The position numbers were made by a program, and so were the translations under genes. This document shows, one piece after another, positions 1-48,076 of a stretch of 48,076 nt of DNA. Numbering within the stretch: position 1 is the stretch's first letter; each line of letters opens with the position of its first letter. Where the stretch lies: NCBI GenBank assembly GCA_025370845.1, contig JAMXFF010000037.1:24761-72836 (forward strand), given 5' to 3'. This stretch comes from Laspinema palackyanum D2a (GTDB taxonomy: Bacteria > Cyanobacteriota > Cyanobacteriia > Cyanobacteriales > Laspinemataceae). The notes below the pieces were generated by a model that saw only the letters and a program-made list of their open reading frames with translations, was not told where the DNA came from and did no database searches.

Positions 1-220
1 CATCACCTTCAGTGACTTCACTTTCAGCAATTGTTGCATCACCTTCAGTGACTTCACTTTCAGCAATTGTTGCATCACCTTCAGTGACTTCACTTTCAGC
101 AATTGTTGCATCATCTTCGACAACTGCTTCACTTTCAGCAATTGTTGCATCACCTTCAGTGACTTCACTTTCAGCAAGTGTTGCATCATCTTCCGTGACT
201 TCACCTTCCGTGACGGGTGG
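1..220 (-). repeat. 36-bp tandem repeat encoding acidic 12-mer EVTEGDATIAES
   Basis: Three perfect 36-bp copies lie at 1-36, 37-72 and 73-108, followed by a 39-bp variant and two diverged copies. The unit length is a multiple of three, so copy-number change would keep the acidic reading frame of the overlapping RTX gene open. The array continues beyond the left edge. Confidence 0.9.
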
Positions 221-3200
221 CATCAATTCTTCACCGTTCATCAAGGCTTCAAACACTTCTAGGTCAGCAATCAGGAGGTCATTTCCGTTGGCACCAAAGA
301 TGGAGTCGTTGCCTGTACCACCAATCAGGGTGTCCTGTTGGTTGTTCCCTTCGATGAAGTTATCGCCAGCGATACCGAAGATCATGTCTTTGCGGTTACC
401 ACCGATGAGGGAATCGTTGCCTTCACCCCCGATGAGAACGTCGATGCGTTTTGCTGCGGTCAGACTTACACCGTCATCGCTGTCGGCAATCAGGACATTC
501 TTGCCGTTGGGGTTGATACTATCGATCGCCGGGATTTCGATTTCGAGATCCTCACAACTGGGGAGAGACTCTAGGGCCGTATCCGGTGCGACGGTCACCA
601 GTCCTTCAAATTGACCGACTTCGATGTAGTGTTCAAAGGCACTGGCGTATTCTTTGCCTTCACCGATGAGTGCTTTGGTTTCTTCATCGAGTAGGGAGAG
701 ATAGAATTCAACGTTGAATTCAGAAGTGGCTACTAAACCGATGGAGAGTCCGACTTCAGCGAAGTGAGCGAAGGCGCTGCTGTATTCACCAGAGGCGATC
801 GCCGCTGTGACACCGGGCTGAGTGAGATAGAATTCCTCTTCAAAGAATTCACAGGATACCTGTCCTTCAAAGAATCCAACCTGCACGAAGTAAGCAAAGG
901 CGCTATTGTATTCACCAGAAGCAACCAGTTCGGCAACTTCCGGATACTTCTCAGTATAGAAGGATTCTTCAAACAGCGCACTGGCAACCAAACCTTCAGA
1001 GAGTCCAACCCTCATAAAGTGGTCTAAGGGACTGCTATATTCTCCCGAGGCAACCAGTTCAGCGACTTCCGGATATTGATCCACATAGAACGCTGCGTCA
1101 AAGAAGGGATTAGGACTCAGACCCTCCGTTTTACCGGCTTGCAGGAAGTGGTCTAAGGCGCTGCTGTATTCCCCGGAGGCAATCAGTTCTGTTACTTCAG
1201 AATAGGTTGCCAGATAGAACTCAGCGTTGAACAGCTTGCTGACTTGAGTCAATTCTTCCACGTCAGGCATTTCCACACCCTCTACGCTGATGCTGGGGGT
1301 CGTGACGACGGAAATATCGGTGGCAGATAGCGCTGCATCGGACCAAACATTGACAGCGCCTTTTGCACTGAAATTAAGTACGCTTAGGAACTTGGTTGTA
1401 ACGGTTCCATCTTCAGCGGTTTGTTCAACTTCGCTCACTTGAGCAGAACTTAAAATTTGTTCAGCGGTCAAAGTGCTGCCGACGAGTTCGATTTTGTCGC
1501 CGTCTTCCGCATTGAAGTCGAAAATCGTGCTCCGGTGCTTCCCTTTGTCTGCACTCAGGTCCAGGATAAAGGTATCGCTGCCTTCGCCACCGACGAGACT
1601 ATCGGATTTGCCACCGCTGGTATAGAGGTAGTCATTCCCTTCATCACCGATGAGCAAGCTCTTTCCTTTGCCGCCTCCGATGAGGGTGTCGTTGCCTTCA
1701 CCGCCACAGAGGGTATCTTTCTTATCGCCACCGATGATTAAATCGTCCCCTGCACCCCCGATGAGTAAGTCTTTACCTTTGTTGCTGATCAGGGTGTCGT
1801 TGCCATCGCCACCTATTAGGGTGTCTTCTTTCTTGCTGCCAATGAGCAAGTCATCCCCAGCTTCGCCAAAGAGTACGGATTTACCTTTGCCACCGATTAA
1901 GGTATCGCCACCCTCGCCGCCAATCACCACATCTTTGTTCTTAGCACCTAAGAGGACGTCGTTCTCTTCGGTGCCGATGATGGCGTTGTTGGCATTAAAT
2001 TGGCTGGGTTCTAAACCCTCTTCCAAGTCGGCACATTCGGGAATGGTGATGTCAGCCGAGGGAAGCAGTCCGTCTTCTTTTCCGACTTTGAGGTAGTAGG
2101 CAAAGGCGGTGGGATATTGCTTGCCTTCGCCAATCAGGGCTTTTTCTTCTTCACTTAGCTGCTGTAAGAAGACTTCTTCCTTGAAGGTGGCGCTGGCGGT
2201 GATGCCAATTTCGATGCCGATACTAATAAAGTGGGTAAAGGCAATCTGGAATTTTTGCGCTTCGGTTGCACCGGAAGGAATTTCCGGCATCTCGAAGTCC
2301 GGGTTTTCCGCTGCATATTTCTCTAATTGTTCTATATAGAACTCGGCATCAAATTCAGGGAGAGGATTTTGGCCTTTTTCAAAGCCTTCTTGCATGAAGT
2401 ATTCAAAGACGCTGGTATATTTCCCACTGGCGATCAGTTGTTGAACTTCTGAATACTGCTGTAAGAAGTATTCGGCATCAAAGAACTGGGTAGGAACATC
2501 GCCTTGAGCTTGTCCAACTTTCAGGAAGTAATCGAAGACGCTTTCGTATTCCCCAGATTCAATGAGTTCTTTAATTTGGGGATTTTGCTCTAAGTAGAAT
2601 TTCAGATCGAATAGGGGACTGAAACTCTTCTGGCTGATTTCTGCGTCGAATTGTCCTTCGAGGAGGTAGTATTCGAGGACGCTGCGGAATTGCTTGCCTG
2701 ATCCGATGAGTTCGCGGATTTGTTCCGGCAGTTGAGCGAGGAAGAAGTCTTGGTTAAAGATGCCGGTTTTGGCGATCGCTTCGGTTTCTTCCGTCAGTGC
2801 AGGATCGTCTTCGTCAGAGGGTTGTTCGCCATCGGTGGGTTGTTGTCCCGGGATTGTCGGCGGAATAGGAGGCGTATTGAAGACGATGGAGGGACCGTTG
2901 GTGGTCTCTTCTGAGGTGGAGCCATCCTCAGTTTCTAGGTCATCGTCATCCGTCGGCATTTCTGCTTCTGGCATGGGGGGATTCGGCAGAAATCCCTTCA
3001 AGAATCCCAACTGGAAGAAGTGGGAAATAGCACTGGAGAATTGGCCGTTTTCGATGCCTTCGGCGACTTCTGGATACTGTTGTAAGTAACTCTCCATATT
3101 GAAGGATTCGCTAGGAATACGGCCTTCAAAGATGCCATGATTTAAGAAGTGGGAGAAGACGCTTTTAATTTTGCCAGTTTTCAAGGCCTCGGCAACATCT

Positions 3201-4495
3201 TCATATTGTTGCAGGTAAAATTGGCCGCTGAAAAAACTGCTGAAGGTGCGGATTTCAAAGCGTCCATTTTGGAGCCAGTGGGTGAGTCCGCTGCTAAATT
3301 CTCCGGCTTGAACGGCTTCGTTTACATCTGAATTACTGGCTAGATATTCTTGTTCGTTGTAGGCGAGGTTGGGAGGGCGATTTTCTTTGGAGCCAAACTT
3401 GAGGAAATGGTGCAGTCCGCTTTCAAAGTTGCCGTTGGCGATCGCCTCTTTGACATCTGTATTACTTTCTACATAGAAAGTGGCATCAAACCCAGCGATG
3501 ATTTTCCGTTCCTCTTTATATCCAAATGTGTAAGCGTGTTGTAACCCACTCTTGAATAAACCCTGTTCGACGGCTTCAACAACGTCCGGGTTTTCCGCTA
3601 AATATTCTTCTTCATCGCAATAAGCGGTAACGAGTTCTTTGATTTCCGGATCGACATCCGCATCGTCGTCGATTTCCATTTCTTCGGCATCATCAACCGC
3701 TTCGGCATCATCAACCGCTTCGGCATCATCAACCGCTTCGGCATCATCAACCGCTTCGCCATCATCAATGGCATCTTCACCGTCATCACCGATCACATCA
3801 TCACCTTCATCGGTGGTGACTTCTTCATCCTCGGCAACATCATCCCCTTCATCGGTGGTGGGGACTTCTTCTTCTGCGACTTCTTCGACTTCAGTTTCGG
3901 TTTCCGTAACGGGTTCTTCTGGGGTTTCCTCGGGTTCCGGCACAACTTCAGTTAAGGTGGTGGGTGCGGTCCCTTCGAGTTTGCTGCTACCTCCACGATT
4001 GTCCGTTCCCACACTGGTGAGACGTAATCCCAGACTTTGACCTAAAAACTGATCCAAAGTCAAGGTTTCGGATTCGTGGGAGAGGGTAAAACTGGTGGTA
4101 GTAATATCGTCTACGCCAATTCCGGAGGTGCCAATTTCTACGTTCCCCTCAAAGGATCTTGGGGTAACATTTGCATCCCCACTAATACTTCCACTCGATC
4201 CAAAAGCGGAATTGGTGACGTTACTGCCAGAGATTTTCAATCCAGTGAGTAAAGAATCATCAGCTAGGTTGAAAAATACACCTCTAATGTCTGCCATTGG
4301 GGTGACATCTTTCACGGTGACGTTAATGCCTGCTGCGGTTTCTTCGAGAATCAGTTTACCACTGGCAGTATCTCCGGTGAAGCTACTCACTTCAACGGTA
4401 ATCGTTTTGGGTGCGGCAGTTTCTTGGGTGTTGGTGGTCGTAACTGTGGCAGTTTCTTCGGTAGTTTCTTCTAGGACGGTCTCTTCAGGATTCAT
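1..4495 (-). CDS. giant acidic RTX protein with 43-residue repeats (3' end beyond window)
   Basis: An open frame runs from ATG at 4495 (MNPEET, preceded by GGAGA) through the left edge; 1498 codons are visible. In order: an N-terminal beta-rich domain (about residues 25-185); an acidic Asp/Glu/Thr linker; five units of a roughly 43-residue repeat of the type FDAEFYLEQYPEV...GEYSSAFxHFxxxGxxEG; a proline/acidic linker; about five more units; RTX nonapeptides (GGxGxDxLx) around 1560-2000; an Asp-Phe-Asn calcium-repeat capping region; five further repeat units around 600-1270; RTX repeats around 300-500; and an acidic 12-residue repeat (EVTEGDATIAES) reaching the edge. No N-terminal signal peptide is visible, which fits type I secretion with a C-terminal signal. 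By RTX family knowledge it would be calcium-binding and extracellular. A role in surface layer, sheath or adhesion is inference. The neighbouring gene at 5693-8437 is a paralogue, and this one carries an extra N-terminal domain and two extra repeat blocks. Confidence 0.85.
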   Translation of the reverse strand, partial: MNPEETVLEETTEETATVTTTNTQETAAPKTITVEVSSFTGDTASGKLILEETAAGINVTVKDVTPMADIRGVFFNLADDSLLTGLKISGSNVTNSAFGSSGSISGDANVTPRSFEGNVEIGTSGIGVDDITTTSFTLSHESETLTLDQFLGQSLGLRLTSVGTDNRGGSSKLEGTAPTTLTEVVPEPEETPEEPVTETETEVEEVAEEEVPTTDEGDDVAEDEEVTTDEGDDVIGDDGEDAIDDGEAVDDAEAVDDAEAVDDAEAVDDAEEMEIDDDADVDPEIKELVTAYCDEEEYLAENPDVVEAVEQGLFKSGLQHAYTFGYKEERKIIAGFDATFYVESNTDVKEAIANGNFESGLHHFLKFGSKENRPPNLAYNEQEYLASNSDVNEAVQAGEFSSGLTHWLQNGRFEIRTFSSFFSGQFYLQQYEDVAEALKTGKIKSVFSHFLNHGIFEGRIPSESFNMESYLQQYPEVAEGIENGQFSSAISHFFQLGFLKGFLPNPPMPEAEMPTDDDDLETEDGSTSEETTNGPSIVFNTPPIPPTIPGQQPTDGEQPSDEDDPALTEETEAIAKTGIFNQDFFLAQLPEQIRELIGSGKQFRSVLEYYLLEGQFDAEISQKSFSPLFDLKFYLEQNPQIKELIESGEYESVFDYFLKVGQAQGDVPTQFFDAEYFLQQYSEVQQLIASGKYTSVFEYFMQEGFEKGQNPLPEFDAEFYIEQLEKYAAENPDFEMPEIPSGATEAQKFQIAFTHFISIGIEIGITASATFKEEVFLQQLSEEEKALIGEGKQYPTAFAYYLKVGKEDGLLPSADITIPECADLEEGLEPSQFNANNAIIGTEENDVLLGAKNKDVVIGGEGGDTLIGGKGKSVLFGEAGDDLLIGSKKEDTLIGGDGNDTLISNKGKDLLIGGAGDDLIIGGDKKDTLCGGEGNDTLIGGGKGKSLLIGDEGNDYLYTSGGKSDSLVGGEGSDTFILDLSADKGKHRSTIFDFNAEDGDKIELVGSTLTAEQILSSAQVSEVEQTAEDGTVTTKFLSVLNFSAKGAVNVWSDAALSATDISVVTTPSISVEGVEMPDVEELTQVSKLFNAEFYLATYSEVTELIASGEYSSALDHFLQAGKTEGLSPNPFFDAAFYVDQYPEVAELVASGEYSSPLDHFMRVGLSEGLVASALFEESFYTEKYPEVAELVASGEYNSAFAYFVQVGFFEGQVSCEFFEEEFYLTQPGVTAAIASGEYSSAFAHFAEVGLSIGLVATSEFNVEFYLSLLDEETKALIGEGKEYASAFEHYIEVGQFEGLVTVAPDTALESLPSCEDLEIEIPAIDSINPNGKNVLIADSDDGVSLTAAKRIDVLIGGEGNDSLIGGNRKDMIFGIAGDNFIEGNNQQDTLIGGTGNDSIFGANGNDLLIADLEVFEALMNGEELMPPVTEGEVTEDDATLAESEVTEGDATIAESEAVVEDDATIAESEVTEGDATIAESEVTEGDATIAESEVTEGD
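3686..3757 (-). repeat. 18-bp tandem repeat (x4) encoding VDDAEA
   Basis: Four consecutive identical copies of an 18-bp unit (GGCATCATCAACCGCTTC on the plus strand) encode the Asp/Glu/Ala linker before the first 43-residue repeat block of the left RTX gene. The unit is in frame, so length variation would not break the gene. Confidence 0.9.
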
Positions 4496-5613
4496 AGCAA
4501 ATCTCCGTAGTTTAATGCAAACAATAGCTGTTTTAAGTGATGCCTTTTCGGGGTAAAGGTGGGTAACAATCCCCCACATTGTTTCGATTTAGGGGGGGGA
4601 CAGTTCCCTAAAATTTAAGCTTCCCGGTTTCAGGATTGGGCGGCGATCGCCTCGGTTATTCTTAGGAACTATCCCTGATTTTTGGGAGAAAACAACTTTC
4701 CATTTTCTTACAAGCTCAATCCGGTTTTTAGATGTCATCTGGGGCCGCGTCTCAAATAAGGATAATTGAGTTAACGCTCAGGAGAAAATTGCTCTTTACA
4801 ATATTTTTAATTCATTTTCCTGGGTTTAGCTTACCCTACATATCCAGGGAAACTCTCCGCAATTCCACGGAAATTATTTTCATAAATCCTCAAAAATAAA
4901 TTCAATTGAAGCCCATGAAAAATTTGGTTATAAATACTATTTATAACTGCTAAAATTTAATTAGGAAAATGATTGAATCCTAATTTTATTCAATGGGTAG
5001 TTTCGTTTAAATCTGATTAGCTACGTTTTGCTTTAAAGAGAGAAAATTCAATCTTCTATAAATAGTTAAAAGGACCCAGGGTAGCCAGAGGAGATATTAA
5101 GATGAAAAAATACCCAGTTTTGATGTCAGGAATGCTGCCATAGGGTGCAGGGGAAAGAAAGCAGGGGTCAAGGGAGTTAGCTTCATTAAAATAGGGGGAC
5201 AGACAAACCCAAGATAAAATTTTAGGATTAGGGACAGTTTGAACCAGAATCTGAAAAAAATCCCGATGGATTTCCAGATGGGGGTGAATATAGCCTTTAG
5301 ACAGAAACTCTATCTTTTCCGACGGGGACTCACCGGCATCCTGTAATGATTAGATTTAAAAGAGTCGGGTTTTGTTCCCGCTGTGGAAACGCCGATCGCG
5401 ATTCGGGGAATGGCATGGTAAACATCCGCCTATCTGAGCAATGGAACCTCTGGTCAAGGGGTCCTTGGGTATGGGGCCCTCTGGCGCAGATGTCGAATTC
5501 AGGACCTGAAAAAACCGGATACCCGATTTGAGGAGGCGATCGCCTCACCCAAAGCGCCAGGAACTTCCCCCAGGTTTAGCCAAACTCCGGGGGAGAGGAT
5601 GATGGCAAAAGAA
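4496..5613. other. spacer between the two RTX paralogues
   Basis: This AT-rich spacer lies upstream of the left RTX gene and downstream of the right one. The stretch about 5160-5390 aligns imperfectly, in the same order, with about 8910-9125 upstream of the second paralogue. Shared landmarks are GGGAGTT-GCTTCAT, GAATATAG, GAAACTCTAT and TTTAAAAGA..GTTTTGTTCCCG. This indicates that the duplicated unit included upstream sequence. The minus strand of the aligned part stays open for about 60 codons in both copies (IEF-----YI motif), but start, codon use and conservation are too weak to call a gene. The remainder holds the 5' leader of the left RTX gene; I see no tRNA or clear promoter boxes. Confidence 0.6.
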
Positions 5614-5641
5614 ATCGCACCCGCTTTAACAGGGGTGCGAT
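5614..5641 (-). terminator. rho-independent-type terminator of the second RTX gene
   Basis: A perfect 9-bp stem (ATCGCACCC / GGGTGCGAT) with a 10-nt loop lies about 50 nt after the stop of the gene at 5693. On the minus strand it is followed by a T-rich run (TTTCTTTT). Confidence 0.7.
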
Positions 5642-5692
5642 CGCTCTATAGATTAATCCCTAGATGTTGTTCATCCCCTCTGGGGACTGACC

Positions 5693-8437
5693 TTACATCA
5701 ATAGGAAGTTATCTTCCGTGAGTTCTACCTGAGATAAAACCTCTACGGAGTAGTTTGCACTAAAGGTAATCGTGGAAAGGATGTCTCCGTTTTGTAAAGT
5801 AGTGGTAGCAATACCAAACCCGTCCGAACCATTTTCAACAAACAAGTCAGAGATATTCGTAATCCCAAATGTCGCGCCGTCAATTTGGATAACGTCTCCT
5901 TCTTCGCCATTGAAGTCCAAAATCAGATCTTTCTGGGTGGCGTTCTCGTCATCCCCTGCTTCCGCCTCGCTACCGAGGGTACTGCCATCGAGGACGAAGA
6001 CATCTGCACCGGATCCACCCCGGAGAGTATCGTCACCGGATCCACCCGTGAGGGTATCGTCACCGGATCCACCATTCAGGAAGTTGTTACCGCTGCCGCC
6101 GATGAGCGTATCATTGCCGGTCCCACCGAGCAGGGTGTCGTCACCTTCTCCACCCTCTAGGTAGTTGTTGCCTGAAACTCCAAACAGGAAGTCATCGCCA
6201 CTATCTCCCATCAGGGTATCGTTACCGCGACCCCCCATCAAGGTGTCGTTGCCTTCTCCACCCGTGAGCATATTATCGGAGACATCATCGGCATCATCAA
6301 CATCATCGGTGACATCATCAGCATCATCAGCATCATCGGTGACATCATCAGCATCATCGGTGACATCATCAGCATCATCGGTGACATCATCAGCATCATC
6401 GGTGACATCATCAACATCATCGGTGACATCATCAACATCATCGGTGACATCATCAGCATCATCGTCATCGGTGACATCATCAGCATCATCGGTGACATCA
6501 TCAGCATCATCGTCATCGGTGACATCATCATCGTCATCGGTGACATCATCAGCGTCATCGGCATCACCGTCGTTGAGTTCATTGATGAAAATAAAGCCGT
6601 TAGCGCTTTTTAATTCATCAAAGACTTTGAGGTCCCCAATGATCAGGTCGTCACCTTCCCCACCGGAGATAGAGTCACTTCCTTGACCCCCAATGAGAGA
6701 ATCATTTTCGCTGCCGCCTTCAATCAGGTTATTGCCAGCAACTCCAAAGATTAGGTCGGGGAGGTCGTTTCCTGTGAGGGTATCGTTGCCATTCCCACCG
6801 ATGAGAACATCAATGACTGCAGTCGCTTCTAGGAGCACTCCCTCTTCACTATCGGAGACCAACACATTGCTGCCGGTGCGGTCAATGTCGTCTATATTGC
6901 GGATTTGGATTCCAGAATCACCGGAATCGTCATCGGCATCATCGTCATCGGCATCTAAATCACCGGAATCAGCATCTAAATCACCGGAATCAGCATCGGC
7001 ATCATCGTCATCGGCATCATCGTCATCGGCATCTAAGTCACCGGAATCGGTATCTAAATCATCGTCATCGGCATCATCGTCATCGGCATCTAAATCACCG
7101 GAATCGGTATCTAAGGCGGGGGGTACAGGGGGTGAAACGATGCCGGTAGGAGGATTGAAGACGATGGGGGAGGTGTCGGTGGTATCTTCAGGGGTTGAGG
7201 TGTCGTCTTCTAAATCATCATCATCATCATTATCGGGCATTTCTGCTTCTGGCATCGGTGGATTCGGCATGAATCCACGGAAGAATCCCACTTGGAAGAA
7301 GTGGAAAATGGCATTGGGGAATTGACCTGATTCGATTCCTTCGGAGACTTCTGGATATTGTTCTAAGTAGGTTTCCAGATTGAAGGATGGGCTGGGAATA
7401 CGTCCTTCAAAAACCCCGTTATTTAAGAAGTGAGAGAAGACGCTGCGAATCCTTCCCGTATTGAATGCTTCTGCAACATCTTCATATTGTTGCAAGTAAA
7501 ATGGGGCGTTAAAAATGTTGCTGAAAACCCGAATTTCACGGCTTCCATGTAAGAGCCAATGGGCTAGGCCGCTGCTAAATTGACCCTGTTGCACAGCATC
7601 ATTAACGTCTGAATTATTATTCAGATACTCTTCTTCGTTGTAGGCGAGGTTGGGAGAGCGATTTTCGTTGATGCCAAAGAGTAAGAAATGATGGAGTGCG
7701 CTTTTGAAATCACCCTTGGCGATCGCCTCTTTCACGTCGCGATTATTTTCTTCATAGAATCGCGCATCGAATCCCGGAATGACGTTCCGGCCTTCGAGAT
7801 ATCCAAAGAGGTAGGCGTGTTGTAATCCACTCTTAAACTCCCCTCGTTTGACGGCCTCCTCAACATCAGGGTTATCGGCCAAATATTGATCTTCATCACA
7901 ATAGGCGGTAACGAGTTCTCTGATTTGAGGATCGACGCCTGCATCGTCATCCATGTCATCGGCATCATCCAAGTCACCGGAGTCCATCTCTAAGTCATCG
8001 GCATTATCATCGCCATCCATGTCATCGGCGTTATCCTCGCCTTCGGCAGTCGTCGTGACTTCACCTTCTAAGTCATCATCATCATCCAAGTCACCGGAAT
8101 TCATCTCTAAGTCATCGGCATTATCCTCGCCTTCGGCAGTCGTGGTGACTTCACCTTCTAAGTCATCATCATCATCCAAGTCACCGGAATTGGCATCTAA
8201 GCTATCACCATTATCCTCGCCTTCGGCAGTTGGTGTGGTTTCACCGTCCAAGTCATCATCATCATCCAAGTCACCGGAATTGGCATCTAAGTCACTGGAT
8301 TCGACGTCGGTTACAGCGGTGGTGGAGAAGATGTTGTCATCCAATTCATCATCCAAATCGCCCGAATCGACATCAATAGTCGGATCGATAACGACAACTC
8401 CTGTGGTTTCTTCTGGCATTGTTTCTTCCGGATTCAT
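5693..8437 (-). CDS. acidic RTX calcium-binding protein with 43-residue repeats
   Basis: This is a 914-residue protein starting MNPEET after a clear GGAG. Layout: Asp-rich low-complexity residues 21-168 (SGDLDDDDDL and similar); five 43-residue units at 172-391 (FDARFYEENNRDV..., YLQQYEDVAEA..., YLEQYPEVSEG...); an acidic and proline linker 392-508; RTX repeats about 535-600; an Asp/Val/Thr tract 622-721 (VTDDADD repeats); RTX repeats 724-812 (GGSGDDTLTGG); and a C-terminal cap with LILDFNGEEGDVIQIDG, as in RTX proteins exported by type I systems. The five repeat units match the first five of the left neighbour closely, including the shared PNPPMPEAEMP that follows. It lacks the neighbour's N-terminal domain. 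Calcium binding and secretion follow from the RTX family; the biological role is unknown. Confidence 0.9.
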   Translation of the reverse strand: MNPEETMPEETTGVVVIDPTIDVDSGDLDDELDDNIFSTTAVTDVESSDLDANSGDLDDDDDLDGETTPTAEGEDNGDSLDANSGDLDDDDDLEGEVTTTAEGEDNADDLEMNSGDLDDDDDLEGEVTTTAEGEDNADDMDGDDNADDLEMDSGDLDDADDMDDDAGVDPQIRELVTAYCDEDQYLADNPDVEEAVKRGEFKSGLQHAYLFGYLEGRNVIPGFDARFYEENNRDVKEAIAKGDFKSALHHFLLFGINENRSPNLAYNEEEYLNNNSDVNDAVQQGQFSSGLAHWLLHGSREIRVFSNIFNAPFYLQQYEDVAEAFNTGRIRSVFSHFLNNGVFEGRIPSPSFNLETYLEQYPEVSEGIESGQFPNAIFHFFQVGFFRGFMPNPPMPEAEMPDNDDDDDLEDDTSTPEDTTDTSPIVFNPPTGIVSPPVPPALDTDSGDLDADDDDADDDDLDTDSGDLDADDDDADDDDADADSGDLDADSGDLDADDDDADDDSGDSGIQIRNIDDIDRTGSNVLVSDSEEGVLLEATAVIDVLIGGNGNDTLTGNDLPDLIFGVAGNNLIEGGSENDSLIGGQGSDSISGGEGDDLIIGDLKVFDELKSANGFIFINELNDGDADDADDVTDDDDDVTDDDDADDVTDDADDVTDDDDADDVTDDVDDVTDDVDDVTDDADDVTDDADDVTDDADDVTDDADDADDVTDDVDDADDVSDNMLTGGEGNDTLMGGRGNDTLMGDSGDDFLFGVSGNNYLEGGEGDDTLLGGTGNDTLIGGSGNNFLNGGSGDDTLTGGSGDDTLRGGSGADVFVLDGSTLGSEAEAGDDENATQKDLILDFNGEEGDVIQIDGATFGITNISDLFVENGSDGFGIATTTLQNGDILSTITFSANYSVEVLSQVELTEDNFLLM
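6272..6566 (-). repeat. tandem repeats encoding VTDDADD tract
   Basis: Nearly continuous copies of GGTGACATCATCAGCATCATC and shorter variants with 12-21-bp periods encode the Asp/Val/Thr/Ala-only tract between the two RTX blocks of the second paralogue. All periods are multiples of three. The opposite strand is also open only because of the repeat composition. Confidence 0.9.
6918..7112 (-). repeat. tandem repeats encoding SGDLDADDDDADDD
   Basis: Iterated CATCGTCATCGG and TCTAAATCACCGGAATC modules encode alternating SGDLDAD and DDDDADDDD segments between the 43-residue repeat block and the first RTX block. Confidence 0.85.
7955..8310 (-). repeat. long (about 90-bp) tandem repeats encoding acidic N-terminus
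   Basis: Several nearly identical copies encode SGDLDDDDDLEGEVTTTAEG followed by EDNADDLEMN. They share the sequences TCATCATCATCCAAGTCACC and CCTCGCCTTCGGCAGT. Two adjacent copies differ at only a few bases, suggesting recent expansion or gene conversion. Confidence 0.85.
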
Positions 8438-9651
8438 TGCAAAGCTCCTTGGTGCAACAGGGTGAAAAGTTACGGGGTAGATTAGGTTGGCTTTTCCCGG
8501 CTTCGGGAGTCCGTGGCACTCGCATTTATGAATAGAGGCACGGTTTGCAGGGTTAGACTACGAACAGGTTTTTTTTACTTCCCTTAAATTGGACGAGGGC
8601 AAGTTAATAACCTTTTAATTTATTTTTCACTTTAGAAAAAGCATTTTAATCTGTCTAAAGGCTGATTTTAATGAAATTCGCATTTCCTGAATTTTCTCAT
8701 GAAAAAACTCTCTCTGCTTAAGGTTGCTGAGAGATTTATGGAAATCAATTCCGAGGGATATTAAATAATTAATCCAATTTTTTCTATTTTTATTTCAATG
8801 GCTTATGCTTGAAGGATCATCCTAAGGACCATCTGATTTCCTCTACTTTTTTCGGAAATCTCAAGAGTCGCTAAATTCGATGAACAGTTGGCCTAGAGCT
8901 AAACGGGCCCCGGGAGTTTGCTTCATGAAAATTGGGATGCAGCAAAGCTTAAAAAATAAAGCATGAGGATCAAAGCGGTTTTTGAACACTACAAAAAAAA
9001 TACGGATTCGTGAATGGAGGATGCGAATATAGACGCTAGGGGGAAACTCTATGTTCCTGGAACAGTAACTACATTGCAGCATCTCTTAACCTGATTTAAA
9101 AGAATTAGGTTTTGTTCCCGGTGAGGGAAAGATTATCTACAAATTCCAGGAATTCGATGAAAATAGGATTGATGTACTGACTCTGTGGTGGCTTCAGTCC
9201 GATCGGTGCGTCAGTTCCCGAGAACGCCTAATCCAAAAACCGAGGACTTGGGACTGGAAGAACAAGTGCCCTAGTCCGGGGGTAACATTTGGGTTAGAAG
9301 CCGGGGTTCTTCACGAAATTTAGGCCAATTCGCCACAGATCGGGGCCAAAAACCCGGTGTCTGGTCCCTGAGATCTAAAATCCGGGCCTCCTAGGGCCTG
9401 TTAGAGGTCGGATGTAAGCGGTGAAAGACCGCCATGAGTGCAACAATAAAACAGCAGGCCGGATGGCTCCTTATTAGCAGTAAGGGGATGAAGGGTTGAA
9501 AAGTTGGGGGATGAGGAATCGGTTTGGGGATGTCATGAGGGAGGATGGGTAAGGAGGTCGGACAGGATAGGACGTGGGACCCTCGCCTTGGCTTCAGGAT
9601 GAGCTTAGAATCGGTAAGAGTGGGAAGCGTGTTAGAGGTGAGGAGTTAATC
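8438..9651. other. long spacer upstream of RTX paralogue 2 and of the HetZ-like gene
   Basis: Roughly 1.2 kb without a convincing gene. The part about 8910-9125 is the counterpart of 5160-5390. A 73-codon minus-strand frame at 8861-9082 is open here and partly mirrored in the other copy, but I could not recognise it and do not call it. The interval 9180-9600 is GC-richer, contains GGGG runs and short palindromic bits, and is the likely leader of the plus-strand gene at 9652. No tRNA cloverleaf was seen. Confidence 0.5.
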
Positions 9652-10794
9652 ATGACGTTGGCAGAACAACTGGCACAAGAGTGGCGATCGCGCCTATCCC
9701 AGGATTGTGCAGAGCATCCAGTGAGTACCCACGAGAGTATCGTGCAATGGCTGTTGGGGGAGGATCCGGAGCGGTTTGAGGCCCTGACGCCAGAAAAGCT
9801 AGAAATCATCCGTTCGGCGATGGACTATCGCTATCGGATTTTGCTCAGGGTCCTCGGGGTGCCGACGGAACGAGCTTATACGAATTTAATCCGTCGGTTG
9901 TCTTCGTTGGTGCTGCTGCGAAATAAGATAAAAACTTGGGTGGCGCTGAGTCGCGATCGCCAGCGGACGGTGGTGGATGTGGTGCAGGAAGTCATCCAGG
10001 AGTTGTGCGAACGCGATCGCTATATGCAGCAGCAAATTGCCTGGATTGGCAAATCAACCCAAACCTCGCGGGTCAGAAATGCGCTGTTGTTGGCAACTAT
10101 TGAAGAATATTGCTTGCGTCCGGTTCGGAATCAACCCTTACTCGCCTATCGGTTTTTCAACTATTTGCGGAGGTCCCAGCGTGGGGGCTTGACTCAGGTG
10201 CCGGAGGCGGAATTAATTCGCCTGGTTTCTGATGAAATTGGTTCGGATGAGTCAGACAGTTCGATTAGTTTGTTGGATGCTCAGGCGATCGCCAACACGC
10301 AAGATGCGATCGCCTGGGAAGAACAACAACTCTTAAGACAAACCGTCCAACAGGAGTTTGCCGACTATTTGGCCAAAAATGTGGATCCAACTGCAGCGGA
10401 TTGGTTGCGATTGTATCTTCAAGGTTGCTCCCAAGATGCGATCGCCAAGGGTCTAAATTTACCCGTCAAGCAGGTCTATCGCTTGCGCGAAAAAGTCAGC
10501 TACCATGCCATTCGAGTCTTTTCCCTGAAAATCGAACCGGAGTTAGTCGCTAACTGGCTACAAATTAGCTTACAAGACCACGGGTTCGGTCTAACCTCGA
10601 CGCAATGGCAACAATTTTATCAAACCCTCACCCCAGAACAACAACAGCTACTTGACCAACTCAAACAGGGACAATCTTTAGAGGCGATCGCCCAGAACCA
10701 AGGACTCAAACATTCTCAAGTGCTAGGGGAATGGACCCAACTTTATTTAGCGGCTCAGTCCCTCCGCAATAGCCGTTCCGAAGCCGATGGTTGA
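9652..10794 (+). CDS. HetZ-related regulatory protein
   Basis: A 380-residue, largely helical cytoplasmic protein. The start MTLAEQLAQEW at 9652 is chosen because GAGGAG lies about 9 nt upstream; an in-frame ATG at 9574 would only add a composition-poor extension. The sequence resembles the HetZ-related proteins of filamentous cyanobacteria: the N-terminal block contains RYRILLRVLGV and DRQRTVVDVVQEVIQEL, followed by ARG-rich YFNYLRRSQRGG. The C-terminal third has a sigma-region-4-like helix-turn-helix (LQGCSQDAIAKGLNLPVKQV). HetZ itself acts in heterocyst commitment together with HetR; relatives occur in filaments that do not fix nitrogen in heterocysts, where their role is unclear. The family call is from memory of sequence patterns, so the exact subfamily is uncertain. 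Confidence 0.6.
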   Translation: MTLAEQLAQEWRSRLSQDCAEHPVSTHESIVQWLLGEDPERFEALTPEKLEIIRSAMDYRYRILLRVLGVPTERAYTNLIRRLSSLVLLRNKIKTWVALSRDRQRTVVDVVQEVIQELCERDRYMQQQIAWIGKSTQTSRVRNALLLATIEEYCLRPVRNQPLLAYRFFNYLRRSQRGGLTQVPEAELIRLVSDEIGSDESDSSISLLDAQAIANTQDAIAWEEQQLLRQTVQQEFADYLAKNVDPTAADWLRLYLQGCSQDAIAKGLNLPVKQVYRLREKVSYHAIRVFSLKIEPELVANWLQISLQDHGFGLTSTQWQQFYQTLTPEQQQLLDQLKQGQSLEAIAQNQGLKHSQVLGEWTQLYLAAQSLRNSRSEADG

Positions 10795-11312
10795 TTAAAC
10801 ATTGTTAACTTTTTCAGGGAAAAGTGCTACTTTTAAAGAAGAATATTAAATCAACTCACCCGGACTACCGCTGTCCCTTGAGTTCTGGTGCATTGAATGA
10901 GAGTTGAGAAAGCGATGAGTGTGACAGCCTTATCCCCAATTTGTTCAACTTTAGCGAATCTTTATCCCACATTCCTCGGAATCTGTGACTTTTGACCCAA
11001 GTTAGTTACGACAGCGGAAGCACTGGAATTGAGGAAATAACTGGGTGCATCTAAATCCGTTGAAAACTTGCCAATTGTACTCAAAATTTGACACAGAATG
11101 GGATTCTTGCCTACCTTGTGGGGAACTGTGCAATCCGGTGTGGTATCGGACTTGACTTGTCGGGTGATCAAACCAGAAAATATGAATAACCCGCCAGCAT
11201 TTCTCTATCTTGGATAGTCAGGAGTGGGACCCACCCTGACAAGCTTGGGTCATTGGTGTCACTATTGTGGGTTTTCTTTCTCTGAATAAAACAGCACCGA
11301 GTCCTTTCACCA
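10795..11312. other. spacer with no recognised gene
   Basis: About 520 bp between the HetZ-related gene and the PilB-like gene. It holds only short open frames (for example 32 codons from ATG at 10897) without homology that I recognise. No strong hairpin or tRNA was seen. It probably contains the promoter of the downstream plus-strand gene. Confidence 0.4.
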
Positions 11313-12428
11313 ATGCAAACCAAAACCGTCACTAACTGGGCAGCACAAATGGATTCCGAGCAAATCTTCCAGCTAATTGACAACCTATTGCCTTTTGAAG
11401 CCTGCCTTTATCATGAGGTGTTACCGTTGTCCATTAAAGGGAGCCGTCTCCACCTGGGGATGGTCGATCCCGAAGATTCTGCCGCCTTGGAATATGTCCG
11501 GCGCATTCTAGGATATATGAGGTGTTCTCTGGTATCCGAACCGATTTCTCCTGAGATTCACCGCTCAATGCTCAGTGCTTACTTAAACTATATGCACACC
11601 GGGAAGAAAAAAGCATCGGCTGCACCTCATACCCCGGGGAGTCATGTTCCCGCCCCGCCCATGCCTCCTTTGCCGAATTCCTCCCATGCTTCCTCGGTGG
11701 CAGTGCATTCTCGGAATGATTTGCTCCCCCCACCCCATTCCCATTTAGCGACGAGCGATCGCCCGAGCTTACCCGCACCTCACTCGACACCCTTGTTACC
11801 AGGGGCGGCAGTGCCGGTGTTGCAAGTGAGTGTTTCCCATCCTCACAGTTCCCTGGATGAACTTGCCAATTTACCCCCCAAGGAGCTTTTACAAGAGTTA
11901 TTGGGGCGAATTTTAGAAGGGGGTATCGGTCGGCTTTATTTCGAGCGCCAATCTCAACAGGGGCGAATTCTTTGGAGTCAGGATGGGGTCGTGCAGTCGG
12001 TGATGGATGGTTTGGAACTGTCCCTGTTTGGGGGGGTGATGAACGAACTGAAGCTATTGGCACACTTGCCGTTAATCCCCCTGCAAAAACCGAAACAGGT
12101 GGAAATTGAACGGCGCTATAACAAAGAAGATTTATTATTACGCTTGCGGGTGATGCCAGGAACTGATGGGGAACGGGCGACCTTGCAAGTGTTGCGCGGG
12201 GCGGCTTTAAAGTTTTACAAGCAGCAGCAGGTGGAGGATTTAAGTCGCGATGCCTTGCGACTAGCGCTACAACTTCAGCGGAAGGTGGATGAATTGCGCG
12301 ATCGCGCCAGTAAAATTCCCGATCTAGCTTTAGCCAAGTTAGATGCACTGCCTGCGCTCAACCAGTTAATTCGTCAGGTGGATGAACAGTTAGCTAAACT
12401 CAAGGCACTGGACGAGCATAAGGAGTAG
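11313..12428 (+). CDS. PilB/GspE N-terminal-like protein without ATPase core
   Basis: A 371-residue protein. Residues about 25-92 match the MshEN/T2SSE_N fold (LPFEACLYHEVLPLSIKG, LHLGMVDPEDSAALEYVRRI). A Pro/Ser/His-rich linker covers 100-180. Residues 184-296 resemble the N2 subdomain that precedes the motor in PilB/GspE (ELLQELLGRILEGG, DGVVQSVMDGL, NELKLLAHLPL, LRVMPGTDGERATLQVLRG). Where the Walker A ATPase should start, the protein instead ends in a helical, coiled-coil-like tail (residues 300-371, QRKVDELRDRASKIPDLALA). It therefore cannot be a pilus extension motor, and an adaptor or regulatory role for type IV pili or secretion is inference. It converges with aroF across a hairpin. 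Start at 11313 is the first ATG; M13 is an alternative. Confidence 0.65.
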   Translation: MQTKTVTNWAAQMDSEQIFQLIDNLLPFEACLYHEVLPLSIKGSRLHLGMVDPEDSAALEYVRRILGYMRCSLVSEPISPEIHRSMLSAYLNYMHTGKKKASAAPHTPGSHVPAPPMPPLPNSSHASSVAVHSRNDLLPPPHSHLATSDRPSLPAPHSTPLLPGAAVPVLQVSVSHPHSSLDELANLPPKELLQELLGRILEGGIGRLYFERQSQQGRILWSQDGVVQSVMDGLELSLFGGVMNELKLLAHLPLIPLQKPKQVEIERRYNKEDLLLRLRVMPGTDGERATLQVLRGAALKFYKQQQVEDLSRDALRLALQLQRKVDELRDRASKIPDLALAKLDALPALNQLIRQVDEQLAKLKALDEHKE

Positions 12429-12440
12429 TCAGACTGATCC

Positions 12441-12517
12441 CAATTTGGAGAGTGCCCCGGATCGGATGTAGGGGCAGTCTCTTCACTGCCCCTACTCTGG
12501 GCTGATTCTCCAAAATG
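12441..12517. terminator. nested inverted repeat between convergent genes
   Basis: A perfect 11-bp stem (GTAGGGGCAGT / ACTGCCCCTAC, 6-nt loop, 12468-12495) sits inside outer arms TTTGGAGA / TCTCCAAA. It lies between the stops of the plus-strand PilB-like gene and minus-strand aroF. It may serve as a bidirectional terminator, although it has no clear T-run. Confidence 0.45.
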
Positions 12518-12527
12518 GAATCGCCCG

Positions 12528-13592
12528 TTATGCTAAGACGGGGGTGGGAACCGTCCACCGACCAACGGCTTTCCCAATCACCGCTAACTCTTCTCCCATC
12601 AGGTGATCAAAGCGATCGGGGGTGAGGGATTGAGGTCCATCGGAAAGGGCTTTATTGGGCGTCGGGTGGACTTCAATCATCAGGGAATCGGTTCCCGCTG
12701 CGATCGCCGCGCGGGCCATCGATGGCACTTGATCCGACCAACCTGTTCCATGACTGGGATCAATCATGATCGGTAGGTGAGTCAGCTTTCGCAGGACCGG
12801 AATCACCGATAAATCCAACGTATTGCGCGTGTACTGCCGGTCAAAAGTCCGGATTCCCCGTTCGCACAAAATCACCCGGGGATTGCCTGCGGCCAAAATA
12901 TACTCCGCTGCCATCAACCACTCTTCAATCGTGGCGGACATTCCCCGTTTGAGTAACACCGGCTTATCCTGAGCACCGACTTTCTTTAACAGGGAGAAAT
13001 TATGCATATTCCGCGCCCCAATTTGGATGACATCGGCGACTTCGCCTAACATCTCCAAATCTGACGCATCCATCAGTTCGGTAATAATTCCCAACCCAGT
13101 CACTTCCCGCGCTGTGGCGAGTAACTCTAACGCACTTTCCCCATGTCCTTGGAACGCATAGGGCGAGGTGCGGGGTTTAAAAGCGCCGCCTCGCAAAAAC
13201 TTGGCCCCAGCCGCTTTGACTCGTCGGGCCGTCTCAACGATCATGTCCTCGTTTTCGACAGAACAGGGTCCTGCTACCACCACGATCGGGTGGGTTTCAC
13301 CAAAGTGAACCGGACCATTCGGGGTATCCACCACAACTTCTGAAGCTTCGCCGTGGCGGAATTCCCGACTGACGCGCTTAAAGGGCTGTTCTACCCGCAA
13401 GACTTGTTCGATCGCCGGACTCATCTCTTGGAGTTGTTGCAGATCCAAATCTGCCGTATCCCCAACCAGTCCAATTACGACTTTATAGCGACCGACAATT
13501 TTCTCCGGGGTCAGACCCCAATTTTCGGTCAATTCTGCATTGAGTCGGTCAATTTCGGCTTCGGGTGTGCCGACCTTCATTACAATGATCAT
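12528..13592 (-). CDS. aroF: 3-deoxy-7-phosphoheptulonate (DAHP) synthase
   Basis: This enzyme catalyses the first step of the shikimate pathway, condensing phosphoenolpyruvate and erythrose 4-phosphate to DAHP in the cytoplasm. The 354-residue sequence has a ferredoxin-like N-terminal domain (MIIVMKVGTPEAEID, about 1-70) followed by the TIM barrel of the type I-beta group. Visible motifs are GPCSVEN (108-114), KPRTSPYAFQG (139-149), IGARNMHNFSLL (191-202), KRGM (215-218) and DPSHGTG (278-284). Length is normal for this group. The N-terminal domain is the usual seat of feedback control in this class. It is a single gene, not in a visible aromatic operon. Confidence 0.95.
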   Translation of the reverse strand: MIIVMKVGTPEAEIDRLNAELTENWGLTPEKIVGRYKVVIGLVGDTADLDLQQLQEMSPAIEQVLRVEQPFKRVSREFRHGEASEVVVDTPNGPVHFGETHPIVVVAGPCSVENEDMIVETARRVKAAGAKFLRGGAFKPRTSPYAFQGHGESALELLATAREVTGLGIITELMDASDLEMLGEVADVIQIGARNMHNFSLLKKVGAQDKPVLLKRGMSATIEEWLMAAEYILAAGNPRVILCERGIRTFDRQYTRNTLDLSVIPVLRKLTHLPIMIDPSHGTGWSDQVPSMARAAIAAGTDSLMIEVHPTPNKALSDGPQSLTPDRFDHLMGEELAVIGKAVGRWTVPTPVLA

Positions 13593-13790
13593 GGTATGTT
13601 ACCGGGCTTATTTGCTTTTGTACAGACTCTTTAACTGCTCTCGTCGGCGATCGGCTATTCCTCATTGATGGCTTCTTTCTAGCAATGTTCAGCACTTCGC
13701 TAAAGAGCAGCCGATCGCCGATCGCCCGCGAATCCTAAAATGGAAAAATCGATCAGGGGTCATTTGTCCTTGGTTCTCCCTCAGACGACA

Positions 13791-13810
13791 AATGACCAAT
13801 GACCAATGAC
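13791..13810. repeat. AATGACC heptamer tandem repeat
   Basis: Nearly three copies of the heptamer AATGACC lie just after the stop of the PAM68 gene. The complement, GGTCATT, forms a four-copy array at 47830-47857. Such heptamer short tandem repeats are typical of cyanobacterial intergenic DNA. Confidence 0.75.
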
Positions 13811-13816
13811 ATAAGA

Positions 13817-14284
13817 CTACTGGCTTTTTTGCTTCGCCTCTCGCCTCGCCGCATTCATTCGGCCAAAATTGGTGGTAAACTCCTGCCAACCTAACAGGGA
13901 TCCGGGGATCTCTTCATCCCAGGATGCCGAAAGGACGCCGTAGGTTAGCCCGATCACGCCGAGTCCAAAGCAGCCCATGCTTACTAGGACAACGGCGAAA
14001 TTAGGCAAGGGGAACAAGTCCCCACTAATCACAAAATAGCTGGCGATAAATGTAAACATCCCCAAAGCAGTCGGAACCCCGCACAAGATTGCCATCCGAC
14101 TCACCATGCGTTGGCTGACCACTTCAGGAATGGCCCGGTCTTCTTTGGATATCGGACGACGAGCGGTATCTTTTGGTTTTCCAGATTCTGGACTTTCGGA
14201 GGCCTTAGGGGTTGAGTTGTTTTTGGCAGGTTTTTTCCGTTTAGGCTCAAACGGTAACCGATTTCGTTGGGGTTCCTGTGACAT
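13817..14284 (-). CDS. pam68: PAM68 family protein (photosystem II assembly factor)
   Basis: A 155-residue protein with a basic, Lys/Pro-rich N-terminus (RNRLPFEPKRKKPAKN), a conserved stretch IPEVVSQRMVSRM near residue 55, two predicted membrane helices (about 65-88 and 95-115) and a C-terminal tail containing ASWDEEIPGSLLGWQEFTTN. These are hallmarks of PAM68/DUF3464. The plant and Synechocystis members assist early photosystem II assembly (chlorophyll insertion into CP47-containing intermediates) in thylakoid membranes. The gene follows rpsO by only 17 nt on the same strand, so the two are probably cotranscribed. Confidence 0.9.
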   Translation of the reverse strand: MSQEPQRNRLPFEPKRKKPAKNNSTPKASESPESGKPKDTARRPISKEDRAIPEVVSQRMVSRMAILCGVPTALGMFTFIASYFVISGDLFPLPNFAVVLVSMGCFGLGVIGLTYGVLSASWDEEIPGSLLGWQEFTTNFGRMNAARREAKQKSQ

Positions 14285-14301
14285 TGGCTTTTGTGTTAGG
14301 T

Positions 14302-14571
14302 CTAACCCCGAATCCCGAGGCGGGTAATCAAAGCGCGATAGCGGGCTTGGTCTTGTTTCAAAATATAGGCCAGTAAGCGCTTGCGCTGACCAATCATTTT
14401 CAACAATCCTCTTCTGGAGGAGTGGTCTTTTTTGTTGATTTTCAGGTGTGCACTGAGTTGGTTAATCCGGGTGGTTAACATGGCAACTTGCACATCTGCC
14501 GATCCGGTGTCGGTCTCATGGATTTGATATTCGTTGATGAGTTCGTGTTTGCGCTCTTGCGTCAGGGTCAT
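14302..14571 (-). CDS. rpsO: 30S ribosomal protein S15
   Basis: 89 residues, the standard length. [36 protein letters not shown] and the C-terminal [18 protein letters not shown] are diagnostic for S15, which binds the central domain of 16S rRNA. It is the first gene of a likely rpsO-pam68 transcription unit. Confidence 0.98.
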
Positions 14572-14677
14572 TGCTTTTTGGCTTTACTACTATAAACGCG
14601 GCAATTCACAATCTTAACATGAGTTGGGGAGATGGGGAAGATGGGGGAGATGGGGAGGATGGGAAGGATGGGGAGAC

Positions 14678-15003
14678 GTACAAGAGTAGGTTTTTTCCGT
14701 TTATAGTAATTTGCCTGACTTCCGGTCCCCTCCCCTTGCCAAGGTCCGGGTTAGGGTGGGGTGTTGGCGTTATGTGGCGATCGCCACATAACGCCCTCTT
14801 AAAGGTTTCAGCGCTGTATGGAGGTGGGTGCCAACCTCTTTCTTTAAGTGACGCGCGATCTCGCCTGTACGAGAACTCTCCACCCACTCATTCCTCTTGA
14901 GGTGTGATCGTCATGCCAAGAGGACCCCACCCTAACCCTCCCCTTGCCAAGGGGAGGGGACCATCAGGTGCAGTTAAGCGTAAAAAACCTACTCTTGTAA
15001 GAG
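14678..15003. mobile_element. MITE-like element with about 80-bp imperfect terminal inverted repeats
   Basis: The left arm (14678 onward: ACAAGAGTAGGTTTTTT..., CCCCTCCCCTTGCCAAGG, GGTTAGGGTGGGGT) reappears inverted at the right end (AGGACCCCACCCTAACC..., AGTTAAGCG, AAAAAACCTACTCTTGT). The interior holds a 30-bp palindrome and no transposase. A related compound copy lies at about 34370-34765. Confidence 0.6.
14766..14795. repeat. perfect 30-bp palindrome centred on HIP1
   Basis: GGCGTTATGTGGCGA is followed immediately by its exact reverse complement. The centre is the cyanobacterial HIP1 octamer GCGATCGC. It lies inside the inverted-repeat element. Confidence 0.9.
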
Positions 15004-15031
15004 ATGGGGAGGATGGGGAAAAATGGCGGAA

Positions 15032-15661
15032 TTATTGGGACGCTAACCAGCCGATCGCCTGTCGGATCCACTCTTCTACCGGGTCCTCGTTGGATAATTG
15101 GCCGCTTTGGGCGATCGCCCCTAACGATTCCATAACTTCGGTACTGCTATATCCGATCGCCAGTAAAGTCATCTCCACATCCTCTTGCAATGCCGGTTTG
15201 ATTCCCATTGCTGGCGTGGCACTCACCCCAGATTGCTTGCGCCATTCCGCCAGTTTCGTTCTCAGTTCTAGCGCAATCCGTTCTGCCGTCTTTTTCCCCA
15301 CCCCTGGCGCTTTGGCGAGGATGGCGGTATTACTGGTAACGATCGCCTGGACCAATTCGTTCAAGTCTAGGGTATCCAACAAGGCGATCGCCAACTGGGT
15401 CCCGATCCCACTCACGGCGATTAATTGCCGAAACAATTCCCGTTCAGCATGAGAACCAAACCCATACAACACCATCTGGTCCTCCCGAACCTGGAGATGG
15501 GTAAACATCTGCAACGTTTCCCCGACTGCCGGTAACTGGCGAATCGTCCGGGGGCTAATTTGCAAGTCATACCCCACCCCATTCACCTCTAAAGTTAGGA
15601 AAACCCGATTGCCGGTATTTTTTTGAACCCCTGCCACGGTGCCTTTGAGATAGCCGATCAT
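15032..15661 (-). CDS. ruvA: Holliday junction branch migration protein RuvA
   Basis: RuvA tetramers bind Holliday junctions and load the RuvB motor for branch migration in recombination and repair. The start MIGYLKGTVAG at 15661 is chosen because it is the canonical RuvA N-terminus and AGAAGGA lies upstream; a longer frame from 15712 would add 17 unusual residues. Seen in the 209-residue product: an OB-fold domain (1-65), two helix-hairpin-helix motifs (LIAVSGIGTQLAIALL about 75; LAKAPGVGKKTAERIALEL about 110) and the C-terminal RuvB-binding domain (LLAIGYSSTEVMESL). No ruvB or ruvC is adjacent. Confidence 0.95.
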   Translation of the reverse strand: MIGYLKGTVAGVQKNTGNRVFLTLEVNGVGYDLQISPRTIRQLPAVGETLQMFTHLQVREDQMVLYGFGSHAERELFRQLIAVSGIGTQLAIALLDTLDLNELVQAIVTSNTAILAKAPGVGKKTAERIALELRTKLAEWRKQSGVSATPAMGIKPALQEDVEMTLLAIGYSSTEVMESLGAIAQSGQLSNEDPVEEWIRQAIGWLASQ

Positions 15662-15764
15662 GCCATTAGGTATCCTTCTGATGCGGTTGCGGTCTGATTC
15701 CCGGGTCAGCATTGAAGGTGGAGGAGTTCAAAGGCGATCGCTCCTCTACCCTCAACCCTTGAGT

Positions 15765-16511
15765 TTACAAGAACTGAAAATGTTTTAAGCCTTCTAATAT
15801 ACCACCGGCACAGGATGCTTGGGCAAAATAAAGACTGTCTTGGCGATTTGCTTCATACCAGGTTCGCAACTCGGGTTGGGCATTCCCAACGATGATCCCC
15901 CGTTCTTCCCCCACTTCAAACAGGGCAATATCATTCCCCGAGTCCCCACAGGCAACGGTTCTTTCTGGTTCCATGCCGTAGCGGTTGCGGATAAACTGCA
16001 TGGCTAATCCTTTATTACCCTTGATGGGTAAAATATCCAGGTCTTTGCCCCCACTGTAAATCAACCGCACCTCTAATGAACGGTCTTTTAAGGCAGATTC
16101 TAACCGGGGGAGTAAATCAGGGGCGACATCCTCGGAAAGGAAATAACTGACTTTAAAAGGGCGCTGTTCCGAGTCCGGTTGAGACAATAAGTCAGAAAAA
16201 TGACCCGCAGTCTCCCGGATGCGATCGCGGTCCCACCCGTCCGAGAGAATATCCGCCCATTCGGGATCATACGCTTCCATGCCATTGGTATAGATTTCGG
16301 TACCAACGGAGGTAACTACGGCATCGGGTTGGATGAGTTGCTTTTCTTGTTGGAGTTCCTGGTACAGTGCAGGAGAGCGCCCGGTGGAATAGACTATTTT
16401 CGTTCCGTAGGTTTGGCGATGCTGACTGAGTGCATCCTGAAGCATTGCCAAGGCTGCATCGTCCCCGACATAAGTATGATCTAAATCGGTTATGAATAAA
16501 AACTGACTCAT
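15765..16511 (-). CDS. spp: sucrose-phosphate phosphatase
   Basis: A 248-residue HAD-superfamily phosphatase that would hydrolyse sucrose 6-phosphate to sucrose, the last step of cyanobacterial sucrose (osmolyte) synthesis. Motif I is DLDHT (D9, D11; the position after the second Asp is His, where Asn is common), motif II STGR (42-45), motif III Lys in GNKG (167), motif IV GDSGND (189-194). The insert with SVGTEIY and the length match SPP/SPS-C-terminal type enzymes. It starts after AAAGGAG with 4-nt spacing. No sucrose-phosphate synthase is next to it. Confidence 0.85.
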   Translation of the reverse strand: MSQFLFITDLDHTYVGDDAALAMLQDALSQHRQTYGTKIVYSTGRSPALYQELQQEKQLIQPDAVVTSVGTEIYTNGMEAYDPEWADILSDGWDRDRIRETAGHFSDLLSQPDSEQRPFKVSYFLSEDVAPDLLPRLESALKDRSLEVRLIYSGGKDLDILPIKGNKGLAMQFIRNRYGMEPERTVACGDSGNDIALFEVGEERGIIVGNAQPELRTWYEANRQDSLYFAQASCAGGILEGLKHFQFL

Positions 16512-16760
16512 GTTCTCCTTTGGTTTATGGTATTTAGTGGTTTATTGTTTCGTGGCGATCGCACCTTGTCAAAGTCCAGGGGGTAGAATTTGGGTTTTCA
16601 TTCAACGAAAAACTGAGAGTTTTAGATTCCCAGAAGCCTGATTCCCGTCAAATGGAGACAACCCTCCGGGCGATCGCGCGTTTATTTAATGGTCTGCGGT
16701 GGAGGGGTTAGACAGCCTGTTACTATGGCTTAAAGATTCTTATAGACTGGGCGAACCTCT

Positions 16761-18566
16761 ATGATACTGACTCCCCCACCTGAAGCGTTCAAATCTGCGC
16801 TCAACACCCCCCGCAAACTCGGGTTGTTGATTCTGCTCTTTTGCTGTTCCCTCTGTCTAATCTTCTTGTCACCTGGGTTGAGTGTCATGGTATTTCCCCC
16901 CCAACTTTTAACGGATCCGTTTTTGCAAGTTCCCACCACCAATTCTGTTCGGGTGGTGTGGTTTACGGAGTTTGCTGGGATTGAGCATCGGGTCGAATAT
17001 GGGGAAAAGGGGGAGAACCGGGTGGGGGCGACTACGATGAAACTGAGTCGGACACAGGAGGACAGGAGATCGCACCTCGGGAGTCAAACCGAAGACGGAT
17101 CAGTGTATCCGAATCCGACAGTCCGAGAGATTTGGCGGCATGAAGCGGAGATTACTGGATTAACCCCAGGAGTGCGAGTCCCCTATTCGGTGACGAGTGT
17201 ACGGGAGGATCAGGTAGAAATTAAGAGCGATCGCTTCACCCTGGCAGCCAACCCGGAACCCGGTAGCAATTTGAAAATTTTGCTCACTTCCGATTATCAG
17301 TTAAAGCCGATGACTGCGGCTAATTTACAGAAAGTTGTCGAAACAGTTGGGCGAGTTGATGGCGTGTTTCATGCCGGTGATTTAATCAATGTTGCCGATC
17401 GCGCTTCGGAATGGTTTGATGACAATCGGGGAAATGCCTTCTTTCCAGTCCTACAAGGTCGCGCTCAGTATAACTTTAAATCCGAGTCGGGAGATCACGT
17501 TTATACCGGGGGTCAAATTATTCAACACGCCCCCCTATTTCCCACCATCGGCAATCATGAAGTGATGGGCCGTTTTTCTACAGAAAAAGATTTATCAGAT
17601 CAGTTTGAGGATGCCTTTCCCCGGGAGATTGCCCATCGCCTTTATCAGGAAAAGAGTGAAGAAATCAATCCTGAAGACTCTCCCGTATTGCGCGATCGCT
17701 GGCTGAGTGACAACTCTTTTAATACCACAACCTTTAATGAAATCTTTAACCTCCCCAATCCTGAAGGCAAAAATTATTACGCCGTCACCTTCGGCGATGT
17801 GCGATTAGTTGTTTTATATATTACCAATATTTGGCGTACTCCCAATCTCGGCCCCAAAGCTAAAGGCCGATATCAAGAACGGGCGGAAGATTTAACTCAA
17901 CCGGAAAAATGGGGATATGGACAACATATTTTTGAACCCATTACTCCGGGAAGTCCACAATATCAATGGCTGGAACAAGAGTTAGCCAGTTCAGACTTTA
18001 CCGAAGCCAAATATAAAATCGTCATGTTTCATCATCCCCCCCATTCTCTCGGGGGAAATGTGGTTCCGCCTTATACCAACCCCGTGCAACGGTTAGAATC
18101 CGATGGGATGGGGCGAATCACCGTGCGCTATGAATATCCTCAAGACCAAGATTATATTATTCGGGATGTCGTCCCCTTGCTTGAATCAGCGGGAGTTCAG
18201 TTAGTCTTTTACGGACATTCTCACCTGTGGAATCGCTTTATTAGTCCCAGTGGAATGCACTTTTTGGAAGCCTCTAATGTGGGGAACAGTTACGGGGCAC
18301 ATGATGAGAATAATCCCCGAGAAGTGCCGGAGAATTATCAAGAAACATATATCGCCACCGGCGATCCCAATGGCTTAGATCCGGTTGTTCCCACTCTTGT
18401 CCCCCTCTTAGATGACAACGGTCAACCGTTACCCTATCTTGCCAGCAATGAGATATCGGCGTTTAGTATTTTCGAGACGAGTACAGGGATGGTCAGCAGC
18501 TACCGTTTTGATGCGCGAAACCCCAATGCACCAGCGGTTAAATTTGACGAATTTAAGTTAAAATAG
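16761..18566 (+). CDS. membrane-anchored metallophosphoesterase, purple-acid-phosphatase-like
   Basis: A 601-residue protein. Residues 18-45 form one hydrophobic segment (LGLLILLFCCSLCLIFL), so it is exported and membrane-anchored or lipidated. Residues about 50-165 look like the fibronectin-like N-terminal domain of purple acid phosphatases (LQVPTTNSVRVVWFTEF). The calcineurin-like core shows TSDYQ (176-180), HAGD (204-207), GNHE (264-267), MFHHPPHS (422-429) and GHSHLW (485-490). The first motif has Asp but neither the usual DxH histidine nor an obvious GDxG, and the Tyr of the GDxxY motif is not visible. The active site is thus atypical. The substrate is unknown; extracellular phosphate scavenging is inference. 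It stands alone on the plus strand. Confidence 0.8.
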   Translation: MILTPPPEAFKSALNTPRKLGLLILLFCCSLCLIFLSPGLSVMVFPPQLLTDPFLQVPTTNSVRVVWFTEFAGIEHRVEYGEKGENRVGATTMKLSRTQEDRRSHLGSQTEDGSVYPNPTVREIWRHEAEITGLTPGVRVPYSVTSVREDQVEIKSDRFTLAANPEPGSNLKILLTSDYQLKPMTAANLQKVVETVGRVDGVFHAGDLINVADRASEWFDDNRGNAFFPVLQGRAQYNFKSESGDHVYTGGQIIQHAPLFPTIGNHEVMGRFSTEKDLSDQFEDAFPREIAHRLYQEKSEEINPEDSPVLRDRWLSDNSFNTTTFNEIFNLPNPEGKNYYAVTFGDVRLVVLYITNIWRTPNLGPKAKGRYQERAEDLTQPEKWGYGQHIFEPITPGSPQYQWLEQELASSDFTEAKYKIVMFHHPPHSLGGNVVPPYTNPVQRLESDGMGRITVRYEYPQDQDYIIRDVVPLLESAGVQLVFYGHSHLWNRFISPSGMHFLEASNVGNSYGAHDENNPREVPENYQETYIATGDPNGLDPVVPTLVPLLDDNGQPLPYLASNEISAFSIFETSTGMVSSYRFDARNPNAPAVKFDEFKLK

Positions 18567-18697
18567 TCTGCATCAACACCCGATTGAGTCTAACTTCTTG
18601 ACATGGCTCAGGACAAGGCAAAATCGGGTTTATCTATCTGAGGTAACCAACCGCCCGACGTAGGAAAAGGAAGATTTTATGATATAGAGTATCGGAA

Positions 18698-19222
18698 TTA
18701 CGGCGACAGTCGGGGAAATCCTAGGCCAGAAAATTCAATCTCGACTCGTCCATCTTTTTCGGTTGCTTTGATGCTACCCCCATTATCCATTAAATAGCGC
18801 GATCGCATTCCTCCATCGGGTAAGAGATAATCACATTTGGGTTCTCCCAGTTTGGTTTCTAACTCCATCAAGGAGTTCAATCTTAACCCTTGGGTTATCT
18901 CTTTTTTCAGTTGATTCACCACAGAATCAGACAGTTCGGGGGGGTCTAATCGAATCGAACCTTCTGGACATTCGGATAAGCGATGATCTAGGACTAGCAT
19001 GGGTCTATCAGCCCTTTCTCGATGAGGTCCACTTGCCCCACGAGGTCGGTGTTGCAAGAATTGGGGTTGGGATAAACCCAAAATTTTGGTGGCTTTGGAG
19101 ACTCCTGGACCAAAGCAAAAGGACCGATTACATTCGGCGGGTTTAGTGAAATGATTCCGAACTAGGATGAGTAATAATAATCCGGATAATCCCGTGTAAA
19201 AGCAAGCTTTAAATGCGCCCAT
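18698..19222 (-). CDS. hypothetical exported protein
   Basis: A 174-residue protein that I do not recognise. Residues 8-22 (FYTGLSGLLLLILV) form a signal peptide or single membrane helix; the rest is soluble, with two Cys near residues 31-36 and a C-terminal block containing LMELETKLGEPKCDYLLPDGG, SRYLMDNGGSIKATE and VEIEFSGLG. The pattern suggests a small beta-rich periplasmic domain. It lies just downstream of the two WD40 genes on the same strand, 65 nt from the nearer one, so it could be cotranscribed with them. Confidence 0.6.
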   Translation of the reverse strand: MGAFKACFYTGLSGLLLLILVRNHFTKPAECNRSFCFGPGVSKATKILGLSQPQFLQHRPRGASGPHRERADRPMLVLDHRLSECPEGSIRLDPPELSDSVVNQLKKEITQGLRLNSLMELETKLGEPKCDYLLPDGGMRSRYLMDNGGSIKATEKDGRVEIEFSGLGFPRLSP

Positions 19223-19286
19223 AAATTATCCTGAGTTGAGGGTAAATATCATTAAGAATGTCAACCTCTTCTTCTGAATCCATTTT

Positions 19287-20534
19287 CTAAGAATCCGGCA
19301 TTTGCCAGAGTTTAATGGTTTTATCACTGCTACCGCTAACGAGCATTTTACCATCGCCAGTCATGGCTACGGCATTGACACTATCGGAATGTCCCGTTAA
19401 GGTTTGAATTTCCTGCTGGCTTCTGAGGTCCCAGAGTTTCAGGGTATGGTCTGAACTGGCGGAAACCAGCATTTTTCCGGCAGGACTGATGGCAAGACTA
19501 TTGATGCGATCGCCATGTCCGGTTAAGGTGCAAATCTCCGTAGCTGTTTTGATATCCCAAAGTTTAATAGTTTTATCTAAACTGCCACTGGCTAAGATTA
19601 AATTATCAGGAAATATCCCCACAGCAGTCACGCCGTCCGAATGCCCCAATAATGGGGGAAATTCTTCTGATGTTTCTATATTCCAGAGTTTAATGGTTTT
19701 ATCTAAACTGCCACTGGCTAAAATGCGATTATTCGGACTGATTGCCAAGGACGTTACTGCCGCTAAATGTCCGGTTAAGGTGACCAATTCTTGTCCGGTG
19801 ATGCCATTCCAGAGGCGAATGGTTTGGTCGAGACTGCCACTTGCCAGAAGAGTGCCATCGGGACTGAAGATGACGGCATTGACCCATTGTTTATGTCCGG
19901 TTTTGGTGAATAAAGGTTGTCCGGTTTGGGCTTTCCAAAGTTTGACGGTTTTATCATTACTACAACTGGCTAAAGTCCAGCCATTGTAACTGAGTGCGAC
20001 AGAATTTACGGGGTAAGAATGGCCCATCAGCGTGAGAAGTTCTTCGCCGGTTTTGAGGTTCCAGAGTTTAATGGTTTTATCCCAACTGCCACTAGCGAGG
20101 AGTTGACCCTCGGCATCTAAGGCGATCGCACTGACGGGGCGAAAATGGCCGGTTAGGGTCGCTTGACATTCCATGCCGGGGGTTTTTAACACTTCCACCG
20201 GAGAGACGGGTGTGGCGGTCAAATCCGGGGACTCGGGAGAAGCATGAGGATTAAAGGAAGAGGAAACCTGGGTCAAATGAGACTGAAGAACTTGGGTTTC
20301 TTGTTCCAGTTGCTTAATTAGATGGCTGGCACTTCTGAGTTCGTCCTGCTGCGATCGCAGGGTAGCCCAGAGGCGTTTGGCCCAAGCTACTTTTGCCCGT
20401 TCTTTCGATAAAATAATCGGTCGAATATCCGGGGTAACCGATGCGGGATAGGGGGTCAAATCCCAGCCACATTGGGCACAGCGATCGCATTCTCCTTTCG
20501 TAAATTCAGCTTGACAAATCGGACAGTTAGACAT
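19287..20534 (-). CDS. zinc-ribbon / seven-bladed WD40 repeat protein
   Basis: 415 residues. The N-terminus carries a zinc ribbon with CPIC (C4, C7) and CAQC (C19, C22) and GWDL, followed by a helical motif KVAWAKRLWATLRSQ and a short coiled coil (about 60-90). A flexible Ser/Pro segment leads to seven WD repeats (LTGHxxxVxxLAISPxGxxLASGSxDKTIKLW) that would close one beta-propeller, a protein-binding platform. No enzyme domain is present. The neighbour at 20598-22430 has the same overall plan, so the pair arose by duplication. Function unknown; a scaffold role is inference. Confidence 0.85.
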   Translation of the reverse strand: MSNCPICQAEFTKGECDRCAQCGWDLTPYPASVTPDIRPIILSKERAKVAWAKRLWATLRSQQDELRSASHLIKQLEQETQVLQSHLTQVSSSFNPHASPESPDLTATPVSPVEVLKTPGMECQATLTGHFRPVSAIALDAEGQLLASGSWDKTIKLWNLKTGEELLTLMGHSYPVNSVALSYNGWTLASCSNDKTVKLWKAQTGQPLFTKTGHKQWVNAVIFSPDGTLLASGSLDQTIRLWNGITGQELVTLTGHLAAVTSLAISPNNRILASGSLDKTIKLWNIETSEEFPPLLGHSDGVTAVGIFPDNLILASGSLDKTIKLWDIKTATEICTLTGHGDRINSLAISPAGKMLVSASSDHTLKLWDLRSQQEIQTLTGHSDSVNAVAMTGDGKMLVSGSSDKTIKLWQMPDS

Positions 20535-20597
20535 AAGGGTTTAGATAGACGGGCAACAGAACTGATTGAGTCCGAACTAACCCCGGATGGCAGGGGG

Positions 20598-22430
20598 TTA
20601 ATGGTCACCAATTCCCCAAATTTTAATCTTACCCCCATCAAACCCCGTGACAATTTTATCTCCGTTGGGACCAATGGCGCTGCATAACATATACCCCTCA
20701 TTGCCGTGAGTGGTTTTCAACGGAGGAATGGTATGAATGGGTCTAGCTTGCTCTAAATCCCAGATTTTAATCGTCCCATCATCGGAACTGCTGGCCATCA
20801 TATTATTCTGGGAAATAGAAACCGAAGTCACCCCACTGGAATGATCCGCCAGGGTGTACAAAAGTTTGCCAGTTCCGACATTCCAGAGGCGCAGGGTCGT
20901 ATCATTACTTCCACTGGCCAAGATATTGCCATCAGGACTAATAGCAACGGAACAGACGGATCCGGTATGTTCCGTGAGGGTATGGAGTAATTCTCCGGTG
21001 AGTAAGTTTCTAATTTTAATCATATTATCATTTCCCCCACTAATCAGGGTATTTCCTTGGGGACTAATCGAGATAGACCGAACCGTACTCGTATGTCCGT
21101 AAAATGTCCCAATTAATTCCTGGGTATCCAAATTCCATAAGGCAATGGTTTTATCTGCACCGCCACTCACTAGCATATTTCCTTTGGGATGAAATGCCAA
21201 GGCATTCACCCATCCTGTATGTCCTCGCAGGGTGAAGCGGAGTTTGCCGGTTTTGAGTTCCCAAAGTTTGATGGTATTATCTCCACTGCCACTGGCGAAG
21301 AGTTCGCCATTGGGGGAAATGGCCAAGGCGATCGCAGAACCCGTGTGACCGATTCCGGTTTTAATCAGATTTCCGGTGTTGATTTCCCAAATTTTAACGG
21401 TTTTATCATTACTGCCACTGACCAAAAAATTTCCATTCGGGTCAAGTGCCACCGTTCGCACTGCTTTTTGATGTTCTACGACTTGTAGGCAGCGGAAAAA
21501 CCGATAGGGTTGATAATCTTCTATGGCCATTTTCGCTTTGGGTAAATGACTGCGTTTGAGCAACGCATAAGCCCATCGCTGGACGGCTTCCGATGGATCG
21601 GCCAAGGAGGAAATCAATAAATTAACCATTTCTGCTTCAAATTCAACCGCCTCATTGGCTCGACTTTTAGCTTCAAGCTCAGCATTTAATTCTTTGATTT
21701 TTTCTTGGAAACTGGCGGATTTTTTTTGTTCAGAAATCAGTTTATTTGTTAAATTTAATTGTTCCGCTTGAGATTCGGTTAACTGATTTGTTAATTCCTG
21801 AATTTTGAGAGAGGATTCTGCTTCTGCGGGGGGTTTCAATCGGGCTATTTCTTGATGCAGGTTGGCCAACAGGTCTTTTAAATCCTGGGGTTCTATCATA
21901 GGATTACTGCTCGATTGAAGGGGATGAAGGGATTGAAAATTTTGTGAGCGATCGCCATTGCTTTGCTGTAACTCAGAGAACACTTGATCCAGTCGAGACT
22001 CTAACTCTTGGTCCCGAGCTAGGCGCTCTTGCCGCTCATGGTTAATCTCCAGTTCAAGGCGAGCGCGCTGTTGGCGGACTTCCTCACTCTCAAATAACAG
22101 GCGATCGACCTGTTCCTGGGCATTAATTCGTTCTTTGCCTGCCCGATCTAACCGTTCCCAAACTTTAGATAACTGTCCTTCAATGTCGGCTAATTTCCAC
22201 TCTAACTGTTTAACGGCTGAGTCGCGTTCCTGAACCAGAGCCCAGACGTTTCGCGCCCAAAATAGTTTGGTCCCTTCCCCGGGAGAATTCGCTTCGGGCA
22301 ACTCCCCCGGCATTAACGGAGGATCCAACGTTACATCCCACCCACAGGTTGGGCAGAGTGTCTGTTCCCCCTGCACATATTCCGTGCCACACACCGGACA
22401 TTTAAACGCACCCAAGCTCACCCTATTCAT
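20598..22430 (-). CDS. zinc-ribbon / coiled-coil / WD40 repeat protein
   Basis: 610 residues. It has an N-terminal zinc ribbon with CPVC (C11, C14) and CPTC (C26, C29) plus GWDV; a shared helical motif (FWARNVWALVQERD, about 57-70); and a long coiled coil (about 60-265, rich in Glu/Gln/Lys/Leu). A HEAT-like segment at 268-315 contains SEAVQRWAYALL and YQPYRFFRC, and seven WD repeats (316-610) follow, the last diverged (FDGGKIKIWG). The SEAVQR...PYRFF segment recurs in the WD40 protein at 45677-47830. It starts after AGAAGG. It lies 63 nt upstream of its zinc-ribbon paralogue on the same strand, a probable operon. No catalytic domain is seen; probably a scaffold. Confidence 0.85.
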   Translation of the reverse strand: MNRVSLGAFKCPVCGTEYVQGEQTLCPTCGWDVTLDPPLMPGELPEANSPGEGTKLFWARNVWALVQERDSAVKQLEWKLADIEGQLSKVWERLDRAGKERINAQEQVDRLLFESEEVRQQRARLELEINHERQERLARDQELESRLDQVFSELQQSNGDRSQNFQSLHPLQSSSNPMIEPQDLKDLLANLHQEIARLKPPAEAESSLKIQELTNQLTESQAEQLNLTNKLISEQKKSASFQEKIKELNAELEAKSRANEAVEFEAEMVNLLISSLADPSEAVQRWAYALLKRSHLPKAKMAIEDYQPYRFFRCLQVVEHQKAVRTVALDPNGNFLVSGSNDKTVKIWEINTGNLIKTGIGHTGSAIALAISPNGELFASGSGDNTIKLWELKTGKLRFTLRGHTGWVNALAFHPKGNMLVSGGADKTIALWNLDTQELIGTFYGHTSTVRSISISPQGNTLISGGNDNMIKIRNLLTGELLHTLTEHTGSVCSVAISPDGNILASGSNDTTLRLWNVGTGKLLYTLADHSSGVTSVSISQNNMMASSSDDGTIKIWDLEQARPIHTIPPLKTTHGNEGYMLCSAIGPNGDKIVTGFDGGKIKIWGIGDH

Positions 22431-22664
22431 ACCTTCTACCCGCCAGAAATTCGATCACCCTTATCAGCATCTATTGTTATGCTAATGGTTTCCCATGCCT
22501 TTAGCCTAAGACCTCGGTATCGCCTTCCATCGATACAGGACTTAACGATCGCACCGATGTAAGATGGACATTGCCAAGCCAAGGCTACATTTATAGTTTT
22601 GAACCTGGACTGGCGTTAGTTCTAAGATAGGGCAGTGACGAGGTTCCTCCTCAACCCCAGTTTT

Positions 22665-25600
22665 TCATCGCTGCAACTCATCTTGTAAAGCGGGTTTGAG
22701 GCGTTCATACTCCAAGTAAATCGATCGCACCAGTGCCAATGCCTCTGGGGGTAAGAGGGTTCCCTCTTCTGAACTCGTTCGGGCCAGCTTTTCTAGCTCT
22801 TTGCTCAATTGCGCCAAGGGTTTGGCGCCGAGGGTGGCACTGGTGGATTTTAAAGTGTGAGCCGAACGATGAAGGGTGGGAGCATCTTGTTGTTGCACAG
22901 AAGTTTCCAGGGTTTCTAACAGATTGGGTAAATCGTTTAGATAACTCTCAACCACTTCAATAAACGCTTCTGGCTCATCTTCCCCCACCATTTCTCGTAA
23001 GTTTTGCAATGCTTTGGCATCGATGGGAGGTTCAGGGCTGAAGTCGGAGAATGAAGAATTAGACATGGGAGTTGGGGGAGATGGGGGAGATGGGGGAGTT
23101 GGGGGAGTTGGGGGAGTTGGGGGGGATGGGGGAGTTGGGGGAGAGACAGACTGCGGTGGTTCGGATACATCTGATGTCTCTGCCAGTGGTAAGGGTTCAG
23201 AATAGAGATGACATCCAGCTAGTGCTTGGGCGAGGGCTTCCATGCGAATGGGTTTGCTAATGTAATCATCCATTCCCGCTTGCAGACAGATTTCCCGATC
23301 GCCTTGCATAGCATTAGCTGTCATGGCAATAATCCAAGGGCGTCCCGTGGGGGAAACATCCCGGCGTTCACTCCATTCTAAGCAGATGCGCCTTGTGGCT
23401 TCTAAACCATCCATTTCAGGCATTTGCACATCCATGAGGATGACATCGTAGCTTTGACGATTTAGGGAGGCGATCGCCTCCAATCCGTTACTGGCGACAT
23501 CGGCACGATATCCCATCCGTTCTAAAATCCGCAATGCCACCTTTTGGTTCACCACATTATCTTCCGCTAACAGAATCTTCAAAGGGCGATCGCCCTTGAG
23601 AGGAGTAGACTGGCGCGGCAAACCAGGAGCACGGCGGTCCTTTGAATTTTTCCGGTTCGATTGCCGAGAGAAAATTCCAATCAAGATATCAAACAGTTGG
23701 GATTGTTTGATCGGCTTACTCAAAAACGCGGCAAAATCGATTCCGGAAACTTCCCGAGAAACGGGTTGCCAACCCAGAGAGGTCAACATCACCAAAGGTA
23801 AGCGATCGCCATCGGGGAGTTGACGAATCGCCCCGGCTAGGGCCAACCCATCCATGTCCGGCATCTGCATATCCAAAATAGCCAGGTCAAAACGGGTCTG
23901 GGAATTTTGCAACCCCGCCAACGCTTCCGGGCCCGAAGCTGCTGCTGTGGTTAGCATTCCCCAGGATTGGGCTTGGCGGGTGAGAATCAGACGATTGGTG
24001 GCATTATCATCCACAATCAGTAAATGTTTGCCGGTGAGTTGAGGCACTTCATCTTCTGGACTCACCGAGGCCAACTGCGAGGTAGCTGCGGCCTGAATGG
24101 TAAAATGGAACGTCGAACCGACCCCAATCTGACTTTCCACCCACATCGTACCGCCCATCAGTTCGCTCAGGCGCTTGGCGATCGCCAAACCCAAACCTGT
24201 ACCCCCATATTTGCGGGTGGTGGAAGAATCCACCTGAGAAAACGACTTAAACAGGCGATCCATGCGATCGCGGGGAATCCCCACCCCGGTATCTTTCACC
24301 GAAAAATGAATTTGATAAATCCCCCCCTGAGTTCCCGCTTCTATCCGGTTCCCCAACTGGGAATCCTGCACTAACGTCGCATTTACCGAGACAATCGTCT
24401 CTCCTTCCTGGGTAAATTTGACCGCATTACTGAGTAGATTCACCAAGATTTGGCGCAAGCGGGTGACATCGCCGATGATGGCTTCGGGGGTTTGGGGACC
24501 GAACAAATAGGCCAGTTCGAGTTGTTTTTCTGCGGCTTTAGAGGCTACCAAGTCCAGACATTCCTCGATGCAGGTTCGCAGATTAAACGGATGTTCCTCC
24601 AAATCCATCTTCCCGGACTCAATTTTGGAGAAGTCGAGGATGTCGTTAATAATCGTCAGCAAGCCATCGCCACTGGTGCGAATCGTTTCCACAAAGTCGC
24701 GCTGATCGGCATTCAAGGGGGTATCCAACAGCAACCCAGTCATGCCAATCACCGCATTCATGGGAGTGCGGATTTCGTGGCTCATGGTAGCGAGGAATTC
24801 ACTCTTGGCTCGGTTAGCCGCTTCTGCGGCTTCCTGTGCTTGCAACGCGGCTTGGCTTTTGAAAGCCACTTCCTGACGGGCGAGGGTTTCCTGTTCCAGG
24901 AGTCGGGCTTGAGCGAGGGCAATCCCCACTTGTTCGGCGACGGCTTCACACAACTCAATTTCCTCGCGAGTCCAGCGTCGGAAGCGATCGCACTGATGCA
25001 TCCCGATCACCCCATTCGGTACTCCCTGATAGGAGGTCCGCACCGCTAACATGGACTTGACTCCAATCTGCCGACACATCGCCTCCGCTCCTTTGAGCAG
25101 GGGTTCCTTATAGACATCCGGGGACACCAGCACCGTATCGAAGGCTACCAGTTGTTCCGCATGAGGATTCCCCACTACTGGCACCTCAAAGTTCATCATG
25201 GATTGAGCTCCAGGCTCTAAATACTCCGCAACTAAGGGCATTCTCGGTGGGTCCGAGGGAATGTAACTATGAATCAAACAGCGATTCACCCCAAATGCCT
25301 GACCAATTTGAGAGGCAGTGGTCTGAAAAATCTTTTGAGTATCTAAACTTTGGCGGATTTCCCGCGTTATTTGAGACAGGAGCAAACTGCGATGGAGTTG
25401 CTGTTGCAGGGCAATTTGAGCGTGATTCCGCTCGATCTCACCGCCGATCCATTGGGCCATCAGTTTCAACAAATTTTGATCCACTGATTTAAAGGGTTGA
25501 GTCCGACCCTGGAAAGAGGAAAAGCTCAGACAACCGTAAACCAGCCCCGAGACAATCACTCGCACTCCCAGATAGGCTTCTAATCCCCGCATTTTGTAGG

Positions 25601-28600
25601 CCGGATGCGATCGCCACTCGGAGTCACTGGCGCAGGGGATGCAGACGGGCTCCGGTTCCCGGACGGCAACGGAGCAATAGGTGAGTTCTAATTTAAAGGC
25701 ATCCCCTTGGGTCAAGGGAATTAAACTATTAGCGGGTAATTGCAGGGCGATCGCCTCGATGGTAGAAGCACGCTCAATCCCGTCTCGACTCTCCCTCGGG
25801 CTGTCTAAACGGCCTACCATGCCAATATTCAAGCCAAACCGCAGACATCCCATCTCTAACATCCGCGATAGTCTGGTGTCAAAGTCCAGACTGCGATCGG
25901 CGGTCACGGAATAGAGTGCCCGAATCGCTGCCTCACTCTCTTTCAAGGAGGCAATTAATTGAGTCTTTTCCCACTCGGCCTGTTTGCGGAAGGTAATATC
26001 ATTGAGGGTGCCACTAATCCCGGTCAACTCTCCGGCCTGATTGCGACTTCCTCGGGCAAAGACCTCAATCCAACGGTAGCTTCCCGCTTTGGTGCGATAC
26101 CGCATCTCATCTTCACAGTTCTGCTGTTCTCCAGAAATGAGTGCTTCTAAATATTGGGAAAAGGGCTGGACGTCCGGCTCATAAATGTAATTTAACCAGG
26201 ACGTGCCAAGGGTCTGGTCAATCTCAAATCCGGTAATTTCCTCCCAAGCGGGATTGAGAAAGGTGAAGGAACCCTGAGCATCGGTCTGGAAAATTACCTC
26301 TTTAATGCTATCCACCACGGAGCGATATTTTTCCTGGCTTTGGCGCAGGGCTTCTGCGGCTTCAAACCGTTCGGTAATATCCTGAACCATGCCTAGGGCA
26401 AATTTCGGATTGCCATTGGCATCCCGAATGATGGAAACGGTTACATCAACCCAGATCCGCGATCCGTCCTTGCAAATATAACGCTTCTGCATTTCGTAGC
26501 TGGGGCGTTCTGCGGCTACCACTGCCTGAAATAGGGGGAGTTCTTTCTGTAAATCTTCAGGATCCGTGAAGTCAGAAAAACTCAGGGTAGAGAGTTCGGT
26601 TTCAGAGTAGCCCAGCATCTTCTCAAAGGCGGGATTACACTTGAGAATCCGTCCCTCATCCAAGGTCCCCAAGGCGATGCCAATGGCGGCCCCTTCAAAG
26701 ACGATCCGGAGTTGAGCGGCGCTTTCGGCAAGGGCTTCTTCTGCTTCCTTGCGTTGGGTGATGTCATGGGCGACAGCGTAGAGTAATCCTTGTTCGCGAA
26801 AGGGGGTGGTGTTCCAGCGCACCCAACGATAGGAGCCATCTTTGCAGCGATAGCGGTTTTCAAAACCCAGGGTGTCTAGGTTTAAGTCACTCAGTTTCGC
26901 GGTTTCCGATAGGGTGGCGGCGCGATCGTCCGGATGGACGAATTCGATAAAGGGTTGGGAAAACAGTTCTTCGTCGGTGTAACCGAGGATTTTTCCCCAG
27001 GCGGGATTGAGGCGTTTGAAATATCCATCGAATCCGGCGATACAGAGCATATCCAGGGAGAGGGTGAAGAACCGATCGCGTTCCTGTTCGGCGTTTTTGC
27101 GATCGGTGATATCCTGGGCTACTACCATCACGGAGTCGATTTGGCTGGTTTCGGTTCGCACGGGTACGGTGTGGGTCAGGTACCACCGCCCATTCCAGGG
27201 CATTTCCTGGATGACTGAGGTTGAGTTACCCTCGATCGCCTCAATACTCTGTTCTAAAAGGGTTCGCGCTTCTGATGAAAATACCTCACTGAGGGTTTTA
27301 CCTTCTACGAAGGCTTTAGAAAGACCGGCAGGCTCTAAACCGGCCCCTTCTGCGAGTAAAAACCGTTGATTTCGGTCTAAAAGGAAGACGACTCCCTGGG
27401 GAAAGTTACGGGTCAGGGTGCGATAGAGTTCTTCTCGTTGACGGAGGGCTTCTTGCGATCGCACCTGTTCGGTCCGGTTTGTCGCTACCCCAATCACCCC
27501 GCTCACGGTGCCGCTTTCATCCCAGATTGGGGTTAATTTATGTTCATAAATTAATCCATTGCAATTGCCAATCCAGTTTTCTTCTTTCCCGTTAAACACC
27601 TGATGGATTTGCTGGAGGATACTCGGCTGCTGGGCGTAACAATCGAAAATGGAGGTCCCGATTACCTTGTCGGAATTCAACCCTAAGGATGAGAGTTCTT
27701 TTCCTTCCAATAGGGTAATGATGCCATGACGATCGGTGGCGTAGAGGAGCACGGGAGACTGTTTGACGAGGGTTTTTAAGTGTGCTGTACTCTCTCGCAG
27801 TGCTGCTTCTATCCGTTGGCGTTGGTTGATTTCTCCTTGTAATTTCTGGTTAGCGGTTTGCCATTGTCCGGTTCTTTCGGCTACTCGCCCTTCTAGTTCT
27901 AAGTTGAGCGATCGCAGGGCGATTTCTTGCTGTTTGCGATCGGTAATATCCTCGATCATCAACAGGGTTAAGCTCGGTTTCCCCTCGAATGCTGTAATCT
28001 GGGAAACTATCATCTGAGCAGTCCGCATTTCTCCATCTTTCCGGCGGTAATTCTGCTCTTGTCCATCGGTACTCTTGAAAGATGTCTCTTGTCCGATGGG
28101 GATTTCCTCCTCCAGTTGCATCAGTTGGGGCTCTGAGCTTAAGTCGCTCCAGGTGATGGCATTCAGTTCCTCAGCGCTATATCCGAGCATCTGTTGCAGC
28201 GCTAGATTGGGTTGGGTGATGTTGCCTTCGGGGGTCACTAGGGCAATTCCCAGGGGCGATCGCTCAATGACGGTTCTCAACAGCACTTCGTTTTCCCGCA
28301 ATGCTGTTTCCACCTGCTGCCGTTCGGTAATTTCTGTCTGCAGTTGCTGGTTGGCTTGCTCTAACTGCTCTGGGGACGCCAATGCCAAGGCTTTGGGAAT
28401 CAGGGGGACCAGTAAAAGCGCCGTGGCGAGGGAGACGGAGGCGGTGATCGCTTTGATTCCCCCGGATAGCCAATAGTCCGGATGCCACAAGGTCCAGATT
28501 TCCATTAAATGGCTGGTCCCACAGGAGATGATAAATGCCCCAAATAATACAAAAATCCAACTAAAGGGCAGGTCTTTACGATTGCGGATAAAATATAACA

Positions 28601-28778
28601 GGGTTAGGGGAATGGCAAAATAGGAAAGGGCAATCAGGGCATCGGAACTAACATGAAGCCCCACTAGCCCGGGCTGCCACAAGTAACAATGCCCGTGAGG
28701 GATAAATGAGAGTAATCTCTCCCCCGACAACTTGGCGATCGCTGGGTTTGTGAACAATCCTAAAACTTGGTCCTGCAT
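22665..28778 (-). CDS. hybrid histidine kinase with ethylene-receptor-like membrane domain
   Basis: A 2037-residue phosphorelay protein, starting after GGGGG 4 nt upstream. Residues about 38-130 form three membrane helices that match plant ETR1: [20 protein letters not shown] and [18 protein letters not shown]. Asp46, Cys86 and His90 correspond to ETR1 Asp25 and the copper ligands Cys65 and His69. Then follow six PAS domains (about 160-285, 328-438, 448-560, 568-678, 685-805, 812-932), two GAF domains (about 955-1115 and 1135-1295), HisKA (H1334 in [12 protein letters not shown]), HATPase ([21 protein letters not shown]), receiver 1 (D1636), receiver 2 (D1783), a proline-rich linker (1877-1905) and HPt (H1974). 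Ethylene or a related small ligand is a plausible input; this is inferred from family knowledge. No output regulator is adjacent. Confidence 0.92.
23064..23147 (-). repeat. G-rich repeat encoding the proline-rich kinase linker
   Basis: Tandem GGGGGAGTTGGGGGAGATGG-type units encode the [15 protein letters not shown] linker between the second receiver and HPt domains. The same base pattern occurs in non-coding DNA at about 14630-14676 and 15001-15020 and, inverted, at 43770-43800. Confidence 0.85.
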
Positions 28779-29326
28779 TTATCCCCCTTGAACATTGTCT
28801 CGCGCTCCATTTCTGTCTCTGGTTCCCTTGTCTTTGACTTTCTATTGATTGAACGGCTTTCCCTTGGGCTGACCTCTTTTTGTTGTTTAGAATAGGGAGC
28901 AAAGGGGAAAATCCCGTGAGCGGTATTCTCCATGTTTTTGAGTTAAAATAGAAGAATATCCGATAGAACCCTGATACAATTCTTCTCTAATTTTAGCCAA
29001 ATTATAGAAGCTTTCAGCCAGCCCAGGGGGATTCTTTGTTAAAGCTTAAGATTGCACGGGGTGCAGTTATCCTGGGGATTCCTCTGTGTGAGGGAAACGA
29101 ACAGGCTATTGTCGGTCCCTCTATCAAGCGGTGGCGATCGCCATCCCCTTGGGGAATGGTGTATCAGAATGGTACGTTAGAAGGGTGCGTTAGTCCCGCA
29201 AGGAAAAGGCTTTTCAGACTTTCCCTTGCGGGACTGACAGATCCTACAGCCTTGTCGCGACCCTGATGTTGCATCCTGACCCTGAATCCGTCAATATTAT
29301 CAAAACCCGTCATCCGAATCAGAACG
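28779..29326. other. spacer between the hybrid kinase and crr7
   Basis: No gene was recognised in this 550-bp divergent spacer. It contains the strong hairpin described separately at 29192-29235 and should hold both the kinase promoter and the crr7 promoter. A stretch TTGAGTTAAAATAGAAGAATATC near 28940 is AT-rich and promoter-like, but not certain. Confidence 0.4.
29192..29235. other. strong 12-bp hairpin in crr7 upstream region
   Basis: AGTCCCGCAAGG at 29192-29203 pairs perfectly with CCTTGCGGGACT at 29224-29235, and further A/T pairs extend it into the 20-nt loop. No T-run follows, so it is not an ordinary terminator. It could be a leader structure or a small palindromic repeat. Confidence 0.6.
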
Positions 29327-29587
29327 ATGCCTAACTCCTTAATGTATCAAGACGAAACTCATTTTGTTGTCCTCGAATCCAATCAACCGGAACAATTACT
29401 GACCGCTGAGGAATTGCTCTCTAAGCTCAAAGTGATTTTAGGCGATCGCCAGGATAATTTGCCTCGGGATTTACAAAAGTTTCCGACTATCGATGCCCAA
29501 GCTCAATATCTTTTGGAAACCAGTTGTGAATTTGATTTAGGTCCAGGAGAATATTTTCAATGGTATGTAGTTCGACTGGAAAAATAA
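29327..29587 (+). CDS. crr7: CRR7-like protein (chlororespiratory reduction 7)
   Basis: An 86-residue soluble protein. LMYQDETHFVVLESNQPEQL, LTAEELLSKLKVIL, DLQKFPTIDAQAQYLLETSC and the conserved end GPGEYFQWYVVRLEK match the CRR7 family of plants and cyanobacteria. Plant CRR7 is needed for accumulation of the chloroplast NDH complex (cyclic electron flow); the cyanobacterial role is less clear. A terminator follows 63 nt after the stop, so it is monocistronic. The start MPNSLMYQ is the usual family start. Confidence 0.8.
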   Translation: MPNSLMYQDETHFVVLESNQPEQLLTAEELLSKLKVILGDRQDNLPRDLQKFPTIDAQAQYLLETSCEFDLGPGEYFQWYVVRLEK

Positions 29588-29650
29588 ATTAATTCAGCCC
29601 ATCCCCAGGGATTTGATAAGATTTACAACTTCTATAGGTGACCCACAAAG

Positions 29651-29673
29651 ACGGGGAAAACCCCCGCCTTTTT
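29651..29673 (+). terminator. rho-independent terminator after crr7
   Basis: A G/C stem (GCGGGG-type arms, CGGGG / CCCCG) with an A-rich loop is followed directly by TTTTT on the plus strand. Confidence 0.8.
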
Positions 29674-29701
29674 ATTAAAACCCTCGATTAAGTAAAAAGG
29701 A

Positions 29702-30247
29702 TCAAGGGGTAGTAATTAGCGCCACATCAAGGCGATTTTTTCCAGTCTCCTTGAATTCAACGGAGATACCTGGACCAAAAAACTTTTCGATTTTTTCTTG
29801 CTTTTGCTGCCAAATTTCCAAGGGGAATTGTGGGGAATCAAATTCTAAAATTAAAGCATAGCACCCCTCTACATTCTCTTCTCGAATCCCCACGAGAACG
29901 GGTCGGGCTTCATCGGAGGGATTCAGACCAAACCGTTCTAGGGAATCATCCAGATGAGCATCTTGACCATAGCGATAGCGCCTGACATCTTTGCGAATTT
30001 GATTTTGGATTTGAGTGGCTTGTTTTTCTCGCAGTTCTAAGATATCCGGGGAGGTGGGTTGAGTGAAAGGGACCGGCTTCAGTTCTGCCGCTTTCAGGGC
30101 CAATCCACCGAGTAACAGGGGAATGCCATAAAAGAATCCGGCCAGATTTAAGGTAGCGTAGTCGTTAAAGTAAGCATAAAAGCCAACTACGGTGATCAGA
30201 CTGCCTAGGGATAAACCCAAGGTTCCCAATGAAAGTTTAGCTAACAT
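29702..30247 (-). CDS. DUF2854 family membrane protein
   Basis: A 181-residue protein. The start MLAKLSLGTLG at 30247 is preferred over an ATG at 30319 because the family begins here and the extension has no similarity. Two membrane helices span about residues 5-27 and 35-55 (LGLSLGSLITVVGFYAYF; LNLAGFFYGIPLLLGGLALK), followed by the family signature AAELKPVPFTQPTSP, then a soluble domain (IRKDVRRYRYGQDAHLDDSL; YALILEFDSPQFPLEIWQQK). DUF2854 proteins are conserved in cyanobacteria and plant plastids; function is not established. It converges with crr7. Confidence 0.85.
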   Translation of the reverse strand: MLAKLSLGTLGLSLGSLITVVGFYAYFNDYATLNLAGFFYGIPLLLGGLALKAAELKPVPFTQPTSPDILELREKQATQIQNQIRKDVRRYRYGQDAHLDDSLERFGLNPSDEARPVLVGIREENVEGCYALILEFDSPQFPLEIWQQKQEKIEKFFGPGISVEFKETGKNRLDVALITTP

Positions 30248-30718
30248 GATAGTGAATGAATGAACGATCGCGCTTAAAGTGCAAAGTTCTATTGTCCCCT
30301 GTTGGCGATCGCACCACAACGATCTCGCCGGTTGTTTTCAGGCCGATGATGGTTACCCTTGTTAATCTTTGTTAAAATAGGTCAGGTTCAAGAATGCCAG
30401 ACCCGTCTGATTCGGGGATAAAGAGGGAAAAACTGCGATCGCGTCGTCAAGGGAGGCGATCGGGGATCTCCGGCATCGGTATTGTCTTCAATCATTCAGA
30501 CTAACAACTGGATTTCTGGCCCTGATGGGGTAAAAAGCGCGTCGGGGTAGGTCAAGAAACCCGGTTGGTCTTCCCCGTCTGCTACCACCGCCCTCGGCGG
30601 ATCGATTCAGCTTGACAAATGGCTGATTTTATAATAGAGCAAGCTGCCGGATCTCAACCGGATCGGCATCAACAAAACTGTTTACAGTGATATTAGCAAA
30701 AACAAAGGGAAGGCAGAA
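30248..30718. other. divergent spacer
   Basis: About 470 bp between the DUF2854 gene and the small plus-strand gene. It contains a CAAGAAACCCGG repeat copy at 30554 and a possible promoter (TTGTTAATCTTTGTTAAAATAGG near 30360). No gene was recognised. Confidence 0.45.
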
Positions 30719-30901
30719 ATGGACGAACAAAAACTCAGAGAACGGGTCAGCGCGATCGCAGACAAACGGGAAACCCTCGTGCGTCTGTTGGAACAACCGA
30801 ACTTAGGAACCCTCAGAATTGATGTGAATCAGGCGATCGAAGAACTCGACGATTTGCTGGATGAATTCAACCGCACCTTTAGCGATCGCCCGATCTCCTA
30901 A
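30719..30901 (+). CDS. small conserved cyanobacterial protein
   Basis: A 60-residue, acidic, fully helical protein (MDEQKLRERVSAIADKRETL, LLEQPNLGTLRIDVNQAIEE, LDDLLDEFNRTF), probably a two-helix hairpin or coiled-coil dimer. AAGGGAAGG lies about 8 nt before ATG, and a terminator follows within 20 nt of the stop, both supporting a real monocistronic gene. I recall similar short proteins in other cyanobacteria but know no function. Confidence 0.75.
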   Translation: MDEQKLRERVSAIADKRETLVRLLEQPNLGTLRIDVNQAIEELDDLLDEFNRTFSDRPIS

Positions 30902-30918
30902 ACCCGGTCGAAACCCCA

Positions 30919-30956
30919 ACCGCCCCTAACCCCTACGGTCCAGGGGCGGTGTTTTT
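30919..30956 (+). terminator. rho-independent terminator
   Basis: A perfect 9-bp stem ACCGCCCCT / AGGGGCGGT is followed by GTTTTT, directly after the 60-residue protein gene. Confidence 0.85.
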
Positions 30957-30984
30957 ATGCCCCTCCCCTGGAATTCCCGACCCC

Positions 30985-33162
30985 TCACCCTTGTTGCAGG
31001 GCCATCTCCATCAAAATATTCTGCGAACTTTGGGCGATCGCCTCATTCTTTCCCCTCCGTTGCAGATAACTCCCATCCGGTTGCAACTCCCACGCTTGGC
31101 GATTATCCGCTAACATAATCCCCAGAATTTCCTGGAGGTCTTTTGCCAAATCTGGGTCTTCTACCGGGGTGATCGCCTCCACCCGTCGATTCAGGTTCCG
31201 AGGCATCCAATCCGCACTGCCAATGTACACCTCTTCCGCCCCATCATTATAAAAATAAAAAATCCGGGAATGCTCTAAAAACCGCCCCACAATACTCAAC
31301 ACCCGGATATTTTCACTCACATTCGCCACCCCCGGACGCAAACAGCAAATCCCCCGCACAATTAAATCAATTTGCACCCCCGCCCTCGATGCTTCATAGA
31401 GCTTAATAATCATTTTTGGGTCTACCAAGGCATTCATTTTTAACACAATTCGCCCCGGTTTTCCCTGTTTGGCATTGTCAATTTCCCGCTGGACTAAGGC
31501 GGTCATCCGTTCCCTCATGTTCACCGGCGCAACTAACAAACTGCGATAGGACCGCTGGCGGGAATACCCAGTCAAATAATTAAACAAATCTGTTAAATCC
31601 GCCCCGATATCTTCCCGGCAGGTAATTAACCCCAAATCCGTATAAAGTCGCGCCGTCTTGGGATTATAATTCCCCGTCCCAATATGAGCATAGCGCCGAA
31701 TACCATCGGCTTCCCGACGCACCACCATCCCGACTTTAGTATGGGTTTTGAGTCCTACTAACCCATAGACGACATGAACGCCCACTTTTTCTAACTTCCG
31801 CGCCCAAGAGATATTATTTTCCTCATCAAAGCGCGCTTTCAGTTCCACTAATGCTGCCACCTGTTTGCCATTTTCTGCTGCGGCAATTAAGGCATTCACA
31901 ATGGGCGAATCCCCCGAGGTTCGGTAGAGGGTCATTTTAATCGCTAATACCGCTGGATCATAAGCTGCCTGGGTAATAAATCGCTGGACTGTTGCGCTAA
32001 AGGAATGATAGGGATGATGGATGAGCAAATCCCGCGATCGGATCAAAGCAAATAGATCCTCCGTCTCTTCCATATCCTCCAGATTCAGTTCTGAGGGCAG
32101 TTCTCCCAGGCGACGGAAAGAGGCGGGAGTCACGGGATTCCACACTGGATATTTAAGTTCGGGAAGGGGTAAATCCATCAACCCCATTAAGTCTACTAAC
32201 CCCAGCAATCCCTCCACTTCATACACTTCATGAGGAACTAAACCCAATTCTTCCCGCAGCATTTCACGCACGGCTGAGGGAATATCCGATTGCACTTCCA
32301 TTCGCACCACGGAACCGCCGACTCGTCGCTTGCGAATTTCTTGTTCGATCGCCAGGAGTAAATCATCGGCTTCATCTTCTTCTAGGGCAATATCCGCGTT
32401 CCGAGTCACCCGAAATGGATGATATTCTAAAATATTCATCCCCGGAAATAGAAACTCTAAATTATGGGCAATGACCTGTTCTAATGGCGTAAAGGTCCAA
32501 GTTTTTCCCGGTCCTTCCCCGTGACTGCTGCTGGCGTCTCGGGGTGCTTCAGGAATCGGCACAAATCGGGGTAAAACTTTGGGGACTTTCACCCGGGCAA
32601 AAAATTCTTCGTCTGTTTCTGGATCTTTAATCACCACAGCCAGATTTAAACTGCGGTTAGAAATATAGGGAAAGGGATGTCCCGGATCGACGGCTAAGGG
32701 GGTGAGAACGGGGAAAATTTCTTCTTCAAAATACTGTTGCAGATAGGTCCGCTGTTCTTGGTTGAGATCCATATAATCGAGGATCTGGATGCCATAAGCA
32801 ATCAGTTGGGGACGCAGGAGTTTTTCAAAATGCCGATGTTGTTCGGCAACCATTGGATGCAGGCGATCGCCCACTGCATCCAATTGTTGTTGGGGGGTGC
32901 GTCCATCAGGAGTCCGGGAAGACACTCCTGCTTCCACCTGCTGTTTCAGTCCGGCAATTCGCACCATGAAATATTCATCTAAGTTAGCACTGAAAATTGC
33001 TAAAAATTTCAGCCGTTCTAACAACGGAGTTCGCGGGTCAAAGGCTTCCTGTAAAACTCGGTAATTAAATTCAACCCAACTTATTTCTCGGTTGAAGTAG
33101 TATTGCTGATCTTTTAAGTTAATTTCCGGGGTCGTTTCCTGGGGTTTCTTCGTTGTTGTCAT
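30985..33162 (-). CDS. ppk1: polyphosphate kinase 1
   Basis: A 725-residue enzyme, normal PPK1 length, that reversibly makes polyphosphate from ATP. It starts with the N domain (YYFNREISWVEFNYRVLQEA about 21-40), then FLAIFSANLDEYFMVRIAGL, the substrate-channel region and the two phospholipase-D-like C domains. The histidines of KTHTK (H474) and YAHIGTGNYN (H493) are 19 residues apart, as are the E. coli autophosphorylated H435 and second catalytic H454. IHHPYHSF and LIVRGICCLRPGV are also typical. It is transcribed alone; no ppx is adjacent. Confidence 0.97.
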   Translation of the reverse strand: MTTTKKPQETTPEINLKDQQYYFNREISWVEFNYRVLQEAFDPRTPLLERLKFLAIFSANLDEYFMVRIAGLKQQVEAGVSSRTPDGRTPQQQLDAVGDRLHPMVAEQHRHFEKLLRPQLIAYGIQILDYMDLNQEQRTYLQQYFEEEIFPVLTPLAVDPGHPFPYISNRSLNLAVVIKDPETDEEFFARVKVPKVLPRFVPIPEAPRDASSSHGEGPGKTWTFTPLEQVIAHNLEFLFPGMNILEYHPFRVTRNADIALEEDEADDLLLAIEQEIRKRRVGGSVVRMEVQSDIPSAVREMLREELGLVPHEVYEVEGLLGLVDLMGLMDLPLPELKYPVWNPVTPASFRRLGELPSELNLEDMEETEDLFALIRSRDLLIHHPYHSFSATVQRFITQAAYDPAVLAIKMTLYRTSGDSPIVNALIAAAENGKQVAALVELKARFDEENNISWARKLEKVGVHVVYGLVGLKTHTKVGMVVRREADGIRRYAHIGTGNYNPKTARLYTDLGLITCREDIGADLTDLFNYLTGYSRQRSYRSLLVAPVNMRERMTALVQREIDNAKQGKPGRIVLKMNALVDPKMIIKLYEASRAGVQIDLIVRGICCLRPGVANVSENIRVLSIVGRFLEHSRIFYFYNDGAEEVYIGSADWMPRNLNRRVEAITPVEDPDLAKDLQEILGIMLADNRQAWELQPDGSYLQRRGKNEAIAQSSQNILMEMALQQG

Positions 33163-33416
33163 AATTTTGATCTCATGGAGTCATAAAAGGAGTTCAGTGG
33201 TAAATACCCTCTCTAGTCCGACCCTGACTTCAACCGCATCGGGGTGGAGAGAATGAAGTCGGATGGATCCGTTGCCACCGGAACAGACCCAGGAGTGGAA
33301 AATCCTGGCAAAATGCCTGGTGTTGGAGGTGGGCTTTTCCTGGAGGTGATGGGGATGGGTAGATATATTGTGGCAAGGATGAGGTTATGATGCCACGGAA
33401 TGGGCGAATTCACGAC

Positions 33417-33446
33417 AAAAAACAGTCACGATCGCTTCGTGACTGT
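33417..33446 (-). terminator. sodB terminator
   Basis: A perfect 10-bp stem ACAGTCACGA / TCGTGACTGT with a 5-nt loop, followed on the minus strand by TTTTT, lies 65 nt downstream of the sodB stop. Confidence 0.9.
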
Positions 33447-33462
33447 CTAGGATGAACCCTGA

Positions 33463-33482
33463 GTAAGGGCGATCGCCCTTAC
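33463..33482. repeat. 20-bp perfect palindrome around HIP1
   Basis: GTAAGGGCGATCGCCCTTAC is self-complementary. It lies between the sodB stop and its terminator, so it would also form a hairpin in the 3' end of the sodB transcript. Confidence 0.85.
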
Positions 33483-33511
33483 GGAGTGACTCAATCTGGT
33501 TGAACCGGGGA

Positions 33512-34114
33512 TTAAGCGGCTTTTTTCATTTGTTCGGCAACAAAATCCCAGTTGATTAAGCTGCTGATGAAGGTTTCAATGTAATCAGGACGCTTGTTTT
33601 GGTAGTCCAGGTAATAGGCGTGCTCCCAAACATCAATGGTCAACAGGGGAGTCAGTCCCATTGCTACAGGATTTTCGGCATTGCTGGTTTTGACCACTTT
33701 CAGGGTGCTTTTATCCAACACTAACCAGGCCCAACCGCTACCAAACTGGGTGGCTGCTGCTGCTTTGAATTCTTCTTTAAATTTATCAAAACTGCCAAAG
33801 TCCGAAGCAATCTTGTCGGCGAGTTCTCCACTGGGTTGACCACCGCCACTGGGTTTGATGCAGTTCCAGTAGAAGGTGTGGTTCCAAGCTTGGGCCGCAT
33901 TATTGAAGATTCCGGCCTTAGAGGCGTCATTGTAGGTGGCTTTGATCACCTCTTCAATGGATTTGCTCTCCATGTCGGTGCCTTTCACCATGTTGTTGTA
34001 GTTGTTGACGTAGGCCGCATGGTGTTTGTCGTGGTGGAACTCCAGGGTGCTCTTGGACACATGGGGCTCAAGGGCAGTGTAGTCAAACGGCAAAGGGGGC
34101 AGTTCGTAAGTCAT
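33512..34114 (-). CDS. sodB: iron superoxide dismutase
   Basis: A 200-residue cytoplasmic enzyme that dismutates superoxide to oxygen and hydrogen peroxide. Metal ligands are His27 (FHHDKHHAAYVNNYN), His79 (AAQAWNHTFYWNC), Asp161 and His165 (DVWEHAYYLDYQN). Gln75 in AAQxWNHTFYW and GSGWAWLV mark the Fe rather than the Mn subgroup. There is no signal peptide. A good ribosome-binding site (GAGAGGAT) precedes ATG, and a strong terminator follows. Its position beside flv1/flv3 gives an oxygen-defence neighbourhood, although repeats separate them and cotranscription is unlikely. Confidence 0.97.
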   Translation of the reverse strand: MTYELPPLPFDYTALEPHVSKSTLEFHHDKHHAAYVNNYNNMVKGTDMESKSIEEVIKATYNDASKAGIFNNAAQAWNHTFYWNCIKPSGGGQPSGELADKIASDFGSFDKFKEEFKAAAATQFGSGWAWLVLDKSTLKVVKTSNAENPVAMGLTPLLTIDVWEHAYYLDYQNKRPDYIETFISSLINWDFVAEQMKKAA

Positions 34115-34776
34115 GTTTTATCCTCTCTCGAAGTGTTCTTAAGGGTTGCGCCCAGAAAGCGCTTTCTGTCGGCAGGCGTCAACAGCACACCACCAGCCAC
34201 CTAATTCCGGTGTCTGGGGTAATGCCTCTGTGGGTCAGCTTAGGCGAAGATTCACCAGAATGCGATCGCCACATTACGATAGGATTTTATATCAAAAGTC
34301 GGACCCAATCCAACTCGAAAATAAAAATCTACCAGAAGAGGGAGAAAACTGGATCCATTCTGCGTCTCCCATAGGTTTTTTCCGCTTAACTCCATCTCCG
34401 GTCCCCTCCCCTTGCCAAGGGGAGGGTTAGGGTGGGGTTCTTCTCGGGCGATCGCCACCTCACCCGAGTAAGTTTTTTTACCCTTAACTGCACATCCGGT
34501 CCCCTCCCCTTGCCAAGGTCCGGGTTAGGCTGGGGTTCTCACTGCACATCCGGTCCCCTCCCCTTGGCAAGGGGAGGGTTAGGGTGGGGTTCTTATTGGG
34601 CGATCGCCACCTCACGCATTCAAAGGAGGCGATTCCCTACGGGATAGCTGCGCTTACCGCGCCTGTATTTAGGCTGGTCCAACCCCCTTCTTCTTGAGGT
34701 GCCTTGCGCCACGTCAAGAGGACCCCACCCTAACCCTCCCCTTGCCAAGGGGAGGGGACTGGAGTTGGAGAGGGGT
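34115..34776. other. repeat-filled spacer between sodB and flv1
   Basis: About 660 bp with no gene. Most of it is the repeat cluster at 34370-34765. The part next to sodB should contain its promoter. Open frames here derive from repeat DNA. Confidence 0.6.
34370..34765. mobile_element. compound MITE-like repeat cluster
   Basis: Three direct copies of CCGGTCCCCTCCCCTTGCC...GGTTAGGGTGGGGTTC lie at about 34396-34440, 34496-34535 and 34549-34592. One inverted copy (AGGACCCCACCCTAACCCTC) is at about 34717-34760. The first copy is preceded by TAGGTTTTTTCCGCTTAAC, the same flank as the element at 14678-15003. No transposase is inside. Confidence 0.6.
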
Positions 34777-36510
34777 TTAATAATAACTCCCGGTTTTCCG
34801 ATAATGAACTGCCGTTACCCCTTCGGTATCCAGCACTTTGCCATTTTCCACCGTGGCATAAACCACCCAATGATCTCCGCATTCCATGCGGTTTTGCACC
34901 ACACATTCCAGATAAGCGAGTCCATCTTTTAAAATTGGACAACCGTTCGCCGCCTCAATGGTTTCTAACCCCACAAATCGGTCTTCCCCGGGAGCAAATC
35001 GCTTCATGAAATGCTTGCGTAATTGTTTCCCTTCTGCTAAAATATTTAGCACAAATTTATCCCCGGTATGGGTTAGAGATTCCAATGCCCGGTCTTTGGC
35101 GACGGCAACGGTTAAACCGGGAGGATTAAATGAACCTTGGGATACCCAAGAGGCTAACATTCCACTAATCACATCCCCTCGTTTGGCGGAAACAACGCAT
35201 AAAGACCCAACAATTCGACCGACGGCTTGGGCAGTGCGATCGCTGGTTGCACCTGTATTCAAAGAAGATTTTGCGGTCCGTCGTTTCTGCGATCGCTTCA
35301 AATTTTGGGCGAAATCCAGGGCAGATTCTTCACAAGCTTGCAAGGTCACATCGGTGGGTTTAAACTTCACCCGAATCGGGTCAAAGCCAAACTGATATCC
35401 CGCATCGGTTAACTTACTTTCCAACAGGTCGATCGCTTCTCCACTCCACCCAAATGACCCAAATACTCCGGCCAATTTACTGGTAGAGGCGGTTTTCAAA
35501 ATAATCCCCAAAGCGGTTTGAATTTGGGTCGGTGCATGACCTCCCAAGGTGGGAGACCCGATAATAAATCCATCGCATTTTTCCACAGCAGCCTGAATTT
35601 CTGAGGGTTCGGCTTGTTCACAATTCAGAAATTCCACTGCTATTCCCGCTTTCGTTAACCCTCGGGCGATCGCCTGTCCCACGATGGCGGTATTCCCATA
35701 AGCTGAAGCATAAACTAAAGCCACGGTCAAATCCTGAGACTTCTGCAAATTACTCCAGGACCGATACAATTCCGTCAGTTCTTTCTTCCCATACAAAACT
35801 AACGGTCCATGACCCGTAGCATACAATTTCACCTCGGGTAATTCAGCTATTTTATCCAACGCCGAGAGCACCTGTTTCGCCTGGGGTGCGTGTAAGCAAT
35901 CATAATAAAACCGGCGGTCTTCACTATAAATTGCCCAACCTTCATCAAAAATTTGGTCTCCGCAAACATGAGCCCCAAAGAATTTATCGGTGAACAAAAT
36001 TTTAGTTTTGGGGTCGTAAGTTAACAATTCATCCGGCCATTTTGGCGTCGGAGTGGCAATGAATTGTAACTGATGTCCCTGACCTAAATCTAAGGTATCT
36101 TCCCCCCGGATGACCAAGATATTTAAGTCTTCGGTTTCAAAGAACTGGCGTAAGGCGATCGCCCCGGGATTGGTACAAACAAATTGCAGTTGCGGCGCCA
36201 GATTCAATAGCGCTTTAATCGTCTCCCCGCGATTGGCATTAAAATGTCCCAAAATGACATAATCAATCTGGGAAAGGTCAATCCGCGCTTGCAGCGACTC
36301 TAAATAATTTTTAGTAAAGGATTCCCCGGGTGGGTCAATCAGGGCAATTTTATCCCCTTGAATTAAAAACGAGTTGGCGGTGGTTCCTTTAGCTAGGGAA
36401 TATTCCACCTCAAATTTCAGGCGGTCCCAAGTGCGCGATCGCATCACTCGGGTCTCTTCGGCAATCAGAACCACCTGAACATCACGTTGTTTAGTTGTTG
36501 TTTCTATCAT
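34777..36510 (-). CDS. flv1: flavodiiron protein Flv1 (non-canonical diiron site)
   Basis: A 577-residue protein with a metallo-beta-lactamase-like domain (about 30-255), a flavodoxin domain (about 260-400, VALVYASAYGNTA) and the cyanobacterial C-terminal flavin reductase domain (about 430-577, GRIVGSLCVVSAKRGDV). Diiron ligands are largely replaced: the HxExDH site reads HFNANR (89-94), the next His is Lys157 (TPKWPD) and the bridging Asp is Lys176; only H89 and H234 remain. This substitution pattern is typical of Flv1, the partner of canonical Flv3. Together they reduce O2 to water with electrons from photosystem I (Mehler-like reaction). flv3 lies directly upstream on the same strand, 383 bp away. 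Confidence 0.92.
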   Translation of the reverse strand: MIETTTKQRDVQVVLIAEETRVMRSRTWDRLKFEVEYSLAKGTTANSFLIQGDKIALIDPPGESFTKNYLESLQARIDLSQIDYVILGHFNANRGETIKALLNLAPQLQFVCTNPGAIALRQFFETEDLNILVIRGEDTLDLGQGHQLQFIATPTPKWPDELLTYDPKTKILFTDKFFGAHVCGDQIFDEGWAIYSEDRRFYYDCLHAPQAKQVLSALDKIAELPEVKLYATGHGPLVLYGKKELTELYRSWSNLQKSQDLTVALVYASAYGNTAIVGQAIARGLTKAGIAVEFLNCEQAEPSEIQAAVEKCDGFIIGSPTLGGHAPTQIQTALGIILKTASTSKLAGVFGSFGWSGEAIDLLESKLTDAGYQFGFDPIRVKFKPTDVTLQACEESALDFAQNLKRSQKRRTAKSSLNTGATSDRTAQAVGRIVGSLCVVSAKRGDVISGMLASWVSQGSFNPPGLTVAVAKDRALESLTHTGDKFVLNILAEGKQLRKHFMKRFAPGEDRFVGLETIEAANGCPILKDGLAYLECVVQNRMECGDHWVVYATVENGKVLDTEGVTAVHYRKTGSYY

Positions 36511-36893
36511 GAGTGAGGAATGCGCTAAGACAGTTTACTGAAAACAATTACAGTCATCCCTTATTATCTAACCCTGGTGCAGATATGAGGAATCAATTTG
36601 CTCTCTTTGCTCATTTCCCAATGATGCCGGTACAGTATGAGATCAGCTAGGACAAGAAACCCGGTTTCTTAGGGGATTGCAACAAATAAATCATTCAAAC
36701 GTTCAACGTCCCCCCTTCAGGGGTTTCTTTAAAGATGACTCAATCAAGGAGTCACTACGAACATTTTAGAGGTTTTATTTTTTGGAGTTCCCTTAACAAA
36801 AATGTTGGTGATTAGCAACAGATTTGGGCAAGAAACCGGGTTTTCAACCTTTACTATACCGATGCCCTAGGGAAAATGAGCAATGGCATCGGT
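36511..36893. other. spacer between flv1 and flv3
   Basis: No gene. It contains two copies of a dispersed repeat (AAGAAACCCGGTTTCTT at about 36654 and AAGAAACCGGGTTTTC at about 36830) and a degenerate GAGTCACTACGAAC element at about 36750. The distance and repeats suggest that flv1 has its own promoter. Confidence 0.55.
36651..36675. repeat. dispersed palindromic repeat AAGAAACCCGGTTTCTT
   Basis: A near-perfect palindrome (AAGAAAC / GTTTCTT arms). Related copies occur at 30554-30572 (CAAGAAACCCGGTTGGTCTT) and 36829-36846 (CAAGAAACCGGGTTTTC), all between genes. Confidence 0.75.
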
Positions 36894-38621
36894 CTAATAA
36901 TGATTGCCGACTTTGCGATGGTGGATTGCCGGTAAGGCATCGGGATTGGAGACTCGACCATTGTCTACTTGGCTATACACGATCCAGTGATCGGGACATT
37001 CCATGCGACTGATGACTTGGCATTCCAGATAGGCGAGGGCTTCACTCAGGATCGGACTGCCGTTGTTTGCCGCTTGGGTTTTGATTCCAGCAAAGCGATC
37101 GGCCCCCGGGGGGAAGCGTTTGAGGAAGTGTCGCATCAGTCCTTGATAGTTGTCTTCATCCAGGACATTGAGCACGAAGGTATCGCCGACGTGCATCAGG
37201 GCTTCGATCGCCCGGTCTTTGGCCACGGCAATGGTAATCCCCAGAGGTTCAAAACTGGCTTGAGTTACCCAGGAGGCTAACATGGCACTACTCACATCCC
37301 CTTTCTGGGCGGTGATGATATACAATCCCCCGCTAATCCGCCCCAAGGCTTTATCCAGTTCACTATCTAAGGATTTCATCTGTTTGATGGCTTTTTTCAG
37401 GGTCAGCATCTGTCCCATGTCGGTTCCAGCTTCATCGCACAGTTGATAGGTGGCTTCTGTGGGGTTTTCCTTGACAATAATGTTGGGAAATCCCTGTTTT
37501 AGCCCGAGTTCTTTAAATTTAACGGCGAGGGGATAGATGGATTGGTCGTTACCCCCACCGGATTCAAAGAGTCCGATGGTCTGTTTGTTATTGGCGGCGA
37601 CTAAAATGGTGCCGATCGCCGCTTCTGCATTCTCTGAACCCGGTCCCGTTAATGGCGGTGCACCGAGGGCGATTCCCGAGGCGATACTCACCAGTTCCCG
37701 CACTTCCTGGGGTTCTGCCGATCGCAAATCCATCATTTCTACGTTAACGCCGGTTTTGGTAATCCCGTGGGCCACCGCTTGGGAGAGGCGATCGCTATAG
37801 CCGTAATCGGAAAAATAAAACACGGCAACGGTGGTGTCTGCCTTGGCTTGTTCCTGACTCCACTGTTTGTATCGTCCGGTGAGTTCCCCGACATTATACC
37901 GCAGCAGGGGTCCGTGGCCGGTGGCGATCGTGCTAATTTTTTCCACTTCCGGCATCCGCTTCATAGCACTCAGGACCGATCGCGCATTGGGGGCCATCAA
38001 ACATTCATAATAAAAGTGATAATCCGCTTCAATATCACTTAAATTTTCATCGAAGGTTTTATCGGAACAATAATGCATTCCAAAGGCATCGCAGGTAAAT
38101 AAAATCTGCGTTTTGGCATCGTAGCTAAAAATTGTATCCGGCCAGTGCAAATTCGGGGCATTGAAAAATTCTAGGACGTGACCATTGCCTAAATCCAGGG
38201 TATCCCCATTTTTGACAATTAACCGTTTAAAGGGTTGATGAACTAAGTCTTCTAAAAACTGAATGGCAACTTTGGCCCCGACAATGGTAATCTCTGGGGC
38301 AAGTGCTAAGACATCTTTAACTAATCCGCTATGATCCGGTTCCGTATGACTGATGATTAGGTAATCGATTTGGGTTGGGTCGATTTCCTGGCAAAGGGTC
38401 GGCAAATAGGATTCGCGGAATTTGGCATGGGAGGTATCCACCAAGGCAGTCTGACTCCCCCGAATCAGAAAGGAATTATAAGTGGTCCCGTTTTGCAGGC
38501 CAAATTCGATATCAAACCGATCGCGGTCCCAATCCAAACAGCGAATTGCTGTGGTTTCGGTGGCGATTTCCCCCGTTGCGATCGTCAGTCTCGGTTGTAC
38601 TCTGTCGGTGACGGCTACCAT
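36894..38621 (-). CDS. flv3: flavodiiron protein Flv3 (canonical diiron site)
   Basis: 575 residues with the same three domains as its neighbour. The diiron ligands are intact: H92, E94, D96 and H97 in SHTEPDHSGL, H159 in NLHWPD, D178 in LFTCDAFG and H236 in ATGHGPLL. The flavodoxin domain contains VAVFYFSDYGYSD, and the C-terminal flavin reductase domain GGLYIITAQKGDVSSAMLAS. AGGAGG 7 nt before ATG sets the start. Flv1/Flv3 hetero-oligomers act as an electron safety valve after photosystem I under fluctuating light. The absence of an sll0218-like gene between the pair argues against Flv2/Flv4. Confidence 0.92.
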   Translation of the reverse strand: MVAVTDRVQPRLTIATGEIATETTAIRCLDWDRDRFDIEFGLQNGTTYNSFLIRGSQTALVDTSHAKFRESYLPTLCQEIDPTQIDYLIISHTEPDHSGLVKDVLALAPEITIVGAKVAIQFLEDLVHQPFKRLIVKNGDTLDLGNGHVLEFFNAPNLHWPDTIFSYDAKTQILFTCDAFGMHYCSDKTFDENLSDIEADYHFYYECLMAPNARSVLSAMKRMPEVEKISTIATGHGPLLRYNVGELTGRYKQWSQEQAKADTTVAVFYFSDYGYSDRLSQAVAHGITKTGVNVEMMDLRSAEPQEVRELVSIASGIALGAPPLTGPGSENAEAAIGTILVAANNKQTIGLFESGGGNDQSIYPLAVKFKELGLKQGFPNIIVKENPTEATYQLCDEAGTDMGQMLTLKKAIKQMKSLDSELDKALGRISGGLYIITAQKGDVSSAMLASWVTQASFEPLGITIAVAKDRAIEALMHVGDTFVLNVLDEDNYQGLMRHFLKRFPPGADRFAGIKTQAANNGSPILSEALAYLECQVISRMECPDHWIVYSQVDNGRVSNPDALPAIHHRKVGNHY

Positions 38622-38941
38622 TGAGTGCCCTCCTGTTCTTGTCGATGTTAGGGTTTGCTTACTTCTTAATATTGTTACATATTTTAACCATTAGTTTTCA
38701 TGGAAAAATATATGGTAATCATAAGCCTTACCAATCACAGATTCCCCACCGGGAATCCCTGTGTTATAATCAAAGATTAATTTCCTAAAGCCAACACAAG
38801 CGGATGCTTGCTCCAAAAATATTAGAGTTGTTGCAGAAGGCTAAAAAGCCGATTGGCCTTTTTAAGGGGGGTTGGGGGGATCTCTCTAGTATTTTGCAAC
38901 AGGTCTATTGCGGACTTGCGGGATGGAGGTGGAAATCCCTT
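38622..38941. other. spacer upstream of flv3
   Basis: About 320 bp with no gene. It contains AT-rich flv3 upstream DNA, a small hairpin GATTCCC-CACC-GGGAATC at 38740-38757 and a terminator-like element at 38843-38863, then a G-rich run AAGGGGGGTTGGGGGGATCTC. Confidence 0.5.
38843..38863 (-). terminator. possible terminator of the sensor kinase gene
   Basis: AAAAAGCC-GATT-GGCCTTTTT forms a short hairpin with one bulge. On the minus strand it ends in GGCTTTTT, about 80 nt after the kinase stop. Confidence 0.5.
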
Positions 38942-40993
38942 TTATTTCTCCTCACCCATTTTGATGGGCAGTTCTACAATAAACTCCGTCCCTTGTCCTT
39001 CGCTGATGCAGCGAATCTTCCCGTTATGACCTTTGACGATAATTTGATAACACAGGGACAGACCTAACCCCGTGCCTTTCCCCACGGGTTTTGTAGTAAA
39101 AAAGGGATTAAAAATTTGGTCTTGAATCTCCGGAGAGATTCCCGGACCATTATCTTTGATGGAAATGCTCACCCAATTGGGATAGGGTTCGCAAATTGAG
39201 AGGGTCAGTTCACCCTCGGTATCTGGATTGGAGGCGATCGCATCTAAAGCATTATCAATTAAGTTAAAAAACACTTGATTAATCTGGGCCGGATGACATT
39301 CAACTCGGGCTTTAGCATGATAATGTTTATGAATTTTTAACTCCGGGGAAAATCGATGTTGCAACATCGATAAACTGCTTTCCAGTCCTTCACTCAGATT
39401 CACAGGTTTAGCCCCGGCTTCATCTAAACGGGAAAAATTCCGCAAGTTTTGGACAATTTTGCGAATGCGATCGCTTCCTTGCTGCATGGAACCAATCAGG
39501 TTCGGGGAATCAGACCGGATATAATCCAAATCGACTTCTTCATTCAACTCTTCGATTTCTGGAGGAATTTCTGAGGCCGCCAATTCGTAAATATCAACCG
39601 CTTTTTTCAAAGCTTCCACATATTCCTGGACGTAGAATAAATTAGCATGAACAAAATTATTAGCATTATTAATTTCATGGGCAACTCCAGCCACCAACTG
39701 TCCCAAACTTGAAAGTTTTTCGCTTTGGATGAGTTGTTGCTGGGTTGCTTTTAGTTCTTGGATAGTGGCGGTTAATTGTTCAGCCTGGGCTTGATATTGG
39801 GCCGCAGAATCCTGAACTTTTTGGTATAGTTCTGCTTGTGAGATAGCAATTGCCATCTGATGACCTAACTGTTCTAGCAGTTCGATTTCTCCTTGGGTCC
39901 AATGGCGGGTTGAATGACATTCATGAGCAATCAACAACCCCCAGAGATGATCCGGCATGGCAATGGGAACGATTAAATTGGCCTTGACTTGCAATTTGTC
40001 TAAAAACTCTGCATGACAAGTATTTAATCCGGCCTTATGAATATCATCGATCGCCCGAACTCGCCCTTGTTTATAGAGTTCGGCATGGTCAGTTTTAAAA
40101 CAATTATCTGCCACAATCCCGCCCAAAATCGGCGGCCAAGGTACACGAAGGTCTTCAACTACGATTTCACCGGCCCAATTTTCCAGGAAGCGGTAAATCA
40201 CCACCCGGTCACTATTCAGGAGTTCCCGGACTCCGCGAACTGCGGTTTTTAAAACCGTATTCAGGTCCAATGTACTGCGAATTTGGTTGGTAATGAGGCG
40301 CAGTAAAGACTCCCTTTGTGCGGCAGCGCGGGTGGCACTGTACAATTGGGCTTGGTTAATGGCGATCGCCAGTTGGGAGGCTACTCCTTCTAAGAGGTCT
40401 TGTTCCCATTGGGACCACTCCCGTTCGCGATCGCACTGATGCAGTCCGATAATCCCATTCACTTTCCCCTGGTAGGAAGTGGCGATCGCCAGCATGGACT
40501 TAATTCCAAGTCCCTGTACCAGTTGTAAGGTTTCTTCCCCCAAACCCGGAAACTCTAAAAACCGCGTCACCGCTAGGGGTTCCGCCTGAGACATCAACTG
40601 ATGCAAGTGGGGATTATCCGCCAACGGCACTCGGGATCCTAGTTGGCTGGTGTAATCATCGGTTTTATACTCTCCTCGGGTGATTAGCCAGTCTCCCGCT
40701 TCCGATTCGTTGACTAAAATGCTGACTCGACTACAGTTGAAGGTTTCCCCTAACAAAAGACAGGCGGATTGGAGCACTTCATCTAAATCCAGGGTACTGC
40801 GAACCTGATGATTGATCTCGTTGAGCAATCGCGATCGCTCTACCTCTCTGTGGAGTTCCCGAGGATGTAAATTTTGTATCTCCATACGTTCTTTGTAAGT
40901 CTCAGTCGCCTCCTGAATTGAGCGACTGGCTTGCGGGAGTGATAAATCAGGCTTCGGCCATGTACAGTAGGGGGCTTGTTTTTTTATATACAT
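38942..40993 (-). CDS. GAF/cyanobacteriochrome sensor histidine kinase
   Basis: 683 residues, no membrane helix. GAF1 spans about 55-218. GAF2, about 228-390, is of the phytochrome/cyanobacteriochrome type (VVIYRFLENWAGEIVVEDL, LWGLLIAHEC). GAF2 contains DNCF with Cys298 and TCHAEFL with Cys326-His327, exactly 28 residues apart. This is the layout of DXCF cyanobacteriochromes, in which the CH cysteine holds the bilin and the DXCF cysteine forms a second, light-sensitive bond, giving blue/violet-to-green or teal photocycles. The kinase part has HisKA with His439 (GVAHEINNANNFVHA), HATPase N box (NLIDNALDAI), G1 (DNGPGIS) and G2 (GKGTGLGLS). No receiver is fused or adjacent. The first ATG is used; M37 is an alternative start. 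Confidence 0.88.
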   Translation of the reverse strand: MYIKKQAPYCTWPKPDLSLPQASRSIQEATETYKERMEIQNLHPRELHREVERSRLLNEINHQVRSTLDLDEVLQSACLLLGETFNCSRVSILVNESEAGDWLITRGEYKTDDYTSQLGSRVPLADNPHLHQLMSQAEPLAVTRFLEFPGLGEETLQLVQGLGIKSMLAIATSYQGKVNGIIGLHQCDREREWSQWEQDLLEGVASQLAIAINQAQLYSATRAAAQRESLLRLITNQIRSTLDLNTVLKTAVRGVRELLNSDRVVIYRFLENWAGEIVVEDLRVPWPPILGGIVADNCFKTDHAELYKQGRVRAIDDIHKAGLNTCHAEFLDKLQVKANLIVPIAMPDHLWGLLIAHECHSTRHWTQGEIELLEQLGHQMAIAISQAELYQKVQDSAAQYQAQAEQLTATIQELKATQQQLIQSEKLSSLGQLVAGVAHEINNANNFVHANLFYVQEYVEALKKAVDIYELAASEIPPEIEELNEEVDLDYIRSDSPNLIGSMQQGSDRIRKIVQNLRNFSRLDEAGAKPVNLSEGLESSLSMLQHRFSPELKIHKHYHAKARVECHPAQINQVFFNLIDNALDAIASNPDTEGELTLSICEPYPNWVSISIKDNGPGISPEIQDQIFNPFFTTKPVGKGTGLGLSLCYQIIVKGHNGKIRCISEGQGTEFIVELPIKMGEEK

Positions 40994-41229
40994 AAATTTT
41001 TATCGGAGGGGGCCAACATAAATCGATGAAGCAGATGCAGCTATTCTGTTATCTTAACAAATTTTTATAAAAATTTAAGGTATTTTTTATAATTGTTAGT
41101 GAAATAAATTAAAAAAATTGCTATAATGTCTGATAAAATTCTAAAAAGCTTCAATCGATACATCTTTATTTGATTATAAGCGACTCTAAGGGGACGTAAA
41201 AAGCAGGGGAACCCAGGGCCACCCTAAAC

Positions 41230-42093
41230 ATGAGCAAGACTGCAACCGAATTGGGAAGTGACCAGGGCAACTGGCTGGCCTTAAGCATCGGCAATTCCAG
41301 ACTCCACTGGGCCTGGTTTCAGGGAGAGCTCTGCAAACAGGTGTGGCACAGCCCTCATTTAGACCCTGCTGCTAGGGAAAAGCTCATTCATGCCTGGAAC
41401 CGGGGGGAGTTGTGGGATGGGGGTCTGGAGTATCCCGGTCCCCTGGGGGATGAGGCGATCGCCCCTAACCCGCCCCTGTGGATCGCCTCCGTCGTTCCCC
41501 AACAGTTAGCGCTTTGGCAGTCTTACCGGAGATTAAATATTATTACCCTCGCGGATTTGCCCCTGTTGGGACTTTATCCCACCTTGGGAATCGATCGCGC
41601 CTTGGCCTTAGTAGGGGCCGCAACCGAATCGGGTTGGCCGGTTTTGGTCGTGGATGCGGGAACGGCCCTGACTTTGACCGGGGCAGATCCCGAGGGCCGA
41701 TTAGTGGGAGGGGCAATTCTCCCGGGGTTTGGGCTCCAACTGCAATCGTTAACGGAAAAAACCGCCGCATTACCTGCGGTAACATTTCCAGGGACCTTAC
41801 CCCCACGCTGGGCTTTAAATACCCCCGAGGCGATCGCTTCTGGGGTAGTCTATGGGATTGGAGCTGGGGTGCGAGACTTTATCAGCGACTGGTGGCAGCA
41901 CTTTCCCACCTCCCCTGTGGTGATCACCGGGGGAGGGGGGGAAATGCTGCTCAGATATCTCCAGGAGACAGCGCCAGAAATAGCAAAACAGGCGATCGCC
42001 ATGCCGGATCTAATTTTTTCCGGGATTTGCTGCATCAAACAACAGCAGTCCGGGGAAAGTTTACCCGGTCCTCGGTTCACGCCTCTATATTAG
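41230..42093 (+). CDS. coaX: type III pantothenate kinase
   Basis: 287 residues. It phosphorylates pantothenate in the first step of coenzyme A synthesis; type III enzymes are not feedback-inhibited by CoA. ASKHA-fold motifs are visible: SIGNSRLHWAW (19-29, in place of the usual DxGNT, so the first Asp is Ser), YPTLGIDRALALVGA (116-130), VVDAGTALTLTGAD (141-154), GGAILPGF, and the C-terminal VVITGGGGEMLL. The length is a little above the usual 250-260 because of an N-terminal extension. Its 3' end overlaps the convergent hydrolase gene by 17 bp. Confidence 0.88.
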   Translation: MSKTATELGSDQGNWLALSIGNSRLHWAWFQGELCKQVWHSPHLDPAAREKLIHAWNRGELWDGGLEYPGPLGDEAIAPNPPLWIASVVPQQLALWQSYRRLNIITLADLPLLGLYPTLGIDRALALVGAATESGWPVLVVDAGTALTLTGADPEGRLVGGAILPGFGLQLQSLTEKTAALPAVTFPGTLPPRWALNTPEAIASGVVYGIGAGVRDFISDWWQHFPTSPVVITGGGGEMLLRYLQETAPEIAKQAIAMPDLIFSGICCIKQQQSGESLPGPRFTPLY

Positions 42094-42898
42094 AAATAAA
42101 ATCTCGAATCTGTTGGGAGACGAGATCCGGGAGTTCCTCCGGTAAATTAGAATGGCCCTCGGGAATGCGGCGTAAATCCGCATCAGCGATCGCCCGATGG
42201 TAGGTTTCCGATAAGGCAACTGCCGTCGGGGTATCGCGATCGCCGATTAAAATCAAAACCGGAATTTTCAGCCAACTCAAACGGTCCTGCAACAACTCCC
42301 CATCAATTTCACTCTGGCGACGTTGGAATAAAATCTGAGAAGCTACCCCAAATTTTTGCAGGCGATCGGCATTTAACAAAGCTTGATGCATCACTTGGTG
42401 CAAGCGCAAGATTCGGGCCAGGGGAAAGAGGACCGATTGTAGCTTGCGAATCACAGGCAATGCCTGAATCCAAAGGCGAGTCCTAAACCAGCGGTTTTTC
42501 AACCCTTCCACCTGGACTCCTTCCGGGGTCAGTAGCACCAATCCTGGCACAACCTCGGGATATTTCAGGGCGTAACTCGCTGCCACCCAAGCACCAAGAG
42601 AGTCACCCACTAGATAAACTGGGCCGGGGTTCACCGTTTCCAGAAATTCGTGTAGACACTCCACCTGTAGGGCGATCGAGTAGTGGATATTCGGCTGTTC
42701 CGACTCCCCAAACCCGAGTAAATCTAAGGCAAAACAGTGATAATTGGCCCGGAGGCGCTCAATCACTGGCACCCACTGAGCGCTATCGCTCCACGAACCA
42801 TGTAAAAATACTAGAGTGAGTCCCTCCTGGCCGACTTCACGCCAGAACAGTTGCCCTTGGGACAGTTTGATTCGGGAATTGCGGAGCGGTAGAGTCAT
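42077..42898 (-). CDS. alpha/beta hydrolase
   Basis: A 273-residue soluble alpha/beta-hydrolase-fold protein. HGSW (33-36) forms the oxyanion region, GDSLG (98-102, nucleophile Ser100) the elbow, and the acid and base are probably the Asp in ILIGDRDTP (about 225) and the His in IPEGHSNLP (about 248). LDLLGFGESEQP is the typical strand-4 region. Substrate cannot be told from sequence; an esterase or lipase-like role is inference. It starts after GGACT and converges on coaX with a 17-bp overlap. Confidence 0.85.
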   Translation of the reverse strand: MTLPLRNSRIKLSQGQLFWREVGQEGLTLVFLHGSWSDSAQWVPVIERLRANYHCFALDLLGFGESEQPNIHYSIALQVECLHEFLETVNPGPVYLVGDSLGAWVAASYALKYPEVVPGLVLLTPEGVQVEGLKNRWFRTRLWIQALPVIRKLQSVLFPLARILRLHQVMHQALLNADRLQKFGVASQILFQRRQSEIDGELLQDRLSWLKIPVLILIGDRDTPTAVALSETYHRAIADADLRRIPEGHSNLPEELPDLVSQQIRDFISNIEA

Positions 42899-42944
42899 CC
42901 TGAGTCCTTGAAACGCATCCGTATCGAGTTAAGGTTTATGAGGC

Positions 42945-42997
42945 CGGAGGAGTTGCGGATTGCCGTTGAACGAAGGAAACCCGAGGTAACTCCTCCG
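42945..42997. other. inverted repeat between NUDIX and hydrolase genes
   Basis: CGGAGGAGTT and AACTCCTCCG, separated by 33 bp, could pair in the transcript downstream of the NUDIX gene. There is no T-run; role uncertain. Confidence 0.4.
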
Positions 42998-43031
42998 AGC
43001 CCCAATCAGGCTACCATGCTCCCCGACCCAA

Positions 43032-43487
43032 TTAAGCGACCGCAGTCACACCATTGAGAAAGTCCTGTAATTGGCGATCGTGGTCATGGGAGAGTTGACC
43101 TAAAGGTAGAGAATCCCGGTCAAATGCCTTGACCTCCAGAATTTCAGCCGTATCATAGATTTTCATTTCCCCCCGGACCTGGGCCGCGACGACGACGCAG
43201 ATCGAATGAATCCGGGGATCGCGATCGGGGGCGGAATAAATTCCGACTAAGCGACCCACTTCAGTCACTTCTAGGCCCGTTTCTTCCGTGAGTTCCCGTT
43301 TTAAGGTATTCGGAATATCTTCCCCCCAGTCCACCATGCCTCCGGGTAGACCCCACTTGCCATTATCGCGACGCCGGATCAACACGATTTGACCGTTGTC
43401 TAACAGGGGAATAATGCTAATTCCGAGGACGGGATGTCGAAACACAATCCCGAGTACGGATTGAGTAAAATGCCATAAACGCTTCAT
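43032..43487 (-). CDS. NUDIX hydrolase
   Basis: A 151-residue enzyme with a complete Nudix box: G50, E56, R64-E65-L66, E68-E69, G71 (within GGMVDWGEDIPNTLKREL and TEETGL). This loop binds Mg2+ and cleaves X-linked nucleoside diphosphates. N-terminal residues 1-25 (LWHFTQSVLGIVFRHPVLG) are hydrophobic and basic, which is common in cyanobacterial members. Substrate unknown; house-cleaning of damaged nucleotides, ADP-ribose or NADH are family options. Confidence 0.88.
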   Translation of the reverse strand: MKRLWHFTQSVLGIVFRHPVLGISIIPLLDNGQIVLIRRRDNGKWGLPGGMVDWGEDIPNTLKRELTEETGLEVTEVGRLVGIYSAPDRDPRIHSICVVVAAQVRGEMKIYDTAEILEVKAFDRDSLPLGQLSHDHDRQLQDFLNGVTAVA

Positions 43488-43745
43488 AAATCAAATTATC
43501 CTGGATTCAACGACCACCCACCCAGACTCAATCTTTCTAACCCGATCGCCTTGTTGTTTAGGCTTGATTCTGACTCCCTCCCTCTGCTCCATGAGCAAAA
43601 ATCAACGTGCAACACCCCAGTGACTTGAGCCCCAAGATGAAACCGTTGCCAACCCGTCCTGATTTTAACTTACAACCTACTAGAATCATCATCGTTGATG
43701 AGTCTACAGGATTTCCAGACAACAAATCCTTACTTTCCCAAGTTT

Positions 43746-43766
43746 GTAGTAACGACTTCAGTCGTT
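43746..43766. repeat. single copy of the GTAGTAACGACTTCAGTCGTT repeat
   Basis: It carries the same 16-bp palindrome AACGACTTCAGTCGTT that makes up the tandem array at 47876-48076. Confidence 0.85.
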
Positions 43767-44040
43767 CCCCCCATCTCCCCCATCTCCCCCACTCCCCAGA
43801 TGGGATAGCTCTTTCCTGTTATCATGGATTCAGTGCTACGCAAGTTCGGTCATGGCTGTGATTGAGATTCCATAGAACTCAGATACAGTCTTTGCCGAGA
43901 CCAATGCAAGAAATTGTGCATTCCCTGGCATAAAATAGTGGATCGGATTCATCCTTCAGTAGCGGGCATCAACCGCCCCATCCAAAAGAGACTCACCGGA
44001 TGATGGGCGATCGCTTGCTTTCTTTCGGGAGAAAGGTACT

Positions 44041-44096
44041 CATCTCAACCCGAATGGATGGGATTGAGCCTATTCCCATCCGAAAGGGGTGAGATG
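44041..44096. other. long imperfect hairpin
   Basis: Outer arms CATCTCA / TGAGATG (44041-44047, 44090-44096) enclose a perfect inner stem GGATGGGA / TCCCATCC (44056-44063, 44074-44081) with a 10-nt loop. It lies 240 bp upstream of the small basic protein gene. It could be a structured leader or a small repeat. Confidence 0.55.
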
Positions 44097-44333
44097 GGGT
44101 TCACCCTCGGTTGAAACTGCTCGGATATCGGGTGGGAGTGCTAACCCTCACCCCTGCTTTCAGGAATTCAGTCTCCTTGCCCTGTTTGTTCTAACTCTTG
44201 ATGGTGCAATTGACAACTGTGCAATCAATGGAACGATCGCCGGGGGGTCAGTCTGTACCTCGCGGCGATCGCACCCTAGAGCTACCCTAGAGCCAAGAGT
44301 CATTTTTGTTGTTTATCCATGAGGTCCATAATA

Positions 44334-44501
44334 ATGGCAAAACGTCGCAATCCTAAAAAAGAAAAAGCACAACGGAACAAAGCTTATGCGCGCCAATTCC
44401 GCAAACCGACTAATTCCGGTCGCTTTTTCAAGAACCGTAACTCTAATATGAATGGCAACCGTGACGAAAACAGCGAAAACACAGAAGGGGAAGAAAACTA
44501 A
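44334..44501 (+). CDS. small basic protein
   Basis: 55 residues from MAKRRNPKKEKAQRNKAYAR at 44334; an upstream ATG at 44319 is less likely because GAGG lies about 9 nt before 44334. The first half is very basic (Lys/Arg-rich) and the tail acidic and Asn-rich (NGNRDENSENTEGEEN). Such MAKRRNPKKEK-type proteins recur in filamentous cyanobacteria as far as I recall; nucleic-acid or ribosome binding is a guess from charge alone. Confidence 0.7.
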   Translation: MAKRRNPKKEKAQRNKAYARQFRKPTNSGRFFKNRNSNMNGNRDENSENTEGEEN

Positions 44502-45676
44502 CGGAATTATCGGGGATTTAGACCTCAATAAAGGCGGAGTTTATCTCCCGATAAAGTTGGGCTAATCAAGAGAATCAAGTGCAGTTGAGTCACAGATTTT
44601 TGAGAGATTTGGGAAAGTAAAGGGGAGTCGAAGTGGAGGGTCAGTTGCTAAAGAGGTGACTGGCAACTTTGTACTCCCGGGTTATGAACCCGAAAAATCG
44701 AGCCGTTGCATGGAGAACATCCTCTAACTTCGCAACTCAAATCCCCCAGTGGGAAAACCAGTGGGAAAAACATCGGTTCCGAGTGGGCGATCGCTATCAG
44801 ATTGCCCACTACCGAATTTTTCTGGGATTCCCAGGCGATCGCCTGCCCAGATCCAGTCCGGAACTCCCTTCTCCAAGACGGGTTCAACCCTAAAGTTTGC
44901 CTCAAACCGCTTCAATGCTGCCCATTCCCTAGGTTAATCCGGGACGATTTATCCCATCTTAAGTGCTCCAGACACATCATAAGAATCCCTGACAAAGTGA
45001 CCGAAACAAACGGAGGGATAACGCAAGCTCACCCTAAATTTTTTCAGCCCAAGACAAGACTCCAAAACCCCCGAAGGCAGAGAGGAAAGGACCCAGACCG
45101 TTAGACAGCCCTTCATAAACTCACCGGGAAAGCAAAAATTGCCGATTTTTCTTTTTCATGCCAGAAATTCGTTAAAACTTTATAAAACCTCGTTTCTCTG
45201 AGTCCATAAATTGGTTAAAACTTTATAAAAAATTGTTTCCGGGACCGCATAAATCAGATAAAATTTGAATAAAACTAACCCAGAAGAGGGGAGAGAAAAG
45301 GGGGGTATCCCGGGAAGGAGGGGAAACTTCACGGACTTCATTAAATCTGGGGATTCGGTCAAAACGCCTCAATCCCCAGAAAAACCTCACTCCCTGCAAT
45401 CGCTTTTGCGGCGGAAGAATACCCATGAAGGTGAGTAAGGAATTTGCGCGATCGGGCAAATGTTCTGACCCCTTGAGTGCTTTCCTCGGACAGAGAGCCT
45501 CAATCTGTTCCGGTTGGGACTGATTAAAAAGGGTCCTATGGAAGAGTAAAGTAAAAGAAAAGCAACAGCGTTTGTCCCTTCAAGGGGTAGGGAAAAAATC
45601 GCGATAGCGAGACAGGCGCTGCGTCTGTTGTAGGCAGAGAAACGGCTCATAGAGCGGCACGGAGTAAAAAAAAGCA
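44502..45676. other. long spacer upstream of the WD40 gene
   Basis: About 1.17 kb. No conserved gene was recognised; frames at 44648-45104 and 45180-45737 overlap on several strands without known motifs. The direct repeats at 45167-45273 are the only clear structure. A possible ribosome-binding GGAG precedes the WD40 start. Confidence 0.5.
45167..45273. repeat. direct repeats spaced 43 bp
   Basis: ATTCGTTAAAACTTTATAAA (45167), ATTGGTTAAAACTTTATAAA (45210) and a degraded ATCAGATAAAATTTGAATAA (45253) start exactly 43 bp apart. The 22-bp segments between them are also related (GTTTC...C-CATAA). AT-rich copies about 400 bp upstream of the WD40 gene could be protein-binding or promoter repeats. 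Confidence 0.75.
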
Positions 45677-47830
45677 ATGGCAAATCATCCAACTCAGCCA
45701 GTCCATGCTCAGGCGGCGATCGCAGATATCGAAGCAAGAATCGATACCCTCACCACGGCTGCAAAACAGGGACCCTCGGGATTAGAGCAGGTCATCAAGG
45801 CATTAAAGGAAGAATCAGAACCCGTCCAGCGTGCGGCCTATTTGCTGCTGCGAAATCGGACAGAACTAGAGGTTCGCAAAGCTTTACAAGACTATAACCC
45901 CTATCGCTTTTTTAAGTGCATCCGCACGATGGGGGGACATTCCAGCCGAATTTATTCCGTGGCGATTAGTCCCAATGGCCGGTTGGTAGCCAGTGGCAGC
46001 AATGACAATACCATTAAACTCTGGAATCTGGAAACCGGAGAAGAACTCGGCATTCTCAGTGGACATTCCGATTGGGTGGATTCCGTCGCCTTTAGTCCCG
46101 ATGGTCGTTTCCTCGCCAGTGGCAGTGGAGATGCCACCCTCAAACTCTGGACCATTCATGAGGAAAACTCTCCCAAAATAGCCTCCCTGAAACAGACCCT
46201 CACCGGCCATTCCCGGTGGGTCACCTCAGTCACCTTTAGTCCCGATAGCCAACTCCTGGTTTCCGGTTCTAAGGATAATACGATTAAACTCTGGAATATT
46301 GAGACTGGGGAAGAAATTAGAACCCTAGAAGGTCATTATGACTGGGTATATTCCGTCGCTTTCAGTCCCGATGGTAAACAGTTAGTTAGTGGCGGAGACA
46401 GCACGGTTAAATTATGGAATCTTGAAACTGGGGAAGAATTACAGACCTTTACCGGACATCGTGACTGGGTGTATTCTGTCGCCTTTAGTCCTGATGGACA
46501 GCAGATTGCCAGTGGCAGTGAAGATGGCACGATTAAACTGTGGAGTGTGAGTGACCATCAGGCGATCGCCACCCTCACCGGCCATACTGGGGGAGTCAAT
46601 GCGGTCACCTTTAGTCTGGAAGGACGGTTGCTGATCAGTGCCAGTGCCGATGATACGGTGAAACTCTGGAATGTAGAAACCGGCAAAATCCCCGAAGATT
46701 CAGCCTTAAAAATCCTCAGAGGACATGGAGAGTGGGTCAGTTCTTTGGCGATCGCTCCGGATGGTCGGCAGTTAATCAGCGGCAGCGGCGATCGCACCCT
46801 GAAAGTCTGGAGTTTAGAAACCGGCGAAGAACTCCGCACCTTGGGTGGAGACGCCGAGTGGGTGGATTCTGTCGTCTTCACCCCCGATGGTCAAATGGTT
46901 GGCAGTGGTAGTGGCGCAGACACCGCCAAATGGAACCTGCATAGTGGCGAAGAATTGCGATCGCTCAGTGGCATCTCTAGCTGGGTCGAAGATATCGCCG
47001 TCAGTCCCGACGGCAGTCGCGTCGCCAGTGGCAGTGAAGATGGGCTCGTCAAAATCTGGAGTCTGAACAGTGGCGTCCTCGCCATCCTCCTCTCCGGACA
47101 TTCCGAAGGCGTTTGGTCCGTCACCTTCAGTCCCGATAGCAAACTCCTCGCCTCCGGTAGTGGTGACGAAACCATCAAAATCTGGAACCTGCAAACCGGC
47201 AAAGAAATTCGCACCCTACGCGGTCATTCCTATCGCGTCGATGCCGTCGCCATGCATCCGAAGCTTCCCATTTTAGCCAGTGGGTCCGCTGATGAAACCA
47301 TCAAACTCTGGAACCTCGACACCGGAGTAGAAATTAGCACCTTAGAAGGCCATTCCGATGCCGTATCCTCCGTTCTGTTCAGTCCCGATGGGGAATCTTT
47401 AGCCAGTAGCAGCATGGATGGCACTATCAAACTCTGGAATTGGAATACCGGCGAAGAACTCGGCACCTTAGAGGGTCATAGCGATGCGGTTAATTCCATT
47501 AGCTTTAGTCCCACCGGCAAAACCATCGCCAGTGGCTGTGAAGATGGTACTATCAAACTCTGGAACCTGCTCACCTGTGAGGAACGCGGAACCCTTTCGG
47601 CGCATTCAGAACCCGTTAATTCAGTCGCCTTCAGTCGCGATGGCTATCAATTGGCGAGTGGCAGTGCAGACAGTACCCTCAAAATCTGGCATCTGCGAAC
47701 GGGTAAAGAATTTCGGATGTTTTCAGGCCATTCTAACTGGGTCAATGCAGTGGCGTTCAGTCCCTCCTCGTCCCATTTCATCGTCAGTGGCAGCGCTGAT
47801 GGGACGGTTAAAGTTTGGGGAGTGGAGTGA
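45677..47830 (+). CDS. WD40 repeat protein with 15 repeats
   Basis: 717 residues. A helical N-terminus (1-82) contains a HEAT-like module SEPVQRAAYLLLRNR and YNPYRFFKC, also seen in the 610-residue WD40 protein at 20598-22430. It is followed by 15 WD repeats of the form GHSxxVxSVAFSPDGxxLASGSxDxTIKLWN, probably two propellers. Repeats 8 and 9 (GGDAEWVDSVVFTPDG, SGISSWVEDIAVSPDG) have lost the GH dipeptide, which may mark the boundary between propellers. No effector domain is present, so a scaffold role is inferred. GGAG precedes the ATG, and the TGA stop overlaps the first base of a heptamer repeat array. Confidence 0.9.
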   Translation: MANHPTQPVHAQAAIADIEARIDTLTTAAKQGPSGLEQVIKALKEESEPVQRAAYLLLRNRTELEVRKALQDYNPYRFFKCIRTMGGHSSRIYSVAISPNGRLVASGSNDNTIKLWNLETGEELGILSGHSDWVDSVAFSPDGRFLASGSGDATLKLWTIHEENSPKIASLKQTLTGHSRWVTSVTFSPDSQLLVSGSKDNTIKLWNIETGEEIRTLEGHYDWVYSVAFSPDGKQLVSGGDSTVKLWNLETGEELQTFTGHRDWVYSVAFSPDGQQIASGSEDGTIKLWSVSDHQAIATLTGHTGGVNAVTFSLEGRLLISASADDTVKLWNVETGKIPEDSALKILRGHGEWVSSLAIAPDGRQLISGSGDRTLKVWSLETGEELRTLGGDAEWVDSVVFTPDGQMVGSGSGADTAKWNLHSGEELRSLSGISSWVEDIAVSPDGSRVASGSEDGLVKIWSLNSGVLAILLSGHSEGVWSVTFSPDSKLLASGSGDETIKIWNLQTGKEIRTLRGHSYRVDAVAMHPKLPILASGSADETIKLWNLDTGVEISTLEGHSDAVSSVLFSPDGESLASSSMDGTIKLWNWNTGEELGTLEGHSDAVNSISFSPTGKTIASGCEDGTIKLWNLLTCEERGTLSAHSEPVNSVAFSRDGYQLASGSADSTLKIWHLRTGKEFRMFSGHSNWVNAVAFSPSSSHFIVSGSADGTVKVWGVE

Positions 47831-47857
47831 TTGGTCATTGGTCATTGGTCATTGGTC
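47830..47857. repeat. ATTGGTC heptamer array (x4)
   Basis: Four exact tandem copies of ATTGGTC begin at the last base of the WD40 stop codon. The same heptamer in the other orientation is at 13791-13810. Confidence 0.9.
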
Positions 47858-47875
47858 ATTGGGAGTGATAAGGAA

Positions 47876-48076
47876 GTTCGTAGTAACGACTTCAGTCGTT
47901 TCTTCTGTTCGTAGTAACGACTTCAGTCGTTTCCGGCGTTTGTAGTAACGACTGAAGTCGTTTCTTCTGTTCGTAGTAACGACTTCAGTCGTTTCTTCTG
48001 TTCGTAGTAACGACTTCAGTCGTTTCTTCTGTTCGTAGTAACGACTTCAGTCGTTTCCGGCGTTTGTAGTAACGAC
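47876..48076. repeat. 31-bp tandem palindromic repeat array
   Basis: Six full units and a partial seventh start at 47876, 47907, 47938, 47969, 48000, 48031 and 48062. Each holds GTAGTAACGAC plus the palindrome AACGACTTCAGTCGTT; linkers are TTCTTCTGTTC or TCCGGCGTTT. In unit 3 the loop is inverted (GACTGAAGTC). The array continues past the window. Confidence 0.92.

Follow-up and report, generated by a model that had tools for sequence, protein, structure and literature searches.

A two-GAF histidine kinase of Laspinema palackyanum D2a is very likely a DXCF-type cyanobacteriochrome

Introduction

The genome of the cyanobacterium Laspinema palackyanum D2a encodes a histidine kinase of 683 aa with two GAF domains, which lies between a pantothenate kinase gene and two genes for flavodiiron proteins. 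The locus raises the question of whether the second GAF domain (GAF2) makes this kinase a light sensor and, if so, of what its first GAF domain (GAF1) and its gene neighbours say about the way in which it is governed and the process that it serves. GAF domains of the DXCF type carry phycocyanobilin on a canonical cysteine, where the pigment is typically converted to phycoviolobilin, and a second cysteine is linked to the bilin at C10 while the domain is in its blue dark state and is freed in the photoproduct (PMC11284453, PMC6628166 and PMC6955287, each in the section concerned). A typical DXCF domain has a blue-absorbing dark state and a green-absorbing photoproduct, the photoproducts of the group as a whole ranging from teal to orange (PMC6628166, same section). 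The DNA analysed here, referred to throughout as the window, is the whole stretch of 48,076 nucleotides from positions 24,761 to 72,836 of contig JAMXFF010000037.1, and coordinates without a prefix refer to it.

Results

Domain organization of the kinase

The kinase gene and the parts of its product that are considered below are located as follows.

38942..40993, minus strand: ORF of the GAF1-GAF2-histidine kinase, 683 aa, with Pfam matches to GAF (two stretches) and HATPase_c
40310..40864, minus strand: GAF1, residues 44-228, with a cyanobacteriochrome-like fold and without either bilin cysteine (alignment, model, Foldseek)
39809..40357, minus strand: GAF2 as modelled, residues 213-395, predicted DXCF cyanobacteriochrome domain (Pfam GAF at residues 243-384)
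40097..40108, minus strand: D296-N-C298-F motif with the second cysteine, predicted to be linked to bilin C10 in the dark state (alignment)
40013..40018, minus strand: C326-H327, the canonical bilin cysteine and the histidine that follows it (alignment)
39677..39679, minus strand: His439, presumed phosphoacceptor, in V-A-H-E-I-N-N (the same in 33/33 rows)
38963..39292, minus strand: HATPase_c, residues 568-677, with N and G boxes intact (Pfam; alignment)

Among the genes immediately next to the kinase in the window, Pfam identified no response regulator. Within the HATPase_c domain, residues N581, D614, G616, G618, G642 and G644 are identical across the 33 rows of the alignment of homologues described below and, judged by its boxes, the kinase core is intact. 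Pfam HisKA gave no match at E 0.001; the dimerization domain is presumed from the sequence motif around His439 (H-E-I-N-N), the histidine being invariant. The NCBIfam histidine kinase model NF038348 spans residues 398-678 but scores 225 bits against a cut-off of 450, and other NCBIfam kinase models likewise matched the ORF only below their cut-offs.

Motif, homology and predicted fold of GAF2

The preliminary description of this DNA had placed DNCF (Cys298) and Cys326-His327 in GAF2, 28 residues apart as in the photoreceptor TePixJ, and the alignment of the two proteins confirms this reading. It has no gap over its 149 residues, of which 58 (39%) are identical, and D296, C298, F299, C326 and H327 fall on TePixJ D492, C494, F495, C522 and H523, given that the Asp is residue 492; the TePixJ numbers 522 and 523 are derived from the alignment and the preliminary description. 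The corresponding codons lie at 40108-40106 (D296), 40102-40100 (C298), 40099-40097 (F299), 40018-40016 (C326) and 40015-40013 (H327), and the interval originally given for the motif, 40016-40108, exactly covers the stretch from the Asp codon of DXCF (40108) to the end of the codon for Cys326 (40016). In TePixJ the bilin is bonded at C10 to Cys494, with D492 and Q526 near the chromophore (PMC6955287, in the passage on this site).

A sequence search of the PDB showed full-length homology of GAF2 to GAF domains of cyanobacteriochromes; the four top-scoring distinct sequences were 6oap (E 4.6e-40), 8k9o, 6bhn and TePixJ 3vv4 (E 2.3e-34). An AlphaFold2 model of GAF2 built from 33 rows had a mean pLDDT of 88.8 and, when compared with the PDB by Foldseek, the best 50 of its 412 matches (E <= 0.001) were all cyanobacteriochromes, phytochromes or fluorescent proteins made from them, with TePixJ (3vv4, 4fof, 4glq) at ranks 8-10 and 14. 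The red/green XRG lineage is marked by the Trp of WxDxxL (PMC11284453, as stated in its section on that lineage). At this place, two residues before D296 in the alignment to TePixJ, GAF2 has Val294 and therefore appears not to belong to the XRG lineage.

Conservation of the kinase and related domains in the genome

When the whole kinase was used as the query, matches were obtained in 9/14 genomes of the family (E <= 1e-170), in 22/194 of an order sample (E <= 1e-160) and in 14/388 of a class sample; these samples overlap, and 33 different genomes matched in all. Kinases of 90-93% identity occur in Laspinema sp. D2d, L. olomoucense D3b, Oscillatoria sp. HE19RPO, Oscillatoria sp. S11.Bin022 and Phormidium pseudopriestleyi FRX01. 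The 33-row alignment was thus gathered via whole-protein similarity and not via the motif, and D296, C298, F299, C326 and H327 are the same in all 33 rows, two of which are doubtful orthologues (the matched part starts only at residue 210 for L068 and at residue 185 for L069). Phe330 is invariant over the same rows. As the homology extends over the whole length of the domain, and as the motif is invariant in rows picked without regard to it, the motif is not a chance occurrence. Three more distant kinases from Calothrix/Rivularia (37-38% identity), which are excluded from the 33/33 count, retain D-x-C-F and thereby both cysteines together with the one at the canonical place, and Tyr replaces His327. 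The first GAF domain of L069 (genome G287) also has D-N-C-F and C-H, so that this protein seemingly carries two DXCF domains in tandem.

A profile of GAF2 gave 30 matches in the genome of strain D2a at E <= 1e-15, some of them fragments. An alignment of 43 rows, fragments and repeated sightings included, contained seven different GAF domains, GAF2 included, with D-x-C-F and either C-H or C-Y in the right columns. The six others are on other contigs or in other ORFs, in open frames of 167 to 1862 aa, and are found at the following places.

C46:82481, C63:93304, C11:114495, C71:27702, C36:80250 (with C-Y) and C71:14233: six other DXCF domains

The last of these (L113, G000:C71:14233-14700) is a DXCF GAF domain with D-Q-C-F and C-H whose open frame is only 167 aa, apparently without an output domain. 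The whole-protein search returned no second full-length match to the kinase in its own genome, and by this search none of the six other domains is part of an ORF with the GAF1-GAF2-kinase architecture. One match to bilin reductase (PF05996) was found there, and NCBIfam identified it, above cut-off, as phycocyanobilin:ferredoxin oxidoreductase (PcyA). Since this phycocyanobilin synthase is encoded in the genome, phycocyanobilin is the expected pigment.

GAF1

GAF1 had been described at the outset as lacking the chromophore residues, and this holds: D-N-P-H and E-T occupy the two motif places, and neither bilin cysteine is present. The GAF1 model (pLDDT 91.2) was built from 31 rows, which leave out L068 and L069 and have a mean column identity of 69%. 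Its best structure matches in Foldseek were cyanobacteriochromes and phytochromes at 13-27% identity, and the best 50 also included 3trc and 3p01, GAF domains that are not known to bind a bilin. Bilin binding by GAF1 was set aside because neither cysteine is there, though the fold is of that type; judging from its sequence, GAF1 is a relative that lost, or never had, the chromophore cysteines. Cys78 and Cys187, which are away from the bilin positions, are the same in 31/31 rows, including a row at 33% identity.

Elsewhere in the window (22665-28778, minus strand) a hybrid kinase of 2037 aa is encoded, with an ETR1_N ethylene-receptor-like N-terminus, PAS and GAF domains, two receivers and Hpt. 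A stretch of this hybrid kinase, at about 24870-25433, matches GAF1 at 34%, which suggests that GAF1 belongs to a wider, non-bilin type of GAF domain.

The conservation of GAF1 is the basis of the strongest alternative to a kinase switched through GAF2, namely that control of the kinase lies chiefly with GAF1, or that both signals are combined, with GAF2 still binding bilin, as in other two-sensor kinases. The two invariant cysteines speak for this alternative; GAF1 has no known ligand and no bilin cysteine, and we consider it unlikely, if the most serious of the competing readings.

Gene neighbourhood of the kinase

The kinase gene is flanked by the following genes.

41230..42093, plus strand: coaX, type III pantothenate kinase, divergent neighbour upstream of the kinase (NCBIfam pantothenate kinase above cut-off)
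36894..38621, minus strand: flavodiiron protein, Flv3-like, 575 aa (Pfam; PDB search)
34777..36510, minus strand: flavodiiron protein, Flv1-like, 577 aa (Pfam; PDB search)

The two flavodiiron genes lie downstream on the same strand as the kinase and are the only full-length ones found in the genome. PDB entry 6h0c, which we take to be Flv1 of Synechocystis, was matched by the second at E 7.9e-170 and by the first at E 1.9e-88; from these sequence matches the first is read as Flv3 and the second as Flv1. The end of the kinase gene is 320 bases from flv3. When the block was scanned for promoters and terminators, it showed 16 promoter-like sites, where 10.0 (sd 3.5) are expected, and 10 terminator-like sites, where the expected number is 10.0 (sd 2.7). 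Genes for an Fe/Mn superoxide dismutase and a polyphosphate kinase follow flv1 (30985-34114, minus strand), an arrangement that holds in those Laspinema-like loci that are long enough and was not seen in the examined stretches of other genera. The window also encodes two WD40-rich proteins (PF00400; 45677-47830, plus strand, 14 stretches, and 20598-22430, minus strand, six stretches) and a protein of 914 aa with RTX-type calcium-binding nonapeptide repeats (PF00353, five stretches; 5693-8437, minus strand).

In all 24 kinase-bearing genomes of the order, that of the window included, coaX adjoins the kinase; within the stretches examined it does so in none of the nine genomes outside the order. 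In 16/33 genomes, belonging to families f1, f2, f6 and f20, the kinase shares a strand with flv3 and lies within 8 kb of it. The kinase is not near flv3 in 13/33 (four of the order, G071, G085, G121 and G192, and all nine from elsewhere), and contig ends hide the arrangement in the other four (G007, G101, G155 and G058); in G058, groES/groEL come after the kinase on one contig and an apparent end of groEL, recognized by eye, comes before flv3 on another. Where the gap is wider, the genes that follow the kinase vary. By eye, they include groES/groEL (L044:6130-7224), very long repeat proteins (L048:6882-12221 and L049:1820-7510) and a protein of 966 aa with a receiver-like start followed by PAS, GGDEF and EAL-like stretches (L043:6504-9404); small ORFs are present in L045 and L046. 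A response regulator was sought between kinase and flv3 in these loci, and the receiver-like start in L043 was what it yielded, the other loci holding unrelated genes.

As a control, we examined 25 genomes from the order that lacked the kinase at the search thresholds used, drawn from the listed rows and not at random. Both flv3 and coaX were obtained from 23 of them, and in 12/23 the two genes adjoin each other directly and divergently, their matches separated by <420 bases; one gene separates them in two more (G001 and G030). Outside the order, where the flv3 regions of eight of the nine kinase-bearing genomes were examined (G233 excepted), coaX-flv3 is intact with the kinase elsewhere in three (L084-L086, from G213, G246 and G219), and coaX was absent from beside flv3 in the other five (L087-L091). 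The 12 kinase-less genomes and L084-L086 thus show a gene order that does not depend on the kinase; since coaX and flv3 adjoin each other without it, their block is probably older than the place of the kinase there, and the kinase looks to have been inserted into it. In a tree of 36 kinases, which covers the family of the 683-aa kinase and three distant ones only, the 24 coaX-linked kinases lie together on one side of a branch whose support is only 68/96; the tree fits one insertion event without showing it. In G001, a genome from the same family as the window, another sensor kinase (PAS, GAF and HisKA; L094:3307-6444) occupies the space between coaX and flv3; this suggests that the gap takes up genes or else has a use for sensors.

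Discussion

The protein is very likely a DXCF-type cyanobacteriochrome histidine kinase. The dual-cysteine class proposed in the preliminary description is borne out by homology, by both cysteines in register, by conservation, by the predicted fold, by the absence of the XRG Trp and by the PcyA gene. By analogy with the family, from which we infer the chromophore, the adduct chemistry, the colours, the switching of the kinase and the partner, GAF2 would take up phycocyanobilin, attached via Cys326 and very probably isomerized to phycoviolobilin within the domain. In the dark (15Z) state Cys298 would additionally bond to the bilin, at C10, to give a blue-absorbing form; blue light would flip the C15=C16 bond and Cys298 would be released, yielding a form that absorbs at longer wavelength, most likely green and possibly anywhere from teal to orange. 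The connecting helix would carry the change to the His439/HATPase core, and this core would then phosphorylate a response regulator encoded elsewhere. Taken as one explanation, a DXCF histidine kinase with bilin adduct, blue-light switching and kinase output is, in our estimation, highly probable. The preliminary description had expected blue or violet absorption; blue fits typical DXCF domains, and for violet we have no pointer.

A further proposal, which would add to the DXCF explanation and not replace it, is that the kinase, settled between coaX and flv3-flv1 in several families, senses blue light and controls flv3-flv1, setting this O2-reducing electron valve by light colour. If this is true, photoprotective oxygen reduction would respond directly to light quality, with light colour steering the main electron valve of photosystem I. 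What favours the proposal is the closeness of kinase and flv3 on one strand in nearly half of the genomes, across families; yet such a position can be inherited from an insertion, the kinase is away from flv3 in many genomes, and the other sensor kinase in the gap of G001 may be read for or against. In Synechocystis, moreover, flavodiiron genes were unchanged in any light condition tested, with no response to light colour (PMC7496141, in the portion dealing with these genes). In the literature searched, we found no joint treatment of flv3, pantothenate kinase and flavodiiron. As an additional reading, the functional linkage lost most of its force after the control on kinase-less and other-order genomes, and we regard it as improbable; the case illustrates that flv3-flv1, as a conserved neighbour, may hint at a function for which a control on genomes without the kinase gives no support.

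That GAF2 is no longer a photoreceptor and has kept its cysteines as a relic is very improbable: many GAF domains in the genome are without one or both cysteines, but nothing direct favours this reading, and a relic should have lost some of the five residues that are the same in every aligned row from several families.

The DXCF reading of GAF2 adds to a known class of photoreceptors an easily tested kinase that is conserved over several cyanobacterial families. In comparison with the blue/green DXCF domain of TePixJ from Thermosynechococcus (3vv4, 4fof, 4glq, 2m7u, 6p58), GAF2 shares the D-x-C-F and C-H places and the fold, whereas TePixJ is, by its PDB names, a methyl-accepting chemotaxis protein and the 683-aa protein a histidine kinase. 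Phe330 of GAF2 stands at the place of TePixJ Gln526, near the moving chromophore, and the colour may therefore differ from that of TePixJ. The best match in both sequence and fold (ranks 1-6) is a 'dual sensor histidine kinase' (6oap, 6oaq, 6ob8), which is also a two-sensor histidine kinase. We take this protein to be PPHK, whose other sensor is presumably a receiver domain and not a GAF domain. It has D-Q-Y-F in place of D-N-C-F and so, unlike GAF2, has no second cysteine. Set beside these systems, the kinase of L. palackyanum is an ordinary, well-conserved representative of the known DXCF photoreceptor type.
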